Shown piece by piece: positions 1 through 64,000 of a stretch of DNA of 64,000 nucleotides. How positions within the stretch are numbered: position 1 is the first letter of the stretch; each line of letters opens with the position of its first letter. A model generated the notes under the pieces. It was not told where the DNA came from. It was given only the letters and a program-made list of their open reading frames with translations, and made no database searches. Source of the DNA: Acidobacteriota bacterium (lineage in GTDB: Bacteria > Acidobacteriota > Vicinamibacteria > Fen-336); contig WYBL01000151.1 of assembly GCA_011526565.1 (NCBI GenBank), positions 62,001 to 126,000 of the forward strand, read 5' to 3'. The translations under genes were made by a program, and so were the position numbers.

Positions 1-1
1 C

Positions 2-187
2 GGCCTCACGCTCTTGCGGCCGATCATCACGATCGGGGCGCCGGTGGCGAACCTGCCGGTTGCCGAGGGGCTCTTCGCGCTGAACCTGCCCGACGTCGAA
101 GACCAGGCCTGCCTCGCCTGGCAGGTGCTCTGCTCGACGACGAACACCGGCCTCCTGCACTTCTGGGTCGCCCTGGGCGAGAACTGA
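2..187 (+). CDS. C-terminal end of a phage-type structural protein, paralogue of the next gene (partial)
   Basis: Only the last 61 codons are in the window. They match the end of the following protein: GLTLLRP, PVAN, a short Leu/Asp-rich stretch, then ACLAWQVLCSTTNTGLL against ACLALQMLCTATNTGLV. The stop overlaps the next start as TGATG, so the two genes are translationally coupled. Function is unknown. The tail-gene context suggests a minor tail or fibre-associated protein. Confidence 0.6.
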   Translation, partial: GLTLLRPIITIGAPVANLPVAEGLFALNLPDVEDQACLAWQVLCSTTNTGLLHFWVALGEN

Positions 188-996
188 TGTCCTGGGCTGC
201 TCAGAGCGACCTCCTCGCGGCGAGTCGTCGCCTCCAGCGGCGGCGCCTGCACAAGGCTTCCGCCTCCGCCGAGGGTGCCGGCACCTACCACTCTCTGTGG
301 CGAGTCGCCGGCGACCCCGGCGCCGGAACCGTGCCCGCCGCGGGCGGCGCTGGCGGGGAGATCCCGATCCGGACGACTCTCGGTGGGCTCGCGCTCCTCA
401 ACCCCAGCGGCGACCGCGTGCAGCGCGTCCTGCGTTGGCGGGGGCACAAGACCTCGACCGGAGTGCTGGTCATCTACGACCGGCTGTGGGCGTGCAGCGG
501 GTTCAGCCTCAACGCGACGACCCCGCAGGCTGTCGTCGGCGCGCCGGCCCTCACGCGCCCCGATGCCCTCGGCGCCGGAGCTGAGCTCTGGGGCGAGGTC
601 TACAGCGCCGGCGGCGCCGGAGCGGCGACGCTCACGGCCTCTTACACCGCTTCGGACGGCACGCCTGGGCGCGTCGCGACCTACGTGCAGCCGGCGAACG
701 CCCTGAGCGTCGGCCAGATGGTGCGCTTCGAGCTCCAGGGTGCGGACTGGGGTCTCCGGTCCGTCGAGTCGCTCACGCTCGACGTCGGGACCGGGACCGC
801 CGGGGACTTCGGGCTCACGATCCTGCGGCCGCTCGCCGCGATCCCGTTCCCCGTGGCGAACAGCCCGGGGGGCTTCGGATCGCTTGACCTCGAGCTGGCC
901 GACCTGCCCTCTGGTGCCTGCCTCGCCCTGCAGATGCTCTGCACCGCGACCAACACCGGCCTGGTAGTGAGCGAGATCGAGGCCGGGGACGCCTGA
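187..996 (+). CDS. Phage tail-associated protein of unknown function (tandem paralogue)
   Basis: This 269-residue protein shares its C-terminal 60 residues with the truncated gene just upstream, which suggests tandem duplication of a structural gene. It has no signal peptide or membrane segment and is rich in Gly, Ala, Thr and beta-prone stretches, as expected for a beta-sandwich virion protein. The start ATG overlaps the previous stop (TGATG), and its own stop overlaps the next start in the same way, so the module is a coupled operon. The specific role is not recognised; a tail-tip, decoration or receptor-binding part is plausible from position. Confidence 0.6.
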   Translation: MSWAAQSDLLAASRRLQRRRLHKASASAEGAGTYHSLWRVAGDPGAGTVPAAGGAGGEIPIRTTLGGLALLNPSGDRVQRVLRWRGHKTSTGVLVIYDRLWACSGFSLNATTPQAVVGAPALTRPDALGAGAELWGEVYSAGGAGAATLTASYTASDGTPGRVATYVQPANALSVGQMVRFELQGADWGLRSVESLTLDVGTGTAGDFGLTILRPLAAIPFPVANSPGGFGSLDLELADLPSGACLALQMLCTATNTGLVVSEIEAGDA

Positions 997-2693
997 TGCC
1001 GCTGACCGTCGGCCAGGTCGCCCAGGGGTACAACGACGCGGGCCTCGACGCCTGGATGGATGGGACCGCGCTGGCTGCCCTGGGGGAATGGGACCAGGCC
1101 GGCGACGGCGAGGAACAGGCCTTCCCTGCGAAGAGCCTGCTCGAGCGCTTCTACTTCGAAGACGTCGAGACCGTGCGGCACCAGGTCGAGGTCGAGCTGC
1201 ACGGAGCCGGGGCTGGCTGGACGGACCTGACTCCTGACCTCCGGCTCGAAGCCAGCGGGCTGGGTGCGGGCTACGGCATCCGCGGCGCCGGCCCACTCGA
1301 CCGAGTCGCCGAGACCGGAACGCTCCGCTTCAACGTCGACAACTCGGCGCGGAACTCGGCCAAGACCGTCGGCTACTACTCCCCGGAGAACACGTTGCGG
1401 CGCCCTGGGTGGGGCTTCAACATCGGCGTGCGCTACTCGGTGACCTGGGACGGGACCACCAACACCCGGCACCTGGGCCAGCTCTCCGACATGCGCGTCA
1501 ACTCCGACCCGTACGGCCCGCGCGACGTCGCGTGCGTCTCGAGCGACTGGTTCGAGGTGGCCGCGAAGTGGCGCATCACCGGCGTCCCCACCTTGACCCA
1601 CGTGCGGGCCGACGAAGCGTTGGCGGCGCTGATCGCGGCCGCGCCGAAGCGGCCCCGCAAGGTCATCGCCGGCCAAGGGTCGGAGGTCTACGACTACACC
1701 TTCGACACCGCCCGCGGCGAGAGCGCCCTGCGGGAGGGCCAGCGGCTGGTCCAGTCTGAGTTCGGGATGCTGTTCATGCGTGGGTCGACCGACGGCGGCG
1801 GAGTGCTCGTCTTCGAGCCCAGAGGGGTCCGCCGCACGGCCGTTGCCGAGTTCGAACTCTCCGACTACGTCGACTTCGATGCGGACCAGGGCCTTGGGAG
1901 CGTGCGCAACAGGATCAAGGTCGGCGTCTTCCCCCGCCAGATCGACGCGTCGCCCGTGGTCCTGTTCACGCTCCAGTCGACGCCGACGCTGGCCCCGGGC
2001 GAGTCCCTGCAGCTCGAGTGCGTCTACGTCGACCCGGCCCAGAAGGCCGCGCGCGTTGGCGGCACCAGCATGCAGCCGCCGGTCGCCACGACCGACTACG
2101 CGGCCAACTCCCTGCCGGACGGGAGCGGCGTCGACCGGACCGCGAACCTCTCGGTCGCCGTCGAGTTCTTCTCGGACCGCGCGAAGGTGACGCTCACCAA
2201 CACCCACGCCAGCTCAATCTCGGTGACGCACACGCAGCTGCGCGGCCTCGGGCTCTACACGTACGAGCCTGTCATCGTGGAGGCCTTCGAGTCGATCAAC
2301 GACTACGACGAGCAGGAACTCGCCTTCGACATGCCGTACCAGTCGAGCCCCCTGCTCGCCAAGGCCGTCGCCGACGCCGTGCTCCTCGCCTGGAAACAGC
2401 CGGTGGCCAGTTCAGCGCGGGTGAGGTTCTGCGCCGACCGGCGGTACAACCCCGAGCTGTTCCGCGCTGCGCTGCAGTACGACATCTCGAGTTGCATCGT
2501 GGTCCGCGATGACATCCGGGGCGTCAACCGCGCGTTCTGGATCAACGGCGTGGACCTGGACCTCGACTCGGACGGGATCTTCTGGTGCACCTGGTACCTC
2601 GGCCGCGCCGAGACCACCCGCTACTGGGTCCTCGATGCCGTTGCGCCTGGGGAGTTCACGCTCGGCGTCGACACCCTGCCGGCGCCGTTCTAG
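996..2693 (+). CDS. Large phage tail / baseplate-like protein
   Basis: This 565-residue protein is beta-rich throughout and has no signal peptide. A segment around residues 95-190 carries an FNVDNSARNS motif followed by WDGTTNTRHLGQL, and then a region resembling the split-barrel parts of siphovirus tail-tip and baseplate hub proteins that bind the tail tube or fibres. The C-terminal third (from about FESINDYDEQELAFDMPYQ) looks like a second beta domain. Assignment to a tail role rests on this overall composition, the neighbouring small virion-like genes and the tRNA-border position. I cannot name the family with certainty. Confidence 0.55.
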   Translation: MPLTVGQVAQGYNDAGLDAWMDGTALAALGEWDQAGDGEEQAFPAKSLLERFYFEDVETVRHQVEVELHGAGAGWTDLTPDLRLEASGLGAGYGIRGAGPLDRVAETGTLRFNVDNSARNSAKTVGYYSPENTLRRPGWGFNIGVRYSVTWDGTTNTRHLGQLSDMRVNSDPYGPRDVACVSSDWFEVAAKWRITGVPTLTHVRADEALAALIAAAPKRPRKVIAGQGSEVYDYTFDTARGESALREGQRLVQSEFGMLFMRGSTDGGGVLVFEPRGVRRTAVAEFELSDYVDFDADQGLGSVRNRIKVGVFPRQIDASPVVLFTLQSTPTLAPGESLQLECVYVDPAQKAARVGGTSMQPPVATTDYAANSLPDGSGVDRTANLSVAVEFFSDRAKVTLTNTHASSISVTHTQLRGLGLYTYEPVIVEAFESINDYDEQELAFDMPYQSSPLLAKAVADAVLLAWKQPVASSARVRFCADRRYNPELFRAALQYDISSCIVVRDDIRGVNRAFWINGVDLDLDSDGIFWCTWYLGRAETTRYWVLDAVAPGEFTLGVDTLPAPF

Positions 2694-2702
2694 GAGACGA
2701 CA

Positions 2703-3263
2703 ATGGCCGACTACGAAGACCCGCCGACGTTCGCCGTGGCGACTGTGACGGTGCCCCAACTCAACCGGCTCAGCGAGAACATCCGGCACCTCAAGGAACA
2801 GGCCGACCAGGCCGTCGTGCGCCTCTCGACGAACACGACCACGGTCGGGAACGTGGGGACCGGCGAGGACGACCTGATGACCTACTCGCTGGCCGCCGGA
2901 GTCCTGGACGCCAACGGGAAGGGCGTCAGGATCACGTGCGGCGGCCGGTTTCGGGACATCGCCGAGGCCCGCACCCTGAAGCTCTACTTCGGCGGCACGG
3001 TCGTCTTCCAGATCGGGTTCTCGGACCCCGGCGCCAACTACTCCTGGCGTCTGGTGGCCGAAGTGGTCCGGACCGGCGCCGCAACGCAGGTGTCCTTCGC
3101 CACCTTCATCGGCAGCCAGGCCGGGAACAACTCGGGGGACGAGTCGACGCGCCGCGCCACCCCGGGGGAGACCCTCTCGGGAGCGGTCACGATCAAGGTG
3201 ACGGGAGAGTCCTCCTCGTCGGACAACATCCAGCAGGACCTCATGATCATCGAGCGGTTCTAG
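2703..3263 (+). CDS. Small phage tail-associated protein
   Basis: This 186-residue protein starts at an ATG preceded by GGAG at 2694-2697. The N-terminus (ADYEDPPTFAVATVTVPQLNRLSENIRHLKEQ) reads as a short linker and helix, and the rest (residues 55-186) is a beta-rich domain with a GGRFRDIAEARTLKLYFGG core. It ends in a hydrophobic beta strand (DLMIIERF), as is common in fibre or appendage tip proteins. The stop (TAG) overlaps the next start (TAGTG). This is probably a virion structural component; no enzymatic motif is visible. Confidence 0.55.
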   Translation: MADYEDPPTFAVATVTVPQLNRLSENIRHLKEQADQAVVRLSTNTTTVGNVGTGEDDLMTYSLAAGVLDANGKGVRITCGGRFRDIAEARTLKLYFGGTVVFQIGFSDPGANYSWRLVAEVVRTGAATQVSFATFIGSQAGNNSGDESTRRATPGETLSGAVTIKVTGESSSSDNIQQDLMIIERF

Positions 3264-3496
3264 TGCGCACGCCCCGCCAGTTGCTCGCGCACCTCGTCGC
3301 CGTGGGCGAGTGGTCTCGGGCCGGGATTGCGTTCCCGCCGGACCTGGACCTCGCGGCGCTCCGGGACGAGATCCGCGAGGTCCTCGCGCGGGACCCCGAG
3401 CGACCCGAGCGGCAGGTCCTCAGCGAGGAGGAAGTGGCGGTGGGCAAGGCTGTTGCGCCACTGGTCCAGGCCGCGCGCAGACGGAAGGTCGGGTAA
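3263..3496 (+). CDS. Small hypothetical protein at the end of the tail operon
   Basis: A 77-residue ORF starts at a GTG overlapping the previous stop (TAGTG). It is charged and mostly helical (LRDEIREVLARDPERPERQVLSEEE) and ends in a basic tail, ARRRKVG. Coupling to the upstream structural gene supports it being real. No family is recognised. In phages, such last genes of a tail operon can be chaperones or lysis accessories, but nothing here decides that. Confidence 0.45.
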   Translation: MRTPRQLLAHLVAVGEWSRAGIAFPPDLDLAALRDEIREVLARDPERPERQVLSEEEVAVGKAVAPLVQAARRRKVG

Positions 3497-3590
3497 CCAC
3501 CGAGCCCTCTTCAGTAGGCCAGCAGTTGGGTCCACTGACGCGGTGGGTGACGGCCGGGTGACAGTTTGTCGCCTAAGCGCGCGCGGGATC

Positions 3591-3667
3591 TGGTACGCCC
3601 GATAGGGCTCGAACCTATAACCTTCGGCTCCGGAGGCCGACGCTCTATCCAGTTGAGCTACGGGCGC
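3591..3667 (-). tRNA. tRNA-Arg (anticodon CCG)
   Basis: Read on the minus strand, the gene folds as a full cloverleaf: acceptor GCGCCCG pairing with CGGGCGT, anticodon loop CTCCGGA (anticodon CCG), T-loop TTCGAGC, discriminator A and an encoded CCA at 3593-3591. Its 3' end faces the prophage-like tail genes at 1-3.5 kb, so it is the likely attachment site of that element. Confidence 0.95.
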
Positions 3668-3806
3668 AGCGTGCGACGGGAGGGACTATAGCACGCCTCG
3701 CGCCCGGGCTGTGCCGCGGCGCCTTGACTGTGGCGCGGAAGCTGTTGACAATCCAGCCGCTTACGCACCCTTTCGGCCCGACGATCGACTCGCGGAGGTC
3801 AAAGCC

Positions 3807-4724
3807 TTGTTCTCGCGTCCCCGCCGCCAGACCCTGGTCGCGCTCGGCGCGATGGCCCTCGCGGGGGCCGCGCGTGGCCAGGCGCCGACGCCCGCGCCCA
3901 CCCCGCGCAAGCGCAAGCCGCTGCCGCCGAGCCTGACCGGCGGTCCGCCCCGCGTCGAGGCGGACGTCGTCACCGTGGAGATCGAGGCGACCGCCCGCGA
4001 GACCCGCGCCGAAGCCGCGGGCGGCTCGGCCGAGGCCGCGTGGCTGATCGAAAGGCTGCGCGACGCGGTGCGGCTGTCCAGCCGCTTCACGCTCTCGGAC
4101 GAGGTCTCGATCCAGGAGATCCTGTCGACCGACTTCCTGCTGCCGGCGGGCACGAAGGTCTACCACAAGCGCGGCGACGACCAGTTCCTGCTCGCCGACC
4201 CGCAGCAGAAGACCTACTACCCGATGGGCATCCCCTCGCTGATGGCGGCGCTCGAGGGCGGGGCCGGCATCGTCAACTCGCAGTACGAGGCGCGGGTCGA
4301 GCACAGCCAGGAGAAGCAGAAGCTGGTGGGCCTCGAGTGCCGGCGCTCCACGGTCAACATCTCCTACGCTTCGGCGGTGCCGCTGGAGAACGACCAGGTC
4401 TTCATCCAGCGTCGGGTGGCGATGACGGTCTGGCACACCTTCGAGATCCCGGGCTCGGCCTTCGTCGAGCACGTGTTCTTCCAGTACCAGTCGGACGCCG
4501 CCAGGCGGGTCAGGAACACGCTGCTGGCCGAGATCGGCTTCCCGATGCAGATCGACTTCGTGCTCTCGCGCGAGGGCGCCAAGGGCCGCAAGGAGGAGCC
4601 GGGCTCGTTCCGGCTCAGGGTCACCGAGGCCCAGGTCCAGGTCGCGCTCGAACCCGAGCTGTTCAAGCTGCCGCCGGCCGGCTTCCGCCGGCTCGACCGC
4701 AACCCCTACCTGCGCCGCTCGTAG
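3807..4724 (+). CDS. Secreted protein of unknown function (possible Tat substrate)
   Basis: This 305-residue exported protein starts at TTG 3807, chosen because GGAGG (3794-3798) lies 8 bases upstream and the start gives a signal peptide, RPRRQTLVALGAMALAGAARGQ, with a twin-arginine-like pair. A Pro/Thr/Lys linker follows. The mature part has a TKVYHKRGDDQFLLADPQQKT-like strand pair reminiscent of periplasmic lipoprotein-sorting or DUF4412-like beta proteins, with a helical segment before it. No catalytic motif is visible. An in-frame ATG at 3711 would put 32 residues before the signal peptide and is unlikely. The gene stands alone after tRNA-Arg and is convergent with the cyclophilin gene. 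Confidence 0.6.
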   Translation: MFSRPRRQTLVALGAMALAGAARGQAPTPAPTPRKRKPLPPSLTGGPPRVEADVVTVEIEATARETRAEAAGGSAEAAWLIERLRDAVRLSSRFTLSDEVSIQEILSTDFLLPAGTKVYHKRGDDQFLLADPQQKTYYPMGIPSLMAALEGGAGIVNSQYEARVEHSQEKQKLVGLECRRSTVNISYASAVPLENDQVFIQRRVAMTVWHTFEIPGSAFVEHVFFQYQSDAARRVRNTLLAEIGFPMQIDFVLSREGAKGRKEEPGSFRLRVTEAQVQVALEPELFKLPPAGFRRLDRNPYLRRS

Positions 4725-4739
4725 CCGCGGCCGGCGCGG

Positions 4740-5324
4740 CTATTTCCGGCGCGCCGAGAGGATGGCCACCGGCGGCGTCAGCGCCTGTCCGTCCGCCGGG
4801 GCGCGCTGGATGCGGCGCACGACGTCGAGGCCGGCGACCACCCGCCCGAACGCCGCGAAGCCCTGGCCGTCGGGATTGCGGCGGCCGCCGAAGTCCAGCT
4901 CGGGCTGGTCGCCGATGCAGACGAAGAAGTCCGAGGTGGCGGTGTCCGGCGCGTCGCGTGCCATCGACACCGTGCCGTCGAGGTGGCGCAGCCCGGTCGC
5001 CGAGGTGCGCTCGAGCGGGATCGGCGGGAACGCCTCCGCCTCGCGGGACGCGGCCGCGCCGGCCTGCACGACCTCGATCTTCACCTTGTTCTGCGGCTGG
5101 TTGTCGGGGCGCACCGTGCGGTGGAAGCGACCGCCGTCGTAGTGGCCGGCATCGACGTAGCGCAGGAAGTTGCGGGCGGTCAGCGGCGCCGCTGCCGCGT
5201 CGACCTCGATCTCGATGCGGCCCTGTTCCGTCTCGAGCACCACGACCGGCAGCCCGCCGCCCTGCAGCGGCCCGGCAGCGCAGGCGAGGGCGAGGACGGC
5301 GAGCGCCCGGTGGCGGGACTTCAT
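4740..5324 (-). CDS. Exported peptidyl-prolyl cis-trans isomerase (cyclophilin type)
   Basis: This 194-residue protein has a signal peptide (MKSRHRALAVLALACAAGPLQGG) and a single cyclophilin domain. Recognisable elements are TARNFLRYVDAGHYDGGRFHR (substrate-binding Arg region), a GTVSMARD-like core and GFAAFGRVVAGLDVV near the end. Cyclophilins catalyse cis-trans isomerisation of X-Pro bonds; the signal peptide places this one in the periplasm. The ATG start overlaps the stop of the upstream ABC transporter gene (ATGA), so it is the last gene of a three-gene coupled operon. The link to the FHA-ABC transporter may mean a role in envelope protein folding, which is inference. Confidence 0.9.
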   Translation of the reverse strand: MKSRHRALAVLALACAAGPLQGGGLPVVVLETEQGRIEIEVDAAAAPLTARNFLRYVDAGHYDGGRFHRTVRPDNQPQNKVKIEVVQAGAAASREAEAFPPIPLERTSATGLRHLDGTVSMARDAPDTATSDFFVCIGDQPELDFGGRRNPDGQGFAAFGRVVAGLDVVRRIQRAPADGQALTPPVAILSARRK

Positions 5325-8173
5325 GGCGGAACCTCCCGATGCAGCGCCCGGTGGGCGCCGAGGAACAGCACGAGCCCGAAGAGCAGCAGGGCCGCGACGT
5401 CGACGCGGATCGCCCGCCCGCGTTCGGCGCCGGGCAGCCCGGCGCCGAGCGTCTCGGGCCACGAGGCGACCCACGTCATCTCGACGGCGCGGCGGTGGCG
5501 GAACACGTCCCAGCCCTCCTCGACGAGCCGCTCGAAGCGCCGCTTGTCGAGCAGCACCGGCCCGCCCCGCTCCAGCCGCTGCACGAGCGCCTCGTCGTCG
5601 AGCGACAGGCTCGGCTCCAGCGCGATCCGCCGCAGCAGGTCGTACGCCCACCAGGTGGGCATCGCGTGCGCCACCTGGCCGGCCGGGCCCTTCATGTCCA
5701 TGTGGATCGCGGGGCTGGTGAACAGCACCTGCGGGATCAGCAGGATCGGCAGCAGCGTCATCGCGCGGTCCGCGGTGGCGGAGAGCGCCGACAGCGCGAG
5801 ACCCAGCAGCGAACCCACCGTCGAGGCCAGCAGCATCGCGGCGAAGAGCTGGAGCTTCGAGCCGGGCACGCCGAACCACAGGTCGAGGATCGCGAGGAAG
5901 GCGGCGCACTGCAGCGCCGCGACCGCGGCCAGCACGCTGGCCTTCGAGAGCAGGTAGGGCGCGAGGCCGAGCCCGAAGAAGCGCTCGCGGGCCAGGATCG
6001 CCCGCTCCTTGACCACCTCGCGCGCGGCGTTCGAGCAGCCGAACCAGACCGAGGTCAGGGCCAGCAGGAACAGGATCGTGTTCTTCGGCTTCGTGTAGGC
6101 GAAGTCGCTCTCGCCGTAGAGCAGCGAGACGCCGATCAGGACCGCGATCACCGGGGCCTGGGCCAGCAGCAGCGCCAGGTTGCGGCGGTCGCGGGCGAGC
6201 AGCCGCGCGTAGCGCGCGGCCAGCACGCGGAACTGGCGGAGCGGACCGGCCAGCCGCAGCGGTGTGCGCGCCGCCGCCGGCGCGTCGGTGGCCGGCCGCG
6301 CGGCACCGGCCCCAGCCTTCGCGCGCGCCGCCCACTCCGTGGCGGGGCGCTCGCGCAGCCGGGCGTAGAGCTGGCCGAGGTGGGCGACGTCGAACTGCTG
6401 CTGCGCCTCCGCGGGCGTTCCGGCGAAGGCCAGCCGGCCCTCGACCAGCAGCGCCACCTGGTCGCACAGCGCAAGGTTGTCGAGGGTGTGGGTGACCAGC
6501 ACGACGGTCTTGCCCTTGTAGGCCAGCTCGCGCAGCAGGAGCATCAGCGACTCCTCCAGCGCCGGGTCGAGTCCGGAGGTCGGTTCGTCGAGCAGCAGCA
6601 GCGACGGCTCGGTCAGCAGCTCGGCCGCGATCGAGACCCGCTTGCGCTGGCCGCCCGACAGCCGGCGCACCAGCACGTCGCGCCGCTCGGAGAGCTCGAG
6701 GGCGGCCAGCACGGCCCGGACCCGCGTCTCGCGCTCGGCTGCCGTCGTGTCCGGGGGCAACCGCAGCCGGGCCAGCGCATCGAGGCTCTCGCCGACCGTG
6801 AGGTCGAGGTGGACCACGTCCTGCTGCGGCACGAAGCCGACGCGGCCGACCAGCGCGCCGCGCGCGGCGCCGAGCGGCTGGCCGTTGGCCCGGACCTCGC
6901 CGCCCGCCAGCGGGCGCAGCCCGGCGAGCGCCTCGAGCAGCGTCGACTTGCCGGCGCCCGACGGGCCGATCAGCGCGGTGAAGGTGCCGGGCGGGATCCC
7001 AAGGTCGACGTCGTCCACCAGCGTGCGGGCGCCCGCCTTGACGGTCGCGCCGTGCACGTCGAGGCGCAGCCGGCTGCGGGTGTCGAACACGCGCAGCCGG
7101 TCCGCGCCGACCTCGATCTCGAAGGGGCCGATGACCACGCGCTCGCCGGCCGCCAGTTCCACCCGGCTGACCCGCTCGCCGCGGGCGTAGGTGCCGTTGG
7201 CCGAGGCCAGGTCCTCGACCCGCACCCGGCCGTCGGGCAGCGGGGTGAAGCGGGTGTGGGCGCGGCTGACGATCGGCGACTCGAGGCGGAGCCCGGCCTC
7301 GGGACCGCGGCCGGCCTCGAGCCCCGCGGCCGGCAGCGCCCGTTCGGCGACCAGCGCGGTGCCGCGCGAGCGGGCGGCGAGGCGATCGAAGTCCGGGATC
7401 GTCACGGTGGCGTCCCCGCGTCCGGCGAGCGCGCCGGTGAGGAACTCGACCACGAACGCGGGTCCGCCGGGCCCGAGACCGACCACGTCACCGTGGGCGA
7501 GCGGGGCGCGGTCGACGCGGCGGCCGTTGAGGAAGGTGCCGTTGCGGCTCTCGAGGTCGAACAGGATGTAGGCGCCCTCGACCCGCACCAGCTTGGCGTG
7601 CTGGGCCGAGACCACGCGGTCGTCGGGCGTCCACACGTCGCTGCCCTGCGCGCGGCCGACGCGCAACACCGAGCCGGCCAGCTCGAACTCGGCGCCCGTG
7701 CGCGAGCCGGCGACGAAGCGCACGCGCAGCCGCGCGATGTTGCCCCCCTCGGTCGGCGCGCGTTTCGCCGTGCGCAGGGCCGGAAGGCCCGCCACCAGGG
7801 CGCCCGGCACCAGCGTGCGCTCGCCGCCGCCGGCTGCCTGCGGGGCCTCGCGGACGCCCACCATCGTGTCGCCCGAGAGCGCCTCGGTGGCCAGGATCTC
7901 CAGCCGCAGCCGGACATCGCACGGCGCCAGGCGGATCACGTCGCCGTCGCGCAGCTCGGCTTCCTCGATGTCGTCGTCGCCGAGGAAGGTGCCGCCCTCC
8001 GAGCCGAGGTCGCGCAGGACCAGGTTGTCCGGCCCGGCGGCGATCAGGGCGTGGCGGGGCTCGGCACCTTCCACCCGCACCCGGCAGCCGGGCCCCGACC
8101 CGATCTCCACGTCACCGGCGAGCTCGAACGGGGGAGCCGCTCCGTCGAGGCGGACCAGCCGGTAGCGGATCAT
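5321..8173 (-). CDS. FHA-FHA-FHA-ABC transporter fusion (ABC-2/ABCG-like half transporter)
   Basis: This 950-residue protein has three forkhead-associated (phosphothreonine-binding) domains at about 1-95, 150-245 and 285-360. The latter two show SAQHAKL...SRNGTF and SRAHTRF...SANGTY. An ABC ATPase follows at about 375-590, with Walker A GPSGAGKST, signature LSGGQRKRVSIAAELL and Walker B LLLLDEPTSGLD. Roughly six membrane segments follow, with AREVVKERAI-type ABCG features. The domain order resembles White/ABCG half transporters and mycobacterial Rv1747-like proteins, where Ser/Thr kinases control transport through FHA binding. Several Ser/Thr kinases lie nearby. The start was set at ATG 8173 (MIRYRLVRL), which overlaps the stop of the upstream small gene. 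The transported substrate is unknown. Confidence 0.9.
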   Translation of the reverse strand: MIRYRLVRLDGAAPPFELAGDVEIGSGPGCRVRVEGAEPRHALIAAGPDNLVLRDLGSEGGTFLGDDDIEEAELRDGDVIRLAPCDVRLRLEILATEALSGDTMVGVREAPQAAGGGERTLVPGALVAGLPALRTAKRAPTEGGNIARLRVRFVAGSRTGAEFELAGSVLRVGRAQGSDVWTPDDRVVSAQHAKLVRVEGAYILFDLESRNGTFLNGRRVDRAPLAHGDVVGLGPGGPAFVVEFLTGALAGRGDATVTIPDFDRLAARSRGTALVAERALPAAGLEAGRGPEAGLRLESPIVSRAHTRFTPLPDGRVRVEDLASANGTYARGERVSRVELAAGERVVIGPFEIEVGADRLRVFDTRSRLRLDVHGATVKAGARTLVDDVDLGIPPGTFTALIGPSGAGKSTLLEALAGLRPLAGGEVRANGQPLGAARGALVGRVGFVPQQDVVHLDLTVGESLDALARLRLPPDTTAAERETRVRAVLAALELSERRDVLVRRLSGGQRKRVSIAAELLTEPSLLLLDEPTSGLDPALEESLMLLLRELAYKGKTVVLVTHTLDNLALCDQVALLVEGRLAFAGTPAEAQQQFDVAHLGQLYARLRERPATEWAARAKAGAGAARPATDAPAAARTPLRLAGPLRQFRVLAARYARLLARDRRNLALLLAQAPVIAVLIGVSLLYGESDFAYTKPKNTILFLLALTSVWFGCSNAAREVVKERAILARERFFGLGLAPYLLSKASVLAAVAALQCAAFLAILDLWFGVPGSKLQLFAAMLLASTVGSLLGLALSALSATADRAMTLLPILLIPQVLFTSPAIHMDMKGPAGQVAHAMPTWWAYDLLRRIALEPSLSLDDEALVQRLERGGPVLLDKRRFERLVEEGWDVFRHRRAVEMTWVASWPETLGAGLPGAERGRAIRVDVAALLLFGLVLFLGAHRALHREVPP

Positions 8174-8331
8174 CGCGGCGGCCCGTAGAGCGCGTCGACG
8201 AGGCGGCGGAACCAGGCAGGCCGGGCGAGCACGACCCACGCCGCCGCCAGCGCCGTCAGCGGCACGGCGAAGGCCACGAGGTCCACGGCGAGGATGGTCG
8301 TCGCGATCAGGGCCCGATCGGCCAGCTTCAC
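8170..8331 (-). CDS. Small single-pass/hairpin membrane peptide coupled to the FHA-ABC gene
   Basis: A 53-residue peptide starts at GTG with GGGAG about 10 bases upstream. It is almost entirely hydrophobic: two membrane stretches (LIATTILAVDLVAFAVPL and ALAAAWVVLA) are followed by an amphipathic FRRLVDALYGPPR tail. Its stop overlaps the transporter start (ATGA). The size and coupling suggest a regulatory or stabilising subunit of the ABC transporter. No homologous family is recognised. Confidence 0.5.
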   Translation of the reverse strand: MKLADRALIATTILAVDLVAFAVPLTALAAAWVVLARPAWFRRLVDALYGPPR

Positions 8332-8402
8332 GTCCGTGTCTCCCTGGAGGCGCCCGCGGGCGGTGCGGGGATTGTAGTCGCGGGCCGTATCATGCGCGCT
8401 CG

Positions 8403-10199
8403 ATGTCCGCGCCCGAGCGTCCGCCGCAGTCGCTGGCCGCCAACCTCTCCCTCGCCGTGCTCGTGTTCGCCCTCTGCGCGGCGGGGCTCGAGGGCGGGGC
8501 GCGGCTGCTGGCACCAGCGCCGAAGCCGCGACCCGTCGCCGAGTACATCTGGGACTGGCAGCAGAAGTGGGACGGCGATTTCTACACCGTGCGCTCCGAC
8601 TCGCTGGGCTGGCCGCCGTGGGACGAGTTCAACCGCGAGGGCCTGCGCGACCGCGCTCACGCGGAGGCGGCGCCGCGCGGCGTGTCGCGGCTGGCGGTGC
8701 TCGGTGACAGCGTCACGTTCGGCGACGGCCTGAAACCGGACGACACCTGGACGCGCGGCCTCGAAGCGGCGCTGGACGAGTCCGGGCCCGGTGTCGAGGT
8801 GATGAACGTCGCGCTGCTCGGCTGGTCGACCCGGCAGCAGCGCCTGGCCTGGGAGCGCATCGCGCACCGTTACCGGCCGAGCCACGCCCTGCTCGCCGTC
8901 TGCCTCAACGACGTGCCCGAGCTGCAGAACAACCTGTCGCGGCCGCACCCGCTGCTGGCGCGCGCGTTCCGCGCCTCGGCGCTGGTGCGGCTGCTGGTCG
9001 GCGCCGAAGGCCGCGAGATCGCCTCCGTGGAGGAGCTGTTCGAGGCGCCGGAGCCCGAGCGCGTGCGGGCGGGCTGGGAGCGCTTCTTCGGCGAGGTCCG
9101 CGAGTTGCGGCGCACCGTCGCGGCCGACGGGGCTTCCTTCGGCCTCGTCGTGTTCCCGTTCCGCTTCCAGCTCGAGCCGGGCGCGCCGCCGCCGCGGGCC
9201 CAGCAGCGGCTGCTCGCGTTCTGCGCCGCCGAGGGCCTCGCCTGCCACGACCTCTTCCCGCAACTCGCCGAGCTGGGGCCCGAGGCGTTCCACGACTACG
9301 ACCACCCGAGCGCCGCCGGCGCCCGCCTCGTGGCGCGCGCGCTGGCGGGCTCGGCCGTCGTGCCGCGCCCGCTGGCCGCGCTTCCGGTGCTGGCGCGCCG
9401 CGGGATCGCCGCGGACGACCTCGCCGCCCTCGCCGCGGCCGTCGGCGTCGGCGGCGTGGACGAGAAGCGCGCCGCGCTGTGGGCACTGCGCCGCCTGGGT
9501 CCGGCGGCGGCGCCCGCGCTGCCCGCGCTGCGCGCCGCGCTCGGCGACCCGGAAGAGCCGGTGCGGGCGGAGGCGGCGCGGGCCCTGGGCGCGCTGGGCC
9601 CCGCCGCGCGGCCGGCCGCGCCGGAGCTGTTCGCGCGGCTCGCGGACCCCAGGGCCGCGCCGCGCTGGGCGGCGGCGCGGGCCCTGTTCACGATTGGTCT
9701 CCAGGCCGCGGAGGACCTGCCGGCGCTGAGTGCGGCCCTGGGGCACGCGGACCCGTTCGTGCGCGCGTTCGCCGCCTTCTCGCTCGGCAACTTCGGTTCG
9801 GCGGCCGCTCCCGCGGTGCCGGCCCTGATCGCCGCCCTGGAGCACGAGGAGGGCTTCGATCGCGCGGGCGCCGCGACGGCGTTGTCGCGAATCGGGCCCG
9901 CGGCGGGCGCCGCGGTGCCCGCGCTGGCGCGCGGGCTGGTGGCGGACTCACCCGACCGCCGCTGGAAGGCCGCCCGCGCGCTGGGTCGGCTGGAGTCGGT
10001 GGCCGCGCCGGCCACGCCGGAACTGGAGCGGGCGCTGGGCGACGCGGACCCGCGCGTGCGCGCGCAGGCGGCGCGGGCGCTGGGGCGGATCGGCCCCGCG
10101 GCCCGGGCCGCCGCGCCGACGCTTCAGCGGCTGACGGGGGACACGGCCGACGAGGTCCGCGAGGCTGCCCGCGAGGCGCTCGCGCGGCTTTCGCGCTAG
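8403..10199 (+). CDS. Membrane-anchored SGNH/GDSL hydrolase fused to HEAT repeats
   Basis: This 598-residue protein has an N-terminal membrane anchor or uncleaved signal (residues 12-30). An SGNH hydrolase domain follows with block I VLGDSVTFGDG (nucleophile Ser about 103), an Asn block in VCLNDVPE, and the C-terminal DYDHPSAAG block (Asp/His of the triad, about 300). From about residue 345 there are at least eight HEAT / PBS-lyase-like repeats (for example LGDPEEPVRAEAARALGALG). SGNH enzymes are esterases or acyltransferases acting on carbohydrates or lipids; HEAT arrays mediate protein binding. A TATCAT box sits only 9 bases before the ATG and may give a leaderless mRNA. Its stop overlaps the convergent neighbour's stop. 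Confidence 0.85.
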   Translation: MSAPERPPQSLAANLSLAVLVFALCAAGLEGGARLLAPAPKPRPVAEYIWDWQQKWDGDFYTVRSDSLGWPPWDEFNREGLRDRAHAEAAPRGVSRLAVLGDSVTFGDGLKPDDTWTRGLEAALDESGPGVEVMNVALLGWSTRQQRLAWERIAHRYRPSHALLAVCLNDVPELQNNLSRPHPLLARAFRASALVRLLVGAEGREIASVEELFEAPEPERVRAGWERFFGEVRELRRTVAADGASFGLVVFPFRFQLEPGAPPPRAQQRLLAFCAAEGLACHDLFPQLAELGPEAFHDYDHPSAAGARLVARALAGSAVVPRPLAALPVLARRGIAADDLAALAAAVGVGGVDEKRAALWALRRLGPAAAPALPALRAALGDPEEPVRAEAARALGALGPAARPAAPELFARLADPRAAPRWAAARALFTIGLQAAEDLPALSAALGHADPFVRAFAAFSLGNFGSAAAPAVPALIAALEHEEGFDRAGAATALSRIGPAAGAAVPALARGLVADSPDRRWKAARALGRLESVAAPATPELERALGDADPRVRAQAARALGRIGPAARAAAPTLQRLTGDTADEVREAAREALARLSR

Positions 10200-11446
10200 T
10201 GCGCGGCGGGCGGGGTCGGCGTCGCCGCCGGAGCGCCGGGAGCGCCCGGCTTCCACTTCGGGGGCGTGGGCACGGGCCGCGCCCCGGGCGGCGCGTCGCC
10301 GGCCAACGGAGCAGGTCCTGCGGGTGCCGCCGCGGGCGCGGGCGCCGTCCCGAACGGCGGGCGCCGGTAGAGCGAGCGCACGGAGACCGCGACGGGTTCG
10401 CCGGGGAAGCCGTCGAGGCCCGTGGCGCTGACCGCCGTGACCCGCAGCCAGACGTCTCCGAGGGCCAGCGGTTCGACTTGCAGCCGCGTGCCCTTGACGT
10501 CCACGTGCCGCGACAGCAGCCGCCCGCAGCCGGGGTCGCCGCAGGCCTCGACCACGTAGCGGGCCGCGTCGCCCACGACGTCCCAGGTGAGCACCGGATT
10601 CGAGTGATCCAGGATCGTTCCGGGCGCGGGCTCCGTGAGGCGCGGGCCCGGCAGCAGCTTCTCGGGCGGCGTCGGCGCCCCGTTCTCGGGAACCGTCGTG
10701 CCCATGCCGGGGTCGACGGAGACGGAGCGGCCCGCCGCCGCCACCTCGGCGCCGCCGTCGTACACCATGAACTGCGCCGTGCCCGTGGCGGTGCGGCGCG
10801 AGCGGCTGCGGTTGCCCGTTTCGGCACTGCGCCGCGCTTTCGCCTGGGCGCCGCCGATCACGATCTCGATCTCGCCCCCCGCGGCCGCCGCCGGAGCCTC
10901 GAGGTCGGCCTGGCCCTCGACGATCTCGAGAGATCGCCGCGGCGCGGCTTCCAGCCGGCCGCCGGTGTCGCGCAGGAAGACGACCGACTGCTCGGTGACG
11001 AAGAGCTGGGTCTGGTCCTCGAACTTGAGCAGCGCCGACGACCGCTCGTGAGTGCGCAGCCCGTCGCGCTCGCGCAGCAGGTCGCCGAGCTCGGCCGAGG
11101 TCCACGGCTCTGGGTAGGGCTTCTCCTCGACCTTCCGCGAGAGGGCCGCCAGCTCCGCCGTGCGCACCTTGCGCTTCACGACGATCCGCAGCTTCTGGCC
11201 CGGGCTCAACCGGTTCGGATCGGAGACGTCGGGGTTGAGCCGCCAGTTGTCGCGCCAGCCGGCGCTCGAGCCCAGGTACTTCTGGGTGATGCCCATCAGC
11301 GTCTCGCCGGCCACGACCGTGTGCCAGCCCAGCGTGTCGCCGGCGGTGCGCTCGGCGGGGTCCTGGCCCGCGGCCGGCACGGCGGCGAGGAGCGAGACGA
11401 GCCAGAGTCCGCGCAGCGTGGAAGACATGGAGCGATTGTGCCTCAT
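10196..11446 (-). CDS. Exported LysM / FecR-like domain protein
   Basis: This 416-residue protein has a signal peptide (LRGLWLVSLLAAVPAAGQ) and one LysM domain at about 45-95 (HTVVAGETLMGITQKYLGS...DPNRLSPGQKLRIV), which binds peptidoglycan glycans. A FecR-like beta domain follows (KFEDQTQLFVTEQSVVFLR), then a fibronectin-like segment (PVLTWDVVGDAARYVVE) and a Pro/Ala tail. The start overlapping the kinase stop (ATGA at 11446) was preferred; ATG 11428 would still leave a signal peptide. The gene closes a three-gene coupled operon with a response regulator and a membrane Ser/Thr kinase, so it may be a cell-wall-associated partner of that signalling pair. Confidence 0.8.
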   Translation of the reverse strand: MRHNRSMSSTLRGLWLVSLLAAVPAAGQDPAERTAGDTLGWHTVVAGETLMGITQKYLGSSAGWRDNWRLNPDVSDPNRLSPGQKLRIVVKRKVRTAELAALSRKVEEKPYPEPWTSAELGDLLRERDGLRTHERSSALLKFEDQTQLFVTEQSVVFLRDTGGRLEAAPRRSLEIVEGQADLEAPAAAAGGEIEIVIGGAQAKARRSAETGNRSRSRRTATGTAQFMVYDGGAEVAAAGRSVSVDPGMGTTVPENGAPTPPEKLLPGPRLTEPAPGTILDHSNPVLTWDVVGDAARYVVEACGDPGCGRLLSRHVDVKGTRLQVEPLALGDVWLRVTAVSATGLDGFPGEPVAVSVRSLYRRPPFGTAPAPAAAPAGPAPLAGDAPPGARPVPTPPKWKPGAPGAPAATPTPPAAH

Positions 11447-13404
11447 CGTTTGGAGGGGCCGGGCCGGATCGTCGTGCGCGGGCGCACCTGCGTCGCGAAC
11501 ACCCCGGCGCGCGTCTCGGCCGCGTGCCAGGGCGCCTCGGGAGTCGACGCGTCGGGCAGCCCGCCGAAGCGGAAGCCGTGGCGGGCGGCCAGCGCCTCGA
11601 ACTCGTCGGCCAGTTCGGCCGCGGAGCCCGGCCTCCGGGCCGAGCGGTCCTTGGCCAGCAGGCCCATCACCAGCGTCGCGAGGTCGTCGGGGACCTCGGG
11701 GCTGCGCCGCTGCGGTGGATCCGGCTCGCGGACCAGCGTGCGGTCGAACGACTCGGCCGGGGTGGCGGCGGCGAACGGCGACCAGCCGGTCAGGCCCTCG
11801 TAGAGCACGACGCCGAGCGCGAACAGGTCGGAGAGGCCGTCCTGGCCCTCGCCACGCAGCGCCTCGGGCGCCAGGTAGCCCGGGGTCCCGAACACGAGCC
11901 CCGCGTCTCGCGCGCGCTCGGAGATGTGGCCGGCGATGCCGAAGTCGGTCACCTTCACGGAGCCGTCGTGGGCGAGCAGCACGTTCGCGGGCTTGACGTC
12001 GCGGTGCAGCACGCCGCGCTCGTGGGCGGCCGCAAGCGCCCGCGCCACGCCGAGCCCGATCAGCGCCACGTCGCCCGGCGTGGGCCGCGGCGTGCGGTGC
12101 AGCCACCACTCGAAGCTGCGGCCCTCGACCAGCTCCATCGCGATGAAGGCGGCGTCGCCCACGTCCTCGACGTCGTGGATCGAGACGATGTTGGGGTGGT
12201 TGAACTGGGCGGCCGTGACGGCCTCGCGCAACAGCGTCGAGCGCTGCTCGCCGCGCACGACCTTGTCGAGCTCGGCGCCGAGGTGAATGGTCTTGAGCGC
12301 GACCGCCCGCTCGAGCCGCGGGTCCCAGCCGCGGAACACCGTGCCCATGCCGCCCGAGCCCAGCCGCTCGAGGACGAGGTAGCGGCCGAGGAACACCTCG
12401 CCCAGCGAGTCGCGGTCCTGAACCACCCGCTCCAGCGTGCGGAAGGACTCGGCGAGCTGCTCGATCTCGTCGCGGCCGCGCACCGCGGCGCCCGCCAGCT
12501 TCGCCTGGGCGGCCGCGAGCTGCCGCACGGGTCGGATCACGGTCCGCCAGGCGACGGCCGAGAACGCCATCGCCAGCGCCAGGGCCCCACCTACCGCCCA
12601 CAGCGAGCGCGCCCGCATCCGCTCGGCGACTTCTTCCGCGACCGCGACGGGCTGGCTCGACAGCACGAAGAAGGGAGTTCCCGTCACCGGTGCGTATGCG
12701 CCGAGCGCTCCGCCGCGCTCGTCTTCGAAGCGCGACGCGCCCGAGGTGTGGCCCGTGCGGCCCGCATCGACCAGCGTGTGCGGGAAGGAGGCGAGGCTCA
12801 GTCCGGGCTCGGAGGCGAGCAGCAGGTCGGGGCCCGGCCCGACGACCGCGAGCTGCGCCTCACGACCCAGTTCCTCGGTGGCCAGAACATCCTGCAGCGG
12901 TGAGGGGTCGGCGACCAGCAGCAGCTCGCCCGCGGCTGCCTCGAGCGGTAGCCGGATGCGCAGCCACGAGGCGCCCGTCGCTTCGACGACGGCCACGCTG
13001 GCCTCGGCGGGGGCGGACAGCACCGCGTCGACGATCGCCGACTGGCCGCGGGCCTGGGCGCGCACGACCTCTTCGCCGCCGGCGTTGACGATCGACGCGC
13101 CCGCGATCAGCGGCTGGGCGCGGAGCAGGCCGGCGAGCATCTCGCTGGCCGCAGCGCCGCGCGGATCGGCGAGCACCGCCGGGTTCATCGCCAGCGCGCG
13201 CCCGGGGCCGGACAGCGTCTCCAGGAAGGCGGACACGCGGGCCGCGGTGGAGCGCGCCGCGACCGCGTGGGTGCGCAGGACCTGGTCGCCGACCGCCTCG
13301 CGGTTGAGCGAGACGAGGTACGGGGCCACCAGCAGCGGCGCCAGTGCCGTGGCTGCCAGCGCACCGACCGTGCGTCCGAGCAGGCCCAGCGTCGGCCGCG
13401 TCAC
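11443..13404 (-). CDS. Membrane sensor Ser/Thr protein kinase (extracytoplasmic sensor-HAMP-kinase)
   Basis: This 653-residue protein has TM1 at about 12-32, an extracytoplasmic domain of about 240 residues resembling Cache-type sensors, TM2 at about 275-297 and a HAMP-like linker (IRPVRQLAAAQAKLAGAAVRG). A Hanks-type kinase domain follows from about 340, with GSGGMGTVF, the catalytic Lys in VALK, HRDVKPANVLL, DFGIAG and GTPGYLAPE. The topology is that of a histidine kinase with its output replaced by a Ser/Thr kinase. GTG 13404 overlaps the stop of the response-regulator gene (GTGA), and its own stop overlaps the LysM gene, so all three should be made together. The phosphorylation target is unknown; the receiver protein and the FHA transporter upstream are candidates by context only. 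Confidence 0.92.
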   Translation of the reverse strand: MTRPTLGLLGRTVGALAATALAPLLVAPYLVSLNREAVGDQVLRTHAVAARSTAARVSAFLETLSGPGRALAMNPAVLADPRGAAASEMLAGLLRAQPLIAGASIVNAGGEEVVRAQARGQSAIVDAVLSAPAEASVAVVEATGASWLRIRLPLEAAAGELLLVADPSPLQDVLATEELGREAQLAVVGPGPDLLLASEPGLSLASFPHTLVDAGRTGHTSGASRFEDERGGALGAYAPVTGTPFFVLSSQPVAVAEEVAERMRARSLWAVGGALALAMAFSAVAWRTVIRPVRQLAAAQAKLAGAAVRGRDEIEQLAESFRTLERVVQDRDSLGEVFLGRYLVLERLGSGGMGTVFRGWDPRLERAVALKTIHLGAELDKVVRGEQRSTLLREAVTAAQFNHPNIVSIHDVEDVGDAAFIAMELVEGRSFEWWLHRTPRPTPGDVALIGLGVARALAAAHERGVLHRDVKPANVLLAHDGSVKVTDFGIAGHISERARDAGLVFGTPGYLAPEALRGEGQDGLSDLFALGVVLYEGLTGWSPFAAATPAESFDRTLVREPDPPQRRSPEVPDDLATLVMGLLAKDRSARRPGSAAELADEFEALAARHGFRFGGLPDASTPEAPWHAAETRAGVFATQVRPRTTIRPGPSKR

Positions 13405-14051
13405 GCCCGGGGCGGGCCCAGGTGGCGAGCGAGCAGGTCGGCCAGTTGCGCCGGGTCGATCGGCTTCTCGAGGTAGTCGTCGACCTGGGCGCGCCGATGG
13501 GCCTCGACCCGGTACTTGACGCCGGTGTACAGCGAGGTCATCACGATGATCTTGATCCGCTTCAGCGCGGGCTCTTCGCGCAGCAGGCGTGCCATCTCGC
13601 GGCCGTCGAGCTTCGGCATCAGCGCGTCGGTCAGCACGAGATCGGGCTGGTGGGCGCGCGCCAGCTCCAGCCCGTCGGCACCGTTGCGGGCAGTCAGCAC
13701 GCCGTAGCCGAGCCCCTCGATGACCCGGCTGGCGACCATCAGGATCCCGGGTTCGTCTTCGACGAGCAGGACCAGGGGGCGTCGCAGGCTGGCCGAGTCG
13801 ACCGGTTCGGGGCCCGCCGTCGGCCGCGGGGCGGCGTGCTCGGCCTGCTTGCGCAGCGACAGCTCGCGGGGAGCGCCGGTCCAGAACTGGCGCTTGTAGC
13901 CGATCGAGGCCTTGCAGAAGCAGCGGCCGCAGTGCGGGCAGACGACCGTGCGCTCGGCCGCGAGGCAATCGCAGAACGCCGCCTCCATCGCGTCGAAGTT
14001 CTGGAAGCAGGAGGCGCAGCGGACGACGTGATGCGGTTTCGGGTTGTCCAT
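13401..14051 (-). CDS. Response regulator receiver with N-terminal cysteine-rich zinc-binding segment
   Basis: This 216-residue protein has an N-terminal cysteine cluster (CASC ... FCDC ... CPHCGRCFC, residues 12-46) that probably binds zinc. A variable linker follows, then a receiver domain at about 92-210 with acidic pocket VEDEPG, phospho-acceptor Asp in LVLTDALMPKLDG, conserved Thr in IVMTS and Lys in YLEKPID. It has no DNA-binding output domain, so it is a single-domain regulator likely to act by protein contacts. It is translationally coupled (GTGA) to the downstream membrane Ser/Thr kinase. Cross-talk between the two is an inference from that coupling. Confidence 0.88.
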   Translation of the reverse strand: MDNPKPHHVVRCASCFQNFDAMEAAFCDCLAAERTVVCPHCGRCFCKASIGYKRQFWTGAPRELSLRKQAEHAAPRPTAGPEPVDSASLRRPLVLLVEDEPGILMVASRVIEGLGYGVLTARNGADGLELARAHQPDLVLTDALMPKLDGREMARLLREEPALKRIKIIVMTSLYTGVKYRVEAHRRAQVDDYLEKPIDPAQLADLLARHLGPPRA

Positions 14052-14123
14052 GGGCGAAGGCAGGTGTTCCGGGCGGGCTCCTCGAGGGACGCTTCCGATG
14101 CTACACCGCCCGCCCGGCCCCCG

Positions 14124-15134
14124 TCAGCGCTCGGACACGGCCGGCGGCGCCAGCACCCGGCCCCCGCGGCCGACGAGCCGCACGGCGAGGCCGTGACGTC
14201 CCGCGGGAAGCGCCGGAGGGCGTTCGACGACGAGCGCGTAGTGGCCGTCGAGGGCGGCCTCCGCGAGGCTCATCGCCTGTCCGGGAAAGTGGTAGGCGCT
14301 GGCGTAGAAGCCACCGGTGTCCCAGCCCAGTTGCTGCAGCCCGACCTCCATGCTGTGGCGGTCGGCCTGCGTCACGTCGATCGCGAAGACCGCCGCCCGC
14401 GCCTCGCGCAGGGCGCTGCGGGCGGGACCGTAGGCCGCGTCCACGGCGACCAGGCCGCCGAACCCGTGGCCGAAGAAGAGCACCGACTTGGGGCCCGGCA
14501 GCGGCAGCAGCGCCCGAGCCAGCACCAGCAGGCCCTGCTCGATCGACGCGGCCCGGCGCGCCGCGGCTTCGTCGAAGCGCAGGCCGCCGGGCCGGCCGGC
14601 ATCCTGCGGCGGCGCCGGGGTGCGGCCGAACAGCACCGAGTCGTCCAGGGCCCGGGCGACCGCCTCGCGATCGGTCGTGAAGTCGAGCCAGAGCCGCAAC
14701 CGGGAGTCGAACGAGAGCAGCGCGACGCGGTCGGCGGGAGCCAGCCGCTCGAGCGTCTGCCGCGCCCGCTGCTTCAACTGGATCAGCCCCGGCAGCCGCG
14801 AGGCGCGCAGGTCCTTCTGGAACAGGAACACGATCGAGCGCCCCGGGACGGGGAGCGGGAAGCCCGCGCGCGCGAGCCGTTGCCGGGTCTCCGCGTCGAG
14901 GCGGCTCGCCGCGCCGTCGACCCAGCTCGCCGACTCCACCCGCGCCTCGCGGCCGCCGACCTCCACCTCGAAGTCCGCCGCGGTCAGGTCGCGGACCGCG
15001 CGACCGCCGTCGCCGATCACCCGCACGTCGAGCAGCAGCCGCTCGACCTCCACGGACTCGGCGAAACGGGGCGGCGGGTCCTGGCCCGCGGCGGGCAGCG
15101 TCAGCGCCAGGGCGGCGAACCACGAGACCCTCAT
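14124..15134 (-). CDS. Secreted VWFA-related domain protein (acidobacterial type)
   Basis: This 336-residue exported protein has signal peptide MRVSWFAALALTLPAAGQ. The pattern RDLTAADFEVEVGGREARV followed by a Rossmann-like VWA fold (IVFLFQKDL...RVALLSFDSRLRLWLDFTTD) is typical of the VWFA-related family described mainly from Acidobacteria (TIGR03436). The usual metal-binding DxSxS motif is degenerate here (FQKDLRASRL), so metal-dependent adhesion may be lost. The start at ATG 15134 was chosen for the signal peptide; an in-frame GTG at 15173 adds 13 residues. Function in this family is not established. Confidence 0.75.
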   Translation of the reverse strand: MRVSWFAALALTLPAAGQDPPPRFAESVEVERLLLDVRVIGDGGRAVRDLTAADFEVEVGGREARVESASWVDGAASRLDAETRQRLARAGFPLPVPGRSIVFLFQKDLRASRLPGLIQLKQRARQTLERLAPADRVALLSFDSRLRLWLDFTTDREAVARALDDSVLFGRTPAPPQDAGRPGGLRFDEAAARRAASIEQGLLVLARALLPLPGPKSVLFFGHGFGGLVAVDAAYGPARSALREARAAVFAIDVTQADRHSMEVGLQQLGWDTGGFYASAYHFPGQAMSLAEAALDGHYALVVERPPALPAGRHGLAVRLVGRGGRVLAPPAVSER

Positions 15135-15289
15135 CCATCGACGGTAGAGGCTGCGTTCAGCGGCGTCAAACACGCGCGCCGACGCACGGTCTGCGTCGGG
15201 AGCGGTGGTATCCTTCGTGCAGTCGTGCCACGCGTGCCGAGTGCCGCGTGGCCCCCGGCGGGCTCCTGCCCGCCCTCGGAGGAGCCTCG

Positions 15290-16210
15290 ATGAAGTTGTC
15301 GCGCAATCTCGCCCTGCTTGCCGTGGTGGGTGCCTCGGTCCTGGTGTCTTCCTGCGGCGGTGGCAACGACACGCCGGCGGGGAGCACGCCGTCCGGCTCG
15401 GGCTCCGCAGCGGCGCCGACTCCGACCCCCACGCCCGCTCCCACGCCCAGGCCGGCGTTCGGCTTCGCCTGCGGCGCGCCGGCCAGCCCGTTTTCGGGCC
15501 AGGCCTGCCCCCGCGGCAACGCCCACTACTTCGACGAGGTCAACAAGGCCATCGACCAGCTCGTGGCCGAGCAGCCGGGCATCTTCGACCGCAACGACCA
15601 GCGCGGGGCCGGCGGCTACCGGGTGCTGAGCATCGGCGCCTACATCACCGGCGTCGTGACCAACATGGAGAAGATGGGCTTCTGCGCCAACTACGACGGC
15701 GAGGAGCTTCAGGTCAAGAACAGCAACGCGTTCAACGACCAGTACCACATCCTGCTCTCGACCGGCCACGTTCGCCGCGGCGAGGGCATGTACCGGGCGA
15801 CCTGCGAGCCGGCTGCGTTCCCGGCGGCCGCGACGGTGCCGGGCCAGGTGCCCGGCTGTGCGCTGCCCGGCAGCCGCGAGCTGGCCTGCGGCCGCGAGCC
15901 GAGCTCGCGCTACTACAACGACGTCGAGTGGGCGATCGACGAGGTGATCCGGACGCGGCCGGAGCTCTTCAACCTCGGCAACACCCAGCCCGGCACCAAC
16001 TGGCCGCTCGCCCTCGACGGCCCGGCCTACCACCAGGCGCTCGTCACCGTGCTCGCCCAGCGCGGCTACTGCGGGCGCTTCGACGGTTTCGAGCTGGCCA
16101 TCAAGAAGGTCAACGACTTCAACGAGCAGTTCGACGTCCAGCTCTCGAGCGGCCACGTGCGCCGCGGCGACGGCATCTACCGGTCGAGCTGCTATCCCGC
16201 CGCGTTCTAG
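15290..16210 (+). CDS. Lipoprotein with a duplicated cysteine-containing domain
   Basis: This 306-residue lipoprotein has signal MKLSRNLALLAVVGASVLVSSC with lipobox Cys22 and GGAGG 5-8 bases before the ATG. A low-complexity PTPTPAPT linker tethers two tandem copies of a domain of about 110 residues. The copies end almost identically: GHVRRGEGMYRATCEPAAF and GHVRRGDGIYRSSCYPAAF. Each repeat has a paired Cys pattern (AC...GFC/GYC...C) and an aromatic-rich helix (HYFDEVNKAIDQL / RYYNDVEWAIDEV). No known family is recognised. The surface anchor, linker and duplication suggest a ligand-binding envelope protein. Confidence 0.7.
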   Translation: MKLSRNLALLAVVGASVLVSSCGGGNDTPAGSTPSGSGSAAAPTPTPTPAPTPRPAFGFACGAPASPFSGQACPRGNAHYFDEVNKAIDQLVAEQPGIFDRNDQRGAGGYRVLSIGAYITGVVTNMEKMGFCANYDGEELQVKNSNAFNDQYHILLSTGHVRRGEGMYRATCEPAAFPAAATVPGQVPGCALPGSRELACGREPSSRYYNDVEWAIDEVIRTRPELFNLGNTQPGTNWPLALDGPAYHQALVTVLAQRGYCGRFDGFELAIKKVNDFNEQFDVQLSSGHVRRGDGIYRSSCYPAAF

Positions 16211-16229
16211 CGGCGGAGGAGGCGACAGC

Positions 16230-17390
16230 GTGCGCGTCGGCGTTCCCAGAGAGACTTTCAACGGGGAGCGGCGCGTGGCGCTGGTTCCCGCCCTCGTGCC
16301 CGGCCTGACGAAGGCCGGGTTCGAGGTCACCGTGGAGAAGGGCGCCGGGGAGGCCGCGGGCTTCCCCGACGCCCAGTACGTCGAGAAGGGCGCCACGCTC
16401 GGCACCCGCGACGAGGCCTTCGCGGCCGACATCGTGCTCCAGGTGCGCGCGTTCGGCGCCAACCGCGAGGCCGGCCGCGCCGACCTCGCGAAGCTGCGCG
16501 CGGGCCAGGTGCTGATCGGCTTCCTCGACCCGCTCGGCGCGCCCGAGGCGGCGGCGGAACTGGCGCCGACCGGCGTCACCGCCTGCTCGATGGAGCTGAT
16601 GCCGCGCATCACCCGCGCCCAGTCGATGGACGCGCTGTCCTCGATGGCCACGGTCGCCGGCTACCGCGCGGTGCTGCTGGCGGCGCTGAAGCTGCCCAAG
16701 ATGTTCCCGATGCTGATGACCGCCGCCGGCACCCTCTCGCCCGCGAAGGTGTTCGTGATCGGCGCGGGCGTCGCCGGCCTGCAGGCGATCTCGGCGGCCC
16801 GCCGGCTGGGCGCCGTCGTCCACGGCTACGACGTGCGGCCGGCGGCGGCCGAGCAGATCCGCAGCCTCGGCGCCAAGGTCGTCGACCTCGGCCTCGACAC
16901 CGCGGGCTCCGAGGACAAGGGCGGCTACGCGAAGGCGCAGGACGAGGCGTTCTACCGCCGCCAGCGCGAGGTGATGGCGAAGGTGGTCGCCGAGAGCGAC
17001 GTGGTGATCACCACCGCGCAGGTGCCGGGGCGCAAGGCGCCGATCCTGGTCACCGCCGAGATGGTGCACGCGATGGCGCCGGGCTCGGTGGTCGTCGACC
17101 TGGCCGCCGAAGGCGGCGGCAACTGCGAGCTGACGCGGGCGGGCGTCGACGTCGTCGAGCACGGCGTGCACGTGCTGGGCCCCGTCAACCTGGCCTCCGA
17201 CGTGCCGCTGCACGCGAGCCAGATGTACGCCAAGAACCTGGTCACGCTGCTGGGCGAGATCGTGAAGAAGGGCGAACTGGCGCTCGACCCCGCCAACGAG
17301 GTGGTGGCGGGCGTGGTCGTCACCCGCGGCGGCGAGGTGGTCCACCCGCGGGTGCGCGAGGCGCTGGCCCCGGCGGGCGCCACGGCCTAG
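16230..17390 (+). CDS. pntAA: NAD(P) transhydrogenase, alpha-1 subunit (dI domain)
   Basis: This 386-residue soluble NAD(H)-binding subunit of the proton-translocating transhydrogenase passes hydride between NADH and NADP+ using the proton gradient. It starts with the alanine dehydrogenase/PNT signature RVGVPRETFNGERRVALVP, and the NAD-binding Rossmann motif is VIGAGVAGLQAI at about 171-182. Further conserved elements are YDVRPAAAEQI and VVVDLAAEGGGNCE. The alpha chain is split: the membrane part (pntAB) is the next gene, as in Rhodospirillum-type enzymes. The start is GTG with GGAGGA upstream. First gene of a pntAA-pntAB-pntB operon. Confidence 0.95.
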   Translation: MRVGVPRETFNGERRVALVPALVPGLTKAGFEVTVEKGAGEAAGFPDAQYVEKGATLGTRDEAFAADIVLQVRAFGANREAGRADLAKLRAGQVLIGFLDPLGAPEAAAELAPTGVTACSMELMPRITRAQSMDALSSMATVAGYRAVLLAALKLPKMFPMLMTAAGTLSPAKVFVIGAGVAGLQAISAARRLGAVVHGYDVRPAAAEQIRSLGAKVVDLGLDTAGSEDKGGYAKAQDEAFYRRQREVMAKVVAESDVVITTAQVPGRKAPILVTAEMVHAMAPGSVVVDLAAEGGGNCELTRAGVDVVEHGVHVLGPVNLASDVPLHASQMYAKNLVTLLGEIVKKGELALDPANEVVAGVVVTRGGEVVHPRVREALAPAGATA

Positions 17391-17411
17391 GGAAGAGGGA
17401 AGCGAGACTCC

Positions 17412-17690
17412 ATGGAAGCACTGGTCAACGGGCTCACCATCTTCGTGCTGGCGGTCTTCGTCGGCTTCGAGGTCATCACCAAGGTGCCGCCGACGCTGCA
17501 CACGCCGCTCACCTCGGGCTCGAACGCGGTCTCCGGCATCACCATCGTCGGCGCCCTGGTGGCGACCGGCAACGACAGCCCGGCGACGACCTGGATCGGC
17601 GTCGCCGCCATCGTGTTCGCCACCATCAACGTCGTCGGCGGCTTCCTGGTCACCAACCGGATGCTGCAGATGTTCAAGCGGAAGGCGTAG
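17412..17690 (+). CDS. pntAB: NAD(P) transhydrogenase, alpha-2 membrane subunit
   Basis: A 92-residue membrane protein with three hydrophobic segments (LTIFVLAVFVGFEVI, NAVSGITIVGALVATG, WIGVAAIVFATINVVGGFLVT) ends in MLQMFKRKA. It matches the small dII part of split-alpha transhydrogenases, including the TPLTSGSNAVSGI motif typical of the family. It lies between pntAA and pntB with short gaps (21 and 4 bases), so the three subunits are co-transcribed. Confidence 0.94.
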   Translation: MEALVNGLTIFVLAVFVGFEVITKVPPTLHTPLTSGSNAVSGITIVGALVATGNDSPATTWIGVAAIVFATINVVGGFLVTNRMLQMFKRKA

Positions 17691-17694
17691 CCCC

Positions 17695-19167
<1,473 letters not shown>

Positions 19168-19194
19168 TCACCAGCGGGGAGCGCGCCCGGTTCG

Positions 19195-22041
19195 CTACGG
19201 GCGCAGCCCCGCGATCGTCAGCATCCAGACGTTGCCCGTGGTCTCCGCGTACTCGTAGACGATCCGCGATCCGTCGGGCGACCAGGCCGGGTAGCGCACG
19301 TAGGCGCCGAGCCGCTCGTAGCGGGTGACGGCCTGCTCGCGGCCCGTGCGGCGGGAGATCCAGTAGACGTTCCAGTAGTCGCCGCGCTGGCCCGCGAAGG
19401 CGATCCGCTCGCCGTCCGGGGCCCAGGAGTAGGGCCAGCTCTGGCCCGCCTCGCGGGTCAGCAGCTCGATCGCGCCGCTGCCCGGGCGCACCAGGCCGAT
19501 CGCCGTGTCCTCGCCGCGCTTGACCTGGACCGCGAGCAGCCTGCCGTCCGGGGACCACGCCGCGAAGCCGGCGAACTCGGAGTCCGAGGTGAGCTGGCGG
19601 GGCGTCCCGCCGTCGGTCTCCACGTCCCAGACGTTGACCGTGCCGCCGCCGCCGCGCGAGTTGAACACCATGCGGCGGCCGTCCGGGGAGAGGCGCGGCC
19701 AGTCGAGGTCCTGGTCGAGCTCCAGGAAGCGCTGCTCGCCGCTGCCGTCGACGCCGATGCTCCACACCTCGCCGCGCCCGCCGCGGTCGGACCGGAACAG
19801 CAGTCGCTGCCCGTCCGGGAACCAGCTCGCGACCGTGTCGATGCGCGGGTCACGCGTGATCTGACGCGTGCGGTTGCCGTTGCCGTCCATCACCCACAGG
19901 TCGGAGTTGACGCCCAGCCGCCAGCGCTCGAACGAGACCAGCTTCCCGTCGGGCGAGTAGAAGGGCCGCGAGTTGCGGCCGTTCTCGGAGGTCAGCGCCC
20001 GTGCCGTGCCGCCGCTGCCGTCCTCGCGCAGCTCGACCGACCACAGGTTGCTCTGCATCTGCAGCGCGGAGTAGGCGAGGCGCCGGCCGTCGGCCGACAA
20101 GGCGAGGTGGCGCGCTGTCGCGACGGAGGGGCTGACCAGGGCCCGGGCTTCGCCGACGGGTCGCCCGGTCTCCGGGGCGATCGGCAACATCCACGTGGTG
20201 TAGCGCCCCGCGTCCGACACGGACGAGTAGTACACGCGGCGACCGTCGGGGCTGACGATCGGGTCGTAGGAGTACAGCGTGCGGTCGATCAGCCGCACGA
20301 GCTCGTCGCCGTCCGCGGTCACCGACCACAAGGTGGAACGGTTGCGGTCGGAAGCCGAGAACACGATGCGGCGGCCGTCGGGCGACCACGAGGGCGCGCC
20401 GTGACCGCCCGGCGGGCTTCCCGGCTGGGTGACCTGCACGGGCTGGCCGCCATCGACGGCCAGGGTCCAGAGCGTCGACGGCGGCATCGCCGCGACGGCG
20501 TTGGCCGCCAGGTCGACGAGCGCCGCGGACTGGAAGGCGAGCGACTTGCCGTCGGGCGACCACGCCGGGTGCGAGCCGAACGTCGTGAGCTGGCGTGGAG
20601 TGCCGCCGCGGGCCGGGATCAGCCACAGGCCGCCCGCCTGCTTCGAGTGGTAGGCGATCGTCCTGCCGTCGGGCGACCAGGCCGGCTGGAAGTTCTGGCG
20701 ACCGTCGGACGTGACCTGCACGTCGGCGCCGCCGGCCGCGACGCCGCGGATGAAGATCTCGAACGGACCGCGGCGGTCGCTCGTGTAGGCGATCGACAGG
20801 CCGTCCGGCGAGAAGCTCGGGTGCAGGTCGAGCCCGGCGGAGGTCGTGACCTGGATCTGGTCCACCTGCTCGCCGGGCCCGGGCTCCGCGGCCGGGTCCG
20901 CGGGTCGCCAGAAGAGAGCCACCACCAGCCCCGCCCCGATCAGGCCCAGCCCGCCCAGCACCCACGGCCGAACGCCGCGGTCGCGCAGCCGCAGCCGCTT
21001 GCGGCGGGAGGGCGGTGGCGTCAGCCGCGGCGGCAGCGCGACCGGGCGCCCCGCCAGCGCGTCGAGCACCTCGGTCACGGCCGCGAAGCGCCGGCCCGGC
21101 TCGCGCTCGAGGCAGCGCAGCACGACGGCGTTCCAGCGCGGGTCGAGGTCCGGCACGTGGTCCGCGGGCGGCGTCGGCGCGTCCGTCAGCCGCCGCGCCA
21201 TCGTCGCGAGGGCCGTGCTGCCGCGGAACGGCAGGTTGCCGGTGATCATCTCGTACAGCACGATGCCGAGCGCGTAGACGTCAGTCGCCGGCGTCACCGC
21301 GCCGCCCTCGATCTGCTCGGGGGCCATGTAGGCGGGAGTGCCGAGCGCCACGCCCGTCACCGTCATCGACTTCGGGTCCGTCTCCTCCGCCGGGCGCGCG
21401 ACGCCGAAGTCGGTGACCACCGCCCGCGGCCGCGTCCCTGCGGCGGGCACGAGGATCACGTTGCCGGCCTTGAAGTCGCGGTGCACGACGCCCGCCGCGT
21501 GGGCGGCAGCCAGCGCGCCCACGAGTTGCTCCAGCAGGGTGGCCACCTCGTCGAGCGGCAGCCGCCGCCGGCGGGCGAGGTACTGCGCGAGCGTCTCGCC
21601 GCGCAGCAGTTCCATGGTCAAGAAGTTGAGGTCGAGCGCGGCCCGGCCTTCGCCGGCCGGGCCCTGGTGGCGGCCGAAGTCGAAGATGCGGCAGACGTTC
21701 GGGTGGGTGACCCGGCGCGCGAGCTGGATCTCGCGCTTGAAGCGCTCGAGCGCCTGGGGGCCGGCGGCGATCTCGGGGCGGATCGTCTTGAGCGCGACCT
21801 CCTCGCCGAGCTCCTCGTCGCGAGCCTCGTAGACCTCGCCCATGGCGCCGGCCGCGATGAAGCGCGCGATCCGGTAGCGGCCGGCGACGAGATCGCCGGC
21901 CGACAGCGCCGGGGGCGCCTCGATCCGCGGCCGGAAGTCGGAGATCGGGGCCGTCTGCAGGTGGGAGAGCGCCTCGGTGTCGTCGCCCGGGGAGCCTTGC
22001 GGGGGGCGCGTCGGGCCCGGCGTATCGTCGGATCCAGTCAT
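19195..22041 (-). CDS. Ser/Thr protein kinase with C-terminal TolB/PD40 beta-propeller
   Basis: This 948-residue protein has a Hanks-type kinase at about 50-320 (YRIARFIAAGAMGEVYEARD, Lys in VALK, HRDFKAGNVIL, DFGVARP, GTPAYMAPEQ) and one membrane span at about 360-382 (VLGGLGLIGAGLVVALFW). The extracytoplasmic region of about 560 residues carries some ten WD40-like PD40 repeats (patterns such as PSFSPDGLSIAYTSDR and PAWSPDGSRIVYEYA). The architecture is common in Acidobacteria, with the propeller taken as the sensor for an envelope ligand. It sits convergent to pntB with a 27-base gap. No partner gene is directly coupled. Confidence 0.94.
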   Translation of the reverse strand: MTGSDDTPGPTRPPQGSPGDDTEALSHLQTAPISDFRPRIEAPPALSAGDLVAGRYRIARFIAAGAMGEVYEARDEELGEEVALKTIRPEIAAGPQALERFKREIQLARRVTHPNVCRIFDFGRHQGPAGEGRAALDLNFLTMELLRGETLAQYLARRRRLPLDEVATLLEQLVGALAAAHAAGVVHRDFKAGNVILVPAAGTRPRAVVTDFGVARPAEETDPKSMTVTGVALGTPAYMAPEQIEGGAVTPATDVYALGIVLYEMITGNLPFRGSTALATMARRLTDAPTPPADHVPDLDPRWNAVVLRCLEREPGRRFAAVTEVLDALAGRPVALPPRLTPPPSRRKRLRLRDRGVRPWVLGGLGLIGAGLVVALFWRPADPAAEPGPGEQVDQIQVTTSAGLDLHPSFSPDGLSIAYTSDRRGPFEIFIRGVAAGGADVQVTSDGRQNFQPAWSPDGRTIAYHSKQAGGLWLIPARGGTPRQLTTFGSHPAWSPDGKSLAFQSAALVDLAANAVAAMPPSTLWTLAVDGGQPVQVTQPGSPPGGHGAPSWSPDGRRIVFSASDRNRSTLWSVTADGDELVRLIDRTLYSYDPIVSPDGRRVYYSSVSDAGRYTTWMLPIAPETGRPVGEARALVSPSVATARHLALSADGRRLAYSALQMQSNLWSVELREDGSGGTARALTSENGRNSRPFYSPDGKLVSFERWRLGVNSDLWVMDGNGNRTRQITRDPRIDTVASWFPDGQRLLFRSDRGGRGEVWSIGVDGSGEQRFLELDQDLDWPRLSPDGRRMVFNSRGGGGTVNVWDVETDGGTPRQLTSDSEFAGFAAWSPDGRLLAVQVKRGEDTAIGLVRPGSGAIELLTREAGQSWPYSWAPDGERIAFAGQRGDYWNVYWISRRTGREQAVTRYERLGAYVRYPAWSPDGSRIVYEYAETTGNVWMLTIAGLRP

Positions 22042-22109
22042 TCGACGTTGCGCTCAGTGTCCCGCGGGCGCCGCTGCAGGCCGGAGGGGGCCGGCAGAAA
22101 CCCGCGAAG

Positions 22110-22186
22110 TGGCGCGCCCGGAGGGATTCGAACCCCCTGCCTACTGGTTCGAAGCCAGTCGCTCTATCCAGATGAGCTACGGGCGC
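22110..22186 (-). tRNA. tRNA-Arg (anticodon TCG)
   Basis: The minus strand folds into a complete cloverleaf: acceptor GCGCCCG with CGGGCGC, anticodon stem ACTGG/CCAGT around loop CTTCGAA (anticodon TCG), T-loop TTCGAAT, discriminator G and encoded CCA (22112-22110). One of three tRNA-Arg genes in the window. Confidence 0.95.
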
Positions 22187-22249
22187 GTGGTCCGCCGCGC
22201 ATCATAGCCGACCCGCGGGGGAAGGTGGCCCCGCGGGGTTCGACAGGCG

Positions 22250-23032
22250 TCAGCGCCGCCGCCGCTCCGGGACGCGCACCGCGCCCTTGACGCCCTCGTG
22301 GTCGATGCCGCCGCTGCCGTCGCGGCCGACCTCGAAGTCGCCGCCCACGTCGCGCACGCGGATCGAGCCCGAGCCGTCCTCGTCGATCCGCACCGAGCCC
22401 TTGACCCGCGAGACGTCGATCCCGCCCGACCCGTCGTCGCGGATGACGACGTCACCCTCGACGCCCGCGATGCGGATCTCGCCGGAGCCGTCCTCGGTGA
22501 TCCGCACCGAGCCCTTCACGTCCTCGATCTCGATCCCGCCCGAGCCGTCGCGCACCTCGACGTCGCCGCCGATGCGCCGCAGCCGCAGCTCGCCCGAGTT
22601 GTCGTCGAGGCGCAGCGCGCCGGTGTCGGCGATCTCGACCTCGCCCGAGGTGTCCTCGACCTCGAGCGGCAGGTTCGCGGGCACGTCGACCTCGAGGTCC
22701 AGCCGCGGCGAGGTGCCGCTCCAGCCGATCGTCCAGCCGCCGTCGGGCACCTCGACGGTGATCCGCGCTTCGTCGCCGACCCGCTCGGCGCGCAGCGCGA
22801 TCGCCTCCACCAGCTTCGCGTCGTTGGCGCAGGCCGTGCCGCGGGCCTCGATCGCGGCGGCTCCTGGCCGCCCCGTGATGCGCAGCGAACCGGCGCGCGC
22901 GACGACGCGCACGCGGGCCACGTCGGAGGCGGCGAGCTTCGCCTGGCGCGGGGCGCTGGCGGGGCAGTCGGCGAAGGCGGTGGACGGGGCGGCTGGGACG
23001 AGCACGGCCAGGGCGAGGGCGAACCGGTTCAT
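22250..23032 (-). CDS. Exported repetitive beta-solenoid protein (DUF4097-like)
   Basis: This 260-residue protein has a signal peptide ending near AFADC. From residue about 125 onward it consists of regular repeats of roughly 18-20 residues built on the pattern D-G-S-G-x-I-x-I-x-x-V-x-G-x-V-x-I/V (for example RDGSGGIEIEDVKGSVRI, then EDGSGEIRIAGVEGDVVI). This predicts a right-handed beta-solenoid with very even rungs. The N-terminal half resembles the adhesin-like DUF4097 fold. The repeats are acidic and glycine-rich with no enzymatic motif, so a structural or ligand-binding envelope role is likely. It stands alone between tRNA-Arg and the divergent thiolase operon. Confidence 0.75.
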   Translation of the reverse strand: MNRFALALAVLVPAAPSTAFADCPASAPRQAKLAASDVARVRVVARAGSLRITGRPGAAAIEARGTACANDAKLVEAIALRAERVGDEARITVEVPDGGWTIGWSGTSPRLDLEVDVPANLPLEVEDTSGEVEIADTGALRLDDNSGELRLRRIGGDVEVRDGSGGIEIEDVKGSVRITEDGSGEIRIAGVEGDVVIRDDGSGGIDVSRVKGSVRIDEDGSGSIRVRDVGGDFEVGRDGSGGIDHEGVKGAVRVPERRRR

Positions 23033-23101
23033 GGGCGTTCAGAGCCTCCTGCCGGCACGAACGCTGCCCGGGCGCCCGAAGTTCCGCTAAGATCCGAGGT
23101 C

Positions 23102-24388
23102 GTGTCCGCTTCCGGGCGTGTCGCGATCGTCGCGGGTTGTCGCACTCCTTTCGCCCGCTCCGGTTCCGTTTTCCGGGACCTGACGGCCCTCGACCTCGGC
23201 CGCGCCTGCGTGCGCGAGCTGGTCGAGCGCAGCGAGATCGACCCCGCGCAGGTCGGCCTGGTCGTGATGGGCCAGGTGGTCGCGTCGGTCCACGCCCCCA
23301 ACCTCGGCCGCGAGGTCGTGCTGGGCGCCGGGCTGCCGGCCGCCACCCCGGGCCACACGCTCAACCGCGCCTGCGCCTCCGCGAACCAGGCGATCGCCGA
23401 CGCGGCGAGCGCGATCCTGGCGGGCCACACCGACACCGCGATCGCCGGCGGCGCCGAGTGCCTGTCGGACGTGCCGATCCTGCACAGCAGGCGCATGGCC
23501 CAGGCGCTGGTCGCGGCCTCGAAGGCGCGCGGCCTCTCCTCGCGGGTGCGCGCCTTCGCCGGCCTGCGGCTGCGTGACCTCGCGCCGCAGACGCCTGCGA
23601 TCGCCGAGCCGTCGACCGGGCTGTCGATGGGCCAGTCGGCGGAGAAGATGGCGAAGGAGAACGCCGTCACCCGCGAGGAGCAGGACCGCATCGCGTTCCT
23701 CTCACACCACAACGCGGCGAAGGCGCTGGACGCCGGGCTGCTGCAGCCCGAGATCGCGCCGCTGCCGGTGCCGCCGCGCTACACCGAGGTGGTCGCCGAA
23801 GACAACCTCGTGCGCCGCGACACGTCGATCGAGGCGCTCGCCGCGCTGAAGCCGGTGTTCGACCGCCGCCACGGCAGCGTCACCGCCGGCAACTCTTCGC
23901 CGCTGACCGACGGCGCGGCCGCGGTGCTGCTCATGTCCGAGGAGCGCGCGAAGGCCGACGGCCACGCGCCGCTCGCCTACATCCGCGCGTGGGCGGTGGC
24001 CGCGGTCGATCCCGCGGGCCAGCTCCTGATGGGGCCGGCGCTGGCGGTGCCGAAGGCGCTCGAGCGGGCGGGCATCGCTCTCTCGGACGTCGACCTGATC
24101 GAGATGCACGAGGCGTTCGCGGTCCAGGTCGCCTCGAACATCCAGGCCCTGGAGTCGGACGCCTGGGCCCGCGAGCAGCTCGGCCGCGACAAGGCGGTGG
24201 GGCGCGTCGACCGCGACAGGCTCAACGTGCACGGCGGCTCGATCGCGCTCGGCCACCCGTTCGGCGCGACCGGGGCCCGCATCACGACGACGCTGGCCCG
24301 CGAGATGGCGCGCCGCGACGCGAAGTTCGGGCTGATCTCGGTCTGCGCCCAGGGCGGGATGGGTTTCGCGATGGTGCTCGAGCGGTGA
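23102..24388 (+). CDS. fadI: Acetyl-CoA acyltransferase (3-ketoacyl-CoA thiolase)
   Basis: This 428-residue thiolase cleaves 3-ketoacyl-CoA to acetyl-CoA and a shortened acyl-CoA, the last step of beta-oxidation. The acyl-accepting Cys lies in NRACASANQAI, the catalytic His in GGSIALGHPFGATGAR and the second Cys in CAQGGMGFAMVLE. MHEAFAVQVASN is also typical. GTG 23102 was used as start (VSASGRVAIVAGCRTPF); it is preceded by GAGG. First gene of a five-gene operon in which every junction is a stop-start overlap. The FadI subfamily fits best because a FadJ-type multifunctional protein is encoded two genes later. Confidence 0.93.
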   Translation: MSASGRVAIVAGCRTPFARSGSVFRDLTALDLGRACVRELVERSEIDPAQVGLVVMGQVVASVHAPNLGREVVLGAGLPAATPGHTLNRACASANQAIADAASAILAGHTDTAIAGGAECLSDVPILHSRRMAQALVAASKARGLSSRVRAFAGLRLRDLAPQTPAIAEPSTGLSMGQSAEKMAKENAVTREEQDRIAFLSHHNAAKALDAGLLQPEIAPLPVPPRYTEVVAEDNLVRRDTSIEALAALKPVFDRRHGSVTAGNSSPLTDGAAAVLLMSEERAKADGHAPLAYIRAWAVAAVDPAGQLLMGPALAVPKALERAGIALSDVDLIEMHEAFAVQVASNIQALESDAWAREQLGRDKAVGRVDRDRLNVHGGSIALGHPFGATGARITTTLAREMARRDAKFGLISVCAQGGMGFAMVLER

Positions 24389-25530
24389 GCGAGGCGCTGC
24401 GCGGTCTCAGGGTGCTGGACCTGACCCGCTACATCCCCGGGCCCTACGCGACGATGCTGCTCGCCGACCTCGGCGCCGACGTCGTCAAGGTCGAGGAGCC
24501 TCCCTTCGGCGACGCGACCCGTGCCGTGCCGCCGCCGCTGCCCGCGGGGGACGACACGGCGGTCCACGCGGCCCTCAACCGCGGCAAGCGCTCCGTGCAG
24601 ATCGACCTGCGGCAGCCCGAGGGCGTGGACGCCGTGAAGCGGCTGGCGGCGGGCGCCGACGTGTTCGTCGAGGCCTTCCGGCCCGGCGCGCTCGATCGCC
24701 GCGGGCTCGGCGCCGTGGCGCTGCGGAGCTCCAACCCGCGGCTCGTGTACTGCTCGGTCTCCGGCTACGGCCAGGGCGGACCGCTCGCCGCAGCGGCGGG
24801 TCACGACGTGAACTACCTCGCGCGCTCGGGCTTCCTCGGTACCAATCTCGCCGGTGACGGCGCGCCGGTGCTGCCGACCACCCAGGTCGCCGACATGGCG
24901 GGCGGGCTGCTGGCGGCGCTCGCGATCCTCGCCGCCCTGCAGGCCCGCGAGCGCACGGGCCTTGGCCAGGTCGTGGACGTCTCGATGTTCGACGCGGCGC
25001 TCGCGTTGATGACCGTGCCTGCGGCCCGCGTGCTGGCGGGCGCTTCCGCGACCAGCGAGCTGTCCGGCACCCACGCCTGCTACGGCACGTACCGCTGCCG
25101 CGACGGCCGCTTCGTCGCGGTCGGCGCGCTCGAGCCGAAGTTCTGGGAGGGCCTGTGCGCGGCGCTCGAGCTGCCGCAGATGCGGGGCCGGCAGTGGGAC
25201 CAGGGAACGCGCCGCGAAGAGGTGAAGGCCGTCTTCGCGGCTGCCTTCGCTCGCCGCGATCGTGACGAGTGGGTCGCGGCGCTGCGCGAGCGCGACGTCT
25301 GCGTCGAGCCGGTGCTCGACCTGCCGGAGGCGCTCGGGCAGGAGCAGGCCGTCGCCCGCGGCGCGGCATCGGGCGGGGCTCTCGTCTCGCCGTTGCGGCT
25401 CTCGGCGACGCCGGTCGCCGCGCCGCGGCGCGCGCCCGCGCTCGGCGAGCACACGGACGTGGTGCTGGCGGAGGCGGGCTTCGCGCCCGCCGAGATCGCG
25501 GCCCTGCGCGAGCGGGGGATCGCGGCATGA
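24385..25530 (+). CDS. CaiB/BaiF family (class III) CoA-transferase
   Basis: This 381-residue protein starts LRGLRVLDLTRYIPGPYATMLLADLGADVVKVEEP, the characteristic N-terminus of class III CoA-transferases. The family's catalytic Asp is expected in the GHDVNYLARSG region that follows; VVDVSMFDAALALM and GTYRCRDGRFVAVGALEPKFW are also typical. These enzymes move CoA between acids; alpha-methylacyl-CoA racemase is a related branch that cannot be excluded. GTG start overlaps the thiolase stop (GTGA). The operon context suggests activation or racemisation of a fatty or branched acid feeding beta-oxidation. Confidence 0.9.
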   Translation: MSEALRGLRVLDLTRYIPGPYATMLLADLGADVVKVEEPPFGDATRAVPPPLPAGDDTAVHAALNRGKRSVQIDLRQPEGVDAVKRLAAGADVFVEAFRPGALDRRGLGAVALRSSNPRLVYCSVSGYGQGGPLAAAAGHDVNYLARSGFLGTNLAGDGAPVLPTTQVADMAGGLLAALAILAALQARERTGLGQVVDVSMFDAALALMTVPAARVLAGASATSELSGTHACYGTYRCRDGRFVAVGALEPKFWEGLCAALELPQMRGRQWDQGTRREEVKAVFAAAFARRDRDEWVAALRERDVCVEPVLDLPEALGQEQAVARGAASGGALVSPLRLSATPVAAPRRAPALGEHTDVVLAEAGFAPAEIAALRERGIAA

Positions 25531-27638
25531 GCGGAGCCCTGACCACGAGCCTGCGCGAGGACGGCGTGCTGGTCGCCACCCTCGACGTGCCGGGCGAGAA
25601 GGTCAACACCCTGTCGCGCGCGCTGTTCGACGAGTTCCGCGTCTGGCTCGACGAGTTGCACGCCCCGAAGCGGCCGATCAAGGCCTGCGTGCTGTGGAGC
25701 GCCAAGCCCGACAACTTCATCGCCGGCGCCGACATCGAGGACTTCACGAAGGTGCGCTCCGAGATGGAGGCCGAGGAGCTGTCGCGGGCGGGCCACGCGC
25801 TGCTGGGACGACTCGAGCAGTCGCCGGTGCCGGTGGTCGCGGCGATCCACGGCGCCTGCCTCGGCGGCGGCCTGGAGACGGCGCTGGCCTGCCGTTACCG
25901 CGTCGCGAGCGACGACGCGCGCACCACGCTGGGCCTGCCCGAGGTGATGCTGGGCCTGATCCCCGGCGCCGGCGGCACCCAGCGCCTTCCGCGGCTGGTC
26001 GGCCTCGGCCGCGGCCTCGACCTGATCCTGACCGGTCGCTCGCTGAAGGCGACGCGGGCGCTCAAGGCGGGGCTCGTCGACGAGGTGGTGCCGCGCGCGA
26101 TCCTGCTCGAGACCGCGTGCCGGGCCGCGAAGGCGCTGGCCGAGGGCCGGCTGACCCCGGTGCGGCGTGGCATCACGGCGGTCGAGCGGATGGCGCGGCC
26201 GCTGATCTTCCGCAAGGCGCGGACCTCGGTGCTCGAGAAGACGCTCGGCCTCTATCCGGCGCCGCTGCAGGCGATCGACGTGATCGAGGCCGGCACCGCG
26301 GCGACGCTCGCCGAAGGTCTCGAGCGCGAGGCGAAGGCGTTCGGGACGCTCGCGGTCTCGCCGCAGTCGCGGGCGCTGGTCTCGCTGTTCTTCGCCACCC
26401 AGGGCATCAAGAAGGACGCGGGCTACCCGGAGGGCACGCCGGTCCGCGAGGTGCAGAAGCTGGGCGTCATCGGCGCCGGGCTGATGGGCGCGGGCATTGC
26501 CGCCGCGGCCGCCGAGGCCGGGGCCCGGGTGCGGCTGCGGGACGCCACGCCGGAAGCGCTGGGCAAGGGGCTGCGCTACGCGCGCGACGTCTTCGAGGAG
26601 CGCCGCCGCCGCGGCAGCCTGACCCGGCTCGAGGTCGAACGCCGGGTCGACCGCATCGCGGGCACGCTCGACCCGAGCGGCCTGCGGCGGGCGGACCTGG
26701 TGATCGAGGCGGTGTTCGAGGACCTCGAGCTCAAGCGCAAGGTGCTGGCCGAGGTCGAGGAGCGGACCGCGGTCGACTGCGTCTTCGCCAGCAACACGTC
26801 GTCGATCCCGATCGGCGAGATCGCGGCGCAGGCGAAGCGGCCGGGCCGCGTGCTCGGCATGCACTTCTTCTCGCCCGTGCACAAGATGCCGCTGCTCGAG
26901 GTGATCGCGACCGCTCGCACCGAGCCCACCGCGCTGGCCACTGCCGTCGGCTTCGGGCGGCGCCTGGGCAAGCACGTGATCGTCGTCGGCGACGGTCCGG
27001 GCTTCTACACGACGCGGGCGCTGGCGGCCTACATGAACGAGGCAGCGCGGCTGCTCGAGGAGGGCGCGGCCACGCCCGAGGTCGACGCGGCGATGACCGC
27101 GTTCGGCTTCCCGGTCGGCCCGGTGACGCTGCTCGACGAGGTCGGCATCGACGTCGGCGCCAAGGTCGCGAAGGTGATGCACAAGCACTTCGGCGCCCGC
27201 TTCGAGCCGCCCGGATCGATGGCGCGGGTGGTCGAGGACGGCCGCTGCGGGCGCAAGAACGGCCGCGGCTTCTACGCCTACGACGGCAAGAAGAAGCGGC
27301 CCGACGAGACCGTGTACGCGCTGCTGCCGGGCGGCGCCGCGCGCAGGCCGCTCGAGGCGCGGGTGATCCAGGAGCGCCTCTGCTTCGCGTTCCTCAACGA
27401 GGCGGCGCTGTGCCTGCAGGAGGGCATCCTGCGTTCCCCGCGCGACGGCGACGTCGGCGCGGTGTTCGGGCTCGGCTTCCCGCCCTTCCTCGGCGGCCCG
27501 TTCCGCCACCTCGACCGGCTCGGACCGCGCTTCGCGGCCGAGGTGCTGGAGCGGCTGCGCGCCGCCCACGGCGAGCGCTTCGCGCCGGCGCCGCTGCTGC
27601 TGGACCACGCGCGGGAGGGGAAGGCGTTCCACCCGTGA
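25527..27638 (+). CDS. fadJ: Fused enoyl-CoA hydratase / 3-hydroxyacyl-CoA dehydrogenase (FadJ/FadB-type)
   Basis: This 703-residue bifunctional protein has an N-terminal crotonase domain (about 1-290) with oxyanion elements IAGADIEDF and IHGACLGGGLETALACRYR and the acidic GLPEVMLGLIPGAGGTQRLPRL helix carrying the catalytic Glu. The NAD-binding domain begins at about 310 with GVIGAGLMGAGIAAAAAEAG. The dehydrogenase part carries SNTSSIPI, GMHFFSPVHKMPLLEV (catalytic His) and GDGPGFYTTR, and a C-terminal domain follows. It performs hydration and NAD-dependent oxidation of enoyl-CoA. The start overlaps the CoA-transferase stop (ATGA). Confidence 0.95.
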   Translation: MSGALTTSLREDGVLVATLDVPGEKVNTLSRALFDEFRVWLDELHAPKRPIKACVLWSAKPDNFIAGADIEDFTKVRSEMEAEELSRAGHALLGRLEQSPVPVVAAIHGACLGGGLETALACRYRVASDDARTTLGLPEVMLGLIPGAGGTQRLPRLVGLGRGLDLILTGRSLKATRALKAGLVDEVVPRAILLETACRAAKALAEGRLTPVRRGITAVERMARPLIFRKARTSVLEKTLGLYPAPLQAIDVIEAGTAATLAEGLEREAKAFGTLAVSPQSRALVSLFFATQGIKKDAGYPEGTPVREVQKLGVIGAGLMGAGIAAAAAEAGARVRLRDATPEALGKGLRYARDVFEERRRRGSLTRLEVERRVDRIAGTLDPSGLRRADLVIEAVFEDLELKRKVLAEVEERTAVDCVFASNTSSIPIGEIAAQAKRPGRVLGMHFFSPVHKMPLLEVIATARTEPTALATAVGFGRRLGKHVIVVGDGPGFYTTRALAAYMNEAARLLEEGAATPEVDAAMTAFGFPVGPVTLLDEVGIDVGAKVAKVMHKHFGARFEPPGSMARVVEDGRCGRKNGRGFYAYDGKKKRPDETVYALLPGGAARRPLEARVIQERLCFAFLNEAALCLQEGILRSPRDGDVGAVFGLGFPPFLGGPFRHLDRLGPRFAAEVLERLRAAHGERFAPAPLLLDHAREGKAFHP

Positions 27639-29386
27639 GCAACCTCTACACCGACAACCCCGACCTGCTGCACCACGTGCGCGCCGGCGTGCGCTGGGAC
27701 CGCGTCGTGCCGCTGTGGGAGGAGGGCTTCACGCTGCCCGACGGCCCCGGCTCGACCGCCGAGGCGCGCGAGCTGTACGAGGCCTCGCTCGAGGAGCTGG
27801 GCGCCTTCGCCGGCGAGCAGATGGAGCCGCGGGCGCGCGCGATCGACGCCCACGGCGTGCGCTTCGAGGGCGGCCAGGTCGTGCAGGCGCCGGAGCTGCT
27901 GAAGAACATCGAGGGCCTGAAGAAGCTGGGCGTGATGGCGCCCAACCTGCCGCGCGAGCTGGGCGGCTACAACTTCCCGTTCACGGTCGGCGCCGCGATG
28001 ATGGAGATCCTCTCGCGCGCCTGCACCAACACCCTGCTCGTCCACGTCTTCTACCAGGGCCCGGCGGTGATGGTCGTCCGCTACGGCACGCCCGAGCAGG
28101 TCGAGCGCTGGGTCAGGCCGCTGGCGACGGGCGCGCTCTCGGGTTCGGTGGCGATCACCGAGCCGGACGCCGGCTCCGACGTGGGGCGGGTGGCGACCAC
28201 CGCCCGCGAGGAGTCGGACGGCTGGCGGCTCGACGGGCGCAAGCAGTTCATCAGCAACGGCTGCGGCGACCTCTGCGTGGTGGTCGCCCGCAGCGAGCCC
28301 GGCAGCCAGGGCCTCGAGGGCCTGTCGCTGTTCGTCGTGCCGCGGCGCGAGGGCGACCGCGACAACTACGTGGTCGCGAAGCCCGAGTCGAAGTACGTGA
28401 TCCGCGGCTCGGCGACCTGCGAGCTGTCGTTCGACGGCGCCCGCGGCGAGCTGCTGGGCCCGCGCGGAGCCGGCTTCCGCCAGGTGCTCTCGTTCATGAA
28501 CGAGGCGCGGCTGGCCGTCGCGCTGCAGGGCCTCGGCCTGTGCGAGGCGGCGACCCGCGCCGCGAAGGAGTACGCCGAGAAGCGGGTCCAGATGGGCAAG
28601 CCGATCGCCCGCCACGAGCTGGTGGCCGACCTGCTGCTCGACATGGAGGCGGAGACGGCTGCGATGCGCGCGCTCTGCTACGACAGCGCCGAGCTGTTCG
28701 ACGTGGTCGAGGGCCTGTCCCGGCCGAAGAACGCGGCGGCCCCAGGCGCGGCGAAGGCGCTGGCCGCGGCGAAGCGGGCGCTGCGCGAGCGGATCCCGCT
28801 CGTCAAGTGGTTCGGCGCCGAGCGCGCGCTGTGGGTGACGCGGGCCGCGGTCCAGGTCCACGGCGGCTACGGCGTGGTCGCCGACTACGACGTCGAACGC
28901 CACTACCGCAACGCGCTGATCCTGCCGATCTACGAGGGCACCAGCCAGATCCAGTCGCTGATGTCGCTGAAGGACCAGGTCAAGTGGCTGTTCGAGCGGC
29001 CCTGGTCGTGGCTGACCGGAGCGGTGGCCGTCGAGGCGCCGCCGAACCCGCTGGGCGACGGGCTGCGCGAGATGGCGGGGGAGTACGAGCGCACGCTCAA
29101 GTCCGTGCTGCGCCAGAGCCTGGGCCTCGGCGGCGCGCTCGCCGCCGTGCGCGACCGCGCACCGTCCCCCGAGGCGATGTCGTACGCGCTGCTGCAGGCG
29201 GAGCGGCTGTGTGCGATGCTGTCCTACACCCGCGCCGCCGAGTCGCTGGCGCGGCACGCAGAAGCCTCGCCCCGCCACCGGCGGCTGGCCGAGCGCTTCG
29301 TCCACCGCTCGCTGCCGCTCGTGCGCATGCACGGCGAGATCGCGCGCAGCGGGGACCGTGACACGCTGGAGGCCGGAACGGCTTGA
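27635..29386 (+). CDS. Acyl-CoA dehydrogenase (FAD, long form)
   Basis: This 583-residue flavoenzyme forms trans-2-enoyl-CoA, passing electrons to ETF. The family regions are ITEPDAGSDVG (FAD/substrate loop), FISNGCGDLCVVVARS and VHGGYGVVADYDVERHYRNALILPIYEGTSQIQ; the Glu of YEGTSQIQ is the expected catalytic base. It has about 150 residues beyond a classic short ACAD, forming a helical C-terminal extension as in VLCAD-like enzymes. GTG start overlaps the FadJ-type stop (GTGA). It would feed the hydratase encoded just upstream. Confidence 0.93.
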   Translation: MSNLYTDNPDLLHHVRAGVRWDRVVPLWEEGFTLPDGPGSTAEARELYEASLEELGAFAGEQMEPRARAIDAHGVRFEGGQVVQAPELLKNIEGLKKLGVMAPNLPRELGGYNFPFTVGAAMMEILSRACTNTLLVHVFYQGPAVMVVRYGTPEQVERWVRPLATGALSGSVAITEPDAGSDVGRVATTAREESDGWRLDGRKQFISNGCGDLCVVVARSEPGSQGLEGLSLFVVPRREGDRDNYVVAKPESKYVIRGSATCELSFDGARGELLGPRGAGFRQVLSFMNEARLAVALQGLGLCEAATRAAKEYAEKRVQMGKPIARHELVADLLLDMEAETAAMRALCYDSAELFDVVEGLSRPKNAAAPGAAKALAAAKRALRERIPLVKWFGAERALWVTRAAVQVHGGYGVVADYDVERHYRNALILPIYEGTSQIQSLMSLKDQVKWLFERPWSWLTGAVAVEAPPNPLGDGLREMAGEYERTLKSVLRQSLGLGGALAAVRDRAPSPEAMSYALLQAERLCAMLSYTRAAESLARHAEASPRHRRLAERFVHRSLPLVRMHGEIARSGDRDTLEAGTA

Positions 29387-30684
29387 ATCAGAAGAACGGG
29401 AACGGCGGCGACAAGCGGCCGCCGATCCTGCAGTTGCCGACGCGGGCGCCGTCGTCGCTCGCGGTCACCGCGCGTTTCGGGCCGATCCTCGGCAAGCGCT
29501 TCACCCGCAACCACCGCGAGCTGCTGGCCCAGGCCCACGGCGCCTACGCCGGGCTGCGGCGCTCGGCCAAGGCGATCCGCGGCCGCGGCGCCAACATCTA
29601 CACGCAGTGGGTGGGCGACCCCGACGCGCTGGGCAGCGCGCTGGTGCTGAAGGCGATCCTGCAGAAGCTGGGCGCCAAGGAGGCGCGGATCCTGACGGGG
29701 ACCCTCGGCCACCCGCAGAACCGCAACCTGGTCGAGCGCTGCGGCATCACCCTGCACCACCCCAACGAGGGGCGGCTGCCGCGCGGCCTGCACTGCATGG
29801 TCGATACCTCGCCGCCGCTCGGCATGAGCAACACCGGCCCGATCGAGCCGGTCAAGGACTACTTCTTCGTCGCCGACCACCACGCCGATCCCGAGGACGT
29901 GGAGGAGAACTGCCGCTCGCGCGGGGTGAAGCGGGTGCGCCACGCATTCGTCGGCCTGCCGGTCGGCTCGACCTCGGCGTTCATGGCGGCGCTGGGCGCG
30001 GTGTTCGACGTGCTCGACGACCTCGGACCCGCGGGCCGCGCCGCGGTCGCGCTGGGCATCTACACCGACACCAGCGCGCTGCTCCACGGCGCCACCGCCC
30101 TCGACTTCCGGATGTTCGAGAAGCTGACCCGCGACGAGGAGACGCTCGACGTCCTCGACGACCTGCGCGACTACCGGGTGCCGCCGGAGTGGCTGGCCTA
30201 CCGCTCGCTGGCGATCCAGGGCACGGAGACGACCGGCGGCGTGCGGGTGGCCCCGGTCGGCTACGTGCGCGAGACCCACCGCGACGTGATCGCCGAGGTC
30301 GCCAACGAGCTGATGCGGATCGAGGGCACTTCGATCGGCATCGCGGTCGCCGTCACCGAGCGTGGCACCGAGGTCTCGATCCGGGCGGACAGCCGGCTGC
30401 TCGGCCACGACCGCCCGCGCATCGTGCGGGTGATCGACCACCTGCTCACCTACGCGTTCCCGGGCGTCTCCGGCTTCAAGTACGAGCGGCGCCCGCCGCA
30501 CCGGGTCGAAGGCGGCGCCTGCGTGGGCCACCCGCCGGAACTGCGCAAGGCCTGGAACCTCGGCGCGGGCGAGCCGCCGATCGACGACGCCCTCGAGCAC
30601 TGCCGCACCCACGCCCGCGCCCTGGTCGCCGCCCTCCAGGACATGAAGTTCGCCAAGCCGGAAGAAATCGCAGGCCTGCTGTAG
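29383..30684 (+). CDS. DHH-family phosphoesterase (NrnA/RecJ-like) with altered motif I
   Basis: This 433-residue protein has a DHH domain: motif I WVGDPDALGSALVLKAIL (two Asp kept), motif II in LHCMVDTSPP, and the family signature VADHHADPEDV. A later segment (SIGIAVAVTERGTEVSIRADS) fits a DHHA1-type substrate-binding domain. Relatives degrade nano-RNA, pAp or cyclic dinucleotides with Mn2+. The His that usually opens motif I (H-x-x-x-D-x-D) is Gln here (QWVGDPD). TTG start overlaps the acyl-CoA dehydrogenase stop (TTGA), so the gene is coupled to the fatty-acid operon. The link could be coincidental operon growth or pAp/CoA-related turnover; neither is shown. Confidence 0.82.
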   Translation: MNQKNGNGGDKRPPILQLPTRAPSSLAVTARFGPILGKRFTRNHRELLAQAHGAYAGLRRSAKAIRGRGANIYTQWVGDPDALGSALVLKAILQKLGAKEARILTGTLGHPQNRNLVERCGITLHHPNEGRLPRGLHCMVDTSPPLGMSNTGPIEPVKDYFFVADHHADPEDVEENCRSRGVKRVRHAFVGLPVGSTSAFMAALGAVFDVLDDLGPAGRAAVALGIYTDTSALLHGATALDFRMFEKLTRDEETLDVLDDLRDYRVPPEWLAYRSLAIQGTETTGGVRVAPVGYVRETHRDVIAEVANELMRIEGTSIGIAVAVTERGTEVSIRADSRLLGHDRPRIVRVIDHLLTYAFPGVSGFKYERRPPHRVEGGACVGHPPELRKAWNLGAGEPPIDDALEHCRTHARALVAALQDMKFAKPEEIAGLL

Positions 30685-30819
30685 AAGCTGGTCTTGGCGC
30701 AACGAGATCGCTGACAGCTGACACCGGGTCCGTTGTGGGGGTGCGGGGGCGGAGGAGCGTCCGTTTGCGACGTAGCCCCTGCGGAGCGCGGAGACGCCGT
30801 AAGGCGGCTCCGCGACTCC

Positions 30820-31482
30820 TTAATGCTCGAAGAGCAGGTTGAAGCCGGCGATGTCGAGGTCGGCGTGGACCGGGATCGCCTCGAAGCAGCGGCGGGCGAG
30901 CTCGGCGCGGCCGTCGCGCTCGAGCATGAACTGCAGCTTGTCCATCAGCGCGTGCAGCATCGTGACGTCCGAGATCGCGTAGCGCACCTGCTCGGGGGAC
31001 AGCGTCGTCGCCGACCAGTCGGTGTGGCGCGCCTGCTTGTCCATCTCGATGTCGAGCAGCTCCAGCACGTTGTCCTTGAGGCCGTGGCGGTCGGTGTAGG
31101 TCCGGCACAGCTTCGACGCGGTGCGCGTGCAGTAGATCGGCGCCACCCGGATGCCCAGCCAGTGCGACATCGCCGCCACGTCGAAGCGCGCGAAGTGGAA
31201 GATCTTCAGCACGTCCGCGGCCTCGAGCAGCCGCTTCAGGTTCGGCGTCCGGCACGGGCCTGTGCCGCCGGGCGTCAGCCGGTCGCGCGTGACCTGCACG
31301 ATCGCCCCGTTCCCCGCGCGGTCGCAGAGCTGCACCAGGCACAACCGGTCGCGCAGCGTCTGCAGGCCGAGCGTCTCGGTGTCGATCGCGATCTCCTTCG
31401 AGGCGAGGTAGGTCGCGAGCAGGTCGTCGGGCAGGTCGCCCTGGACGATGCGGGGCGTGACGTCGGGGGGCCGCTGGGGCAT
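30820..31482 (-). CDS. RNase D-like 3'-5' exonuclease (DEDDy)
   Basis: This 220-residue exonuclease domain protein has Exo I IAIDTETLG (D and E), Exo II FHFARFDVAAM (D) and Exo III YAISDVTML with the Tyr that marks the DEDDy group. It lacks the C-terminal HRDC domains of classical RNase D, so it is a short form that may trim structured RNAs or act on DNA. Start ATG 31482 was chosen; an upstream in-frame GTG at 31500 would run towards the tRNA-His gene. The 135 bases between this stop and the DHH gene hold an imperfect GC-rich hairpin that could serve as a terminator for both. Confidence 0.9.
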   Translation of the reverse strand: MPQRPPDVTPRIVQGDLPDDLLATYLASKEIAIDTETLGLQTLRDRLCLVQLCDRAGNGAIVQVTRDRLTPGGTGPCRTPNLKRLLEAADVLKIFHFARFDVAAMSHWLGIRVAPIYCTRTASKLCRTYTDRHGLKDNVLELLDIEMDKQARHTDWSATTLSPEQVRYAISDVTMLHALMDKLQFMLERDGRAELARRCFEAIPVHADLDIAGFNLLFEH

Positions 31483-31509
31483 GTCAGACGCGCCTTTCAC
31501 GCTCGAAAG

Positions 31510-31587
31510 TGGGGTGAGTGACGGGATTCGAACCCGCGGCCTCCAGGGCCACAACCTGGCGCTCTAACCAGCTGAGCTACACCCACC
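31510..31587 (-). tRNA. tRNA-His (anticodon GTG)
   Basis: The minus-strand cloverleaf has acceptor GTGGGTG with CACTCAC, anticodon loop TTGTGGC (anticodon GTG), T-loop TTCGAAT, discriminator C and encoded CCA. The extra 5' G (position -1, complement of 31587) opposite C73 is the identity mark of tRNA-His. Confidence 0.95.
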
Positions 31588-31596
31588 GTTGAACTT

Positions 31597-31673
31597 TGGC
31601 GCGCCTGAAGGGACTCGAACCCCTGACCCGCAGCTTAGAAGGCTGCCGCTCTATCCACCTGAGCTACAGGCGC
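31597..31673 (-). tRNA. tRNA-Arg (anticodon TCT)
   Basis: The minus-strand cloverleaf has acceptor GCGCCTG with CAGGCGC, anticodon stem GCAGC/GCTGC around CTTCTAA (anticodon TCT), T-loop TTCGAGT, discriminator G and encoded CCA at 31599-31597. Only 9 bases separate it from tRNA-His downstream, so the two are probably co-transcribed. Confidence 0.95.
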
Positions 31674-31740
31674 ATGGCGCCGCGGGGAGGATACCACGCG
31701 CGCCGGAGCGTCCTTTCGGGCCCCGAAGGCGACCGCTGAG

Positions 31741-31746
31741 TATACT
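31741..31746 (+). promoter_or_regulatory. Possible -10 box (TATACT) for the Tat lipoprotein gene
   Basis: TATACT stands out in a GC-rich stretch 25 bases before the ATG at 31772, with a ribosome-binding GGAGG at 31756-31760 between them. No convincing -35 hexamer is seen at 16-18 bases upstream. Confidence 0.3.
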
Positions 31747-31771
31747 CGCATTCCCGGAGGCGAGGAACATC

Positions 31772-32299
31772 ATGCGCAGGAGAGACGTGCTCAAGGCCGG
31801 TGGCTCCGCGGGGCTGCTTGCGCTGGCGGGATGCGGCGGCGGCTCGGCCGGCGCCGGCCCTTCGCAGCCGACCGTCAACGCCACCCCGACTCCCACCCCG
31901 ACTCCGGCTCCGACCGCGACGCCGACCCCGGCGCCGACGGCCACCCCGACTCCGGCGGCCGGGGACCTGACCGTGTACCGGCTCACGATCAAGATCGAGC
32001 ACGTCGTGGGCATCGACGGCAAGACCCGCCTGACCAACCCGAGCCCCAGCGAGCCGCTGTACGTCGGCGAGGTCGTGCGCCTCGACGCCACGGCCAAGAC
32101 CGTCGACAACCGCCCGACCGAGGGTTCTGGCGAGGTCTACTGGCGGTTCGGGCCGGAGGGCATCATCGACTGGAGCGGAGCCGTGACCTTCAACCCGCGC
32201 CTCCAGATCGTGGGCCCCGGCCAGCTCTCCTGCCGGGCCGTGCTCGACGGTGTCGTCGCCAACGACCTCACGCTGAACTGCAAGGCCTTCGGCAGCTAG
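31772..32299 (+). CDS. Small Tat-type lipoprotein of unknown function
   Basis: This 175-residue protein begins MRRRDVLKAGGSAGLLALAGC, a twin-arginine signal ending in a lipobox (LAGC, Cys21). A long Pro/Thr/Ala linker (PTPTPTPAPTATPTPAPT) precedes a beta-sandwich-like domain of about 105 residues (LTVYRLTIKIEHVVG...GEVYWRFGPEGI...GPGQLSCRAVLDG), which resembles bacterial Ig-like folds. The linker type matches the lipoprotein at 15290. Function is unknown; a surface-displayed domain is likely. Its stop overlaps the stop of the convergent Hsp70-like gene. Confidence 0.7.
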   Translation: MRRRDVLKAGGSAGLLALAGCGGGSAGAGPSQPTVNATPTPTPTPAPTATPTPAPTATPTPAAGDLTVYRLTIKIEHVVGIDGKTRLTNPSPSEPLYVGEVVRLDATAKTVDNRPTEGSGEVYWRFGPEGIIDWSGAVTFNPRLQIVGPGQLSCRAVLDGVVANDLTLNCKAFGS

Positions 32300-33819
32300 C
32301 CAGCCAGGCCTCCGTGGCGCGCGATCTGGAAGCTGCGCGACCAGCCGTCCTCGACGCAGGTCAGCGTCACCTGGAACAGGCCCGAGGACGTGCACTCGTA
32401 GCGCTCCTCGACCTCCGGCAGCGCGTCGTCCACGCGGCGCACGGGAATCCGCTGCAGGTCGTCGCGGCCGCGCAGCTCGCGGTCGAACGGGAAGGTGATC
32501 CCGTCCCACGGCGAGACGAAGCCGTCGGGCCGGCCGTCGCGCAGGTTCGAGCACTCGACGAAGCGGAAGTGGCCGAGGTTGTGAGCGGGCCGGTAGCGTC
32601 GCACGCTGGCGAGCGGCGGATCGTCGGGTCCGGGCAGCCGGGTGTCGCGCGAGAAGATCGGGTCGAACGAGACCTCGCGCCCGGCGTGGGCCTCGCGGAA
32701 CACGCCGAAGTGGCGGGTCAGGCAGTCGGACAGCTCGTAGCCGGCCTCGTCGTCGAGGAAGCAGGCGAGGCCGATCGCCGTCGCCGCGAACGGGTGCGGT
32801 GAACGCTTGACCCGCGGCTGCCCGTACTCCTCGCGCAGCCGGCGCCCGATCAGCGGGAACGACGACGCGCCGCCGACGACGTAGAGCCCGGCCAGGTCGC
32901 GCGCGCTCAGCGAGCCGTGGCCCGCGCCGCGCGCCAGCACCTCCTCGATCACTTCCAGCGTGCGCTCCACGAGCGGCGCGCAGGCCGCGTTGACCTCGTC
33001 GAGCGGCACCGACACCGGCGGCCGGCCGATCAGCGACAGGTCCAGCACGAAGCGCCGGCTCTGCGGAAGCAGCGCCTCCTTCTGCGTGCGCACGAGGTCC
33101 CTGAGCTGGAGGCGCACCGCCTCGCCCACGGCGGGCGAGCCCGCGCGCTCGAGGCACAGCGCGAGGATCGCCTCGTCGAAGTCGTCGCCCCCGAGCCGCG
33201 GCAGTCCGGCGCTGGCGACCACCTCGTTGACGAGGCCGCTCATGTGGATCAGCGAGGCGTCGAAGGTGCCGCCGCCGAGGTCGTAGACGAGCACGTGCTC
33301 GCGCCGGCTGGTCACCGTGCGGCGGAAGCGGTGGCCGTACTCGAAGCCCGCCGCCGAGGGCTCGTTGAGCAGGGTGACCACGTCGAAGCCGGCGCGGCGG
33401 AAGCCGTCGAGCGTCAGGAAGCGCTGGTCCGAGGTCGCGTTGGCGGGCACGCTGACCGCCACCTCGAGCGGCTCGTCCGCGCCGATCTCCGCGTTCGACG
33501 AGTAGCGCAGCGCGTCGCGCAGCCGCGCGAAGTAGCCGACCAGCAGGTCGGCGACCCGGTACGAGCGGCCGGCGACGGGCAGCTCCGTCATCGGCCCGGC
33601 GTCCTGGACGAGGCGCTTGAAGGAGCGGATCAGGGCGAACCCCGGGTCGCCCGCGACCTCCTCGGCCTCCTGCCCGTAGCGGACCACGCCGTCGTGCGCC
33701 CGCACGGCGATCACGGACGGGAAGGCGTCGCCCCACTCGAAGCCCACGGTCGGGTAGTTGCCGCGGTCGACCAGCGCCGCGACCGTGTGCGTCGTGCCGA
33801 AATCGATGCCCAGCCGCAT
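32296..33819 (-). CDS. Hsp70-family ATPase (DnaK-like, short C-terminus)
   Basis: This 507-residue protein has the actin-like nucleotide-binding domain: phosphate-1 MRLGIDFGTTHTVAALVD, phosphate-2 LVYDLGGGTFDASLIH and adenosine motif LYVVGGASSFPLIGRRL. It lacks a full DnaK substrate-binding lid; only about 110 residues follow the ATPase. It therefore belongs with the divergent HscC/YegD-like relatives, not with the main chaperone. The ATG lies 4 bases after the SDR gene stop, so the two are probably co-transcribed (SDR first). Client proteins are unknown. Confidence 0.9.
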   Translation of the reverse strand: MRLGIDFGTTHTVAALVDRGNYPTVGFEWGDAFPSVIAVRAHDGVVRYGQEAEEVAGDPGFALIRSFKRLVQDAGPMTELPVAGRSYRVADLLVGYFARLRDALRYSSNAEIGADEPLEVAVSVPANATSDQRFLTLDGFRRAGFDVVTLLNEPSAAGFEYGHRFRRTVTSRREHVLVYDLGGGTFDASLIHMSGLVNEVVASAGLPRLGGDDFDEAILALCLERAGSPAVGEAVRLQLRDLVRTQKEALLPQSRRFVLDLSLIGRPPVSVPLDEVNAACAPLVERTLEVIEEVLARGAGHGSLSARDLAGLYVVGGASSFPLIGRRLREEYGQPRVKRSPHPFAATAIGLACFLDDEAGYELSDCLTRHFGVFREAHAGREVSFDPIFSRDTRLPGPDDPPLASVRRYRPAHNLGHFRFVECSNLRDGRPDGFVSPWDGITFPFDRELRGRDDLQRIPVRRVDDALPEVEERYECTSSGLFQVTLTCVEDGWSRSFQIARHGGLAG

Positions 33820-33823
33820 GCGG

Positions 33824-34849
33824 TCAGGCCGACCCGTAGCGCTTGCGGATGTTGGGGATCAGGTACTCGGCGAACGCGCGCTCCTCGTCGTACTCGGGCG
33901 ACCAGCCCCAGTCGGCTCGCGCCCGGCGGTCGTCCTGCTCGGCCGGCCACGAGTCGACGATGCCCTGGCGCGCCAGGTCGGGTTCGAACGTGATGGCGGC
34001 ACCCGGGAAGGCGGCGCGCACGCGATCGGCGATCTGGCCGGCGCTGGGGCTGAAGGAGGTGACGTTGTAGACCTCGGTGGTCAGGTTCTCCTCCGGTGCC
34101 GCCTCCAGCATCAGCAGCGAGCGGATCGCGTCCGGCATCGCCATGAAGGGCATCCGCGTCGTCTCGCGTACGAAGCTCGCGTAGGCGTGGCCCTGGGCCG
34201 CCGCGTGGATCATCTCCGGCGCGTAGTCCGAGGTGCCGCCGGTCGGCATCGTGAACGCGCTGATCAGGCCGGGGAAGCGCAGCGAGCGGAAGTCGACGCC
34301 ACGGGTCGGCCGCTCGGCGGCGAGCTGGCGGTAGTGCTTCGCGTAGTAGCGCCCGAGGTGCTCGCCGTAGAGCTTGTTGCAGCCGTACATCGTCTGCGGC
34401 ACGTTCCACTCGTGCTCCTTGACCGCGCCGGCGGCCGCCTTGGCCTCCAGGTTCGGCAGGCCGTAGACGGCCACGGAGCTCGGGAACAGGAACTTGACCG
34501 GCTTGCCCAGCCAGCTCGACTGCTCGACCGCGATCTTGAGCAGCGCCATCGTGCCGTCCACGTTCACGTGATGGGCGGCCTCCGGCGTGAACTCGGCGCG
34601 GGTCGACAGCAGCGCGGCGAGGTGGAAGATGCTCGGCATCGCGTACTCGGAGACGAGCCGCGACAGCAGGTTCTGGTCGAGGATGTCGCCGACCAGCGCG
34701 ACCTTGCACTTCTTCGCGATCTCGGCGGGCAGCGGCCGCACGTCGAGGGCGAGGATCGCGGTGCGGCCCGACGCGGCGAGCGCGTGGATCAGCGCCTGCC
34801 CCATCTCACCGCCCGCGCCCGTGACCAGCACGACTTCCTTGCGCACCAT
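33824..34849 (-). CDS. NAD-dependent epimerase/dehydratase-family SDR (L-threonine dehydrogenase-like)
   Basis: This 341-residue extended SDR has the nucleotide motif VTGAGGEMGQALIHALA (GxxGxxG), SSVAVYG with catalytic Ser and YGCNKLYGE with the Tyr-xxx-Lys pair. The late motif RSLRFPGLIS and the overall spacing resemble the GalE-like L-threonine 3-dehydrogenases and UDP-sugar epimerases; the substrate cannot be fixed from sequence alone. It is divergent from the DUF3810 gene across 29 bases, which must hold the promoters of both. Confidence 0.85.
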   Translation of the reverse strand: MVRKEVVLVTGAGGEMGQALIHALAASGRTAILALDVRPLPAEIAKKCKVALVGDILDQNLLSRLVSEYAMPSIFHLAALLSTRAEFTPEAAHHVNVDGTMALLKIAVEQSSWLGKPVKFLFPSSVAVYGLPNLEAKAAAGAVKEHEWNVPQTMYGCNKLYGEHLGRYYAKHYRQLAAERPTRGVDFRSLRFPGLISAFTMPTGGTSDYAPEMIHAAAQGHAYASFVRETTRMPFMAMPDAIRSLLMLEAAPEENLTTEVYNVTSFSPSAGQIADRVRAAFPGAAITFEPDLARQGIVDSWPAEQDDRRARADWGWSPEYDEERAFAEYLIPNIRKRYGSA

Positions 34850-34878
34850 GATGCACCTCTCCAGAATGCGGCCTCATT

Positions 34879-35973
34879 ATGCCAAGCCCGCGCGCGGCGG
34901 CGTTTTTCGGGGCTCTCGGGGCCGGACCGCTGGCCTGGGCCGCGCTGCGCGCGGCGTCCGCGCACCCGGAGCTGGTCGAGGACCTCTACTCGCGCGGCGC
35001 CTTCCCGTGGCTGGCGGCGGCGGCCGGCGCGTTGCCGCGCCTCGTGCCGTTCGGCGTCGCCGAGCCGCTGGCCGCGCTGCTGGTGGCGGCGGCCGGGGCG
35101 CTCGCGTTCCGGTTCGTGCGGAGTCGGCCGGGGCGCCGCCTGCGGGCCTCCGCGTTCGCGGCGCTGTGGTTGCTGGCCGGCGCCAGCGCGATCGCGGCCG
35201 GGGTGGTCGCGCTGTTCGCGCTCAACGTGTCGCGGCAGCGGGTCGCGACGCTCTACGCGCTCGCCCCCGCGCCGCGCGAGGTGGCCGAGCTGGAAGCGCT
35301 GGGCGCGGAGCTGGAGGCCGAGGCAGCGGCGCTGCGGGCGGGAATCGCCGAAGACGCCCGCGGCGTGCACCGCGCCCCGTCGCGGGCGGCGCTGCTCGAC
35401 GTCGCCGCCGGGTTCGCCGAGCTGGAGACGCGCGTCGGCTGGCCGCGGGTGTCGCTGCCGGCGCCGCGCCCCGCCTGGCTGTCGCCGCTGCTGACCCGCT
35501 TCGGCATCTCGGGCATCTACATCCCGTTCACCGCCGAGCCGCTCGTCAACGGTGGAGCGCCGGACCACGAGTTGCCGTTCACGGCCGCGCACGAGCTGGC
35601 CCACCAGCGCGGCTTCGCCCGCGAGGACGAGGCCAGCTTCCTCGCGTTCCTCGCCTGCCGCGCGCACCCTTCGCCGGACGTGCGGTACTCGGCGGCGATG
35701 GAGGCGGCCGACCTGGTCGGCGTCGCTCTCTGGCAGGCGGGGGAGGACGGTCGCGCCGCGCTCCAGCGGGTCCGCCGGCGGGAGACCGAGGCGATGCGCC
35801 GCGACCGCGCGGCCTCACGCGCGTTCTGGTCGGCCGCGCGCGGGCCGGTCCACGAGGCCGCCCGCCGCGTCAACGACGCCTTCATCCGCGGCACCGGACA
35901 GGAGGCCGGCGTGCGCACCTACGGCCTCGCCGTCGACCTCATGCTGGCGTGGAGGGCTGCCGCACCACGTTGA
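34879..35973 (+). CDS. Membrane metallopeptidase-like protein (DUF3810)
   Basis: This 364-residue protein has three N-terminal membrane spans (about 8-25, 35-75 and 90-115). The domain that follows carries the zinc-binding signature HELAHQRGFAREDEASF (HExxH plus a downstream ED/E), typical of DUF3810 proteins. ISGIYIPFTAEPLVN just before it is a family-conserved stretch. The combination predicts an integral-membrane zinc peptidase of unknown substrate. It stands alone, divergent from the SDR gene. Confidence 0.82.
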   Translation: MPSPRAAAFFGALGAGPLAWAALRAASAHPELVEDLYSRGAFPWLAAAAGALPRLVPFGVAEPLAALLVAAAGALAFRFVRSRPGRRLRASAFAALWLLAGASAIAAGVVALFALNVSRQRVATLYALAPAPREVAELEALGAELEAEAAALRAGIAEDARGVHRAPSRAALLDVAAGFAELETRVGWPRVSLPAPRPAWLSPLLTRFGISGIYIPFTAEPLVNGGAPDHELPFTAAHELAHQRGFAREDEASFLAFLACRAHPSPDVRYSAAMEAADLVGVALWQAGEDGRAALQRVRRRETEAMRRDRAASRAFWSAARGPVHEAARRVNDAFIRGTGQEAGVRTYGLAVDLMLAWRAAAPR

Positions 35974-36028
35974 CCGCGCGGCGTTCCGGGCCTACCTTTC
36001 ACTCGGCTGCACGAGGCGAGGAGGTCCC

Positions 36029-37237
36029 ATGAGGCGCTTCTGGCCGGTCCTGGCCGTCTTCCTGGCGTTCGCGGGAGGGGCTGCAGCCGCAGGCGCAGCG
36101 GGCGCCGACGGCGCTTCGTCCGGGCCGCCTGCCCCCGAGGCCACGCCGGAAGCCGGGCCCGAAGCGACGCCGGCGCCCGAGGTGCCGCGCACGCCGCCAC
36201 CGCGCAAGTTGTGGGAGAGCGACGAAGGCGGCCTGTACCTGATGAACCGGGTCCAGACCCGCTTCACGCACACGGCGCCCGACGAGTCGCAGCGCCTGTC
36301 GGGCATGGAGCCGGGCGAGGCCAAGGGCGAGTTCCGCATCCGCCGCGCCAAGACCGAGATCACCGGCTGGGTCTGGAAGAAGGAGCTGACCTTCGAGCTG
36401 CAGCTCTCGTGGGCGGGCCCCGAGCCCGGCGCCTCGACGCAGACGGCGCTCGAGGACCTGGTGCTCACCTGGGACGCCTCGAAGAACGGCACGTTCGAGG
36501 TGTCGGTGGGCCAGTTCAAGGTGCCGCTCGGCCGCCAGGAGATGACCTCGTCGGGACGCCTGCAGTTCCTCGACCGCGACCTGCTCACGTTCGAGTTCAC
36601 CCGCGGCCGCGACATCGGCGTCCAGGTCGGCGGGCGCGTCGCCGACGGCAAGGTCGAGTACCTCGCCGGCATCTTCAACGGCAACGCGGCCAGCCGGCTC
36701 GGCAACGACAACGGCAAGTACCAGTACAACGCCCGCGTCGTCTTCGAGCCGTGGGGCAGCGTGGGCTACTCCGAGAGCGACTTCGAGTCGACCGAGCGCC
36801 CGCTGTTCGCGATCGCCGGCCAGTTCGAGCACAACGACCAGCGCCGCGCGGGCTCGTCGCTGTCCGACATCTCGGAGTACCAGACGGTGATCTGGGGCGG
36901 CGACGTCGTCTTCAAGTACCGCGGCTTCTCGGCGTTCGCCGAGTACTTCGCCCGCGAGCGCACGCCGCAGCGCGGCGCCGCGTTCCGCTCGGACGGCTTC
37001 CACGCCCAGGCCGGGTACTTCCTGGTGCGCGACCGCTTCGAGGCGGCGCTGCGCTACGCGACGTGGGACCCGACCGATGCCCGCGACGGCGACGATCAGA
37101 GCGAGAAGGGGCTGGCGCTCGTCTACTACTTCCGCAAGCACGGCCTCAAGCTCGGCGGCGACTTCCGCCGGCTCGAGGACGACTTCGACGGCACCGAGAC
37201 GGACGAGCTCCGGCTCCAGCTCCAGGTGATGTTCTAG
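36029..37237 (+). CDS. OprO/OprP-type outer-membrane porin
   Basis: This 402-residue protein has a signal peptide, a Pro/Ala-rich segment (residues 25-60) and then a beta-barrel of phosphate-selective porin type. Typical features are FRIRRAKTEITGWVWKKELTFELQ (first strands), VSVGQFKVPLGRQEMTSSGRLQFLDR and FTRGRDIGVQVGGRV, with alternating hydrophobic strands to the C-terminal LRLQLQVMF ending in Phe. The start ATG has GAGGAGG 4-10 bases upstream. OprO/P channels pass phosphate or polyphosphate; selectivity here is unknown. The next gene, 25 bases on, encodes a secreted subtilase. Confidence 0.88.
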   Translation: MRRFWPVLAVFLAFAGGAAAAGAAGADGASSGPPAPEATPEAGPEATPAPEVPRTPPPRKLWESDEGGLYLMNRVQTRFTHTAPDESQRLSGMEPGEAKGEFRIRRAKTEITGWVWKKELTFELQLSWAGPEPGASTQTALEDLVLTWDASKNGTFEVSVGQFKVPLGRQEMTSSGRLQFLDRDLLTFEFTRGRDIGVQVGGRVADGKVEYLAGIFNGNAASRLGNDNGKYQYNARVVFEPWGSVGYSESDFESTERPLFAIAGQFEHNDQRRAGSSLSDISEYQTVIWGGDVVFKYRGFSAFAEYFARERTPQRGAAFRSDGFHAQAGYFLVRDRFEAALRYATWDPTDARDGDDQSEKGLALVYYFRKHGLKLGGDFRRLEDDFDGTETDELRLQLQVMF

Positions 37238-37261
37238 GCAAGCGCGGGAAGGGAGGGCGTC

Positions 37262-38566
37262 ATGCGTGGCGTCCGGGAAGCGGGTCTGACGGGGCTGGCC
37301 GCCCTGCTGCTGGCGGGCGCGGGGCCGGGCGACTTCGCCGCGCCGCCGGGGCGCACCGGCCTCGCGGTGCAGCAGGCGCTCGTGGACGACGGCGTCGCCC
37401 GCGTGGTCGTCACGCTGCGCCCGCCGGGCGGCGGCACGGGGCAGGACTGGACGGCGACCGCCATCGCGGCCGCCCAGGCCGACGTGCTGGCGGCGCTCGA
37501 CGCCCGGGACTTCCGCCCGCTGCGCCAGTTCCGCAACGTGGGCGCGCTGGCGGGGCTCGTCTCGCGGAGCGGCCTGGCGACGCTGGAGGCGCACCCGCTG
37601 GTGGCGAGGATCGACGTCGACGACGTCGCCCGCAAGCAGCTCGCGGAGAGCGGGCCGCTGATCCACGCCGACGAGGCGCGCGGGATGGGCTACACCGGCG
37701 CCGGGGTGATCGTCGCGGTGCTCGACACCGGCGCCGACTCGGGCCACGTCGACGTCGCGATCTCGCTCGCGGCCGAGCGCTGCTTCTGCGACGGCTGCTG
37801 CCCCAACGGCGGTTCGGAGGACTCGGGCGACGGCGCCGCGGCCGACGGCGACGGCCACGGCACCCACGTCACCGGCACCATCGTGGCGCCGGGCATCGAC
37901 CAGCCCGTGGGCATCGCTCCCGGGGCGTACGTCGCCGCGGTCAAGGTGCTCGACGACGACGGCAGCGGCTTCACGTCGGACATCGTGGCGGGCCTCGACT
38001 GGGTGCTGTCCCACCCCGAGATCCGGGTCGTCAACATGAGCCTCGGCGGCGGCCGTTACTCGACGGTCTGCGACGACGCCAACTCCGGCACCCGCGCCTA
38101 CGCCGATGCCATCTCCGCGCTGCGCGCCCGCGGCACGCTGACCGTCGTCTCCTCGGGCAACAGCGGCTACACCGACTCCGTCGGTGCCCCGGCCTGCACC
38201 AACGCCTCGCTGGCGATCGGGGCCGTGTACGACGCCAACTTCGGCAGCCGGAGCTGCGACTCGAGCACCGCCCCCGACAAGGTCACCTGCTTCTCGAACA
38301 GCTCGCCGCTGGTCGAGTTGCTGGCGCCGGGCTCCGAGATCACCGCCGCGGCCCTGGGCGGCGGCACCGACACGCTGTCGGGCACCTCGATGGCGGCTCC
38401 GCACGTGACCGGCGCCGCGGCCGTTCTCCTGCAGGCGCGCCCGTCGCTGACGCCGAGCCAGATCATCGACGTCCTGAAGCGCACGGGCCGGCCCGTGACC
38501 GACCGCCGCAACAACCTGACGCTGCCCCGCATCGACCTGGCCGCCGCCGTCCGCGCCGTCCGCTGA
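37262..38566 (+). CDS. Secreted subtilisin-like serine protease (S8)
   Basis: This 434-residue protein has an N-terminal signal-like hydrophobic segment (LTGLAALLLAGAGPG) and an I9-type prodomain region (about 35-120: VVVTLRPPG...FRNVGALAGLVSRSGLATLEAHPLVARID). The catalytic domain has Asp in AVLDTGADSGH, His in GDGHGTHVTGTI and Ser in SGTSMAAPHVTGAAA, with oxyanion Asn in VVSSGNSG. A Cys-rich insert (CFCDGCCPNGG) between Asp and His motifs could bind a metal or form disulfides. It is likely secreted for proteolysis and autoprocessed. Confidence 0.93.
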   Translation: MRGVREAGLTGLAALLLAGAGPGDFAAPPGRTGLAVQQALVDDGVARVVVTLRPPGGGTGQDWTATAIAAAQADVLAALDARDFRPLRQFRNVGALAGLVSRSGLATLEAHPLVARIDVDDVARKQLAESGPLIHADEARGMGYTGAGVIVAVLDTGADSGHVDVAISLAAERCFCDGCCPNGGSEDSGDGAAADGDGHGTHVTGTIVAPGIDQPVGIAPGAYVAAVKVLDDDGSGFTSDIVAGLDWVLSHPEIRVVNMSLGGGRYSTVCDDANSGTRAYADAISALRARGTLTVVSSGNSGYTDSVGAPACTNASLAIGAVYDANFGSRSCDSSTAPDKVTCFSNSSPLVELLAPGSEITAAALGGGTDTLSGTSMAAPHVTGAAAVLLQARPSLTPSQIIDVLKRTGRPVTDRRNNLTLPRIDLAAAVRAVR

Positions 38567-38604
38567 AGCGGATTATCATTACGACTTCGCTGCATGGACG
38601 CTGG

Positions 38605-38678
38605 CGGGGCGTAGCGTAGCCTGGTAACGCGCCTGCTTTGGGAGCAGGAGTTCGAAGGTTCAAATCCTTCCGCCCCGA
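38605..38678 (+). tRNA. tRNA-Pro (anticodon TGG), integration site of the 9.8-kb element
   Basis: A full cloverleaf has acceptor CGGGGCG with CGCCCCG, anticodon loop TTTGGGA (TGG), T-stem GAAGG/CCTTC and discriminator A; CCA is not encoded. Its anticodon arm and part of the variable loop (38633-38654) recur at 48427-48448. The 5' half is therefore chromosomal, and the 3' half was supplied by the integrated element, which kept the gene functional. Confidence 0.95.
38633..38654 (+). repeat. attL core (22-bp direct repeat, copy 1)
   Basis: Starts CTGCTTTGGGAGCAGG and covers the anticodon arm and start of the variable region of tRNA-Pro. Identical to 48427-48448. Confidence 0.9.
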
Positions 38679-38717
38679 CAACCACTTACGAGCCATCGGC
38701 ACCCCCCGAAAACCTCT

Positions 38718-38741
38718 CCGGTAACCCGTTCGGTAACCCGG
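38718..38741 (+). repeat. Arm-like site, left copy (paired GGTAACCC)
   Basis: A 24-bp sequence of two GGTAACCC boxes whose starts are 12 bases apart, about 64 bp inside the left core. The identical 24-bp sequence occurs at 48275-48298. Paired short repeats at both ends of an integrating element are typical of integrase arm-type binding sites. Confidence 0.65.
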
Positions 38742-38866
38742 TCGCCCCCGGGTACCCCCGCCCACGGGTCGGCATGCCCTCGCGGCATCCATGCGCGGGC
38801 ATCCGCGCCACCCCGGCATCCATGCCCGGGACTCCATGCCCGAGAAGTCAGGCCCCGAGCGTTCCG

Positions 38867-38940
38867 AACGCGCAAGGTGGAGCCGGGCCAGCTTGCCCAA
38901 CGCGCAAGGTGGAGCCGGGCCAGCTTGCCCAACGCGCAAG
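38867..38940 (+). repeat. Tandem 32-bp repeat, two full copies plus 10 bases of a third
   Basis: Unit starting AACGCGCAAGGTGGAGCC occurs at 38867-38898 and 38899-38930 without mismatch, then AACGCGCAAG continues to 38940. It lies in the non-coding left end of the element. The role is unknown; iteron or protein-binding array is possible. Confidence 0.7.
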
Positions 38941-38941
38941 T

Positions 38942-38989
38942 GCTGACGAAGTGTCAGCGGCCCCCGGTAGGTGCTGACGATCCGTCAGC
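38942..38989. repeat. Two matching inverted repeats (GCTGAC-5-GTCAGC)
   Basis: Perfect 6-bp arms with 5-base loops at 38942-38958 and 38973-38989, starts 31 bp apart. No T-run follows on either strand, so these look more like twin operator sites than terminators. The nearest regulator is the LexA-like winged-helix protein encoded 1 kb away. Confidence 0.45.
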
Positions 38990-39120
38990 GCGAGCCCGCT
39001 TGCCGTCGGCAACCACGGGCCGGTATCTGATTGCCCCCGGCAAGCGGATGCCCGGGTAACACGTTGCACGGCCATCAACCGGCCGGCCGCTTGGCATCTC
39101 CACCAACCGCGGCCCCGCGG

Positions 39121-39468
39121 TCAGGGCCGGCGCCCCCGTCGAGCGGCAGCAGTCCGTCGGCGCCGGGCGCTCCGGGCCGCATCGTCGGGCACCTCGACGG
39201 GCCGGCGGTCGGTCGGCGCCGGCGGGCCCAGCGGCGCGCGGACGCTGGCGGCCGTGAGCGTCTCGCCCGTCCGCGCGTCGACCACGCACCAGGCCGTCAT
39301 GATCCGCCTCGAGGTCGCGCAGCGCAGGGAGCCGTCGCGGGTCACGACCAGCGCCAGGCCGTGGCAGCGGCAGCGGCGCTCCGGCCGGATCGCCGGCACC
39401 AGCTCGCGGCCTCCGAGCGCGGAGAGCACGGCCTCGAGCGGAACTACCTCGGGGTCGTCGGCCGCCAT
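39121..39468 (-). CDS. Hypothetical protein with cysteine pair, element end gene
   Basis: This 115-residue protein has no recognised family. The N-terminal part (PEVVPLEAVLSALGGRELVPAI) is helical. A small beta segment with three cysteines and a His follows (RRCRCHGLALVVTRDGSLRC), which could bind zinc, then a VVDARTGETL strand pair and a very basic C-terminus (RSARRRRTAAARRGRRP) that may contact nucleic acid. It is the last gene of the leftward operon; its start overlaps the upstream small gene by 25 bases. Confidence 0.45.
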   Translation of the reverse strand: MAADDPEVVPLEAVLSALGGRELVPAIRPERRCRCHGLALVVTRDGSLRCATSRRIMTAWCVVDARTGETLTAASVRAPLGPPAPTDRRPVEVPDDAARSARRRRTAAARRGRRP

Positions 39469-39635
39469 CGTCGCCAGGTGAGCCCAGCGGCAGCACGCCG
39501 CGCGTAGCCGCCGAGCGCCGCAGCGACCCGATCAGCGCGCTCCAGGCCCGGCGCCCGCCGCGCAGCGTCGCCCGCTGGCGCGCGATCGTCGACGCGCTCG
39601 GCCGCGTGGTCGTCTTGCTCGCGAGCGGCCGTCAC
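39444..39635 (-). CDS. Small hypothetical protein of the element
   Basis: A 63-residue ORF begins at a GTG that overlaps the upstream stop (GTGA). It is charged and helical (EQDDHAAERVDDRAPAGDAARRAPGLERADRVAAALGGYARR). Overlap coupling on one side and a 25-base overlap on the other support translation, but composition alone would not. No function can be assigned. Confidence 0.35.
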   Translation of the reverse strand: MTAAREQDDHAAERVDDRAPAGDAARRAPGLERADRVAAALGGYARRAAAGLTWRRWRPTTPR

Positions 39636-39934
39636 GCGGCGCCCTGGCGCGTCCGCAGCGTCTCGACGGCCGCACCGACCGCAGAGAGTGCTCGCGCGCC
39701 GGTCAAGCAGCACGACGACTCCACGCGCAGGGTTGCCAGCGCCAGCCCGAGCACGAGCGCTTCCCACGGGTTCGCCGGCGATGGCCAGGTGGCGCGAGGG
39801 TAGCGCAGCAGGTCCCGCGCGGCGTGTAGCGCGTCGGGCAGGTCCCCGGGGTCGTGGCCTGTCGGCAGCTCGTCGCCGAGCACCGCCAGCGCCCGGCGGG
39901 CCAGGTCGGCCGGAGTCGAGCGCGTCGCGCTCAA
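39632..39934 (-). CDS. Hypothetical helical protein of the element
   Basis: A 100-residue protein starts at TTG overlapping the stop of the LexA-like gene (TTGA). It is all-alpha by appearance (TPADLARRALAVLGDELPTG...ALHAARDLLRYPRATWP...WEALVLGLALATLRVESSCCLTGARALSAVGAAVETL), with a hydrophobic central helix. Its coupling to the winged-helix regulator suggests a related role, but no family is recognised. Confidence 0.5.
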   Translation of the reverse strand: MSATRSTPADLARRALAVLGDELPTGHDPGDLPDALHAARDLLRYPRATWPSPANPWEALVLGLALATLRVESSCCLTGARALSAVGAAVETLRTRQGAA

Positions 39935-40158
39935 CGGTCGCCCCCGCGGTCGATCACCAGCCCGGTCGGCGATGCGCTCCGCAGCAGCCCGCGGTCGGCC
40001 AGCGCGCGCAAGTGCGCTTGCACGGTCGAATGGTGAAGGTTGAGCCGTCTTGCGATCAGCGTAGCCGGCGGAGCCTCGCCCACCAGCTCGACGTGGGCGC
40101 GGATCAAGTCCAGCACCTCGCGCTGTCGCGGAGACAAGGTGCTGTGGTCGTCGTGCAT
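39931..40158 (-). CDS. LexA-type winged-helix DNA-binding protein (no protease domain)
   Basis: This 75-residue protein reads LSPRQREVLDLIRAHVELVGEAPPATLIARRLNLHHSTVQAHLRALADRGLL, matching the LexA N-terminal DNA-binding domain helix for helix. It stops before any S24 autoprotease domain would begin. An unusually complete ribosome-binding sequence, GAGGTGATCC, precedes the ATG, implying efficient translation. Such a free winged-helix domain would act as a repressor or antirepressor partner in the element's switch. The adjacent upstream gene encodes a HExxH protein, an arrangement recalling ImmR/ImmA pairs of integrative elements, though the repressor fold differs. Confidence 0.8.
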   Translation of the reverse strand: MHDDHSTLSPRQREVLDLIRAHVELVGEAPPATLIARRLNLHHSTVQAHLRALADRGLLRSASPTGLVIDRGGDR

Positions 40159-40241
40159 CGGATCACCTCGTGGTCGGTAGAGCCGCGGGCCGGGTGCGTC
40201 CCGGCTTTCGCCGCGCGGCGCGGCGCCCCTGTCAGAGAGAC

Positions 40242-41075
40242 TCAGCCGTACATCGCCGTGAGCCGGCGCGCGTCCGCTTGCCACGCCTCGCGCCCGGGCG
40301 CTGCGTTCTCCATCGGCCTGGCGCCCCACGCCAGCGCGAGCGCGTCGGCTCGGTGCTCGCGGTCGTCGGAACGCTCGAGGTAGGCCCGCATCCGCTCCGG
40401 GTTCTGCGCAGCGCCGAGCAGCGCCGCGCCCGTCAGGTTCGCGGCATGAGCGGGGCTCGGCAGCTCGGCCGGATCGGGCTCGAGCCAGCCGTGAGCGCTC
40501 TCGTGCAGAACGAGGTCGCGGAACCCGATCGGGTCGCGCTCGGAGCCGTCGAGCAGGATCACGACGCGGGCCGCCGCCGGCAGCGCCACGCGCATGCACC
40601 AGCCGCGCGCCGTCCAGCCCACCGAAGCGAACAGCGCAGTCTTCAGCAGGTAGTCGCCGGCCGGCGGCGCGATGCCGAGCAGCGCGTCGAGCGTCAACGT
40701 CCGGGCCTCCTCGCAGCCGATGAACGCCAGGTTGCGCACCAGGTCGTCAGCGGATGGCGCCGTCGCCCCCGCGCTGTACCAGTCGCGCAGCCGCTGGCGG
40801 GCCGCCGCGGTCGCCACGAGCGGCGCCGCCAGCCACGGCGCGCCCACGTCGAGCCCGAGTGCGAGCGCGAGCAGGCGCCGCTGCTCAGCCGGCGCGGTCG
40901 CTCGTGCGGCCAGCGCGCGCCAGGCGTCGGCCGAGTCGAGCGCGTGCGGGCCGTACTGCGCTCGCGGCCAGCCCTCCGCCTCGGCGACGGCCAGCAGCCC
41001 GCGCTGCTCGTCGGAGAGCCAGGAAACGGCCGGGGTCGACGGCGCGACGCCGCCGGCCCCGTCGTGGTCTGTCAC
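40242..41075 (-). CDS. HExxH metallopeptidase-like protein (ImmA/IrrE-like motif)
   Basis: This 277-residue protein has a mostly helical N-terminal half with no known family. The C-terminal half contains LVLHESAHGWLEP (HExxH zinc motif, about residue 190) followed about 45 residues later by DDREHRADALALAWG, whose Glu and Ala-Asp fit the third zinc ligand region of gluzincin/ImmA-type peptidases (ExxAD-like). GTG start overlaps the upstream stop (GTGA). ImmA proteins cut the repressor that silences a mobile element; the next gene here is a DNA-binding protein of LexA type, so the same logic is possible. Alternatives are a phage maturation protease or cell-wall peptidase. Confidence 0.55.
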   Translation of the reverse strand: MTDHDGAGGVAPSTPAVSWLSDEQRGLLAVAEAEGWPRAQYGPHALDSADAWRALAARATAPAEQRRLLALALGLDVGAPWLAAPLVATAAARQRLRDWYSAGATAPSADDLVRNLAFIGCEEARTLTLDALLGIAPPAGDYLLKTALFASVGWTARGWCMRVALPAAARVVILLDGSERDPIGFRDLVLHESAHGWLEPDPAELPSPAHAANLTGAALLGAAQNPERMRAYLERSDDREHRADALALAWGARPMENAAPGREAWQADARRLTAMYG

Positions 41076-41476
41076 CGCTTCGCCAGCGCGTCCAGGCTCG
41101 CCGCGATCCGCTCGAGCAACTGCTCGACGCGCGCGGGCCGGGCCGCCTCGTAGGCGCGGCGCTCGGCCTCGGCCTGCGCCCGCTCGGCCGCCTCGATCGC
41201 GAGCAGCTCGGAGTCCGGGCCCGCGGCCTGGCGCTCGCGCTCCGCGGCCTGCGCGGCCTCCCGCTCGGCCGCGGCCTCGAGGATCGCGAGGCGGTCGCTC
41301 ACCTCCTTCGCCTGCTCGCGAGTCCAGGTCGTCGCCCCGAGTCGCCAGGCCTGCTCGCCCGCCGACGTCGACGCGCCCGTCAAGATGCCCGGAGACAGCT
41401 CCGGCCAGCCCGCGCGCTGCGCGCGCTCCATCAGCGCGGCCGCGCCCGCGTTCGTCATTGCGTTCATTGGGTTCAT
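41072..41476 (-). CDS. Coiled-coil hypothetical protein of the element
   Basis: This 134-residue protein has residues 50-134 dominated by a long charged helix rich in Glu, Ala and Arg (REQAKEVSDRLAILEAAAE...AQAEAERRAYEAARPARVEQLLERIAASLDALAKR). Such helices occur in phage scaffolding proteins and capsid-size redirecting factors of satellites, but no homology is recognised. GAGGAG lies directly before the first ATG, at better distance (9 bases) from the in-frame ATG at 41467, which may be the true start. Its stop overlaps the HExxH gene start. Confidence 0.55.
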   Translation of the reverse strand: MNPMNAMTNAGAAALMERAQRAGWPELSPGILTGASTSAGEQAWRLGATTWTREQAKEVSDRLAILEAAAEREAAQAAERERQAAGPDSELLAIEAAERAQAEAERRAYEAARPARVEQLLERIAASLDALAKR

Positions 41477-41522
41477 CTCCTCGTGTTAGCCGACGCCACC
41501 GCGGCGCCGGGTCCGGCCCTCG

Positions 41523-41873
41523 TTATTCGCCGCGCAGGATCTCGCGCAGCAGCGACACCGCCGACACCCACGGCGATGGTTCGACCATGGGTAAGCCTTC
41601 GGCGTGCGCGATCCGATGCAGCGCTTGCCTCAGTGCACGCCGCGCCTTGTCCCGTGGCGATACGGGCGCCTTCCCGCGCGAGTAGCAGCGCCAGGAGCTC
41701 GCCCGCAACTCGTCGGCGATCTGGCCGGGGTCGACATCGCGCACGGCCTCGCGCGTCACGCCCGCCTCTTTCAGCTCCTCACCGAGGATCGACTGCGCAC
41801 GCACGAACAGGCCCGGCGTCATCACGCGCAACTTGGTCCAGGCGTCGCAGTCCGGCAGCTCGGCCGCCGTCAC
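41523..41873 (-). CDS. Hypothetical protein of the element
   Basis: A 116-residue ORF starts at GTG overlapping the upstream stop (GTGA). It is helical and mixed-charge (AWTKLRVMTPGLFVRAQSILGEELKEAGVTREAVRDVDP, then a basic helix RDKARRALRQALHRIAHAEG). It looks like a real soluble protein by composition. No family is recognised; it lies just downstream of the putative TerS and a 97-aa protein, where satellites often carry packaging or capsid-interference genes. Confidence 0.5.
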   Translation of the reverse strand: MTAAELPDCDAWTKLRVMTPGLFVRAQSILGEELKEAGVTREAVRDVDPGQIADELRASSWRCYSRGKAPVSPRDKARRALRQALHRIAHAEGLPMVEPSPWVSAVSLLREILRGE

Positions 41874-42163
41874 GCGGCCTCCGGGCCGCCCTGGCGCTCG
41901 GCCTCGAGCGCGGCGACGCGGGCGGCCAGGTCGTCGACGCGATGCGCAAACCCATGGGCCAGGGTCGCGCTCAATGCCAGGTCGCGCGCGGCGAACTCGG
42001 CCCGCCAGCCGCAGCGCGAGCACTCCGCCTTGCTCGGCTCGGGCGTGCGCGCCATCGCCGCCACGACCGCGTCCACCTCGGCCCGCAGCGTCGCCAGCGG
42101 ATCGGGCCGCAGCCCACGCGCGAACCCACGCCCCACGGCGCCGAACGTCGTCTCCTTGCTCAC
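41870..42163 (-). CDS. Hypothetical protein with CxxC and C-terminal coiled coil
   Basis: A 97-residue protein starts at GTG overlapping the terminase small subunit stop (GTGA). The middle has a CSRCGWRAEF motif (single CxxC, possible zinc pairing in a dimer). The C-terminal 35 residues form a helix with heptad-like spacing (FAHRVDDLAARVAALEAERQ). No family is recognised. Tight coupling to TerS makes a packaging-related role worth testing. Confidence 0.5.
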   Translation of the reverse strand: MSKETTFGAVGRGFARGLRPDPLATLRAEVDAVVAAMARTPEPSKAECSRCGWRAEFAARDLALSATLAHGFAHRVDDLAARVAALEAERQGGPEAA

Positions 42164-42675
42164 TTCTCCACCTCCTGCGATTCGGCGCCATCAGCGGGCG
42201 CCAGCCACTCCGCGAGGCTCGTCAGCGCCGCGCGGAGCTCCTCCGTCAGCCGGACGTAGACGCGGCCCTCGTCGGGCTCGGCCGCCAGCTCCGCGGCGAT
42301 GCGGGCCGGGACGTTGAGCAGGGCTTCGCGGATCACGCGAGCGGCCTCGAAGCCCTGGCGCCGCGCGGCGAACAGCTCGATCAACTCGCCGCGGCGAACG
42401 CGCAGCGCCAGCTCCGCGGCATCGGCCCGCGCGGCCGTCCACCGCCGCTGTTCGTCGGCAAGGCTCGCGGTCTTGCCCGCGGACGCCGCCCGCAACTCGC
42501 GCCGAGCCAGAGCCGGGTCCGCGATGAACGGCCGGCCCTTGGCGTCCCGGCCGACCGACTGCGCGATCCGGCCCTCGGCCACCGCTCGCGAGATCCACGA
42601 GTGCGACACGTCGCACGCCTCCGCGAACGCCCTCAGGCTCAGCCGGCCCTCGGCCTTGCGGCCTCTACTGGTCAC
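42160..42675 (-). CDS. terS: Terminase small subunit, Nu1-like (putative)
   Basis: This 171-residue protein has an N-terminal winged helix-turn-helix (LSLRAFAEACDVSHSWISRAVAEGRI). A segment with the gpNu1-family pattern follows: RRWTAARADAAELALRVRRGELI, then VIREALLNVPARIAAELA, and a C-terminal helical region. In lambda, gpNu1 binds cos DNA through the HTH and recruits the large terminase through its C-terminus. No large terminase gene is in the element, as in PICI satellites whose TerS redirects a helper phage's packaging motor. GTG start lies 3 bases after the preceding stop. An unrelated HTH regulator is the main alternative. Confidence 0.7.
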   Translation of the reverse strand: MTSRGRKAEGRLSLRAFAEACDVSHSWISRAVAEGRIAQSVGRDAKGRPFIADPALARRELRAASAGKTASLADEQRRWTAARADAAELALRVRRGELIELFAARRQGFEAARVIREALLNVPARIAAELAAEPDEGRVYVRLTEELRAALTSLAEWLAPADGAESQEVEK

Positions 42676-42678
42676 CGG

Positions 42679-43146
42679 TCACCACCTTTCGACCCCGACA
42701 TCTAACGAGAAATCGCCGAGGGGAGGCCCCGCTCGCGCCAGGTCGCAGGAGGACCCACGGCGCCCCCCCCTCCCCGCGCCCCCCACCTGGCGCGCCGGGT
42801 CGGCGCAGGTCGGAGACGCGCCACAGCGCCCGGGGTCGCGGTCGTCGACGGCGGCCTGTGTGCTGCGGGCCGCCTGCTCGGCTGCGCGTGGCAGCGCGGC
42901 GTCGCCACCGTGCGCGGTCGCGCCGCTCCGGTCAGCCGCCAGCACCGGGCCGGGGTCGCAGCCTCGCGCACCAGTAGCCAGCAGCACCAGCGCGCCCAAC
43001 GCCTGCGCCACCCGCCCGAGCCGGACCGCGTACACCTCGCCTGCCAAGACGGCCCCGTGGAGTGCGGCCCCCGCACCCCCGCCCCCCGGCGCGAGCACCC
43101 CCGCGGCCTGCAAGGCCCCCCAGGGTCCGCGGCAGGCGGCGGTCAC
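42679..43146 (-). CDS. Hypothetical protein with a hydrophobic segment
   Basis: A 155-residue ORF starts at GTG that overlaps the helicase stop (GTGA). The first half has an Ala/Leu/Val-rich stretch (VAQALGALVLLATGARGC) that could span the membrane, and the second half is polar and low in structure. A small membrane protein between replication and packaging genes could be a lysis or exclusion factor, but the composition is also compatible with a spurious frame in GC-rich DNA. Confidence 0.4.
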   Translation of the reverse strand: MTAACRGPWGALQAAGVLAPGGGGAGAALHGAVLAGEVYAVRLGRVAQALGALVLLATGARGCDPGPVLAADRSGATAHGGDAALPRAAEQAARSTQAAVDDRDPGRCGASPTCADPARQVGGAGRGGRRGSSCDLARAGPPLGDFSLDVGVERW

Positions 43147-44462
43147 TCGTCGCCCTCGTCGTGCGATTCGAACCGCGCGCACGCTGCACGCCAGCGGACG
43201 GGCACGCTCCCTGTCCAGCCGTTGCGCTGCTTCGCGATCAGCACCTCAGCGGCGCCGTCCTGGATCGCGTCGACAGAGTCGGCCTGATGGATCAGCAGGG
43301 CCACGTCGGCGTCCTGCTCGACGGCGCCGGAGTCCCTGAACATCGAGAGGCTCGGCCGCTCCGGCTTGCCCGGCTGCGCGCTCTGGCGGTTGAGCTGAAC
43401 CGCCGTCAACACCGGGATGTTCAAGTCCATGGCCAGCGCCTTGAGCCCCTGGCTCGTGGCCGTGGTCCGCTCGTACAGCGACCTTGCCTTGGGGTCGTGG
43501 ATCAACCCGAGGTAGTCAACAACCAGCACGTCAAGACCATGCCGGGCCTTGTGGCGCCGGGCCGCGGCGCGGATCTGCGCCAGCGTGCGCACGTGCGGCG
43601 CCGCGAAGTAGAGCGCGCGCGAGAGGATCGGCGTCGACTCGGCCAGGCGATCGAGCGCGCGCTCGCGTTCGTCGGCGCGCCAGTAGTGCAGGCCGGCGAG
43701 GGACACCCCGGAATGCGCGAGCAGGCGCCGCGCCTGTAGCTCCTCCGCGCCCATCTCGAGGGTCACGCAGAGCACCGACTTCCCGGCCGCGGCCGCGGCC
43801 TCGCCGAAGCCGAGCAGAAGCGCGCTCTTGCCGCGCGACGTGCGAGCGCCGACCGCAACGAGCTGGCCAGGTCGCCAGCCGCCAGCCCGCAGCCGCCGAT
43901 CCAGGTCGGGCAGGCCGGAGCTGACGCCGACTGCGCGGCCCTGAATCTCGGCCTCGAGGGTCGCCCAAGTCGACGCCGCGACGGCGGCCAGGTCGAGCAC
44001 GGCGGGCGATGCCGGCGCCGCCCCGTCGAGCAGTCGCTCAACGCCCGCGCGCAGGTCGTCGGGTGCGGCATCGCCGGAGTCGGCCTGCTCGGCCAGGGCC
44101 CGCAGCGACTCAGCCATGCGCCGGCAGGCGCCGTGCCGTGCGACTCGGCGCGCCCACTCGACGGCCGCCGACTCGGCGACGACGGGCACACCGTCGAGCA
44201 AGCCGGCGATGTAGGCGACGCCCCCGGCCGCCTCGAGCTGGGCCGCCTGCGCCAGCTCGGCGCGCAGGGTCATGAGGTCGAGCGAACGGTCGGCGTCGGC
44301 GAGTTGAAGCAGCGTCCGGTAGACGATGCGATGCCCGGGCCGGGCGAAGTCATCGGCGGTCAGGTGGTCAGCGACGGCGCCGAGCAGCGCCGGCGCGGTC
44401 AGCACAGCGCCCAGCAGCGCCCGCTCGGTTTCGATCGCGGCCGAGTCGCGGTTGCTGGTCAT
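43143..44462 (-). CDS. dnaB: Replicative DNA helicase, DnaB type (phage-like)
   Basis: This 439-residue protein has an N-terminal DnaB helical domain (AIETERALLGAVLTAPALLGAVADHLTADDF...) and a RecA-like ATPase domain from about 170: Walker A GARTSRGKSAL, LCVTLEMGAEELQARRLLAHSG, Walker B VLVVDYLGLI, then NIPVLTAVQLNRQ and FRDSGAVEQDADVALLIH. DnaB helicases unwind DNA at the fork as hexamers loaded by an initiator. It lies 3 bases after the replication-protein gene, matching the lambda O-P / phage rep-helicase order. This means the element probably replicates autonomously after excision. Confidence 0.93.
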   Translation of the reverse strand: MTSNRDSAAIETERALLGAVLTAPALLGAVADHLTADDFARPGHRIVYRTLLQLADADRSLDLMTLRAELAQAAQLEAAGGVAYIAGLLDGVPVVAESAAVEWARRVARHGACRRMAESLRALAEQADSGDAAPDDLRAGVERLLDGAAPASPAVLDLAAVAASTWATLEAEIQGRAVGVSSGLPDLDRRLRAGGWRPGQLVAVGARTSRGKSALLLGFGEAAAAAGKSVLCVTLEMGAEELQARRLLAHSGVSLAGLHYWRADERERALDRLAESTPILSRALYFAAPHVRTLAQIRAAARRHKARHGLDVLVVDYLGLIHDPKARSLYERTTATSQGLKALAMDLNIPVLTAVQLNRQSAQPGKPERPSLSMFRDSGAVEQDADVALLIHQADSVDAIQDGAAEVLIAKQRNGWTGSVPVRWRAACARFESHDEGDE

Positions 44463-44465
44463 GCT

Positions 44466-45209
44466 CTACACCCGCTCCTTGCGCCGGCCGAAGAACTGCG
44501 GGCCCGTCGGCTCCGGCTCCGGCTTGACGTTCGGCGTCGGCGCCGGCCGCCAGTCGCCGAACGTGGCAGCGAACCGCGGCGCGCTGGCGAACCGCGCCTC
44601 CGTCGCCGCGAGGTAGCGTTGCCAAGCCGGGCGCACCGTCTCCCATCCGTGCGCCTTGACCAGCGGCGCCAGGGCCTTGCCGATCTGGCCACCGGGCGCC
44701 GTGCCGCCATCGAAGCGAGCGGCCCAGTCGTCGACGGCCTGAGTGCTCCAGGGCGCGACCCGCGAGCTTGCTCGCGAGGATCCGTTTCTCTCTTCTCTCT
44801 TCTGTGTTACGCGTAACACCGGCTTGTTACGCGTAACAGCTCCGCCCCCGTCGTGCTTCTTCCGGTAGTCGCGCATGTACGGCGCCCTGGAGCCCTGCTT
44901 TTCCTGCGCCCGCTCGCGATAGACCGCGTAGTTCAGGATCTGCCACCCGCCCGGGATCGGTGCCAGTCGGCGGCCCTCGTGGTCCGGGGTCCGCGAGTCG
45001 GGGTCAGGGCCGCAGAACTTCGCCAGCGCGGCCCGCATCTGGTCGTCGGTCACTCGGCACAGGTTGGCGAGGCCCGGAACCGAGCCCTCGACGCGGCCGT
45101 GAGCGTCGGCCAGGGCAAGGAGTGCGATCCACACGCGGACTGTGGCGTGGTCCTCGCACCAGACGGAGCTGGTCACGATCGACGAGAACAACTTGGTCCA
45201 GCCGCTCAC
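44466..45209 (-). CDS. Phage-type replication initiator (replisome-organiser-like)
   Basis: This 247-residue protein has an N-terminus SGWTKLFSSIVTSSVWCEDHATVRVWIALLALADAHGRVEGSVPGLANLCRVTDDQMRAALAKF, typical of phage replication proteins with a winged-helix origin-binding domain. A basic linker (RAPYMRDYRKKHDGGG) follows, then a C-terminal helical domain (WETVRPAWQRYLAATEAR) that would contact the helicase. The linker is encoded by DNA with two 14-bp palindromes (44805-44838), so the gene may contain its own origin, as lambda O does. GTG start overlaps the upstream stop (GTGA). Confidence 0.8.
   Translation of the reverse strand: MSGWTKLFSSIVTSSVWCEDHATVRVWIALLALADAHGRVEGSVPGLANLCRVTDDQMRAALAKFCGPDPDSRTPDHEGRRLAPIPGGWQILNYAVYRERAQEKQGSRAPYMRDYRKKHDGGGAVTRNKPVLRVTQKREERNGSSRASSRVAPWSTQAVDDWAARFDGGTAPGGQIGKALAPLVKAHGWETVRPAWQRYLAATEARFASAPRFAATFGDWRPAPTPNVKPEPEPTGPQFFGRRKERV
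44785..44838. other. Candidate replication origin inside the initiator gene
   Basis: Two identical 14-bp palindromes, TGTTACGCGTAACA, at 44805-44818 and 44825-44838 have starts exactly 20 bp apart (two helical turns). They lie next to a pyrimidine tract (TTTCTCTCTTCTCTCTTCT, 44784-44802), the least GC-rich stretch of the gene. Iterons in the middle of an initiator gene beside an easily melted tract is the lambda-type ori layout. Confidence 0.5.
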
Positions 45210-45595
45210 GCGCGCGCCTCGAGTCTCCAGGCGACGCGCGGGCCGGAGCGGTCGCTACCGTCGCGGAGTCGCGCCTCCCGCTCGACGGCGCGCCGGAGCC
45301 GGCCGCGGGTGACGTGGCGCAGTACCTCGAGCAGGTCGTCGTCGACCAGCGACAGCGGGACGCGCGACGACCACGGGAGCCGGCGGATCGGCGAGGGCGG
45401 GATGCGCGGCCAGGTGCGGGCGCTCACGCGGCACCTCGAGCCAGCGCTACCAGCTCGCGGACGTGGCCCACTGGGCTCGAGCAGCAGGTTGTTCTCGACG
45501 TCGACCACGCCCTGCGCTACGCTGTCGTTGATCTCGTCGTGCTGTTCCGCCGCGGCGCCCCTGGCAGGGCCCGCGGCGGGCGTGTTTCTGCTCAC
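45206..45595 (-). CDS. Hypothetical basic protein of the element
   Basis: A 129-residue ORF starts at GTG overlapping the upstream stop (GTGA) and ends overlapping the initiator start. The second half is the better-looking part: PLSLVDDDLLEVLRHVTRGRLRRAVEREARLRDG, a basic helical domain. An internal GTG near 45425 could be the real start, leaving a 73-residue protein. No family is recognised. Confidence 0.4.
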   Translation of the reverse strand: MSRNTPAAGPARGAAAEQHDEINDSVAQGVVDVENNLLLEPSGPRPRAGSAGSRCRVSARTWPRIPPSPIRRLPWSSRVPLSLVDDDLLEVLRHVTRGRLRRAVEREARLRDGSDRSGPRVAWRLEARA

Positions 45596-45810
45596 GACTT
45601 GCGGCCCCCCGCCTCGCGCACCGCGGCACACAAAGCACCGGCGCCGACGTAGACCAGCGCTGACCGCATCTCCTCGGCTCGGGCCGGGAGGTCGCCGAGC
45701 ACTTCGCACACCAGCGCCTCGGCCGCGTCGTCATCGTCCGCGGCGTGCAGGGCGACGCGCTCCGCCAGGCGGCCGAGCCGCTCGAGGGTCGCGGCGTCCG
45801 GGGGGGTCAT
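45592..45810 (-). CDS. Small acidic helical protein of the element
   Basis: A 72-residue protein starts at ATG overlapping the AlpA-like stop (ATGA). It is helical and acidic (PPDAATLERLGRLAERVALHAADDDDAAEALVCEVLGDLPARAEEMRSALVYVGAGALCAAVREAGG). Its position after alpA and before replication genes is where satellites carry small regulators. No family is recognised. Confidence 0.5.
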   Translation of the reverse strand: MTPPDAATLERLGRLAERVALHAADDDDAAEALVCEVLGDLPARAEEMRSALVYVGAGALCAAVREAGGRKS

Positions 45811-46034
45811 GCGGCCTCCGAACTGCTGACGACGGGCCGGGACTCCAGCCAGCACAACACCTCGGCGCGGACCCACGCCTTGCCGCGGCGACCGATCCGC
45901 CGTGCAGCGGGGAAGCGACCCTCTCGCTCCAGCAGGTAGCGCCACGCCCGCGACAGGCCCGTGAGCCTGGCAACCTCGGCCTCGCGGATGAAGTAGGCGG
46001 CCGGTCCGTCGCCGCCGCTGCCCTGTCGTCCCAT
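45807..46034 (-). CDS. alpA: AlpA-family helix-turn-helix regulator / excisionase-like
   Basis: This 75-residue protein reads YFIREAEVARLTGLSRAWRYLLEREGRFPAARRIGRRGKAWVRAEVLCWLESRP, the MerR-like winged helix of AlpA/excisionase proteins (FLRLKEVxxxTGLSRSTIY...FPxxxxLGxRxVGWxxxEVxxWL pattern). In P4-like satellites and Gram-negative PICIs AlpA activates excision and element genes. GGGAGGG lies 5 bases before the ATG. It is the first gene after a 96-base gap holding repeated sequences, so it likely begins the early transcript. Confidence 0.85.
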   Translation of the reverse strand: MGRQGSGGDGPAAYFIREAEVARLTGLSRAWRYLLEREGRFPAARRIGRRGKAWVRAEVLCWLESRPVVSSSEAA

Positions 46035-46139
46035 CGGTCCCTCCCGCGGCAGGCCGTCTAGGCCCGCCGTCTGGAGAGACTGTCGTCTAGGGACGCCTAG
46101 GCCCGTGGTAGCGCAAATCCGCGGGTTCGCCTATTTGCG
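46035..46139 (-). promoter_or_regulatory. Gap upstream of alpA with repeats, probable control region
   Basis: CTAGGCCCG occurs at 46059 and 46098, with a further GTCTAGGG between them. A 7-bp inverted repeat (CGCAAAT, 46112-46118, with ATTTGCG, 46133-46139) overlaps the end of the upstream gene. It is the only sizeable gap between the integrase end and the helicase, so a promoter and operator for the alpA-replication transcript are expected here. No clear -35/-10 pair is seen. Confidence 0.4.
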
Positions 46140-46790
46140 TGCGACGCGCACGACTCGCACGCCCGCGGCTTCCGCCTCGCGCAGCGTCTCGGGCGATATG
46201 TAGGCCTCGGCCTGGCGCTGCGCGTACTCGGCCGGCGCGCGGTCCGCCGTGCGCTTCACGAGCCGCCAGAGGTCGCCGGGCACCGGCTCGCCCATCTGGT
46301 CGAGAAGCTCCGCCAGCGTCGCGCACAGCAGGCCGTCGCGACTCTTCTTGACGGGCAGGCCGGCCGCGAGCAGCTCAAGCGCGACGTCGGCCGCGAAGCG
46401 CTCGCGCCAGCGCGGCGGCCGACGCCCTCGCAGTCCAGGCGTCACCTTCACGGCGCCCACGCGCTGCCGGATCTCGCGCAGCGCCTCGCGCCAAGGACCG
46501 ACGCCGCCCGCATTCGCCGCGAGCCCAGGGAACGCGAGCAGGAACCGCGACGCCGTTTCGTCTAGAGCGTCGTCCAAGGTGGCGAGCGCGCTTTGGACCT
46601 TGGGCAGTCTCGCGACCAGCGCAGCGCGATCCGGCCGGTCAGCCTCGAAGCGGTCGGCCCATCCTCGCCGCTCGCCACCGCGCGCGTAGAGCGCGGCCAG
46701 GCCTGCCAGTCGGTTGAGCGTGCGGCGCGGCAAGTCGAAAGCACGCAACGTGCTCGCTGCGAGCTTGCGCGCGGCCGGCGAGAGCTTCAC
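46131..46790 (-). CDS. Hypothetical protein coupled to the integrase
   Basis: This 219-residue protein starts at GTG overlapping the integrase stop (GTGA). It is largely helical: a tract around RKLAASTLRAFDLPRRTLNRLAGLAALYA, a central FLLAFPGLAANAGGVGPWREALREIRQRVG, and a basic GLRGRRPPRWRERFAADVALELLAAGL. It ends in VRVVRVARK. It may assist recombination or control excision, given coupling, but no known domain is recognised. Confidence 0.55.
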   Translation of the reverse strand: MKLSPAARKLAASTLRAFDLPRRTLNRLAGLAALYARGGERRGWADRFEADRPDRAALVARLPKVQSALATLDDALDETASRFLLAFPGLAANAGGVGPWREALREIRQRVGAVKVTPGLRGRRPPRWRERFAADVALELLAAGLPVKKSRDGLLCATLAELLDQMGEPVPGDLWRLVKRTADRAPAEYAQRQAEAYISPETLREAEAAGVRVVRVARK

Positions 46791-48187
46791 TTCGCCCACG
46801 CGAGGACCTTCCCCTTCTCCGGCGCGCCGGGCGTCTTGAGGATGCGGCGCAGCTCGGCGTCCCATGCCGTCATCGCGGCCACGCGCTCGGGCCACAGCTC
46901 GGAGCGGTCATAGATCAGGGTCGCCGCGGCGACGCCGTTGCCCGCGGTCGCTGCGTGGCCGAGCAGCCGGGACACGACGTCGAGCCGCACGCCCAGCTCT
47001 CGCAACTTGGTCGCGACGGTCCGCCGGAGGTCGTGCGGCGTCCAAGGGTCGGCCTTCGCGCTCGCCTTCTTCTTCCGCTTCGCCCCGCCATCGTCGAGCC
47101 GCTCGATCGCGCGGCGCAGCGCCATCATCAGCCGGCCCCCGCGCAGCTCGTAGTAGTCGGGGAACAGTCTGCCCTTCTTGTTCGGCATCGCCTGCAACGT
47201 CTCGACGATCAGCGTCGGCAGCGGTACGTCCAGGTCCGGCGCCGGACCCTTGCGCTTGCCGCGGGTGGCCTTGCCTTTGCGGTTCGAGGCCGGGACCGTC
47301 CACACGGCGCGCTCGAGGTCGAATTGGTCCCACGTCGCCGCGGCCGTCTCGCCGCGGCGCGTGCCGCAGCAGAGCAGCAGCCGCCAGAACGCGCGGGGAA
47401 CCGGAGAGAGCTTCTCGGTCGCGGCCCACAGGTGCTGGATCTCGTCATCGGTCAGCACGCGGGCCCGCGGCGCCTCGTCCGTCAACGGCTTCATCTGTGA
47501 CACGAGGTCGAACGGCAGGCGGTCCTCCGCGACGGCCCAGCGCGACGCCGCGCGCAGGAACTCCATCACGCGGTTGCCCATCACGCCGCCGATGCGGGCG
47601 AGGTCGTCGCGCAACTCGTAGCGCTTCAGCTCGGCGACCGGCCGCAACGTCGTCGTGAGACGGACGGTCCGCGCCCGACGCCGCTTGCCCTCGCTCGCTT
47701 CCGGCTCGGGCCCGATGTAGGCGTTCAGCATCCGAGTTCGTTCGTCGCGCGTGCGCTCCGCCCACCGGCCGCCCTGATTCTCGATGTACGCCGCGGCCGC
47801 CGCCGCCAGCGTCTCCTGGCGCTGGCGCTGTTCTTCGTCGGCCCGGGCCCGCAGCGCTTCGGCCTCGGCCTGGCGCTCGGCCTCCCGTGCGGCGATCGGG
47901 TCGCCGCCCCCGCGTCGGATCTTGCGTTGCTCGGCCGCGGCGATCCGCGCATCCGCGAGTGACATGCCGCCGCGGCCCTCGCGGCACTCGCCGAGCACCA
48001 GCAGCCGCTTGACGTCCGAGCCAGGAAGGCGGAAGCGATAGACCCAGGTGCGCCCCCCGGCGCTGGACACTCGGAGCGCGAGCCCGCTTTCCTTCCCCGG
48101 CCCGGCATCGAAGTAGAAGTCGCGTTCGCGGCCGGGTCGCGGCTTCGCTGACTTCGCCCACTCCCACGTCATGCGCTTCGCTGGCAT
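46787..48187 (-). CDS. int: Tyrosine recombinase / integrase (P4-type)
   Basis: This 466-residue protein has an N-terminal DUF4102-like arm-binding domain (KESGLALRVSSAGGRTWVYRFRLPG...LGECREGRGGMSLADARIAAAE), a helical core-binding domain (about 150-270) and a catalytic domain. The catalytic residues are Arg in CCGTRRGETAAATW, HxxR in HDLRRTVATKL, the second His in RLLGHAA and nucleophile Tyr in LIYDRSELW. Start ATG 48187 has GGGAGG 7 bases upstream; a longer open frame to 48334 covers repeat DNA and is not used. The gene sits beside attR and reads inward. It should catalyse integration into tRNA-Pro. Confidence 0.96.
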   Translation of the reverse strand: MPAKRMTWEWAKSAKPRPGRERDFYFDAGPGKESGLALRVSSAGGRTWVYRFRLPGSDVKRLLVLGECREGRGGMSLADARIAAAEQRKIRRGGGDPIAAREAERQAEAEALRARADEEQRQRQETLAAAAAAYIENQGGRWAERTRDERTRMLNAYIGPEPEASEGKRRRARTVRLTTTLRPVAELKRYELRDDLARIGGVMGNRVMEFLRAASRWAVAEDRLPFDLVSQMKPLTDEAPRARVLTDDEIQHLWAATEKLSPVPRAFWRLLLCCGTRRGETAAATWDQFDLERAVWTVPASNRKGKATRGKRKGPAPDLDVPLPTLIVETLQAMPNKKGRLFPDYYELRGGRLMMALRRAIERLDDGGAKRKKKASAKADPWTPHDLRRTVATKLRELGVRLDVVSRLLGHAATAGNGVAAATLIYDRSELWPERVAAMTAWDAELRRILKTPGAPEKGKVLAWAK

Positions 48188-48201
48188 CGCCCTACCTCCC
48201 G

Positions 48202-48224
48202 CCGGGTTACCGGACCGGGTTACC
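48202..48224 (-). repeat. Arm-like site, inverted copy (paired GGTAACCC)
   Basis: Read on the minus strand it gives GGTAACCCGG twice, starts 13 bases apart. It is 15 bases upstream of the int start codon. Confidence 0.55.
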
Positions 48225-48274
48225 AGCGCCGGAGAACTCCTGCTTCGAGGAGCGGCGTCTCCTGCTCCGCGGTT

Positions 48275-48298
48275 CCGGTAACCCGTTCGGTAACCCGG
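48275..48298 (+). repeat. Arm-like site, right copy (paired GGTAACCC)
   Basis: Identical over 24 bp to 38718-38741 and in the same orientation, about 129 bp inside the right core. Confidence 0.65.
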
Positions 48299-48426
48299 AG
48301 AAGGGTAGCACCCCTTACCTCGGTTGACCAGCATTTACGCAACAGAATCGGTCACAAGCCACGAAGAGAGAGTCAGTTACGAGGAATGTTCAGGACGGAC
48401 GCGAGCTTGCCGAAAAGTGCCAGAAA

Positions 48427-48472
48427 CTGCTTTGGGAGCAGGAGTTCGCTGGTTCAAATCCAGCCGCCCCGA
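48427..48472 (+). repeat. attR: 22-bp core plus displaced 3' remnant of the original tRNA-Pro
   Basis: 48427-48448 is identical to the left core. The bases that follow continue as a tRNA 3' half up to the discriminator at 48472, but with T-stem GCTGG/CCAGC where the intact gene has GAAGG/CCTTC. No 5' half precedes it, so this is a remnant and not a tRNA gene. Confidence 0.88.
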
Positions 48473-48493
48473 TGACCCCGTAGAATCGGCCAC

Positions 48494-49102
48494 GTGGAGC
48501 GCGTGACGCGGCTGCTGGTCGCCAGCCAGAACCCCGGCAAGCTGGCCGAGATGCAGAAGCTGGCCGCCGGGCTGCACCTCGAGATCGTCGCGCCGCGCGA
48601 CGTGGGGTTGCTCGTGGCGCCCGAGGAGCCCGGCAGCACCTTCCTCGAGAACGCCGAGCTGAAGGCCCGCCACTACTCGCTGGCCTCCGGCCTCGTCACC
48701 GTGGCCGACGACTCCGGGATCTGCGTCGAGGCGCTGGGCGGCGAGCCGGGGCTGCACTCCGCGCGCTTCGGCGGGCTGCGCGCGAGCGACGCCGACCGCA
48801 ACCGGCTGCTGCTCGAGAAGCTCGCCGGGGTGCCGCCGGCGCGCCGCGGCGCCCGCTTCGTCAGCGCGGTGGCGGTCGCCCGCGGCGAGGAGATCGCCTT
48901 CGCGGTGCAGGAGACCGCCGACGGGCGCATCGCCGATGCGCCGGCGGGGGAGAACGGGTTCGGCTACGACCCGCTGTTCTTCTTCCCGCCTCTCGGCCGC
49001 ACGTTCGGCCAGCTCGACCCGGCCGAGAAGGACCGGGTCAGCCACCGCGGCAAGGCCTTCGCCGCGCTCAGGACCTGGCTGCGCTCGACCTTCCCGGCCT
49101 GA
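48494..49102 (+). CDS. rdgB: XTP/dITP pyrophosphatase (RdgB/HAM1)
   Basis: This 202-residue house-cleaning enzyme hydrolyses ITP, dITP and XTP to monophosphates. It has N-terminal [17 protein letters not shown], the loop [27 protein letters not shown] and late motif [38 protein letters not shown], all family hallmarks. Start GTG 48494 was used; GTG 48503 is possible. It begins 21 bases after the attR remnant, so the element integrated immediately upstream and may have separated rdgB from its original promoter with tRNA-Pro. The 3' end overlaps rph by 35 bases on the opposite strand. Confidence 0.95.
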
Positions 49103-49826
49103 GCACGACCTCGCCCAGCACCGACTTCTGCAGCGCGATCAGCTCCTGCACGCCCTTGTCGGCGAGCGAGAGCATCGACAGCAGGTCGTCGTCGCCGAAC
49201 GGCGTCTCTTCGGCCGTGCCCTGCAGCTCGACGAAACGGCCGCTGCCGGTGCGCACGACGTTCATGTCGACCTCGGCGCTCGAGTCCTCCTCGTAGTCGA
49301 GGTCGAGCAGCAACTCTCCGCCGACGCGGCCGATCGAGGTGGCCGCCACGAAGTCGGTCAGCGGGAGCTGGGCGCCCATCAGCCCGCGCTTCTGCAGCGA
49401 GCGCAGCGCCAGCACCAGCGCGACGTAGGCGCCGGTGATCGAGGCGGTGCGGGTGCCGCCGTCCGCCTGCAGCACGTCGCAGTCGACCCACAGCGTGCGC
49501 TCGCCCAGTGCGCCGAGGTCGGTCACCGCGCGCAGCGAGCGGCCGATCAGGCGCTGGATCTCGTGGGTGCGGCCGGAAGCGCCGCCGCGGCCGGACTCGC
49601 GCGGGGTGCGGGTCGAGGTCGCGCGCGGCAGCATGCCGTACTCGGCCGTGACCCAGCCGCCGCCCTTGCCCCGCATCCACTGCGGCACCCGCTCCTCGAT
49701 CGACACCGTGCACAGCACGCGGGTCTCGCCGACGTCGATCAGCGCGGAGCCCTCCGCGTGTTTCGCCCAGCCCGGCGTGATCGTCACCTTGCGGAGCGCG
49801 TCGGCAGCCCGACCGTCCTTGCGCAT
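49068..49826 (-). CDS. rph: Ribonuclease PH
   Basis: This 252-residue phosphorolytic 3'-5' exoribonuclease matures tRNA ends. It has the conserved [81 protein letters not shown] and [17 protein letters not shown] (metal/phosphate site). Full length for the family. Its 3' end overlaps the 3' end of rdgB by 35 bases; in many genomes the two genes are adjacent in the same direction, here they converge. Confidence 0.97.
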
Positions 49827-49885
49827 GCGTCCTCCCTGGCGCGGCCCGAGGTCGATTCGGGCCGCGAAATCCGAGATGCGGAAGT

Positions 49886-52044
49886 TCACCGCGGCTCGGG
49901 GGCCGAGGCGAGCTGGCCCACCGGCGAGCGCGCGAGCCCGTGGATGCGGCGGTACTCCTCGGCCGAGGCGAGGATCGTCATCACGTACTGCCGCGTTTCC
50001 GTGAACGGGATGCTCTCGATGAAGTCCTCGGCCGAGATGTCCTCGCGGCCGGCGGTCCACTTGTCGACCCGGTGCGGGCCGGCGTTGTAGGCGGCCAGCG
50101 CGCGCTCGGCGTGGCCGCCGAAGCGCTCGATCATCGCCGCCAGGTAGCGGGTGCCGAAGTCGAGGCTGCGCGCCGGGTCGTGCAGGATCGCGGTGCGGTA
50201 TCTCACGCCCGCCTGGCGCGCCAGCGAGCGGCCCGTGGCGGGCATCACCTGCATCAGCCCGCGCGCCCCGGCGCGGCTGACCGCCTTCGGGTCGAAGCTC
50301 GACTCCTGGCAGATCAGGGCCGCGACCAGCGCGGGGTCGAGGCCGTTCTCGGCCGCCTCCGCCTGCAGCGTCTCGCCGTACTCGAGCGGGAACATCAGCC
50401 GCCACGCCTCGAGCGGGATGTCCTCGGCGCGGGCGCTGATCCACTGCGGCCAGGCCCGCTTCATCGCCACCAGCGAGTTGCGCGGGTTGCCGAGCCGGCG
50501 CTCGATCACCGATAGCGTCGCCTGGCCCTCGGGGCCGAGCGGGCCCGTCAGTTCCTCGCGGGCCTGCTCCAGCCGCTGCAGCAGCAGCAGCTCGCGCAGC
50601 CGCGCGCGCTGCTCGGGCGTGAGGTCGGCCGGCGGCTCGGCCGAGCGCATCACCGGCCCGGCCGCGACCGCGCCGCCCAGCGCCGTCACCGCCTTCTGCC
50701 CGTGGTAGGTGCGGCGGAAGCGCAGCGCGGCCTGCTGCCACAGCTCCTTCGCGCGCGCGCCGTCGCCCGCGGCGTCGTAGGCGCGCCCGCTCCAGTACAG
50801 CAGGCCGGCCGAGCTGCGCGCGTCGGGCCGGCTGCGCGCGACCGGCAGCATCGCCTGGATCGCCTCCTGGTGGCGCCCGGCGCGAAACGCGGCGAGGCCG
50901 ACCTTGGAGGCGGCGCGGTCGGCGTAGCGGCCCTCCGGGAAGCCCTCGAGCAGGCGCTTCCAGTAGGGCAGGGCCTCCTCGTCGCGGGCGTCCTTGGTGA
51001 AGTGGTTGGCGAGCGAGAGCAGCGCCTCCTCGGCCCACGGGCTGCCGGGGAAGCTCGCCACCACCTGCTCGAAGGCCGGCACCCGGGCGTCGCCGCGCTG
51101 CAACCGCGCGAGCAGCCACGCCGCCTCGGCCGCGTGCGGCGAGCCGGCCGGCAGGCCGCGCAGTTGCAGCGCCGCCTCGCGGTCGCGGCCGACGGCGTCG
51201 AGCGAACGCGCCTTGCGCAGCCGCAGCGCCTCCTTCTGCTCGGGCGTCGCGCCCGCGAGTGGCAGCCCCGCGTAGGCGCGGATCGCGCTGCGGTGCTTGC
51301 CGGCGCGGGCCAGCGCGTCGGCCTCGGCGAGACGACGGCCGTAGCGGGCGGCCGGCGTGACCTCCGGCGCGAGGCCCCGGAGGCTGGCGAGCGCGGCGCG
51401 CGCCTGCTTCGCTTCGGCGCTGGCCGGGAACTCGGCGTCGACCAGGTCGAAACGGAGCGCCGCCTCGCGTGGCTGCGCGGCCTGCAACAGGCGGGCCGAT
51501 TCCAGCAGCGCGTGCGGCCGGCGGTCGGGGCAGTCGAGGGCCGCCTTGTCGAGCGCCTCGAGCGCCGCCTCGCGCTGGCCGACGCGGGCGTGCAGCTCGG
51601 CCGCGCGGAACAGCGCGGGGCACTCGTCGGGCCCGGGCACCGCGGCGGCGCGATACGCCTCCGCGGCCTCGCGATCGCGGCCCAGCGACTCGAGCGCGCG
51701 GGCGATGCCGAACCCGGCGACCGGGCCGAGCGTGGTCCGCGCGACGTCGGGGTGGCGCAGCGCCGCGAGACCCGCCTCGTCGCGCCCGAGGTCGACGAGG
51801 CGCAGCCCCGCCTCCAGCCGCAACAGCCCGCCTTCGCGGCTGCCCGTCAGCGCGGCCGCGGCCTTCTCGATCGTCTCGACCTGGGACAGCGCCGGCGCGC
51901 GACGGGCCTGCTCGAGCGCGGCGACGAGCGCACGCTCCGCCTCGGTGCGCGGCTCGGCGTCGACACCCGGGGGGGCGGCGAGCGCGGGCGCGCCGAGGAC
52001 GGCGAAGAGGACCAGCGCGACGGCGCGGGGCGGGCCCGCCAACC

Positions 52045-52048
<4 letters not shown>
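49886..52048 (-). CDS. Soluble lytic murein transglycosylase (Slt-type)
   Basis: This 720-residue periplasmic enzyme cleaves peptidoglycan glycan strands. It has a signal peptide ([16 protein letters not shown]), about 500 residues of TPR-like superhelix (repeats such as [29 protein letters not shown]) and a C-terminal SLT domain. The SLT domain has catalytic Glu in [28 protein letters not shown] and the [12 protein letters not shown] motif. GTG start overlaps the GAF-protein stop (GTGA). It is close in size to E. coli Slt70 plus extra TPR turns. Confidence 0.93.
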
Positions 52049-53301
<1,253 letters not shown>

Positions 53302-53416
53302 CGAAGTTCCCCGCTGAGGCTACAAACCTCGTGTTGACCGCAATTTACGCAGTGTCCGATTATCCGGCCCGCTCTCCCGGCTGTCAATCCTCGGCCGCTT
53401 CGATAGAGTGGCGGCG

Positions 53417-54187
53417 ATGCCCACGCACCCCCTGCGGCCGGTCCTGCGCAAGCTGTACCGGCGGCTCCACGTGGTCCAGGGGCCGTCGGGCTGGTGGCCG
53501 GGGGAGAGCGGGCTCGAGATCGCCCTCGGCGCGATCCTGGTCCAGCACGCTCCGTGGGCCGGCGCGGCGCGCGCCCTCGACCACCTGCGGGCGGCCGGCG
53601 TGCTCCACGACACGCACGCCCTGCGCGCCCTCTCCCCGGCGCAACTCGAGGCCCACGTGCGACCGGCCGGGACGTTCCGGGTCAAGGCCCGGCGCGTGCG
53701 CGCGTTCCTCGACTGGCTGCACCGCGAGCACGCGGGCGACGCCACGCGGCTGCGCGACGTGCCGGGCGACGAGCTGCGGGCGGCGCTGCTGAGGGTGCCG
53801 GGGATCGGCCCCGAGACCGCGGACGCCATCGCCCTCTACGCCGCCGGCCACCCGTTCTTCGTGATCGACGCCTCGACGCGCCGCCTGCTGGCCCGGCTCG
53901 GGCTGGCCGCGCCCGACGCGACCTACGAGGAACTGCAGGCCCTGTTCCACGCGGCGCTGCCGCGCGAGGCGCCGCTCTTCAACGAGTACCATGCCCAGAT
54001 CGTGCGCCACGGCCAGGAGTGGTGCCGCGCACGGCCGCGGTGCGAGACCTGCCCGCTGCGAAAGGAGTTCGGATGCACGTTCGCCCTCACCTCGTCGCCC
54101 TCATCGCCTTCGGCCTTGCCGCGCCCGGCGCGGCGGCCCAGGCGCCGGACTTCTGGAAGCACTGGGGCGACGGGCAGGCCGAGATGA
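53417..54187 (+). CDS. Endonuclease III-family (HhH-GPD) base-excision protein, C-terminus overlapping next gene
   Basis: About 220 residues form a COG2231-like endonuclease III relative: helix-hairpin-helix LLRVPGIGPETADAIALYAAG, catalytic Asp in FVIDASTRRLLARLG and an iron-sulfur cluster loop WCRARPRCETCPLRKEFGC (C-x5-C-x2-C-x7-C). The Lys of bifunctional enzymes is Glu (GPETAD), as in monofunctional glycosylases. ATG 53417 was preferred to GTG 53408. Past the last Cys the frame continues 36 residues of Ser/Pro/Arg-rich sequence out of frame with the next gene's signal peptide; this 115-base overlap is abnormal and suggests loss of the original stop near 54073. Confidence 0.85.
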   Translation: MPTHPLRPVLRKLYRRLHVVQGPSGWWPGESGLEIALGAILVQHAPWAGAARALDHLRAAGVLHDTHALRALSPAQLEAHVRPAGTFRVKARRVRAFLDWLHREHAGDATRLRDVPGDELRAALLRVPGIGPETADAIALYAAGHPFFVIDASTRRLLARLGLAAPDATYEELQALFHAALPREAPLFNEYHAQIVRHGQEWCRARPRCETCPLRKEFGCTFALTSSPSSPSALPRPARRPRRRTSGSTGATGRPR

Positions 54188-54972
54188 ACGGCTACCGCCT
54201 GGTCCAGCCGCGCTACGGCGCGACGCGGGCCGGGCAGGCCGTGCTCGTCTACGTGACCGAGGACTTCACGGAGTCGACCCGGGTCAAGGCCGATCCCGGC
54301 AAGCACCCGGACTCGGACGTGTTCCCGGTGCTGAAGCTCAACGCGGTGCGCCAGTTCCGCACGGGCGTCTACGACTACTCGCTGATGACCTCGGTGTTCG
54401 CGCGGGTCGCGCCCGGCTTCGCGCCGGCCAAGGTCAGCTTCAGCAGCCAGGAGTGGTGCGGCCACGTCTACCACCACGTCACGCCGCGAGCCGGCCGCGT
54501 GGCGGGCCTGTTCCACTCGTACTTCGACGGCGAGGCCGACGGCCGCGACGACCTGCCGCTGCCGGCGGGCGGCGTGTTCGAGGACGCGCTGCCGGTCCTG
54601 CTGCGCGCGTGGGCCGGGGAGTTCGTCGCGAAGGGCGCGTCGCGCGAGGTGCCGCTGCTGCCGAGCCTGCAGCGCGCCCGGCTCGAGCACAAGCCGCTCG
54701 CGTGGACGACGGCCACGATCTCGCGCGCCGCGGCTCCCGCGAACGTGACCGTGCCAGCGGGGAAGTTCGACGCGTGGCGCTACACGGTGCGCGAGGCCGG
54801 CGGGCGCGAGACGACGTACGACGTCGAGGCCGCGAGCCCGTACCGCCTGCTGCGCTGGACCGGGCCCGGCGGCGAAGTCGCGGAGCTGCTCGGCAGCGAC
54901 CGCATGGCCTACTGGCAGATGAACGGCCCCGGCGGGGAAGCGGCGCGGAAGCGGTTCGGCCTGAAGCCCTGA
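54073..54972 (+). CDS. Secreted protein of unknown function
   Basis: This 299-residue protein starts at ATG 54073 with AAAGGAG 5-11 bases upstream. It has a signal peptide (HLVALIAFGLAAPGAAAQA). The mature part has FWKHWGDGQAEMNGYRLVQPRYGATRAGQAVLVYVTEDF, then VFPVLKLNAVRQFRTGVYDYSLMTSVF and SSQEWCGHVYHHV, giving a beta-rich fold. Related sequences are widespread but uncharacterised as far as I can tell. The stop overlaps the next start (TGATG). It is possibly an envelope-stress or lipid-associated protein; no motif decides. Confidence 0.75.
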   Translation: MHVRPHLVALIAFGLAAPGAAAQAPDFWKHWGDGQAEMNGYRLVQPRYGATRAGQAVLVYVTEDFTESTRVKADPGKHPDSDVFPVLKLNAVRQFRTGVYDYSLMTSVFARVAPGFAPAKVSFSSQEWCGHVYHHVTPRAGRVAGLFHSYFDGEADGRDDLPLPAGGVFEDALPVLLRAWAGEFVAKGASREVPLLPSLQRARLEHKPLAWTTATISRAAAPANVTVPAGKFDAWRYTVREAGGRETTYDVEAASPYRLLRWTGPGGEVAELLGSDRMAYWQMNGPGGEAARKRFGLKP

Positions 54973-56780
54973 TGGAGCGCCTGCTCGCGTTCCTCGCGCG
55001 CCCGCGCTCGCCGGGGCTGCTGGCGGCGCTCGCGATCGCGCTGAGCCTGCCCGCGCTTTCGCTCGGCTTCCAGCTCGACGACCACTACCTGCGCCTCGCG
55101 CTGGGGCGGCCCGCGCTCGAGGTCGCGTGGCAGCGCTCGCCGCTCGACGCGTTCGCGTTCTTCCGCGGCGAGCCGGGGTTCACTCATGCCGCGCGCGATG
55201 CCGGCAGCGTGCCGTGGTGGGTCGACGAGCGCCTGAAGCTCGCGTTCGCGCGGCCGCTGTCGGGCCTGACCCACGGCCTCGACTTCGCGCTGTGGCCCGG
55301 CTCGCCGGTCCTGATGCACACCCACTCCTTGCTGTGGCTCGGCCTGTGCGTGGCGGCCGGGGCGCTGCTGTTCCGCGAACTCGACCTGCCGCCGCCGGCC
55401 GCGGCGCTGGCGGCGCTGGCGTTCGCGCTCGACGACGCGCACGGCACGCCCGCCGCCTGGATCGCCAACCGCAACGCGCTCGTCGCCACGGCGTTCGCCC
55501 TGCTGGCGCTGGTCGCCCACCACCGCTGGCGCGCGCGGGGCTGGCGTCCCGGGGCGCTGCTCGCGCCTGCCTCGCTGCTCCTCGGCCTGCTCGGGGGCGA
55601 GGTCGCGGTGGCCGCCGGCGCCTACCTGCTCGGCTACGCGCTGTTCGTCGACCGCGCGCCGCTGCGGGCGCGGCTCGTGTCGCTCGTGCCGTGCGGCGCC
55701 GTGTCCCTGGCCTGGGCGCTCGCGTACCGCGGCCTCGGCTACGGCACCGCGCATTCGACGCTCTACGTCGATCCCGGCGCCACGCCCGGCCCCTTCCTCG
55801 AAGCGTTCGTGCGACGGGCGCCCGTGCTGTTCTTGGGTCAGTGGACGCTGCCGGCCGACTTGAACGGGCTGATGTCGACGGCGGCGCAGCGCGGGTACTG
55901 GCTCGCCGGCGTGGCTGTGGTGATCGCGGTCGGCGCGCTGCTCGCTCCGCTTCTGCGCCGCGACGCCCACGCCCGCTTGTTCGCGACCGGCATGGCGCTC
56001 TCGCTGGTGCCCGCCGCGGCGACGTTCCCGAGCAACCGGCTGCTGATGCTCGCCGGCGTCGGCGGGGCCGGCCTGCTCGGGCTGTGGCTGGCGCAGTGGC
56101 GGGACCTGCCGCCCGAGGGCTCGGCAGGGCGCGTCGTGCGGCGGGTGGCGCTGGGCCTCGCGCTCCTCTTCCACTTCGCCCTCGCGCCGCTGGGCCTGCT
56201 CGGCGCGGCCGACGGCGTGCGCATGCTCGGCGGCGTGCCGACCGGCGCCGTCGCTTCGCTGGGCCCGGACCTCGGCGGGCGCCACCTGCTGATCGTACAG
56301 GCGCCGAGCGCGTTCCTCGCCGGGCAGAGCCTGCTCGAGCGCACGCTGGCCGGTGCGCCGGCCGTGGCGCGGGCCCACGTGCTGGCCTCGGGACTGGGCC
56401 CGCTGAGCGTGACCCGGCTCGACGCGCGGACTCTCGAGGTCGCGCCCGAGGGCGGCTACATGGCGGAGGCGGGGAGCCTCGGCCGCGACGGCGCGCCGCC
56501 GCAGCCGCTCGACCCGCACCACATGCTCGGCATCTTCGACCGGCTCTACCGCGTCGAGCCGTTCGCCGTCGGCGCCCGGGTGGAACTCGGCGGCTTCGAG
56601 GCGGAGATCGTCGAGGCGACGGCCGACGGCCGCCCAGCGCGCGTGCGCTTCACCTTCGACGCGGCGCTCGAGGACGATCGCCACGCCTGGCGGAGCTGGC
56701 GAGCGGGGGAGTTCGCGCCTTTCGAGTTGCCCGCCCCGGGCCAGACGGTCGTGCTGCCCTCGCCCCGCGTATTCCCGTAG
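54972..56780 (+). CDS. Multi-pass membrane protein, possibly GT-C-type glycosyltransferase-like
   Basis: This 602-residue protein has about ten membrane segments in residues 10-420 (LLAALAIALSLPALSLGF, LLWLGLCVAAGALLF, ALLAPASLLLGLLGG and others). The first loop carries FQLDDHYLRLALG, an acidic DD pair just after TM1 as in GT-C glycosyltransferases. The C-terminal 170 residues are soluble and beta-rich. It is coupled to the secreted protein upstream (TGATG). Substrate and direction are unknown; a polyprenyl-linked sugar transferase is one possibility. Confidence 0.65.
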   Translation: MERLLAFLARPRSPGLLAALAIALSLPALSLGFQLDDHYLRLALGRPALEVAWQRSPLDAFAFFRGEPGFTHAARDAGSVPWWVDERLKLAFARPLSGLTHGLDFALWPGSPVLMHTHSLLWLGLCVAAGALLFRELDLPPPAAALAALAFALDDAHGTPAAWIANRNALVATAFALLALVAHHRWRARGWRPGALLAPASLLLGLLGGEVAVAAGAYLLGYALFVDRAPLRARLVSLVPCGAVSLAWALAYRGLGYGTAHSTLYVDPGATPGPFLEAFVRRAPVLFLGQWTLPADLNGLMSTAAQRGYWLAGVAVVIAVGALLAPLLRRDAHARLFATGMALSLVPAAATFPSNRLLMLAGVGGAGLLGLWLAQWRDLPPEGSAGRVVRRVALGLALLFHFALAPLGLLGAADGVRMLGGVPTGAVASLGPDLGGRHLLIVQAPSAFLAGQSLLERTLAGAPAVARAHVLASGLGPLSVTRLDARTLEVAPEGGYMAEAGSLGRDGAPPQPLDPHHMLGIFDRLYRVEPFAVGARVELGGFEAEIVEATADGRPARVRFTFDAALEDDRHAWRSWRAGEFAPFELPAPGQTVVLPSPRVFP

Positions 56781-56824
56781 GACCCGCGGCGGCGGGGCGG
56801 GTGCTACACTGGTCGTGCACATCC

Positions 56825-57187
56825 GGGGGCGTCCTGGTTTCGACGAGAACTGTGACCCCGGAAGGAGCAGGCCGAGCGTGCCTCCCGGCTCGTAAATCCG
56901 GTTGGAAACCATACCTGCCAACGACAACGTTGCGCTGGCCGCCTAGTTAAAACCTAGGCGACCCGTTCTGCCGGGGCCTCGCCCGTGGGACCTGGACAGA
57001 ACGTCACTAATGCGGGCTGGCCCAGAACCTTCGGTCCGGAGGCGAAAGGGCGAGATCAATCGGACTAGCTTCCGCCGGTTTGGTCCGGCCTTCACGGCGG
57101 GAGCGAAACAACAGGCCGGGCTAAGCCTGTAGCCGCCTTCCGTAGGCGCGTTTTCGGACGCGGGTTCGATTCCCGCCGCCTCCACCA
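56825..57187 (+). ncRNA. ssrA: Transfer-messenger RNA (tmRNA), tag ANDNVALAA
   Basis: Its tRNA-like ends pair (GGGGGCG at the 5' end with CGCCTCC at the 3' end, then A and encoded CCA), and the T-arm is CGGGTTCGATTCCCG. The tag reading frame resumes at 56917 and reads Ala-Asn-Asp-Asn-Val-Ala-Leu-Ala-Ala then TAG (56944), the usual A-x-x-x-LAA proteolysis tag. Pseudoknot-like GC-rich segments follow. It rescues ribosomes stalled on broken mRNAs together with SmpB. A TACACT box at 56805-56810 could be the promoter if a short 5' leader is removed. Confidence 0.97.
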
Positions 57188-57188
57188 A

Positions 57189-57209
57189 CCCCGCCGCTTT
57201 GCGGCGGGG
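57189..57209 (+). terminator. Strong hairpin just after tmRNA
   Basis: A perfect 9-bp stem, CCCCGCCGC with GCGGCGGGG, and TTT loop begin 2 bases after the tmRNA CCA. No T-run follows, so it may act as a processing or stability hairpin as much as a terminator. Two more TTC-loop hairpins (near 57241 and 57355) fill the GC-rich stretch up to 57400, where I see no gene. Confidence 0.6.
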
Positions 57210-57401
57210 TGGTGAAGGCGCCCGGCAACGGCTGCTCGGGCGCTCCCTTCGGGAGCGACCGAGGAGGCGATCCCCGCCGCCTCTTCATTATTGAAAGTTC
57301 ACCGCGGCGGGTCGCTTCGCTCCCGCCGGCGACTTGCACCGCGTGGGGGCGGGCGGCGGCGCCTTCGGGGCGCCGACGGCCGGCCGCACGGCGAGGCCCC
57401 T

Positions 57402-57437
57402 CCTTACCGGCGTATCATGTTCTTACTGGAGGTAAGG
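57402..57437 (+). promoter_or_regulatory. Candidate promoter/operator of the VapBC operon
   Basis: An inverted repeat, CCTTACC (57402-57408) and GGTAAGG (57431-57437), brackets a TATCAT box (57413-57418) and the GGAGG ribosome site. AbrB-type antitoxins repress their own operons by binding such palindromes over the promoter. Confidence 0.4.
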
Positions 57438-57673
57438 TGCCGACGGCGACCGTGACCAGCAAGGGGCAGGTGACCGTGCCGCGTCAGATTCGCGAGGTGC
57501 TGCGGATCGGGCCTGGGGATCGCATCGATTTCGTCGTGTCCGCGGGCGGCGAGGTGGTCGTGCGGGCGGCGACGGTCGACGTGAGCATGCTCAAGGGACT
57601 GCTCAAGCGCCCGGGGCGCAAGCCGGTCAGCTTGCGGGAGATGGAAGAGGCGATCGGGACGGGGCGCAGGTGA
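57437..57673 (+). CDS. vapB: AbrB/SpoVT-type antitoxin
   Basis: A 78-residue protein with the swapped-hairpin AbrB motif TATVTSKGQVTVPRQIREVLRIGPGDRIDFVV in residues 3-34, then a C-terminal toxin-binding tail (VDVSMLKGLLKRPGRKPVSLREMEEAIGTG). GTG start with GGAGG 4 bases upstream. The stop overlaps the toxin start (GTGA), the usual tight antitoxin-first pair. The N-terminus should bind the operator inverted repeat upstream. Confidence 0.9.
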   Translation: MPTATVTSKGQVTVPRQIREVLRIGPGDRIDFVVSAGGEVVVRAATVDVSMLKGLLKRPGRKPVSLREMEEAIGTGRR

Positions 57674-58065
57674 TCGGGCTCGACACCAACGTCCTCGTCC
57701 GTTACCTCACCCAGGACGACCCGGCCCAGAGTCGGCGCGCGAACGCGCTGGTCGCAGACGCCGTTTCCGCCGGCGAACGTCTCTACGTCAGCGCCGTGGT
57801 GCTGTGCGAACTGGTCTGGGTTCTCCGCCGGGCGTACGGGTTCGACCGCGGGGAGGTGGCGCAGGCCCTGACTCAGGTGCTGGCCACCGCGCAGTTCGAG
57901 TTCGAGAGCAAGGACTCGTTGATCGCCGCCCTGGCGGCCTACGCGGCCGGGGAGGCCGATTTCGCGGATCACGTGATCGGCCAGCAGGGCGTCGAGGCGG
58001 GTTGCCTTCACACGGTCACCTTCGACCGCGCGCTCAAGGGCGTGCCTGCCTTCCGCGTCCTCTGA
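57670..58065 (+). CDS. vapC: PIN-domain toxin (VapC family)
   Basis: This 131-residue PIN ribonuclease has acidic residues in IGLDTNVLVRYLTQDD (Asp5), CELVWVLRRAY (Glu47), EADFADHVIG (Asp99) and FDRALK (Asp118), forming the Mg2+ site. VapC toxins cleave tRNA or rRNA and are neutralised by VapB. It is overlapped with its antitoxin gene. Its location right after tmRNA, a ribosome-rescue gene, may be chance. Confidence 0.92.
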   Translation: MIGLDTNVLVRYLTQDDPAQSRRANALVADAVSAGERLYVSAVVLCELVWVLRRAYGFDRGEVAQALTQVLATAQFEFESKDSLIAALAAYAAGEADFADHVIGQQGVEAGCLHTVTFDRALKGVPAFRVL

Positions 58066-58119
58066 TCGCCCGCATTACACTAGCGGACTGGCCGAGCCGG
58101 CCGTCTCTTCCGAGGGAAC

Positions 58120-59928
<1,809 letters not shown>

Positions 59929-59940
59929 CGTCCGCGCTTC

Positions 59941-61119
59941 GTGCCGCCGCCCTCCGCCTCGCGCCCCGGCCTCTACGTCCACGTCCCGTTCTGCGCGCAG
60001 GTCTGCCCCTACTGCGACTTCTCGGTGCTGCGCGGCGGCGAGCCGGCGCGGCGGCGCTATGTCGAGCACCTGCTGGCCGAGGTCCCGCTCGCGGCCGCGG
60101 ACTGGAGCGACCCCACGCCGTTCGACACCGTCTACTTCGGCGGCGGCACGCCGTCGATCCTGCCCGCCGCGGAGCTCGTGCGCGTGCTCGAGACCTGTCG
60201 CCGGCACCTGCCGCTGGTGGACGAGCCGTGGACGTGCCTCGAGGCCAACCCGGAGGACGTGACGCCCGAGAGCTGCGCCGAGTGGCGCGGGCTGGGCGTG
60301 CGCATGCTCTCGCTCGGCGTGCAGTCGTTCGACGACGCGGCCCTGCGCTTCCTGGAGCGCGCCCACGACTCCGGACGGGCGCGCGCGGCGGTCGAGACCG
60401 CGCTGGCGGCCGGTTTCGCGACCGTCTCGGTCGACCTCATCTACGGCCTGCCCGACCAGGACGAAGCCGCCTGGCGCCGCCAGCTCGAGGCCCTGGTGGC
60501 GCTCGCGCCGGACCACGTCTCCTGCTACCAGCTCACGATCCACCCGCGGACCCGCTTCGGCGTCGCCGCCGCGCGCGGCAAGCTGCGCGAGCTGCCCGAC
60601 GAGCGCCAGGCTGCGCTCTTCGAGCTGACGCATCGCTTCCTCGCCGACGCCGGCTGGCCCGCCTACGAGGTCTCCAACTTCGCGCGCGGCCCCGAGCACC
60701 GCTCGCGCCACAACCGCAAGTACTGGGACCACACGCCCTACCTCGGCCTCGGCCCCTCGGCGCATTCGCTCGCTGTCGCGACGCCGACGTCGGCGCGCCG
60801 CTTCTGGAACGAGCTGCGCACGCCGCACTGGGAGCGCCGCCTGGCGGCGGGGGAGCGCCCGCTCGAGGGCGAGGAGCGCCTCGGTCCCCGCGAGCTCGCG
60901 ACGGAAGCCCTGATGCTCGGCCTGCGCACGGCCGAAGGCGTCGACCTCGACGCCTTCACCCAGCGCTACGGCTTCGACCTCGAGGCCTCGAACGCGCCGC
61001 TGCTGGTCGAACTCCAGGCCTCCGGCCAGCTCGTCCTGCGGGACCGCCGCCTGGTCCCGGCCCTCTCGGGCCTCGCCGTCGCCGACGGCCTCGCCGCCGC
61101 CTTCACCCTGCCGGGCTGA
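59941..61119 (+). CDS. hemW: Radical SAM HemW-like protein (heme chaperone)
   Basis: This 392-residue protein has radical-SAM cluster motif CAQVCPYCDF (CxxxCxxC, with the extra aromatic-C-D of HemW), FGGGTPSIL, NPEDVTPE and the HemW/HemN C-terminal signature RSRHNRKYWDHTPYLGLGPSAHS. HemW proteins bind heme and are now viewed as heme-insertion chaperones and not as coproporphyrinogen oxidases. It lies directly downstream of lepA, the common arrangement in many bacteria. GTG start. Confidence 0.94.
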   Translation: MPPPSASRPGLYVHVPFCAQVCPYCDFSVLRGGEPARRRYVEHLLAEVPLAAADWSDPTPFDTVYFGGGTPSILPAAELVRVLETCRRHLPLVDEPWTCLEANPEDVTPESCAEWRGLGVRMLSLGVQSFDDAALRFLERAHDSGRARAAVETALAAGFATVSVDLIYGLPDQDEAAWRRQLEALVALAPDHVSCYQLTIHPRTRFGVAAARGKLRELPDERQAALFELTHRFLADAGWPAYEVSNFARGPEHRSRHNRKYWDHTPYLGLGPSAHSLAVATPTSARRFWNELRTPHWERRLAAGERPLEGEERLGPRELATEALMLGLRTAEGVDLDAFTQRYGFDLEASNAPLLVELQASGQLVLRDRRLVPALSGLAVADGLAAAFTLPG

Positions 61120-61132
61120 GAATCGAACCGGA

Positions 61133-61203
61133 CCATGAAGAGGACTTCATGGACCATTGGAATGGCGTCTGTGCCGTGGTAAGTCCATGCTATAAATTGA
61201 CTT
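61133..61203 (+). promoter_or_regulatory. Operator-like palindrome and TATAAA box before the Fic gene
   Basis: CCATGAAG-AGGA-CTTCATGG is a perfect 8-bp inverted repeat (61133-61152). TATAAA at 61191-61196 lies 7 bases before the GTG, so a transcript could begin at or next to the start codon (leaderless). No -35 element is clear. Confidence 0.4.
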
Positions 61204-62436
61204 GTGCCGAGACGCAAAGCGGACACCAAACCGGACGTGAAAGCGGCCTCCGATCGCGGAGAATCGCCTTCGGCGATGGAGCCGATGGTGCTGTCCTCGA
61301 GGGCTCCCGGGCGGGCCGAACTCCTGGACCGGGCCATCGACCTGGCCGCGCGGTCGGCGGGGTTCCGGCGCAGCTTGCCTCGGGGCGTGGCGTCGGCGCT
61401 GGCCGATCTCGTCCGCTCGATGAACTGCTACTACTCGAACCTCATCGAGGGGCACAAGACTCACCCCGTCGACATCGAGCGCGCGTTCCGCGAGGACTAC
61501 GCCGCGGACCCGGTGCAGCGCAACCTGCAGATCGAGGCCCGCGCCCACGTCGACGTCCAGGCCTGGATCGACGGCGGAGGCCTGCGGGAAAACCCCGTGA
61601 GCAGCGTAGCGTTGTGCGAGATCCACCGTCGTTTCTGCGAGCGCCTGCCGGAGGACATGCTGCGGGCGTCCGACCCGGACAGCGGCCGCGAGGTGCGCGT
61701 CGAGCCCGGGGCGCTGCGCCGCGTCGACGTGCGGGTGGGACGCCACGTGGCGATCAGCCCGGGCGCGGTCCCGCGCTTCCTCGTGCGCTTCGAGGAGGCC
61801 TACGCCGGACTCGGACGCGCCGAGGCGATCCTTGCGGCAGCGGCGGCGCACCACCGCCTGCTGTGGATTCACCCGTTCGTGGACGGCAACGGGCGCGTGG
61901 CGCGCCTGATGTCCCACGCCGTGCTGCTCGAGGTCCTCGACACCGGCGGGCTGTGGTCCGTCGCGCGCGGGCTGGCGCGCGACGTGGCCGGTTACAGGGC
62001 CGGCCTCGTGGCCTGCGACCTGCCGCGCCGCAACGACCTCGACGGCGGCGGCGCCCTGAGCGAGGAGTCGCTCGCCGCCTTCACCGCGTTCTTCCTCGAC
62101 ACCTGCCTCGACCAGGTGCGCTTCATGGAGGAACTGGTGCAGCCCGCGCGGTTGCGCGCCCGCGTCGCGTCGTGGGCCGACGAGGAGGCGCGCGTCGGCG
62201 CGCTGCCGCCGAAGGCGGGACTCCTGCTCGAGGCCGTGCTGCTCCGCGGCGAGTTCCCTCGCGGCGACGTCGCGCCGCTGCTCGGGACGGGCGACCGTCA
62301 GGGCCGGCGCGTGGTCGCGGCTCTGATCGAGCGCGGCGCGCTGCGGTCGGAGAGCAGCCGCGCTGCGCTGCGGATGGCCTTCCCGGCCATCCTCGCGTCG
62401 CGCTGGTTGCCCGGACTCTTTCCGGACCCGTCGTAG
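61204..62436 (+). CDS. Fic-domain protein (AMP-transferase-like, self-inhibited class)
   Basis: This 410-residue protein has the Fic core motif HPFVDGNGRVARLMSH at about 224-239 (catalytic His, P-loop-like GNGR). The N-terminal YYSNLIEGH holds the S-x-x-x-E-G inhibitory helix motif whose Glu blocks ATP until released, so this is an auto-inhibited Fic. A C-terminal region with winged-helix appearance (PLLGTGDRQGRRVVAALIERGALRS) may sense the target or DNA. Fic enzymes AMPylate proteins. The gene stands alone with its own AT-rich promoter and palindrome. Confidence 0.9.
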   Translation: MPRRKADTKPDVKAASDRGESPSAMEPMVLSSRAPGRAELLDRAIDLAARSAGFRRSLPRGVASALADLVRSMNCYYSNLIEGHKTHPVDIERAFREDYAADPVQRNLQIEARAHVDVQAWIDGGGLRENPVSSVALCEIHRRFCERLPEDMLRASDPDSGREVRVEPGALRRVDVRVGRHVAISPGAVPRFLVRFEEAYAGLGRAEAILAAAAAHHRLLWIHPFVDGNGRVARLMSHAVLLEVLDTGGLWSVARGLARDVAGYRAGLVACDLPRRNDLDGGGALSEESLAAFTAFFLDTCLDQVRFMEELVQPARLRARVASWADEEARVGALPPKAGLLLEAVLLRGEFPRGDVAPLLGTGDRQGRRVVAALIERGALRSESSRAALRMAFPAILASRWLPGLFPDPS

Positions 62437-62439
62437 CCC

Positions 62440-64000
62440 CTACTTCAGCGGCAGGTCGAACCTCGCGACCGGGAAGTGGCCTTCCTTCTTCACGCGGTCG
62501 CCTTCGAAGACCGCCCAGGCCGGGAGGCCGGGGCGGTAGGTCTTCGTCATCTCGTGGAGCTGGAGCGGCGTGTTCGACAGGAACACGTGCAGCGTGCGCC
62601 CCTTCGCCAGCGGGAGCGGGTGGGGCAGCGCCAGGTAGAGGCCGTCGTGGTCACCTCCGTAGGTCTGGCCCTGGAAGCGGAACCAGCCGGGGCCCGACTC
62701 CAGCGGCAGGTGCGGCAGCAGGCGGGCCAGCACCGCGTTGTCGCGCGGGTCGCCGAGCACGAACAGGTCGTGGGCCGCGAGCGCCGCGTCGTCCATCGCC
62801 GCGTCCTGCACCACGGGCGGCAGGATCTCGGAGAAGCCGTCCGCGAGCGTCGACTGGAAGCGCAGCGCGAGCGTGTGGTTGGCCTCGAGCTGGCGGCCGG
62901 TGCCGTAGACGATCCGCGTGTTCGAGAAGTCGTCCGCGAAGTGGGAGAAGGAGTGGAAGCGCTCGGTCGCCACCGGCACGTCGGCCAGCGCGTCGAACGC
63001 CACGCGGGTCGGCTTCTCCGGCACCGTGAACGTCACGCTCGCCTGCGCGCCGTCGAGGCGGATCGGGAACAGGTGCCGCGCCTTCGCGGTCTCGATCGCC
63101 ACCGTCGACGCCAGCCGCCACGCGCTGTCCGCGGGCTGCGCGACGCGCACCGTCACCTTCCACTCGCGGCCGGCCGCCGCGGCCGTCGCCTCGGGCTTCG
63201 GGTCGGGCAGGCCGGGCCGCTCGAGCCACGGCTTTAGCTCCGCGGCGGCGTCGAGCTTCAACGCGGCGCTGGCCGCCTCCACGAACTGCGCGGTGGTCAC
63301 CTCGCGGTTGCGGTGTTTCGCGTGGAAGTCCTTCATGAACGCGAGGAACGCCTTCGTCCCGGCCCGCAGCCGGAGCTGGTGCAGCGCGAACACGCCCTTC
63401 AGCCGCGGCACCTGGCCCGGCGAGTAGCGGTCGAACGCGACGCCGGCGCGACCCGCGGCGAACTCGCCCTCGCGTGCGGCGAGCGTCAGCAGGCGGCCGC
63501 GCACGCCGGCCAGCGCGCGGGCCAGCGCCTCCGGCCGCTCGGCCGCCTTCTCGGGCAGCTCGCGCAGCAGCCGCCAGTAGGAAGCGCTGCCGCCGACCAG
63601 CCAGTTGTCGGCGTCGGAGGCGGGGAAGATCGAGCCCGCCCACAGCTCCTCGCGCTTGAAGCCGAAGCGGTCGGCGATCGCCTTCGCCTCGTCCGCGCGC
63701 GCCGCCGCGGGCTTCGGCGCCGCGGCGCGCGCCGCGCGGGCCGCCTTCAGCCCCTCCGCGACCACGATCGGGCTGAACGTCGTGTAGCCGTGGGTCAGGT
63801 GCGGCGTGGCGCCCGGCAGGTCGGGCATCCGCCGGTTGCCCGGCGCCGGGAACTTCTCGCGCTGCGTGGTCTTGCCCTGGTGGGCCATGAACACGAGCTG
63901 CGCGGCCATCTCCGCGTCGGTCACCTTGCCGTCGAGCGCGTGCGGCCGGTTGATCGGCGACGACGCCATCAGACCGACGACGCTCTCCGCGTCGATCCGC
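62440..64000 (-). CDS. C-terminal part of an M1-like metallopeptidase (5' end outside window)
   Basis: The frame is open through the right edge (RIDAESVVGLMASSPINRPH precedes the internal ATG at 63969), so only about 520 residues of the C-terminus are visible. NWLVGGSASYWRLLRELPEKAAERPEALARALAGVR and KGVFALHQLRLRAGTKAFLAFMKDFHAKHRNREVTTAQFVEAASAALK resemble the helical C-terminal region of M1 (aminopeptidase N-like) enzymes. The last 250 residues are beta-rich (EWKVTVRVAQPADSAWRLASTVAIET). The HExxH zinc motif would lie upstream and cannot be checked. Its stop is 3 bases from the Fic gene stop (convergent). Confidence 0.6.
   Translation of the reverse strand, partial: RIDAESVVGLMASSPINRPHALDGKVTDAEMAAQLVFMAHQGKTTQREKFPAPGNRRMPDLPGATPHLTHGYTTFSPIVVAEGLKAARAARAAAPKPAAARADEAKAIADRFGFKREELWAGSIFPASDADNWLVGGSASYWRLLRELPEKAAERPEALARALAGVRGRLLTLAAREGEFAAGRAGVAFDRYSPGQVPRLKGVFALHQLRLRAGTKAFLAFMKDFHAKHRNREVTTAQFVEAASAALKLDAAAELKPWLERPGLPDPKPEATAAAAGREWKVTVRVAQPADSAWRLASTVAIETAKARHLFPIRLDGAQASVTFTVPEKPTRVAFDALADVPVATERFHSFSHFADDFSNTRIVYGTGRQLEANHTLALRFQSTLADGFSEILPPVVQDAAMDDAALAAHDLFVLGDPRDNAVLARLLPHLPLESGPGWFRFQGQTYGGDHDGLYLALPHPLPLAKGRTLHVFLSNTPLQLHEMTKTYRPGLPAWAVFEGDRVKKEGHFPVARFDLPLK

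Follow-up and report, generated by a model that had tools for sequence, protein, structure and literature searches.

Most known phage satellites come from Firmicutes and Gammaproteobacteria, and phage-inducible chromosomal islands (PICIs) average 9.5 kb (PMC10803314). In known PICIs, terS or an isolated capsid homologue may be present, and such a homologue gives rise to small capsids in SaPIbov5 (PMC6092414). A survey of acidobacterial genomes from 2018 went no further than noting that prophages without virion genes could be satellites (PMC5900883). We found no description of an acidobacterial satellite in the open literature searched, although one elsewhere is possible. We analyzed a stretch of 64 kb from an Acidobacteriota genome (the window) and found an island of 9.8 kb that is probably a PICI-like satellite representing a new lineage within this phylum. 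Its size, compared with the PICI mean, was counted as support for this reading.

The initial annotation had described a 9.8-kb block in tRNA-Pro(TGG) bounded by perfect 22-bp repeats. ARAGORN, the repeats and two empty sites bore this out. The spacing of the repeats gives the island a length of 9,794 bp, and each repeat is part of a 56-bp stretch that is 86% alike at the two ends. The uninterrupted site is present in two genomes of the same genus; the flanks are 98% identical and overlap in one tRNA copy in G001, and they are 82-85% identical in G002. The empty-site sequence corresponds to the attR side, and the attL side departs from it at paired positions of the T-arm. Since the attL changes are paired and attR matches the empty site, the island brought a new, working 3' half of the tRNA. 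It inserted into the gene and restored it. The short repeat CGGTAACCCG occurs five times in the 64 kb, every copy at the island ends (0.05 expected), and these copies are probably the arm sites of the integrase. An integrase with a specific attachment site, a PICI feature, is thus represented by the flanking repeats, the arm sites and the empty sites. The pair of GCTGACG-N3-CGTCAGC dyads near attL is a possible operator. The features are listed in Table 1.

Table 1. Features of the island and its insertion site (positions in the window)
Feature	Position	Strand	Evidence or remark
tRNA-Pro(TGG)	38605..38679	+	3' half island-derived; ARAGORN, empty-site comparison
attL core, 22 bp	38633..38654		repeat search and empty-site comparison
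Two CGGTAACCCG repeats near attL	38719..38740		candidate integrase arm sites
32-bp unit, 2.3 perfect tandem copies, just inside attL	38867..38940		TRF
Two GCTGACG-N3-CGTCAGC dyads	38942..38989		tandem placement; count over whole window not above chance
orf16, 115 aa	39121..39468	-	gene call
orf15, 100 aa, tentative	39632..39934	-	ORF only
LexA-type DNA-binding protein, 75 aa, no protease domain	39931..40158	-	PF01726 3.9e-13
orf13, 277 aa, HExxH protein	40242..41075	-	homologue in G099 TerS island, E 4.4e-20 and alignment
orf12, 134 aa, Glu/Ala-rich	41072..41476	-	4-nt overlap with orf13
orf11, 116 aa	41523..41873	-	gene call
orf10, 97 aa	41870..42163	-	gene call
Terminase small subunit, Nu1-like	42160..42675	-	phrog_57 (PHROG 57) 4e-22; best viral homologue 46% identical
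dnaB/terS gap, 467 bp, no convincing gene	42676..43142	-	candidate packaging-site region
GGTCCTCCTGCGA, candidate cos-like site	42743..42755	-	likeness to TTAGGTTCTCCGCCGA upstream of related phage terminases
DnaB-like helicase	43143..44462	-	PF03796 4.7e-54
Rep, 247 aa, predicted winged-helix N-terminus	44466..45209	-	strong homologues in compact islands only; structure
orf5, 73 aa	45206..45427	-	70% identity over 60 aa to same-place protein of G002 island
orf4, 72 aa	45592..45810	-	gene call
AlpA-like regulator / excisionase	45807..46034	-	PF05930 2.7e-12; phrog_2790 3.4e-14
orf2, 222 aa	46131..46799	-	start overlaps integrase end; weak match in G002 island
Tyrosine integrase, 466 aa	46787..48187	-	PF00589 1.5e-15; PF13356 3.8e-11; phrog_1 3e-51
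Three CGGTAACCCG repeats near attR	48203..48297		candidate integrase arm sites
attR core, 22 bp	48427..48448		displaced native tRNA 3' end next; repeat search and empty-site comparison

In the genome of the window, the tRNA-Pro(CGG) site, which is used by another island (L105) in G001, also seems filled, by a different insert seen at the ends of contigs G000:C163 (L132 from 8940) and G000:C62 (L131 from 7293). This site looks like an integration hotspot.

The genes lie on the minus strand in the order integrase, orf2, AlpA, orf4, orf5, Rep, DnaB, a 467-bp gap, TerS, orf10 to orf13, the LexA-type protein, orf15 and orf16. The integrase had been called intact, which the PF00589 and PF13356 domains confirmed; its length of 515 aa was not upheld, the most likely start giving 466 aa. 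The AlpA-like regulator, the DnaB helicase and the Nu1-like TerS proposed initially were recovered by the PF05930, PF03796 and phrog_57 profiles, and AlpA represents the AlpA- or Stl-type regulator typical of PICIs. The name of the replication protein comes only from a weak match (phrog_2514, 0.012) and a predicted winged helix. Foldseek comparison of Rep with the PDB gave no significant match, and VIA-align revealed a winged helix only. The replication module consists of Rep and DnaB, not pri-rep; the origin was not located.

We searched the island proteins for virion and packaging families with profiles. None of the proteins matched a TerL, portal, capsid or tail family. If the integrase and DnaB are set aside, the largest called gene encodes 277 aa, which rules out a normal-sized TerL or portal; the reported absence of these genes therefore held. 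The island thus has terS without TerL or portal, a PICI feature, and lacks the TerL, portal and capsid genes of a capsid-forming PICI and the TerL, portal, capsid and tail genes of a complete prophage. It is highly improbable that the island is a capsid-forming satellite whose capsid genes have diverged beyond recognition. Two relatives (L105 and L103) do carry capsid proteins, but these are 480-495 aa long, whereas the late genes of the island encode at most 277 aa, and a TerL or portal needs at least 400 aa. The same searches matched no relaxase, and no P4-like psu, sid, delta or alpha primase family was matched with the general rather than dedicated profiles used. The lack of a relaxase match bears on another explanation, in which an integrative element is moved by general transduction or conjugation and keeps terS for regulation. 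TerS has a DNA-binding domain, and mobility does not require a satellite cycle. However, a replication module of its own together with terS is satellite cargo (PMC6092414), and we regard this explanation as very unlikely.

Most of the late genes had no homologue in the searches made. Pfam, NCBIfam and PADLOC added nothing for the unnamed genes, and the suggestion that some of them have defence functions was not sustained, as PADLOC gave no credible defence gene. The exception was orf13, for which 396 genomes of the phylum were searched in addition to the 193 genomes of the class used for all families. One homologue was found among the 193 class genomes, in G099, the genome that also holds the best phrog_57 match. 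The SprT-like match of this homologue was weak (0.01). Single-sequence and profile scans of viral contigs with orf13 gave no match, and an AlphaFold model built from two sequences was unusable (pLDDT 40). The G099 island is split over two contigs, each with a near-perfect 48-bp tRNA-Lys repeat, and contains an integrase, an HTH protein, a primase, the orf13 homologue and, across the contig gap, a TerS homologue without TerL after it.

The initial annotation had proposed looking for the same gene order at other tRNA loci, and the early module was indeed found in compact islands in different tRNA genes. The genes of these relatives, all in draft MAGs, were called by a simple codon-usage script. 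L105 (G001; 8.8 kb) lies in tRNA-Pro(CGG) with a 48-bp repeat and encodes an integrase, a 199-aa protein, an AlpA-like HTH protein, Rep, a Terminase_7 TerS and a capsid protein, without TerL. L103 (G152; 8.8 kb), in tRNA-Lys, encodes an integrase, a 204-aa protein, an HTH protein, Rep and a capsid protein. L107 (G009; 10.8 kb), in tRNA-Cys with a 46-bp repeat, encodes an integrase, an HTH protein, Rep, DnaB and TerL. L104 (G001), cut by a contig end, has integrase, HTH, Rep and DnaB genes with tape-measure-like and protease genes, and L116 (G002) has an integrase, orf2 (weak), an HTH protein, orf5 (70%), Rep and DnaB. These compact islands, several of them at tRNA genes with direct repeats (8.8-10.8 kb), have a common integrase-AlpA-Rep(-DnaB) module, with TerS and capsid, capsid, or TerL as cargo. 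Since either terS or an isolated capsid homologue is found in known PICIs, the contents of L105 and L103 fit a known strategy. An island with TerL only, such as L107, is in our judgement less usual. For a Rep gene near tRNA-Gly in G095 (L106) no repeat was detected, and this locus was left out of the verified islands. Homologues of orf5 and orf13, and the strong homologues of Rep, were confined to compact islands, in few cases. Comparison of L104 with L116 gave a dN of 0.18 and a dS of 0.75 for DnaB (dN/dS about 0.24). For orf5, dN was 0.12 and dS 0.57 over 35 codons (ratio about 0.2). These ratios indicate that the family genes are under selective constraint.

Phages offered a second comparison. 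A single-sequence scan of viral contigs with TerS gave no match; a profile built from the TerS of the window and of G099 detected 19 loci in IMG/VR. A GpA-type TerL followed TerS within about 260 bp in all 19, usually with a portal gene, whereas TerL is absent after TerS in the window and G099 islands. TerS also adjoins TerL in the class prophages of G145, G031, G014 and G124. One locus from the genome scan (L084) was rejected as a false hit in host genes. The host assembly (93% complete) yielded no GpA-type TerL, and this was counted against the satellite reading. In the G145 prophage the order is dnaB, gap, terS, TerL and portal, so part of the layout of the island could derive from such a phage. 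This order would also suit a deleted or decayed prophage, that is, a GpA-type siphophage that lost everything after terS and kept its integrase, replication genes and terS by chance. We consider this unlikely. The reading frames are open, and the family members bear signs of selective constraint. The DnaB of the window is 37-41% identical to those of other islands, compared with 31.5% to that of the G145 prophage; the replication genes are nearest to other compact islands and TerS is nearest to phages. This mosaic, with a shared early module and differing phage parts, argues against simple decay. So do the occurrence of the early module in several comparably sized islands at different tRNA genes and the combination of orf13 with TerS in an island of another family (G099). 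Moreover, no full prophage sharing the island genes was found among the 193 genomes of Vicinamibacteria. The satellite reading, already preferred to decay in the initial annotation, was therefore supported on both counts, with no TerL, portal or capsid hidden among the unnamed genes and no prophage of the class sharing the block.

In lambda, cos adjoins terS. We considered a gene in the gap before terS (42676-43142) and rejected it for want of convincing coding. Exact copies of the motif TTAGGTTCTYCGCC are present in G145, G129, L063 and L064, in the first three some 100-150 bp upstream of TerS. Six IMG/VR contigs have a longer form, and two of them also encode a GpA-type terminase. At the matching place, the gap of the island has GGTCCTCCTGCGA, preceded by a G-run, as a degenerate version of this motif (unfitted p about 0.06); the relaxed pattern that makes GGTCCTCCTGCGA unique within the window was chosen after seeing it. 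The fold of this stretch was nothing unusual (z -0.5). The likeness is suggestive only, and we treat GGTCCTCCTGCGA as a lead to a cos-like site rather than a finding. Separately, TTAGGTTCTCCGCC(GA) is conserved in L058 (9547-9560), L059 (2135-2148), L063 (883-896), L064 (6947-6960) and L121-L126, in some phage loci directly upstream of GpA-type terminase genes. It is probably the cosN of that phage lineage.

Other loci were noticed during the searches. L059 (G129:C80, 1-8300) has TerS with an exact cos-like motif, a DnaB-N/RepA-like fusion and an AbiU2-like HEPN gene, and no TerL in the 1.4 kb between TerS and the contig end; it is possibly a further satellite with a defence gene. L082 (Acidiphilium sp. 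PA, 922-12140) has an HTH gene, a primase-like gene, a tape measure, a capsid gene and TerS beside tRNA-Pro(GGG), with no recognised TerL or portal. L118 (IMG/VR 3300016457_000429) is a 10.2-kb contig in which 51-bp tRNA-Pro(GGG) repeats enclose an integrase, an AlpA-like gene and, as judged by eye, TerL, a protease-capsid fusion and a portal. It looks like a complete capsid-forming satellite.

For the satellite reading, we infer that the island is induced and excised, is packaged with the TerL of a helper and interferes with that helper. In response to helper infection or to induction, AlpA would activate the island and assist the integrase in its excision at the 22-bp core. Judging from the protein families, Rep would then load the DnaB of the island and the circle would replicate. 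The Nu1-like TerS would bind the island at a packaging site, which may lie in the 467-bp gap, and pair with the GpA-type TerL of the helper, so that helper heads would be filled with island DNA. More speculatively, the late genes, including those for the HExxH protein and the LexA-type repressor, might regulate or interfere with the helper.

We tentatively propose, as a possibility still short of probable, that these islands belong to an undescribed Acidobacteriota satellite family that uses various tRNA genes and whose members differ in the one or two helper packaging or capsid parts that they carry. The backbone would comprise the integrase, the small protein after it, AlpA, the winged-helix Rep and often DnaB, and the cargo a Nu1-like TerS, a TerS of another family with a capsid protein, a capsid protein, or TerL alone. 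If so, satellites within a single genus would divert different helpers and would act at different steps. A backbone shared in a phylum dominant in soil, with interchangeable packaging parts, would extend the known range of satellites. Such islands would also make it possible to compare, in natural examples, how packaging is redirected by each stolen part.

Lambda-type (Nu1/GpA) prophages, such as that of G145 (G145:C112), resemble the island in the dnaB-gap-terS order and the terminase family, but have the TerL and virion genes that it lacks. Capsid-forming PICIs, whose plan is seen in L118, have in common with it the integrase, AlpA and the attachment site, and differ in having TerL, portal and capsid genes. 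SaPI-type PICIs with TerS are alike in using a satellite TerS without TerL; the island differs from them in phylum and in having no recognised Stl-type repressor and no pri-rep. The Gram-negative PICIs (EcCICFT073 and PmCI172; PMC6092414) are alike in the integrase, AlpA, a replication module, a specific attachment site and a size of about 10 kb, and sometimes carry terS, as the island does, or a lone capsid homologue. Those described in that work are all from Gammaproteobacteria and have pri-rep, whereas the island described here belongs to Acidobacteriota and combines a winged-helix Rep and DnaB with a Nu1-like TerS.
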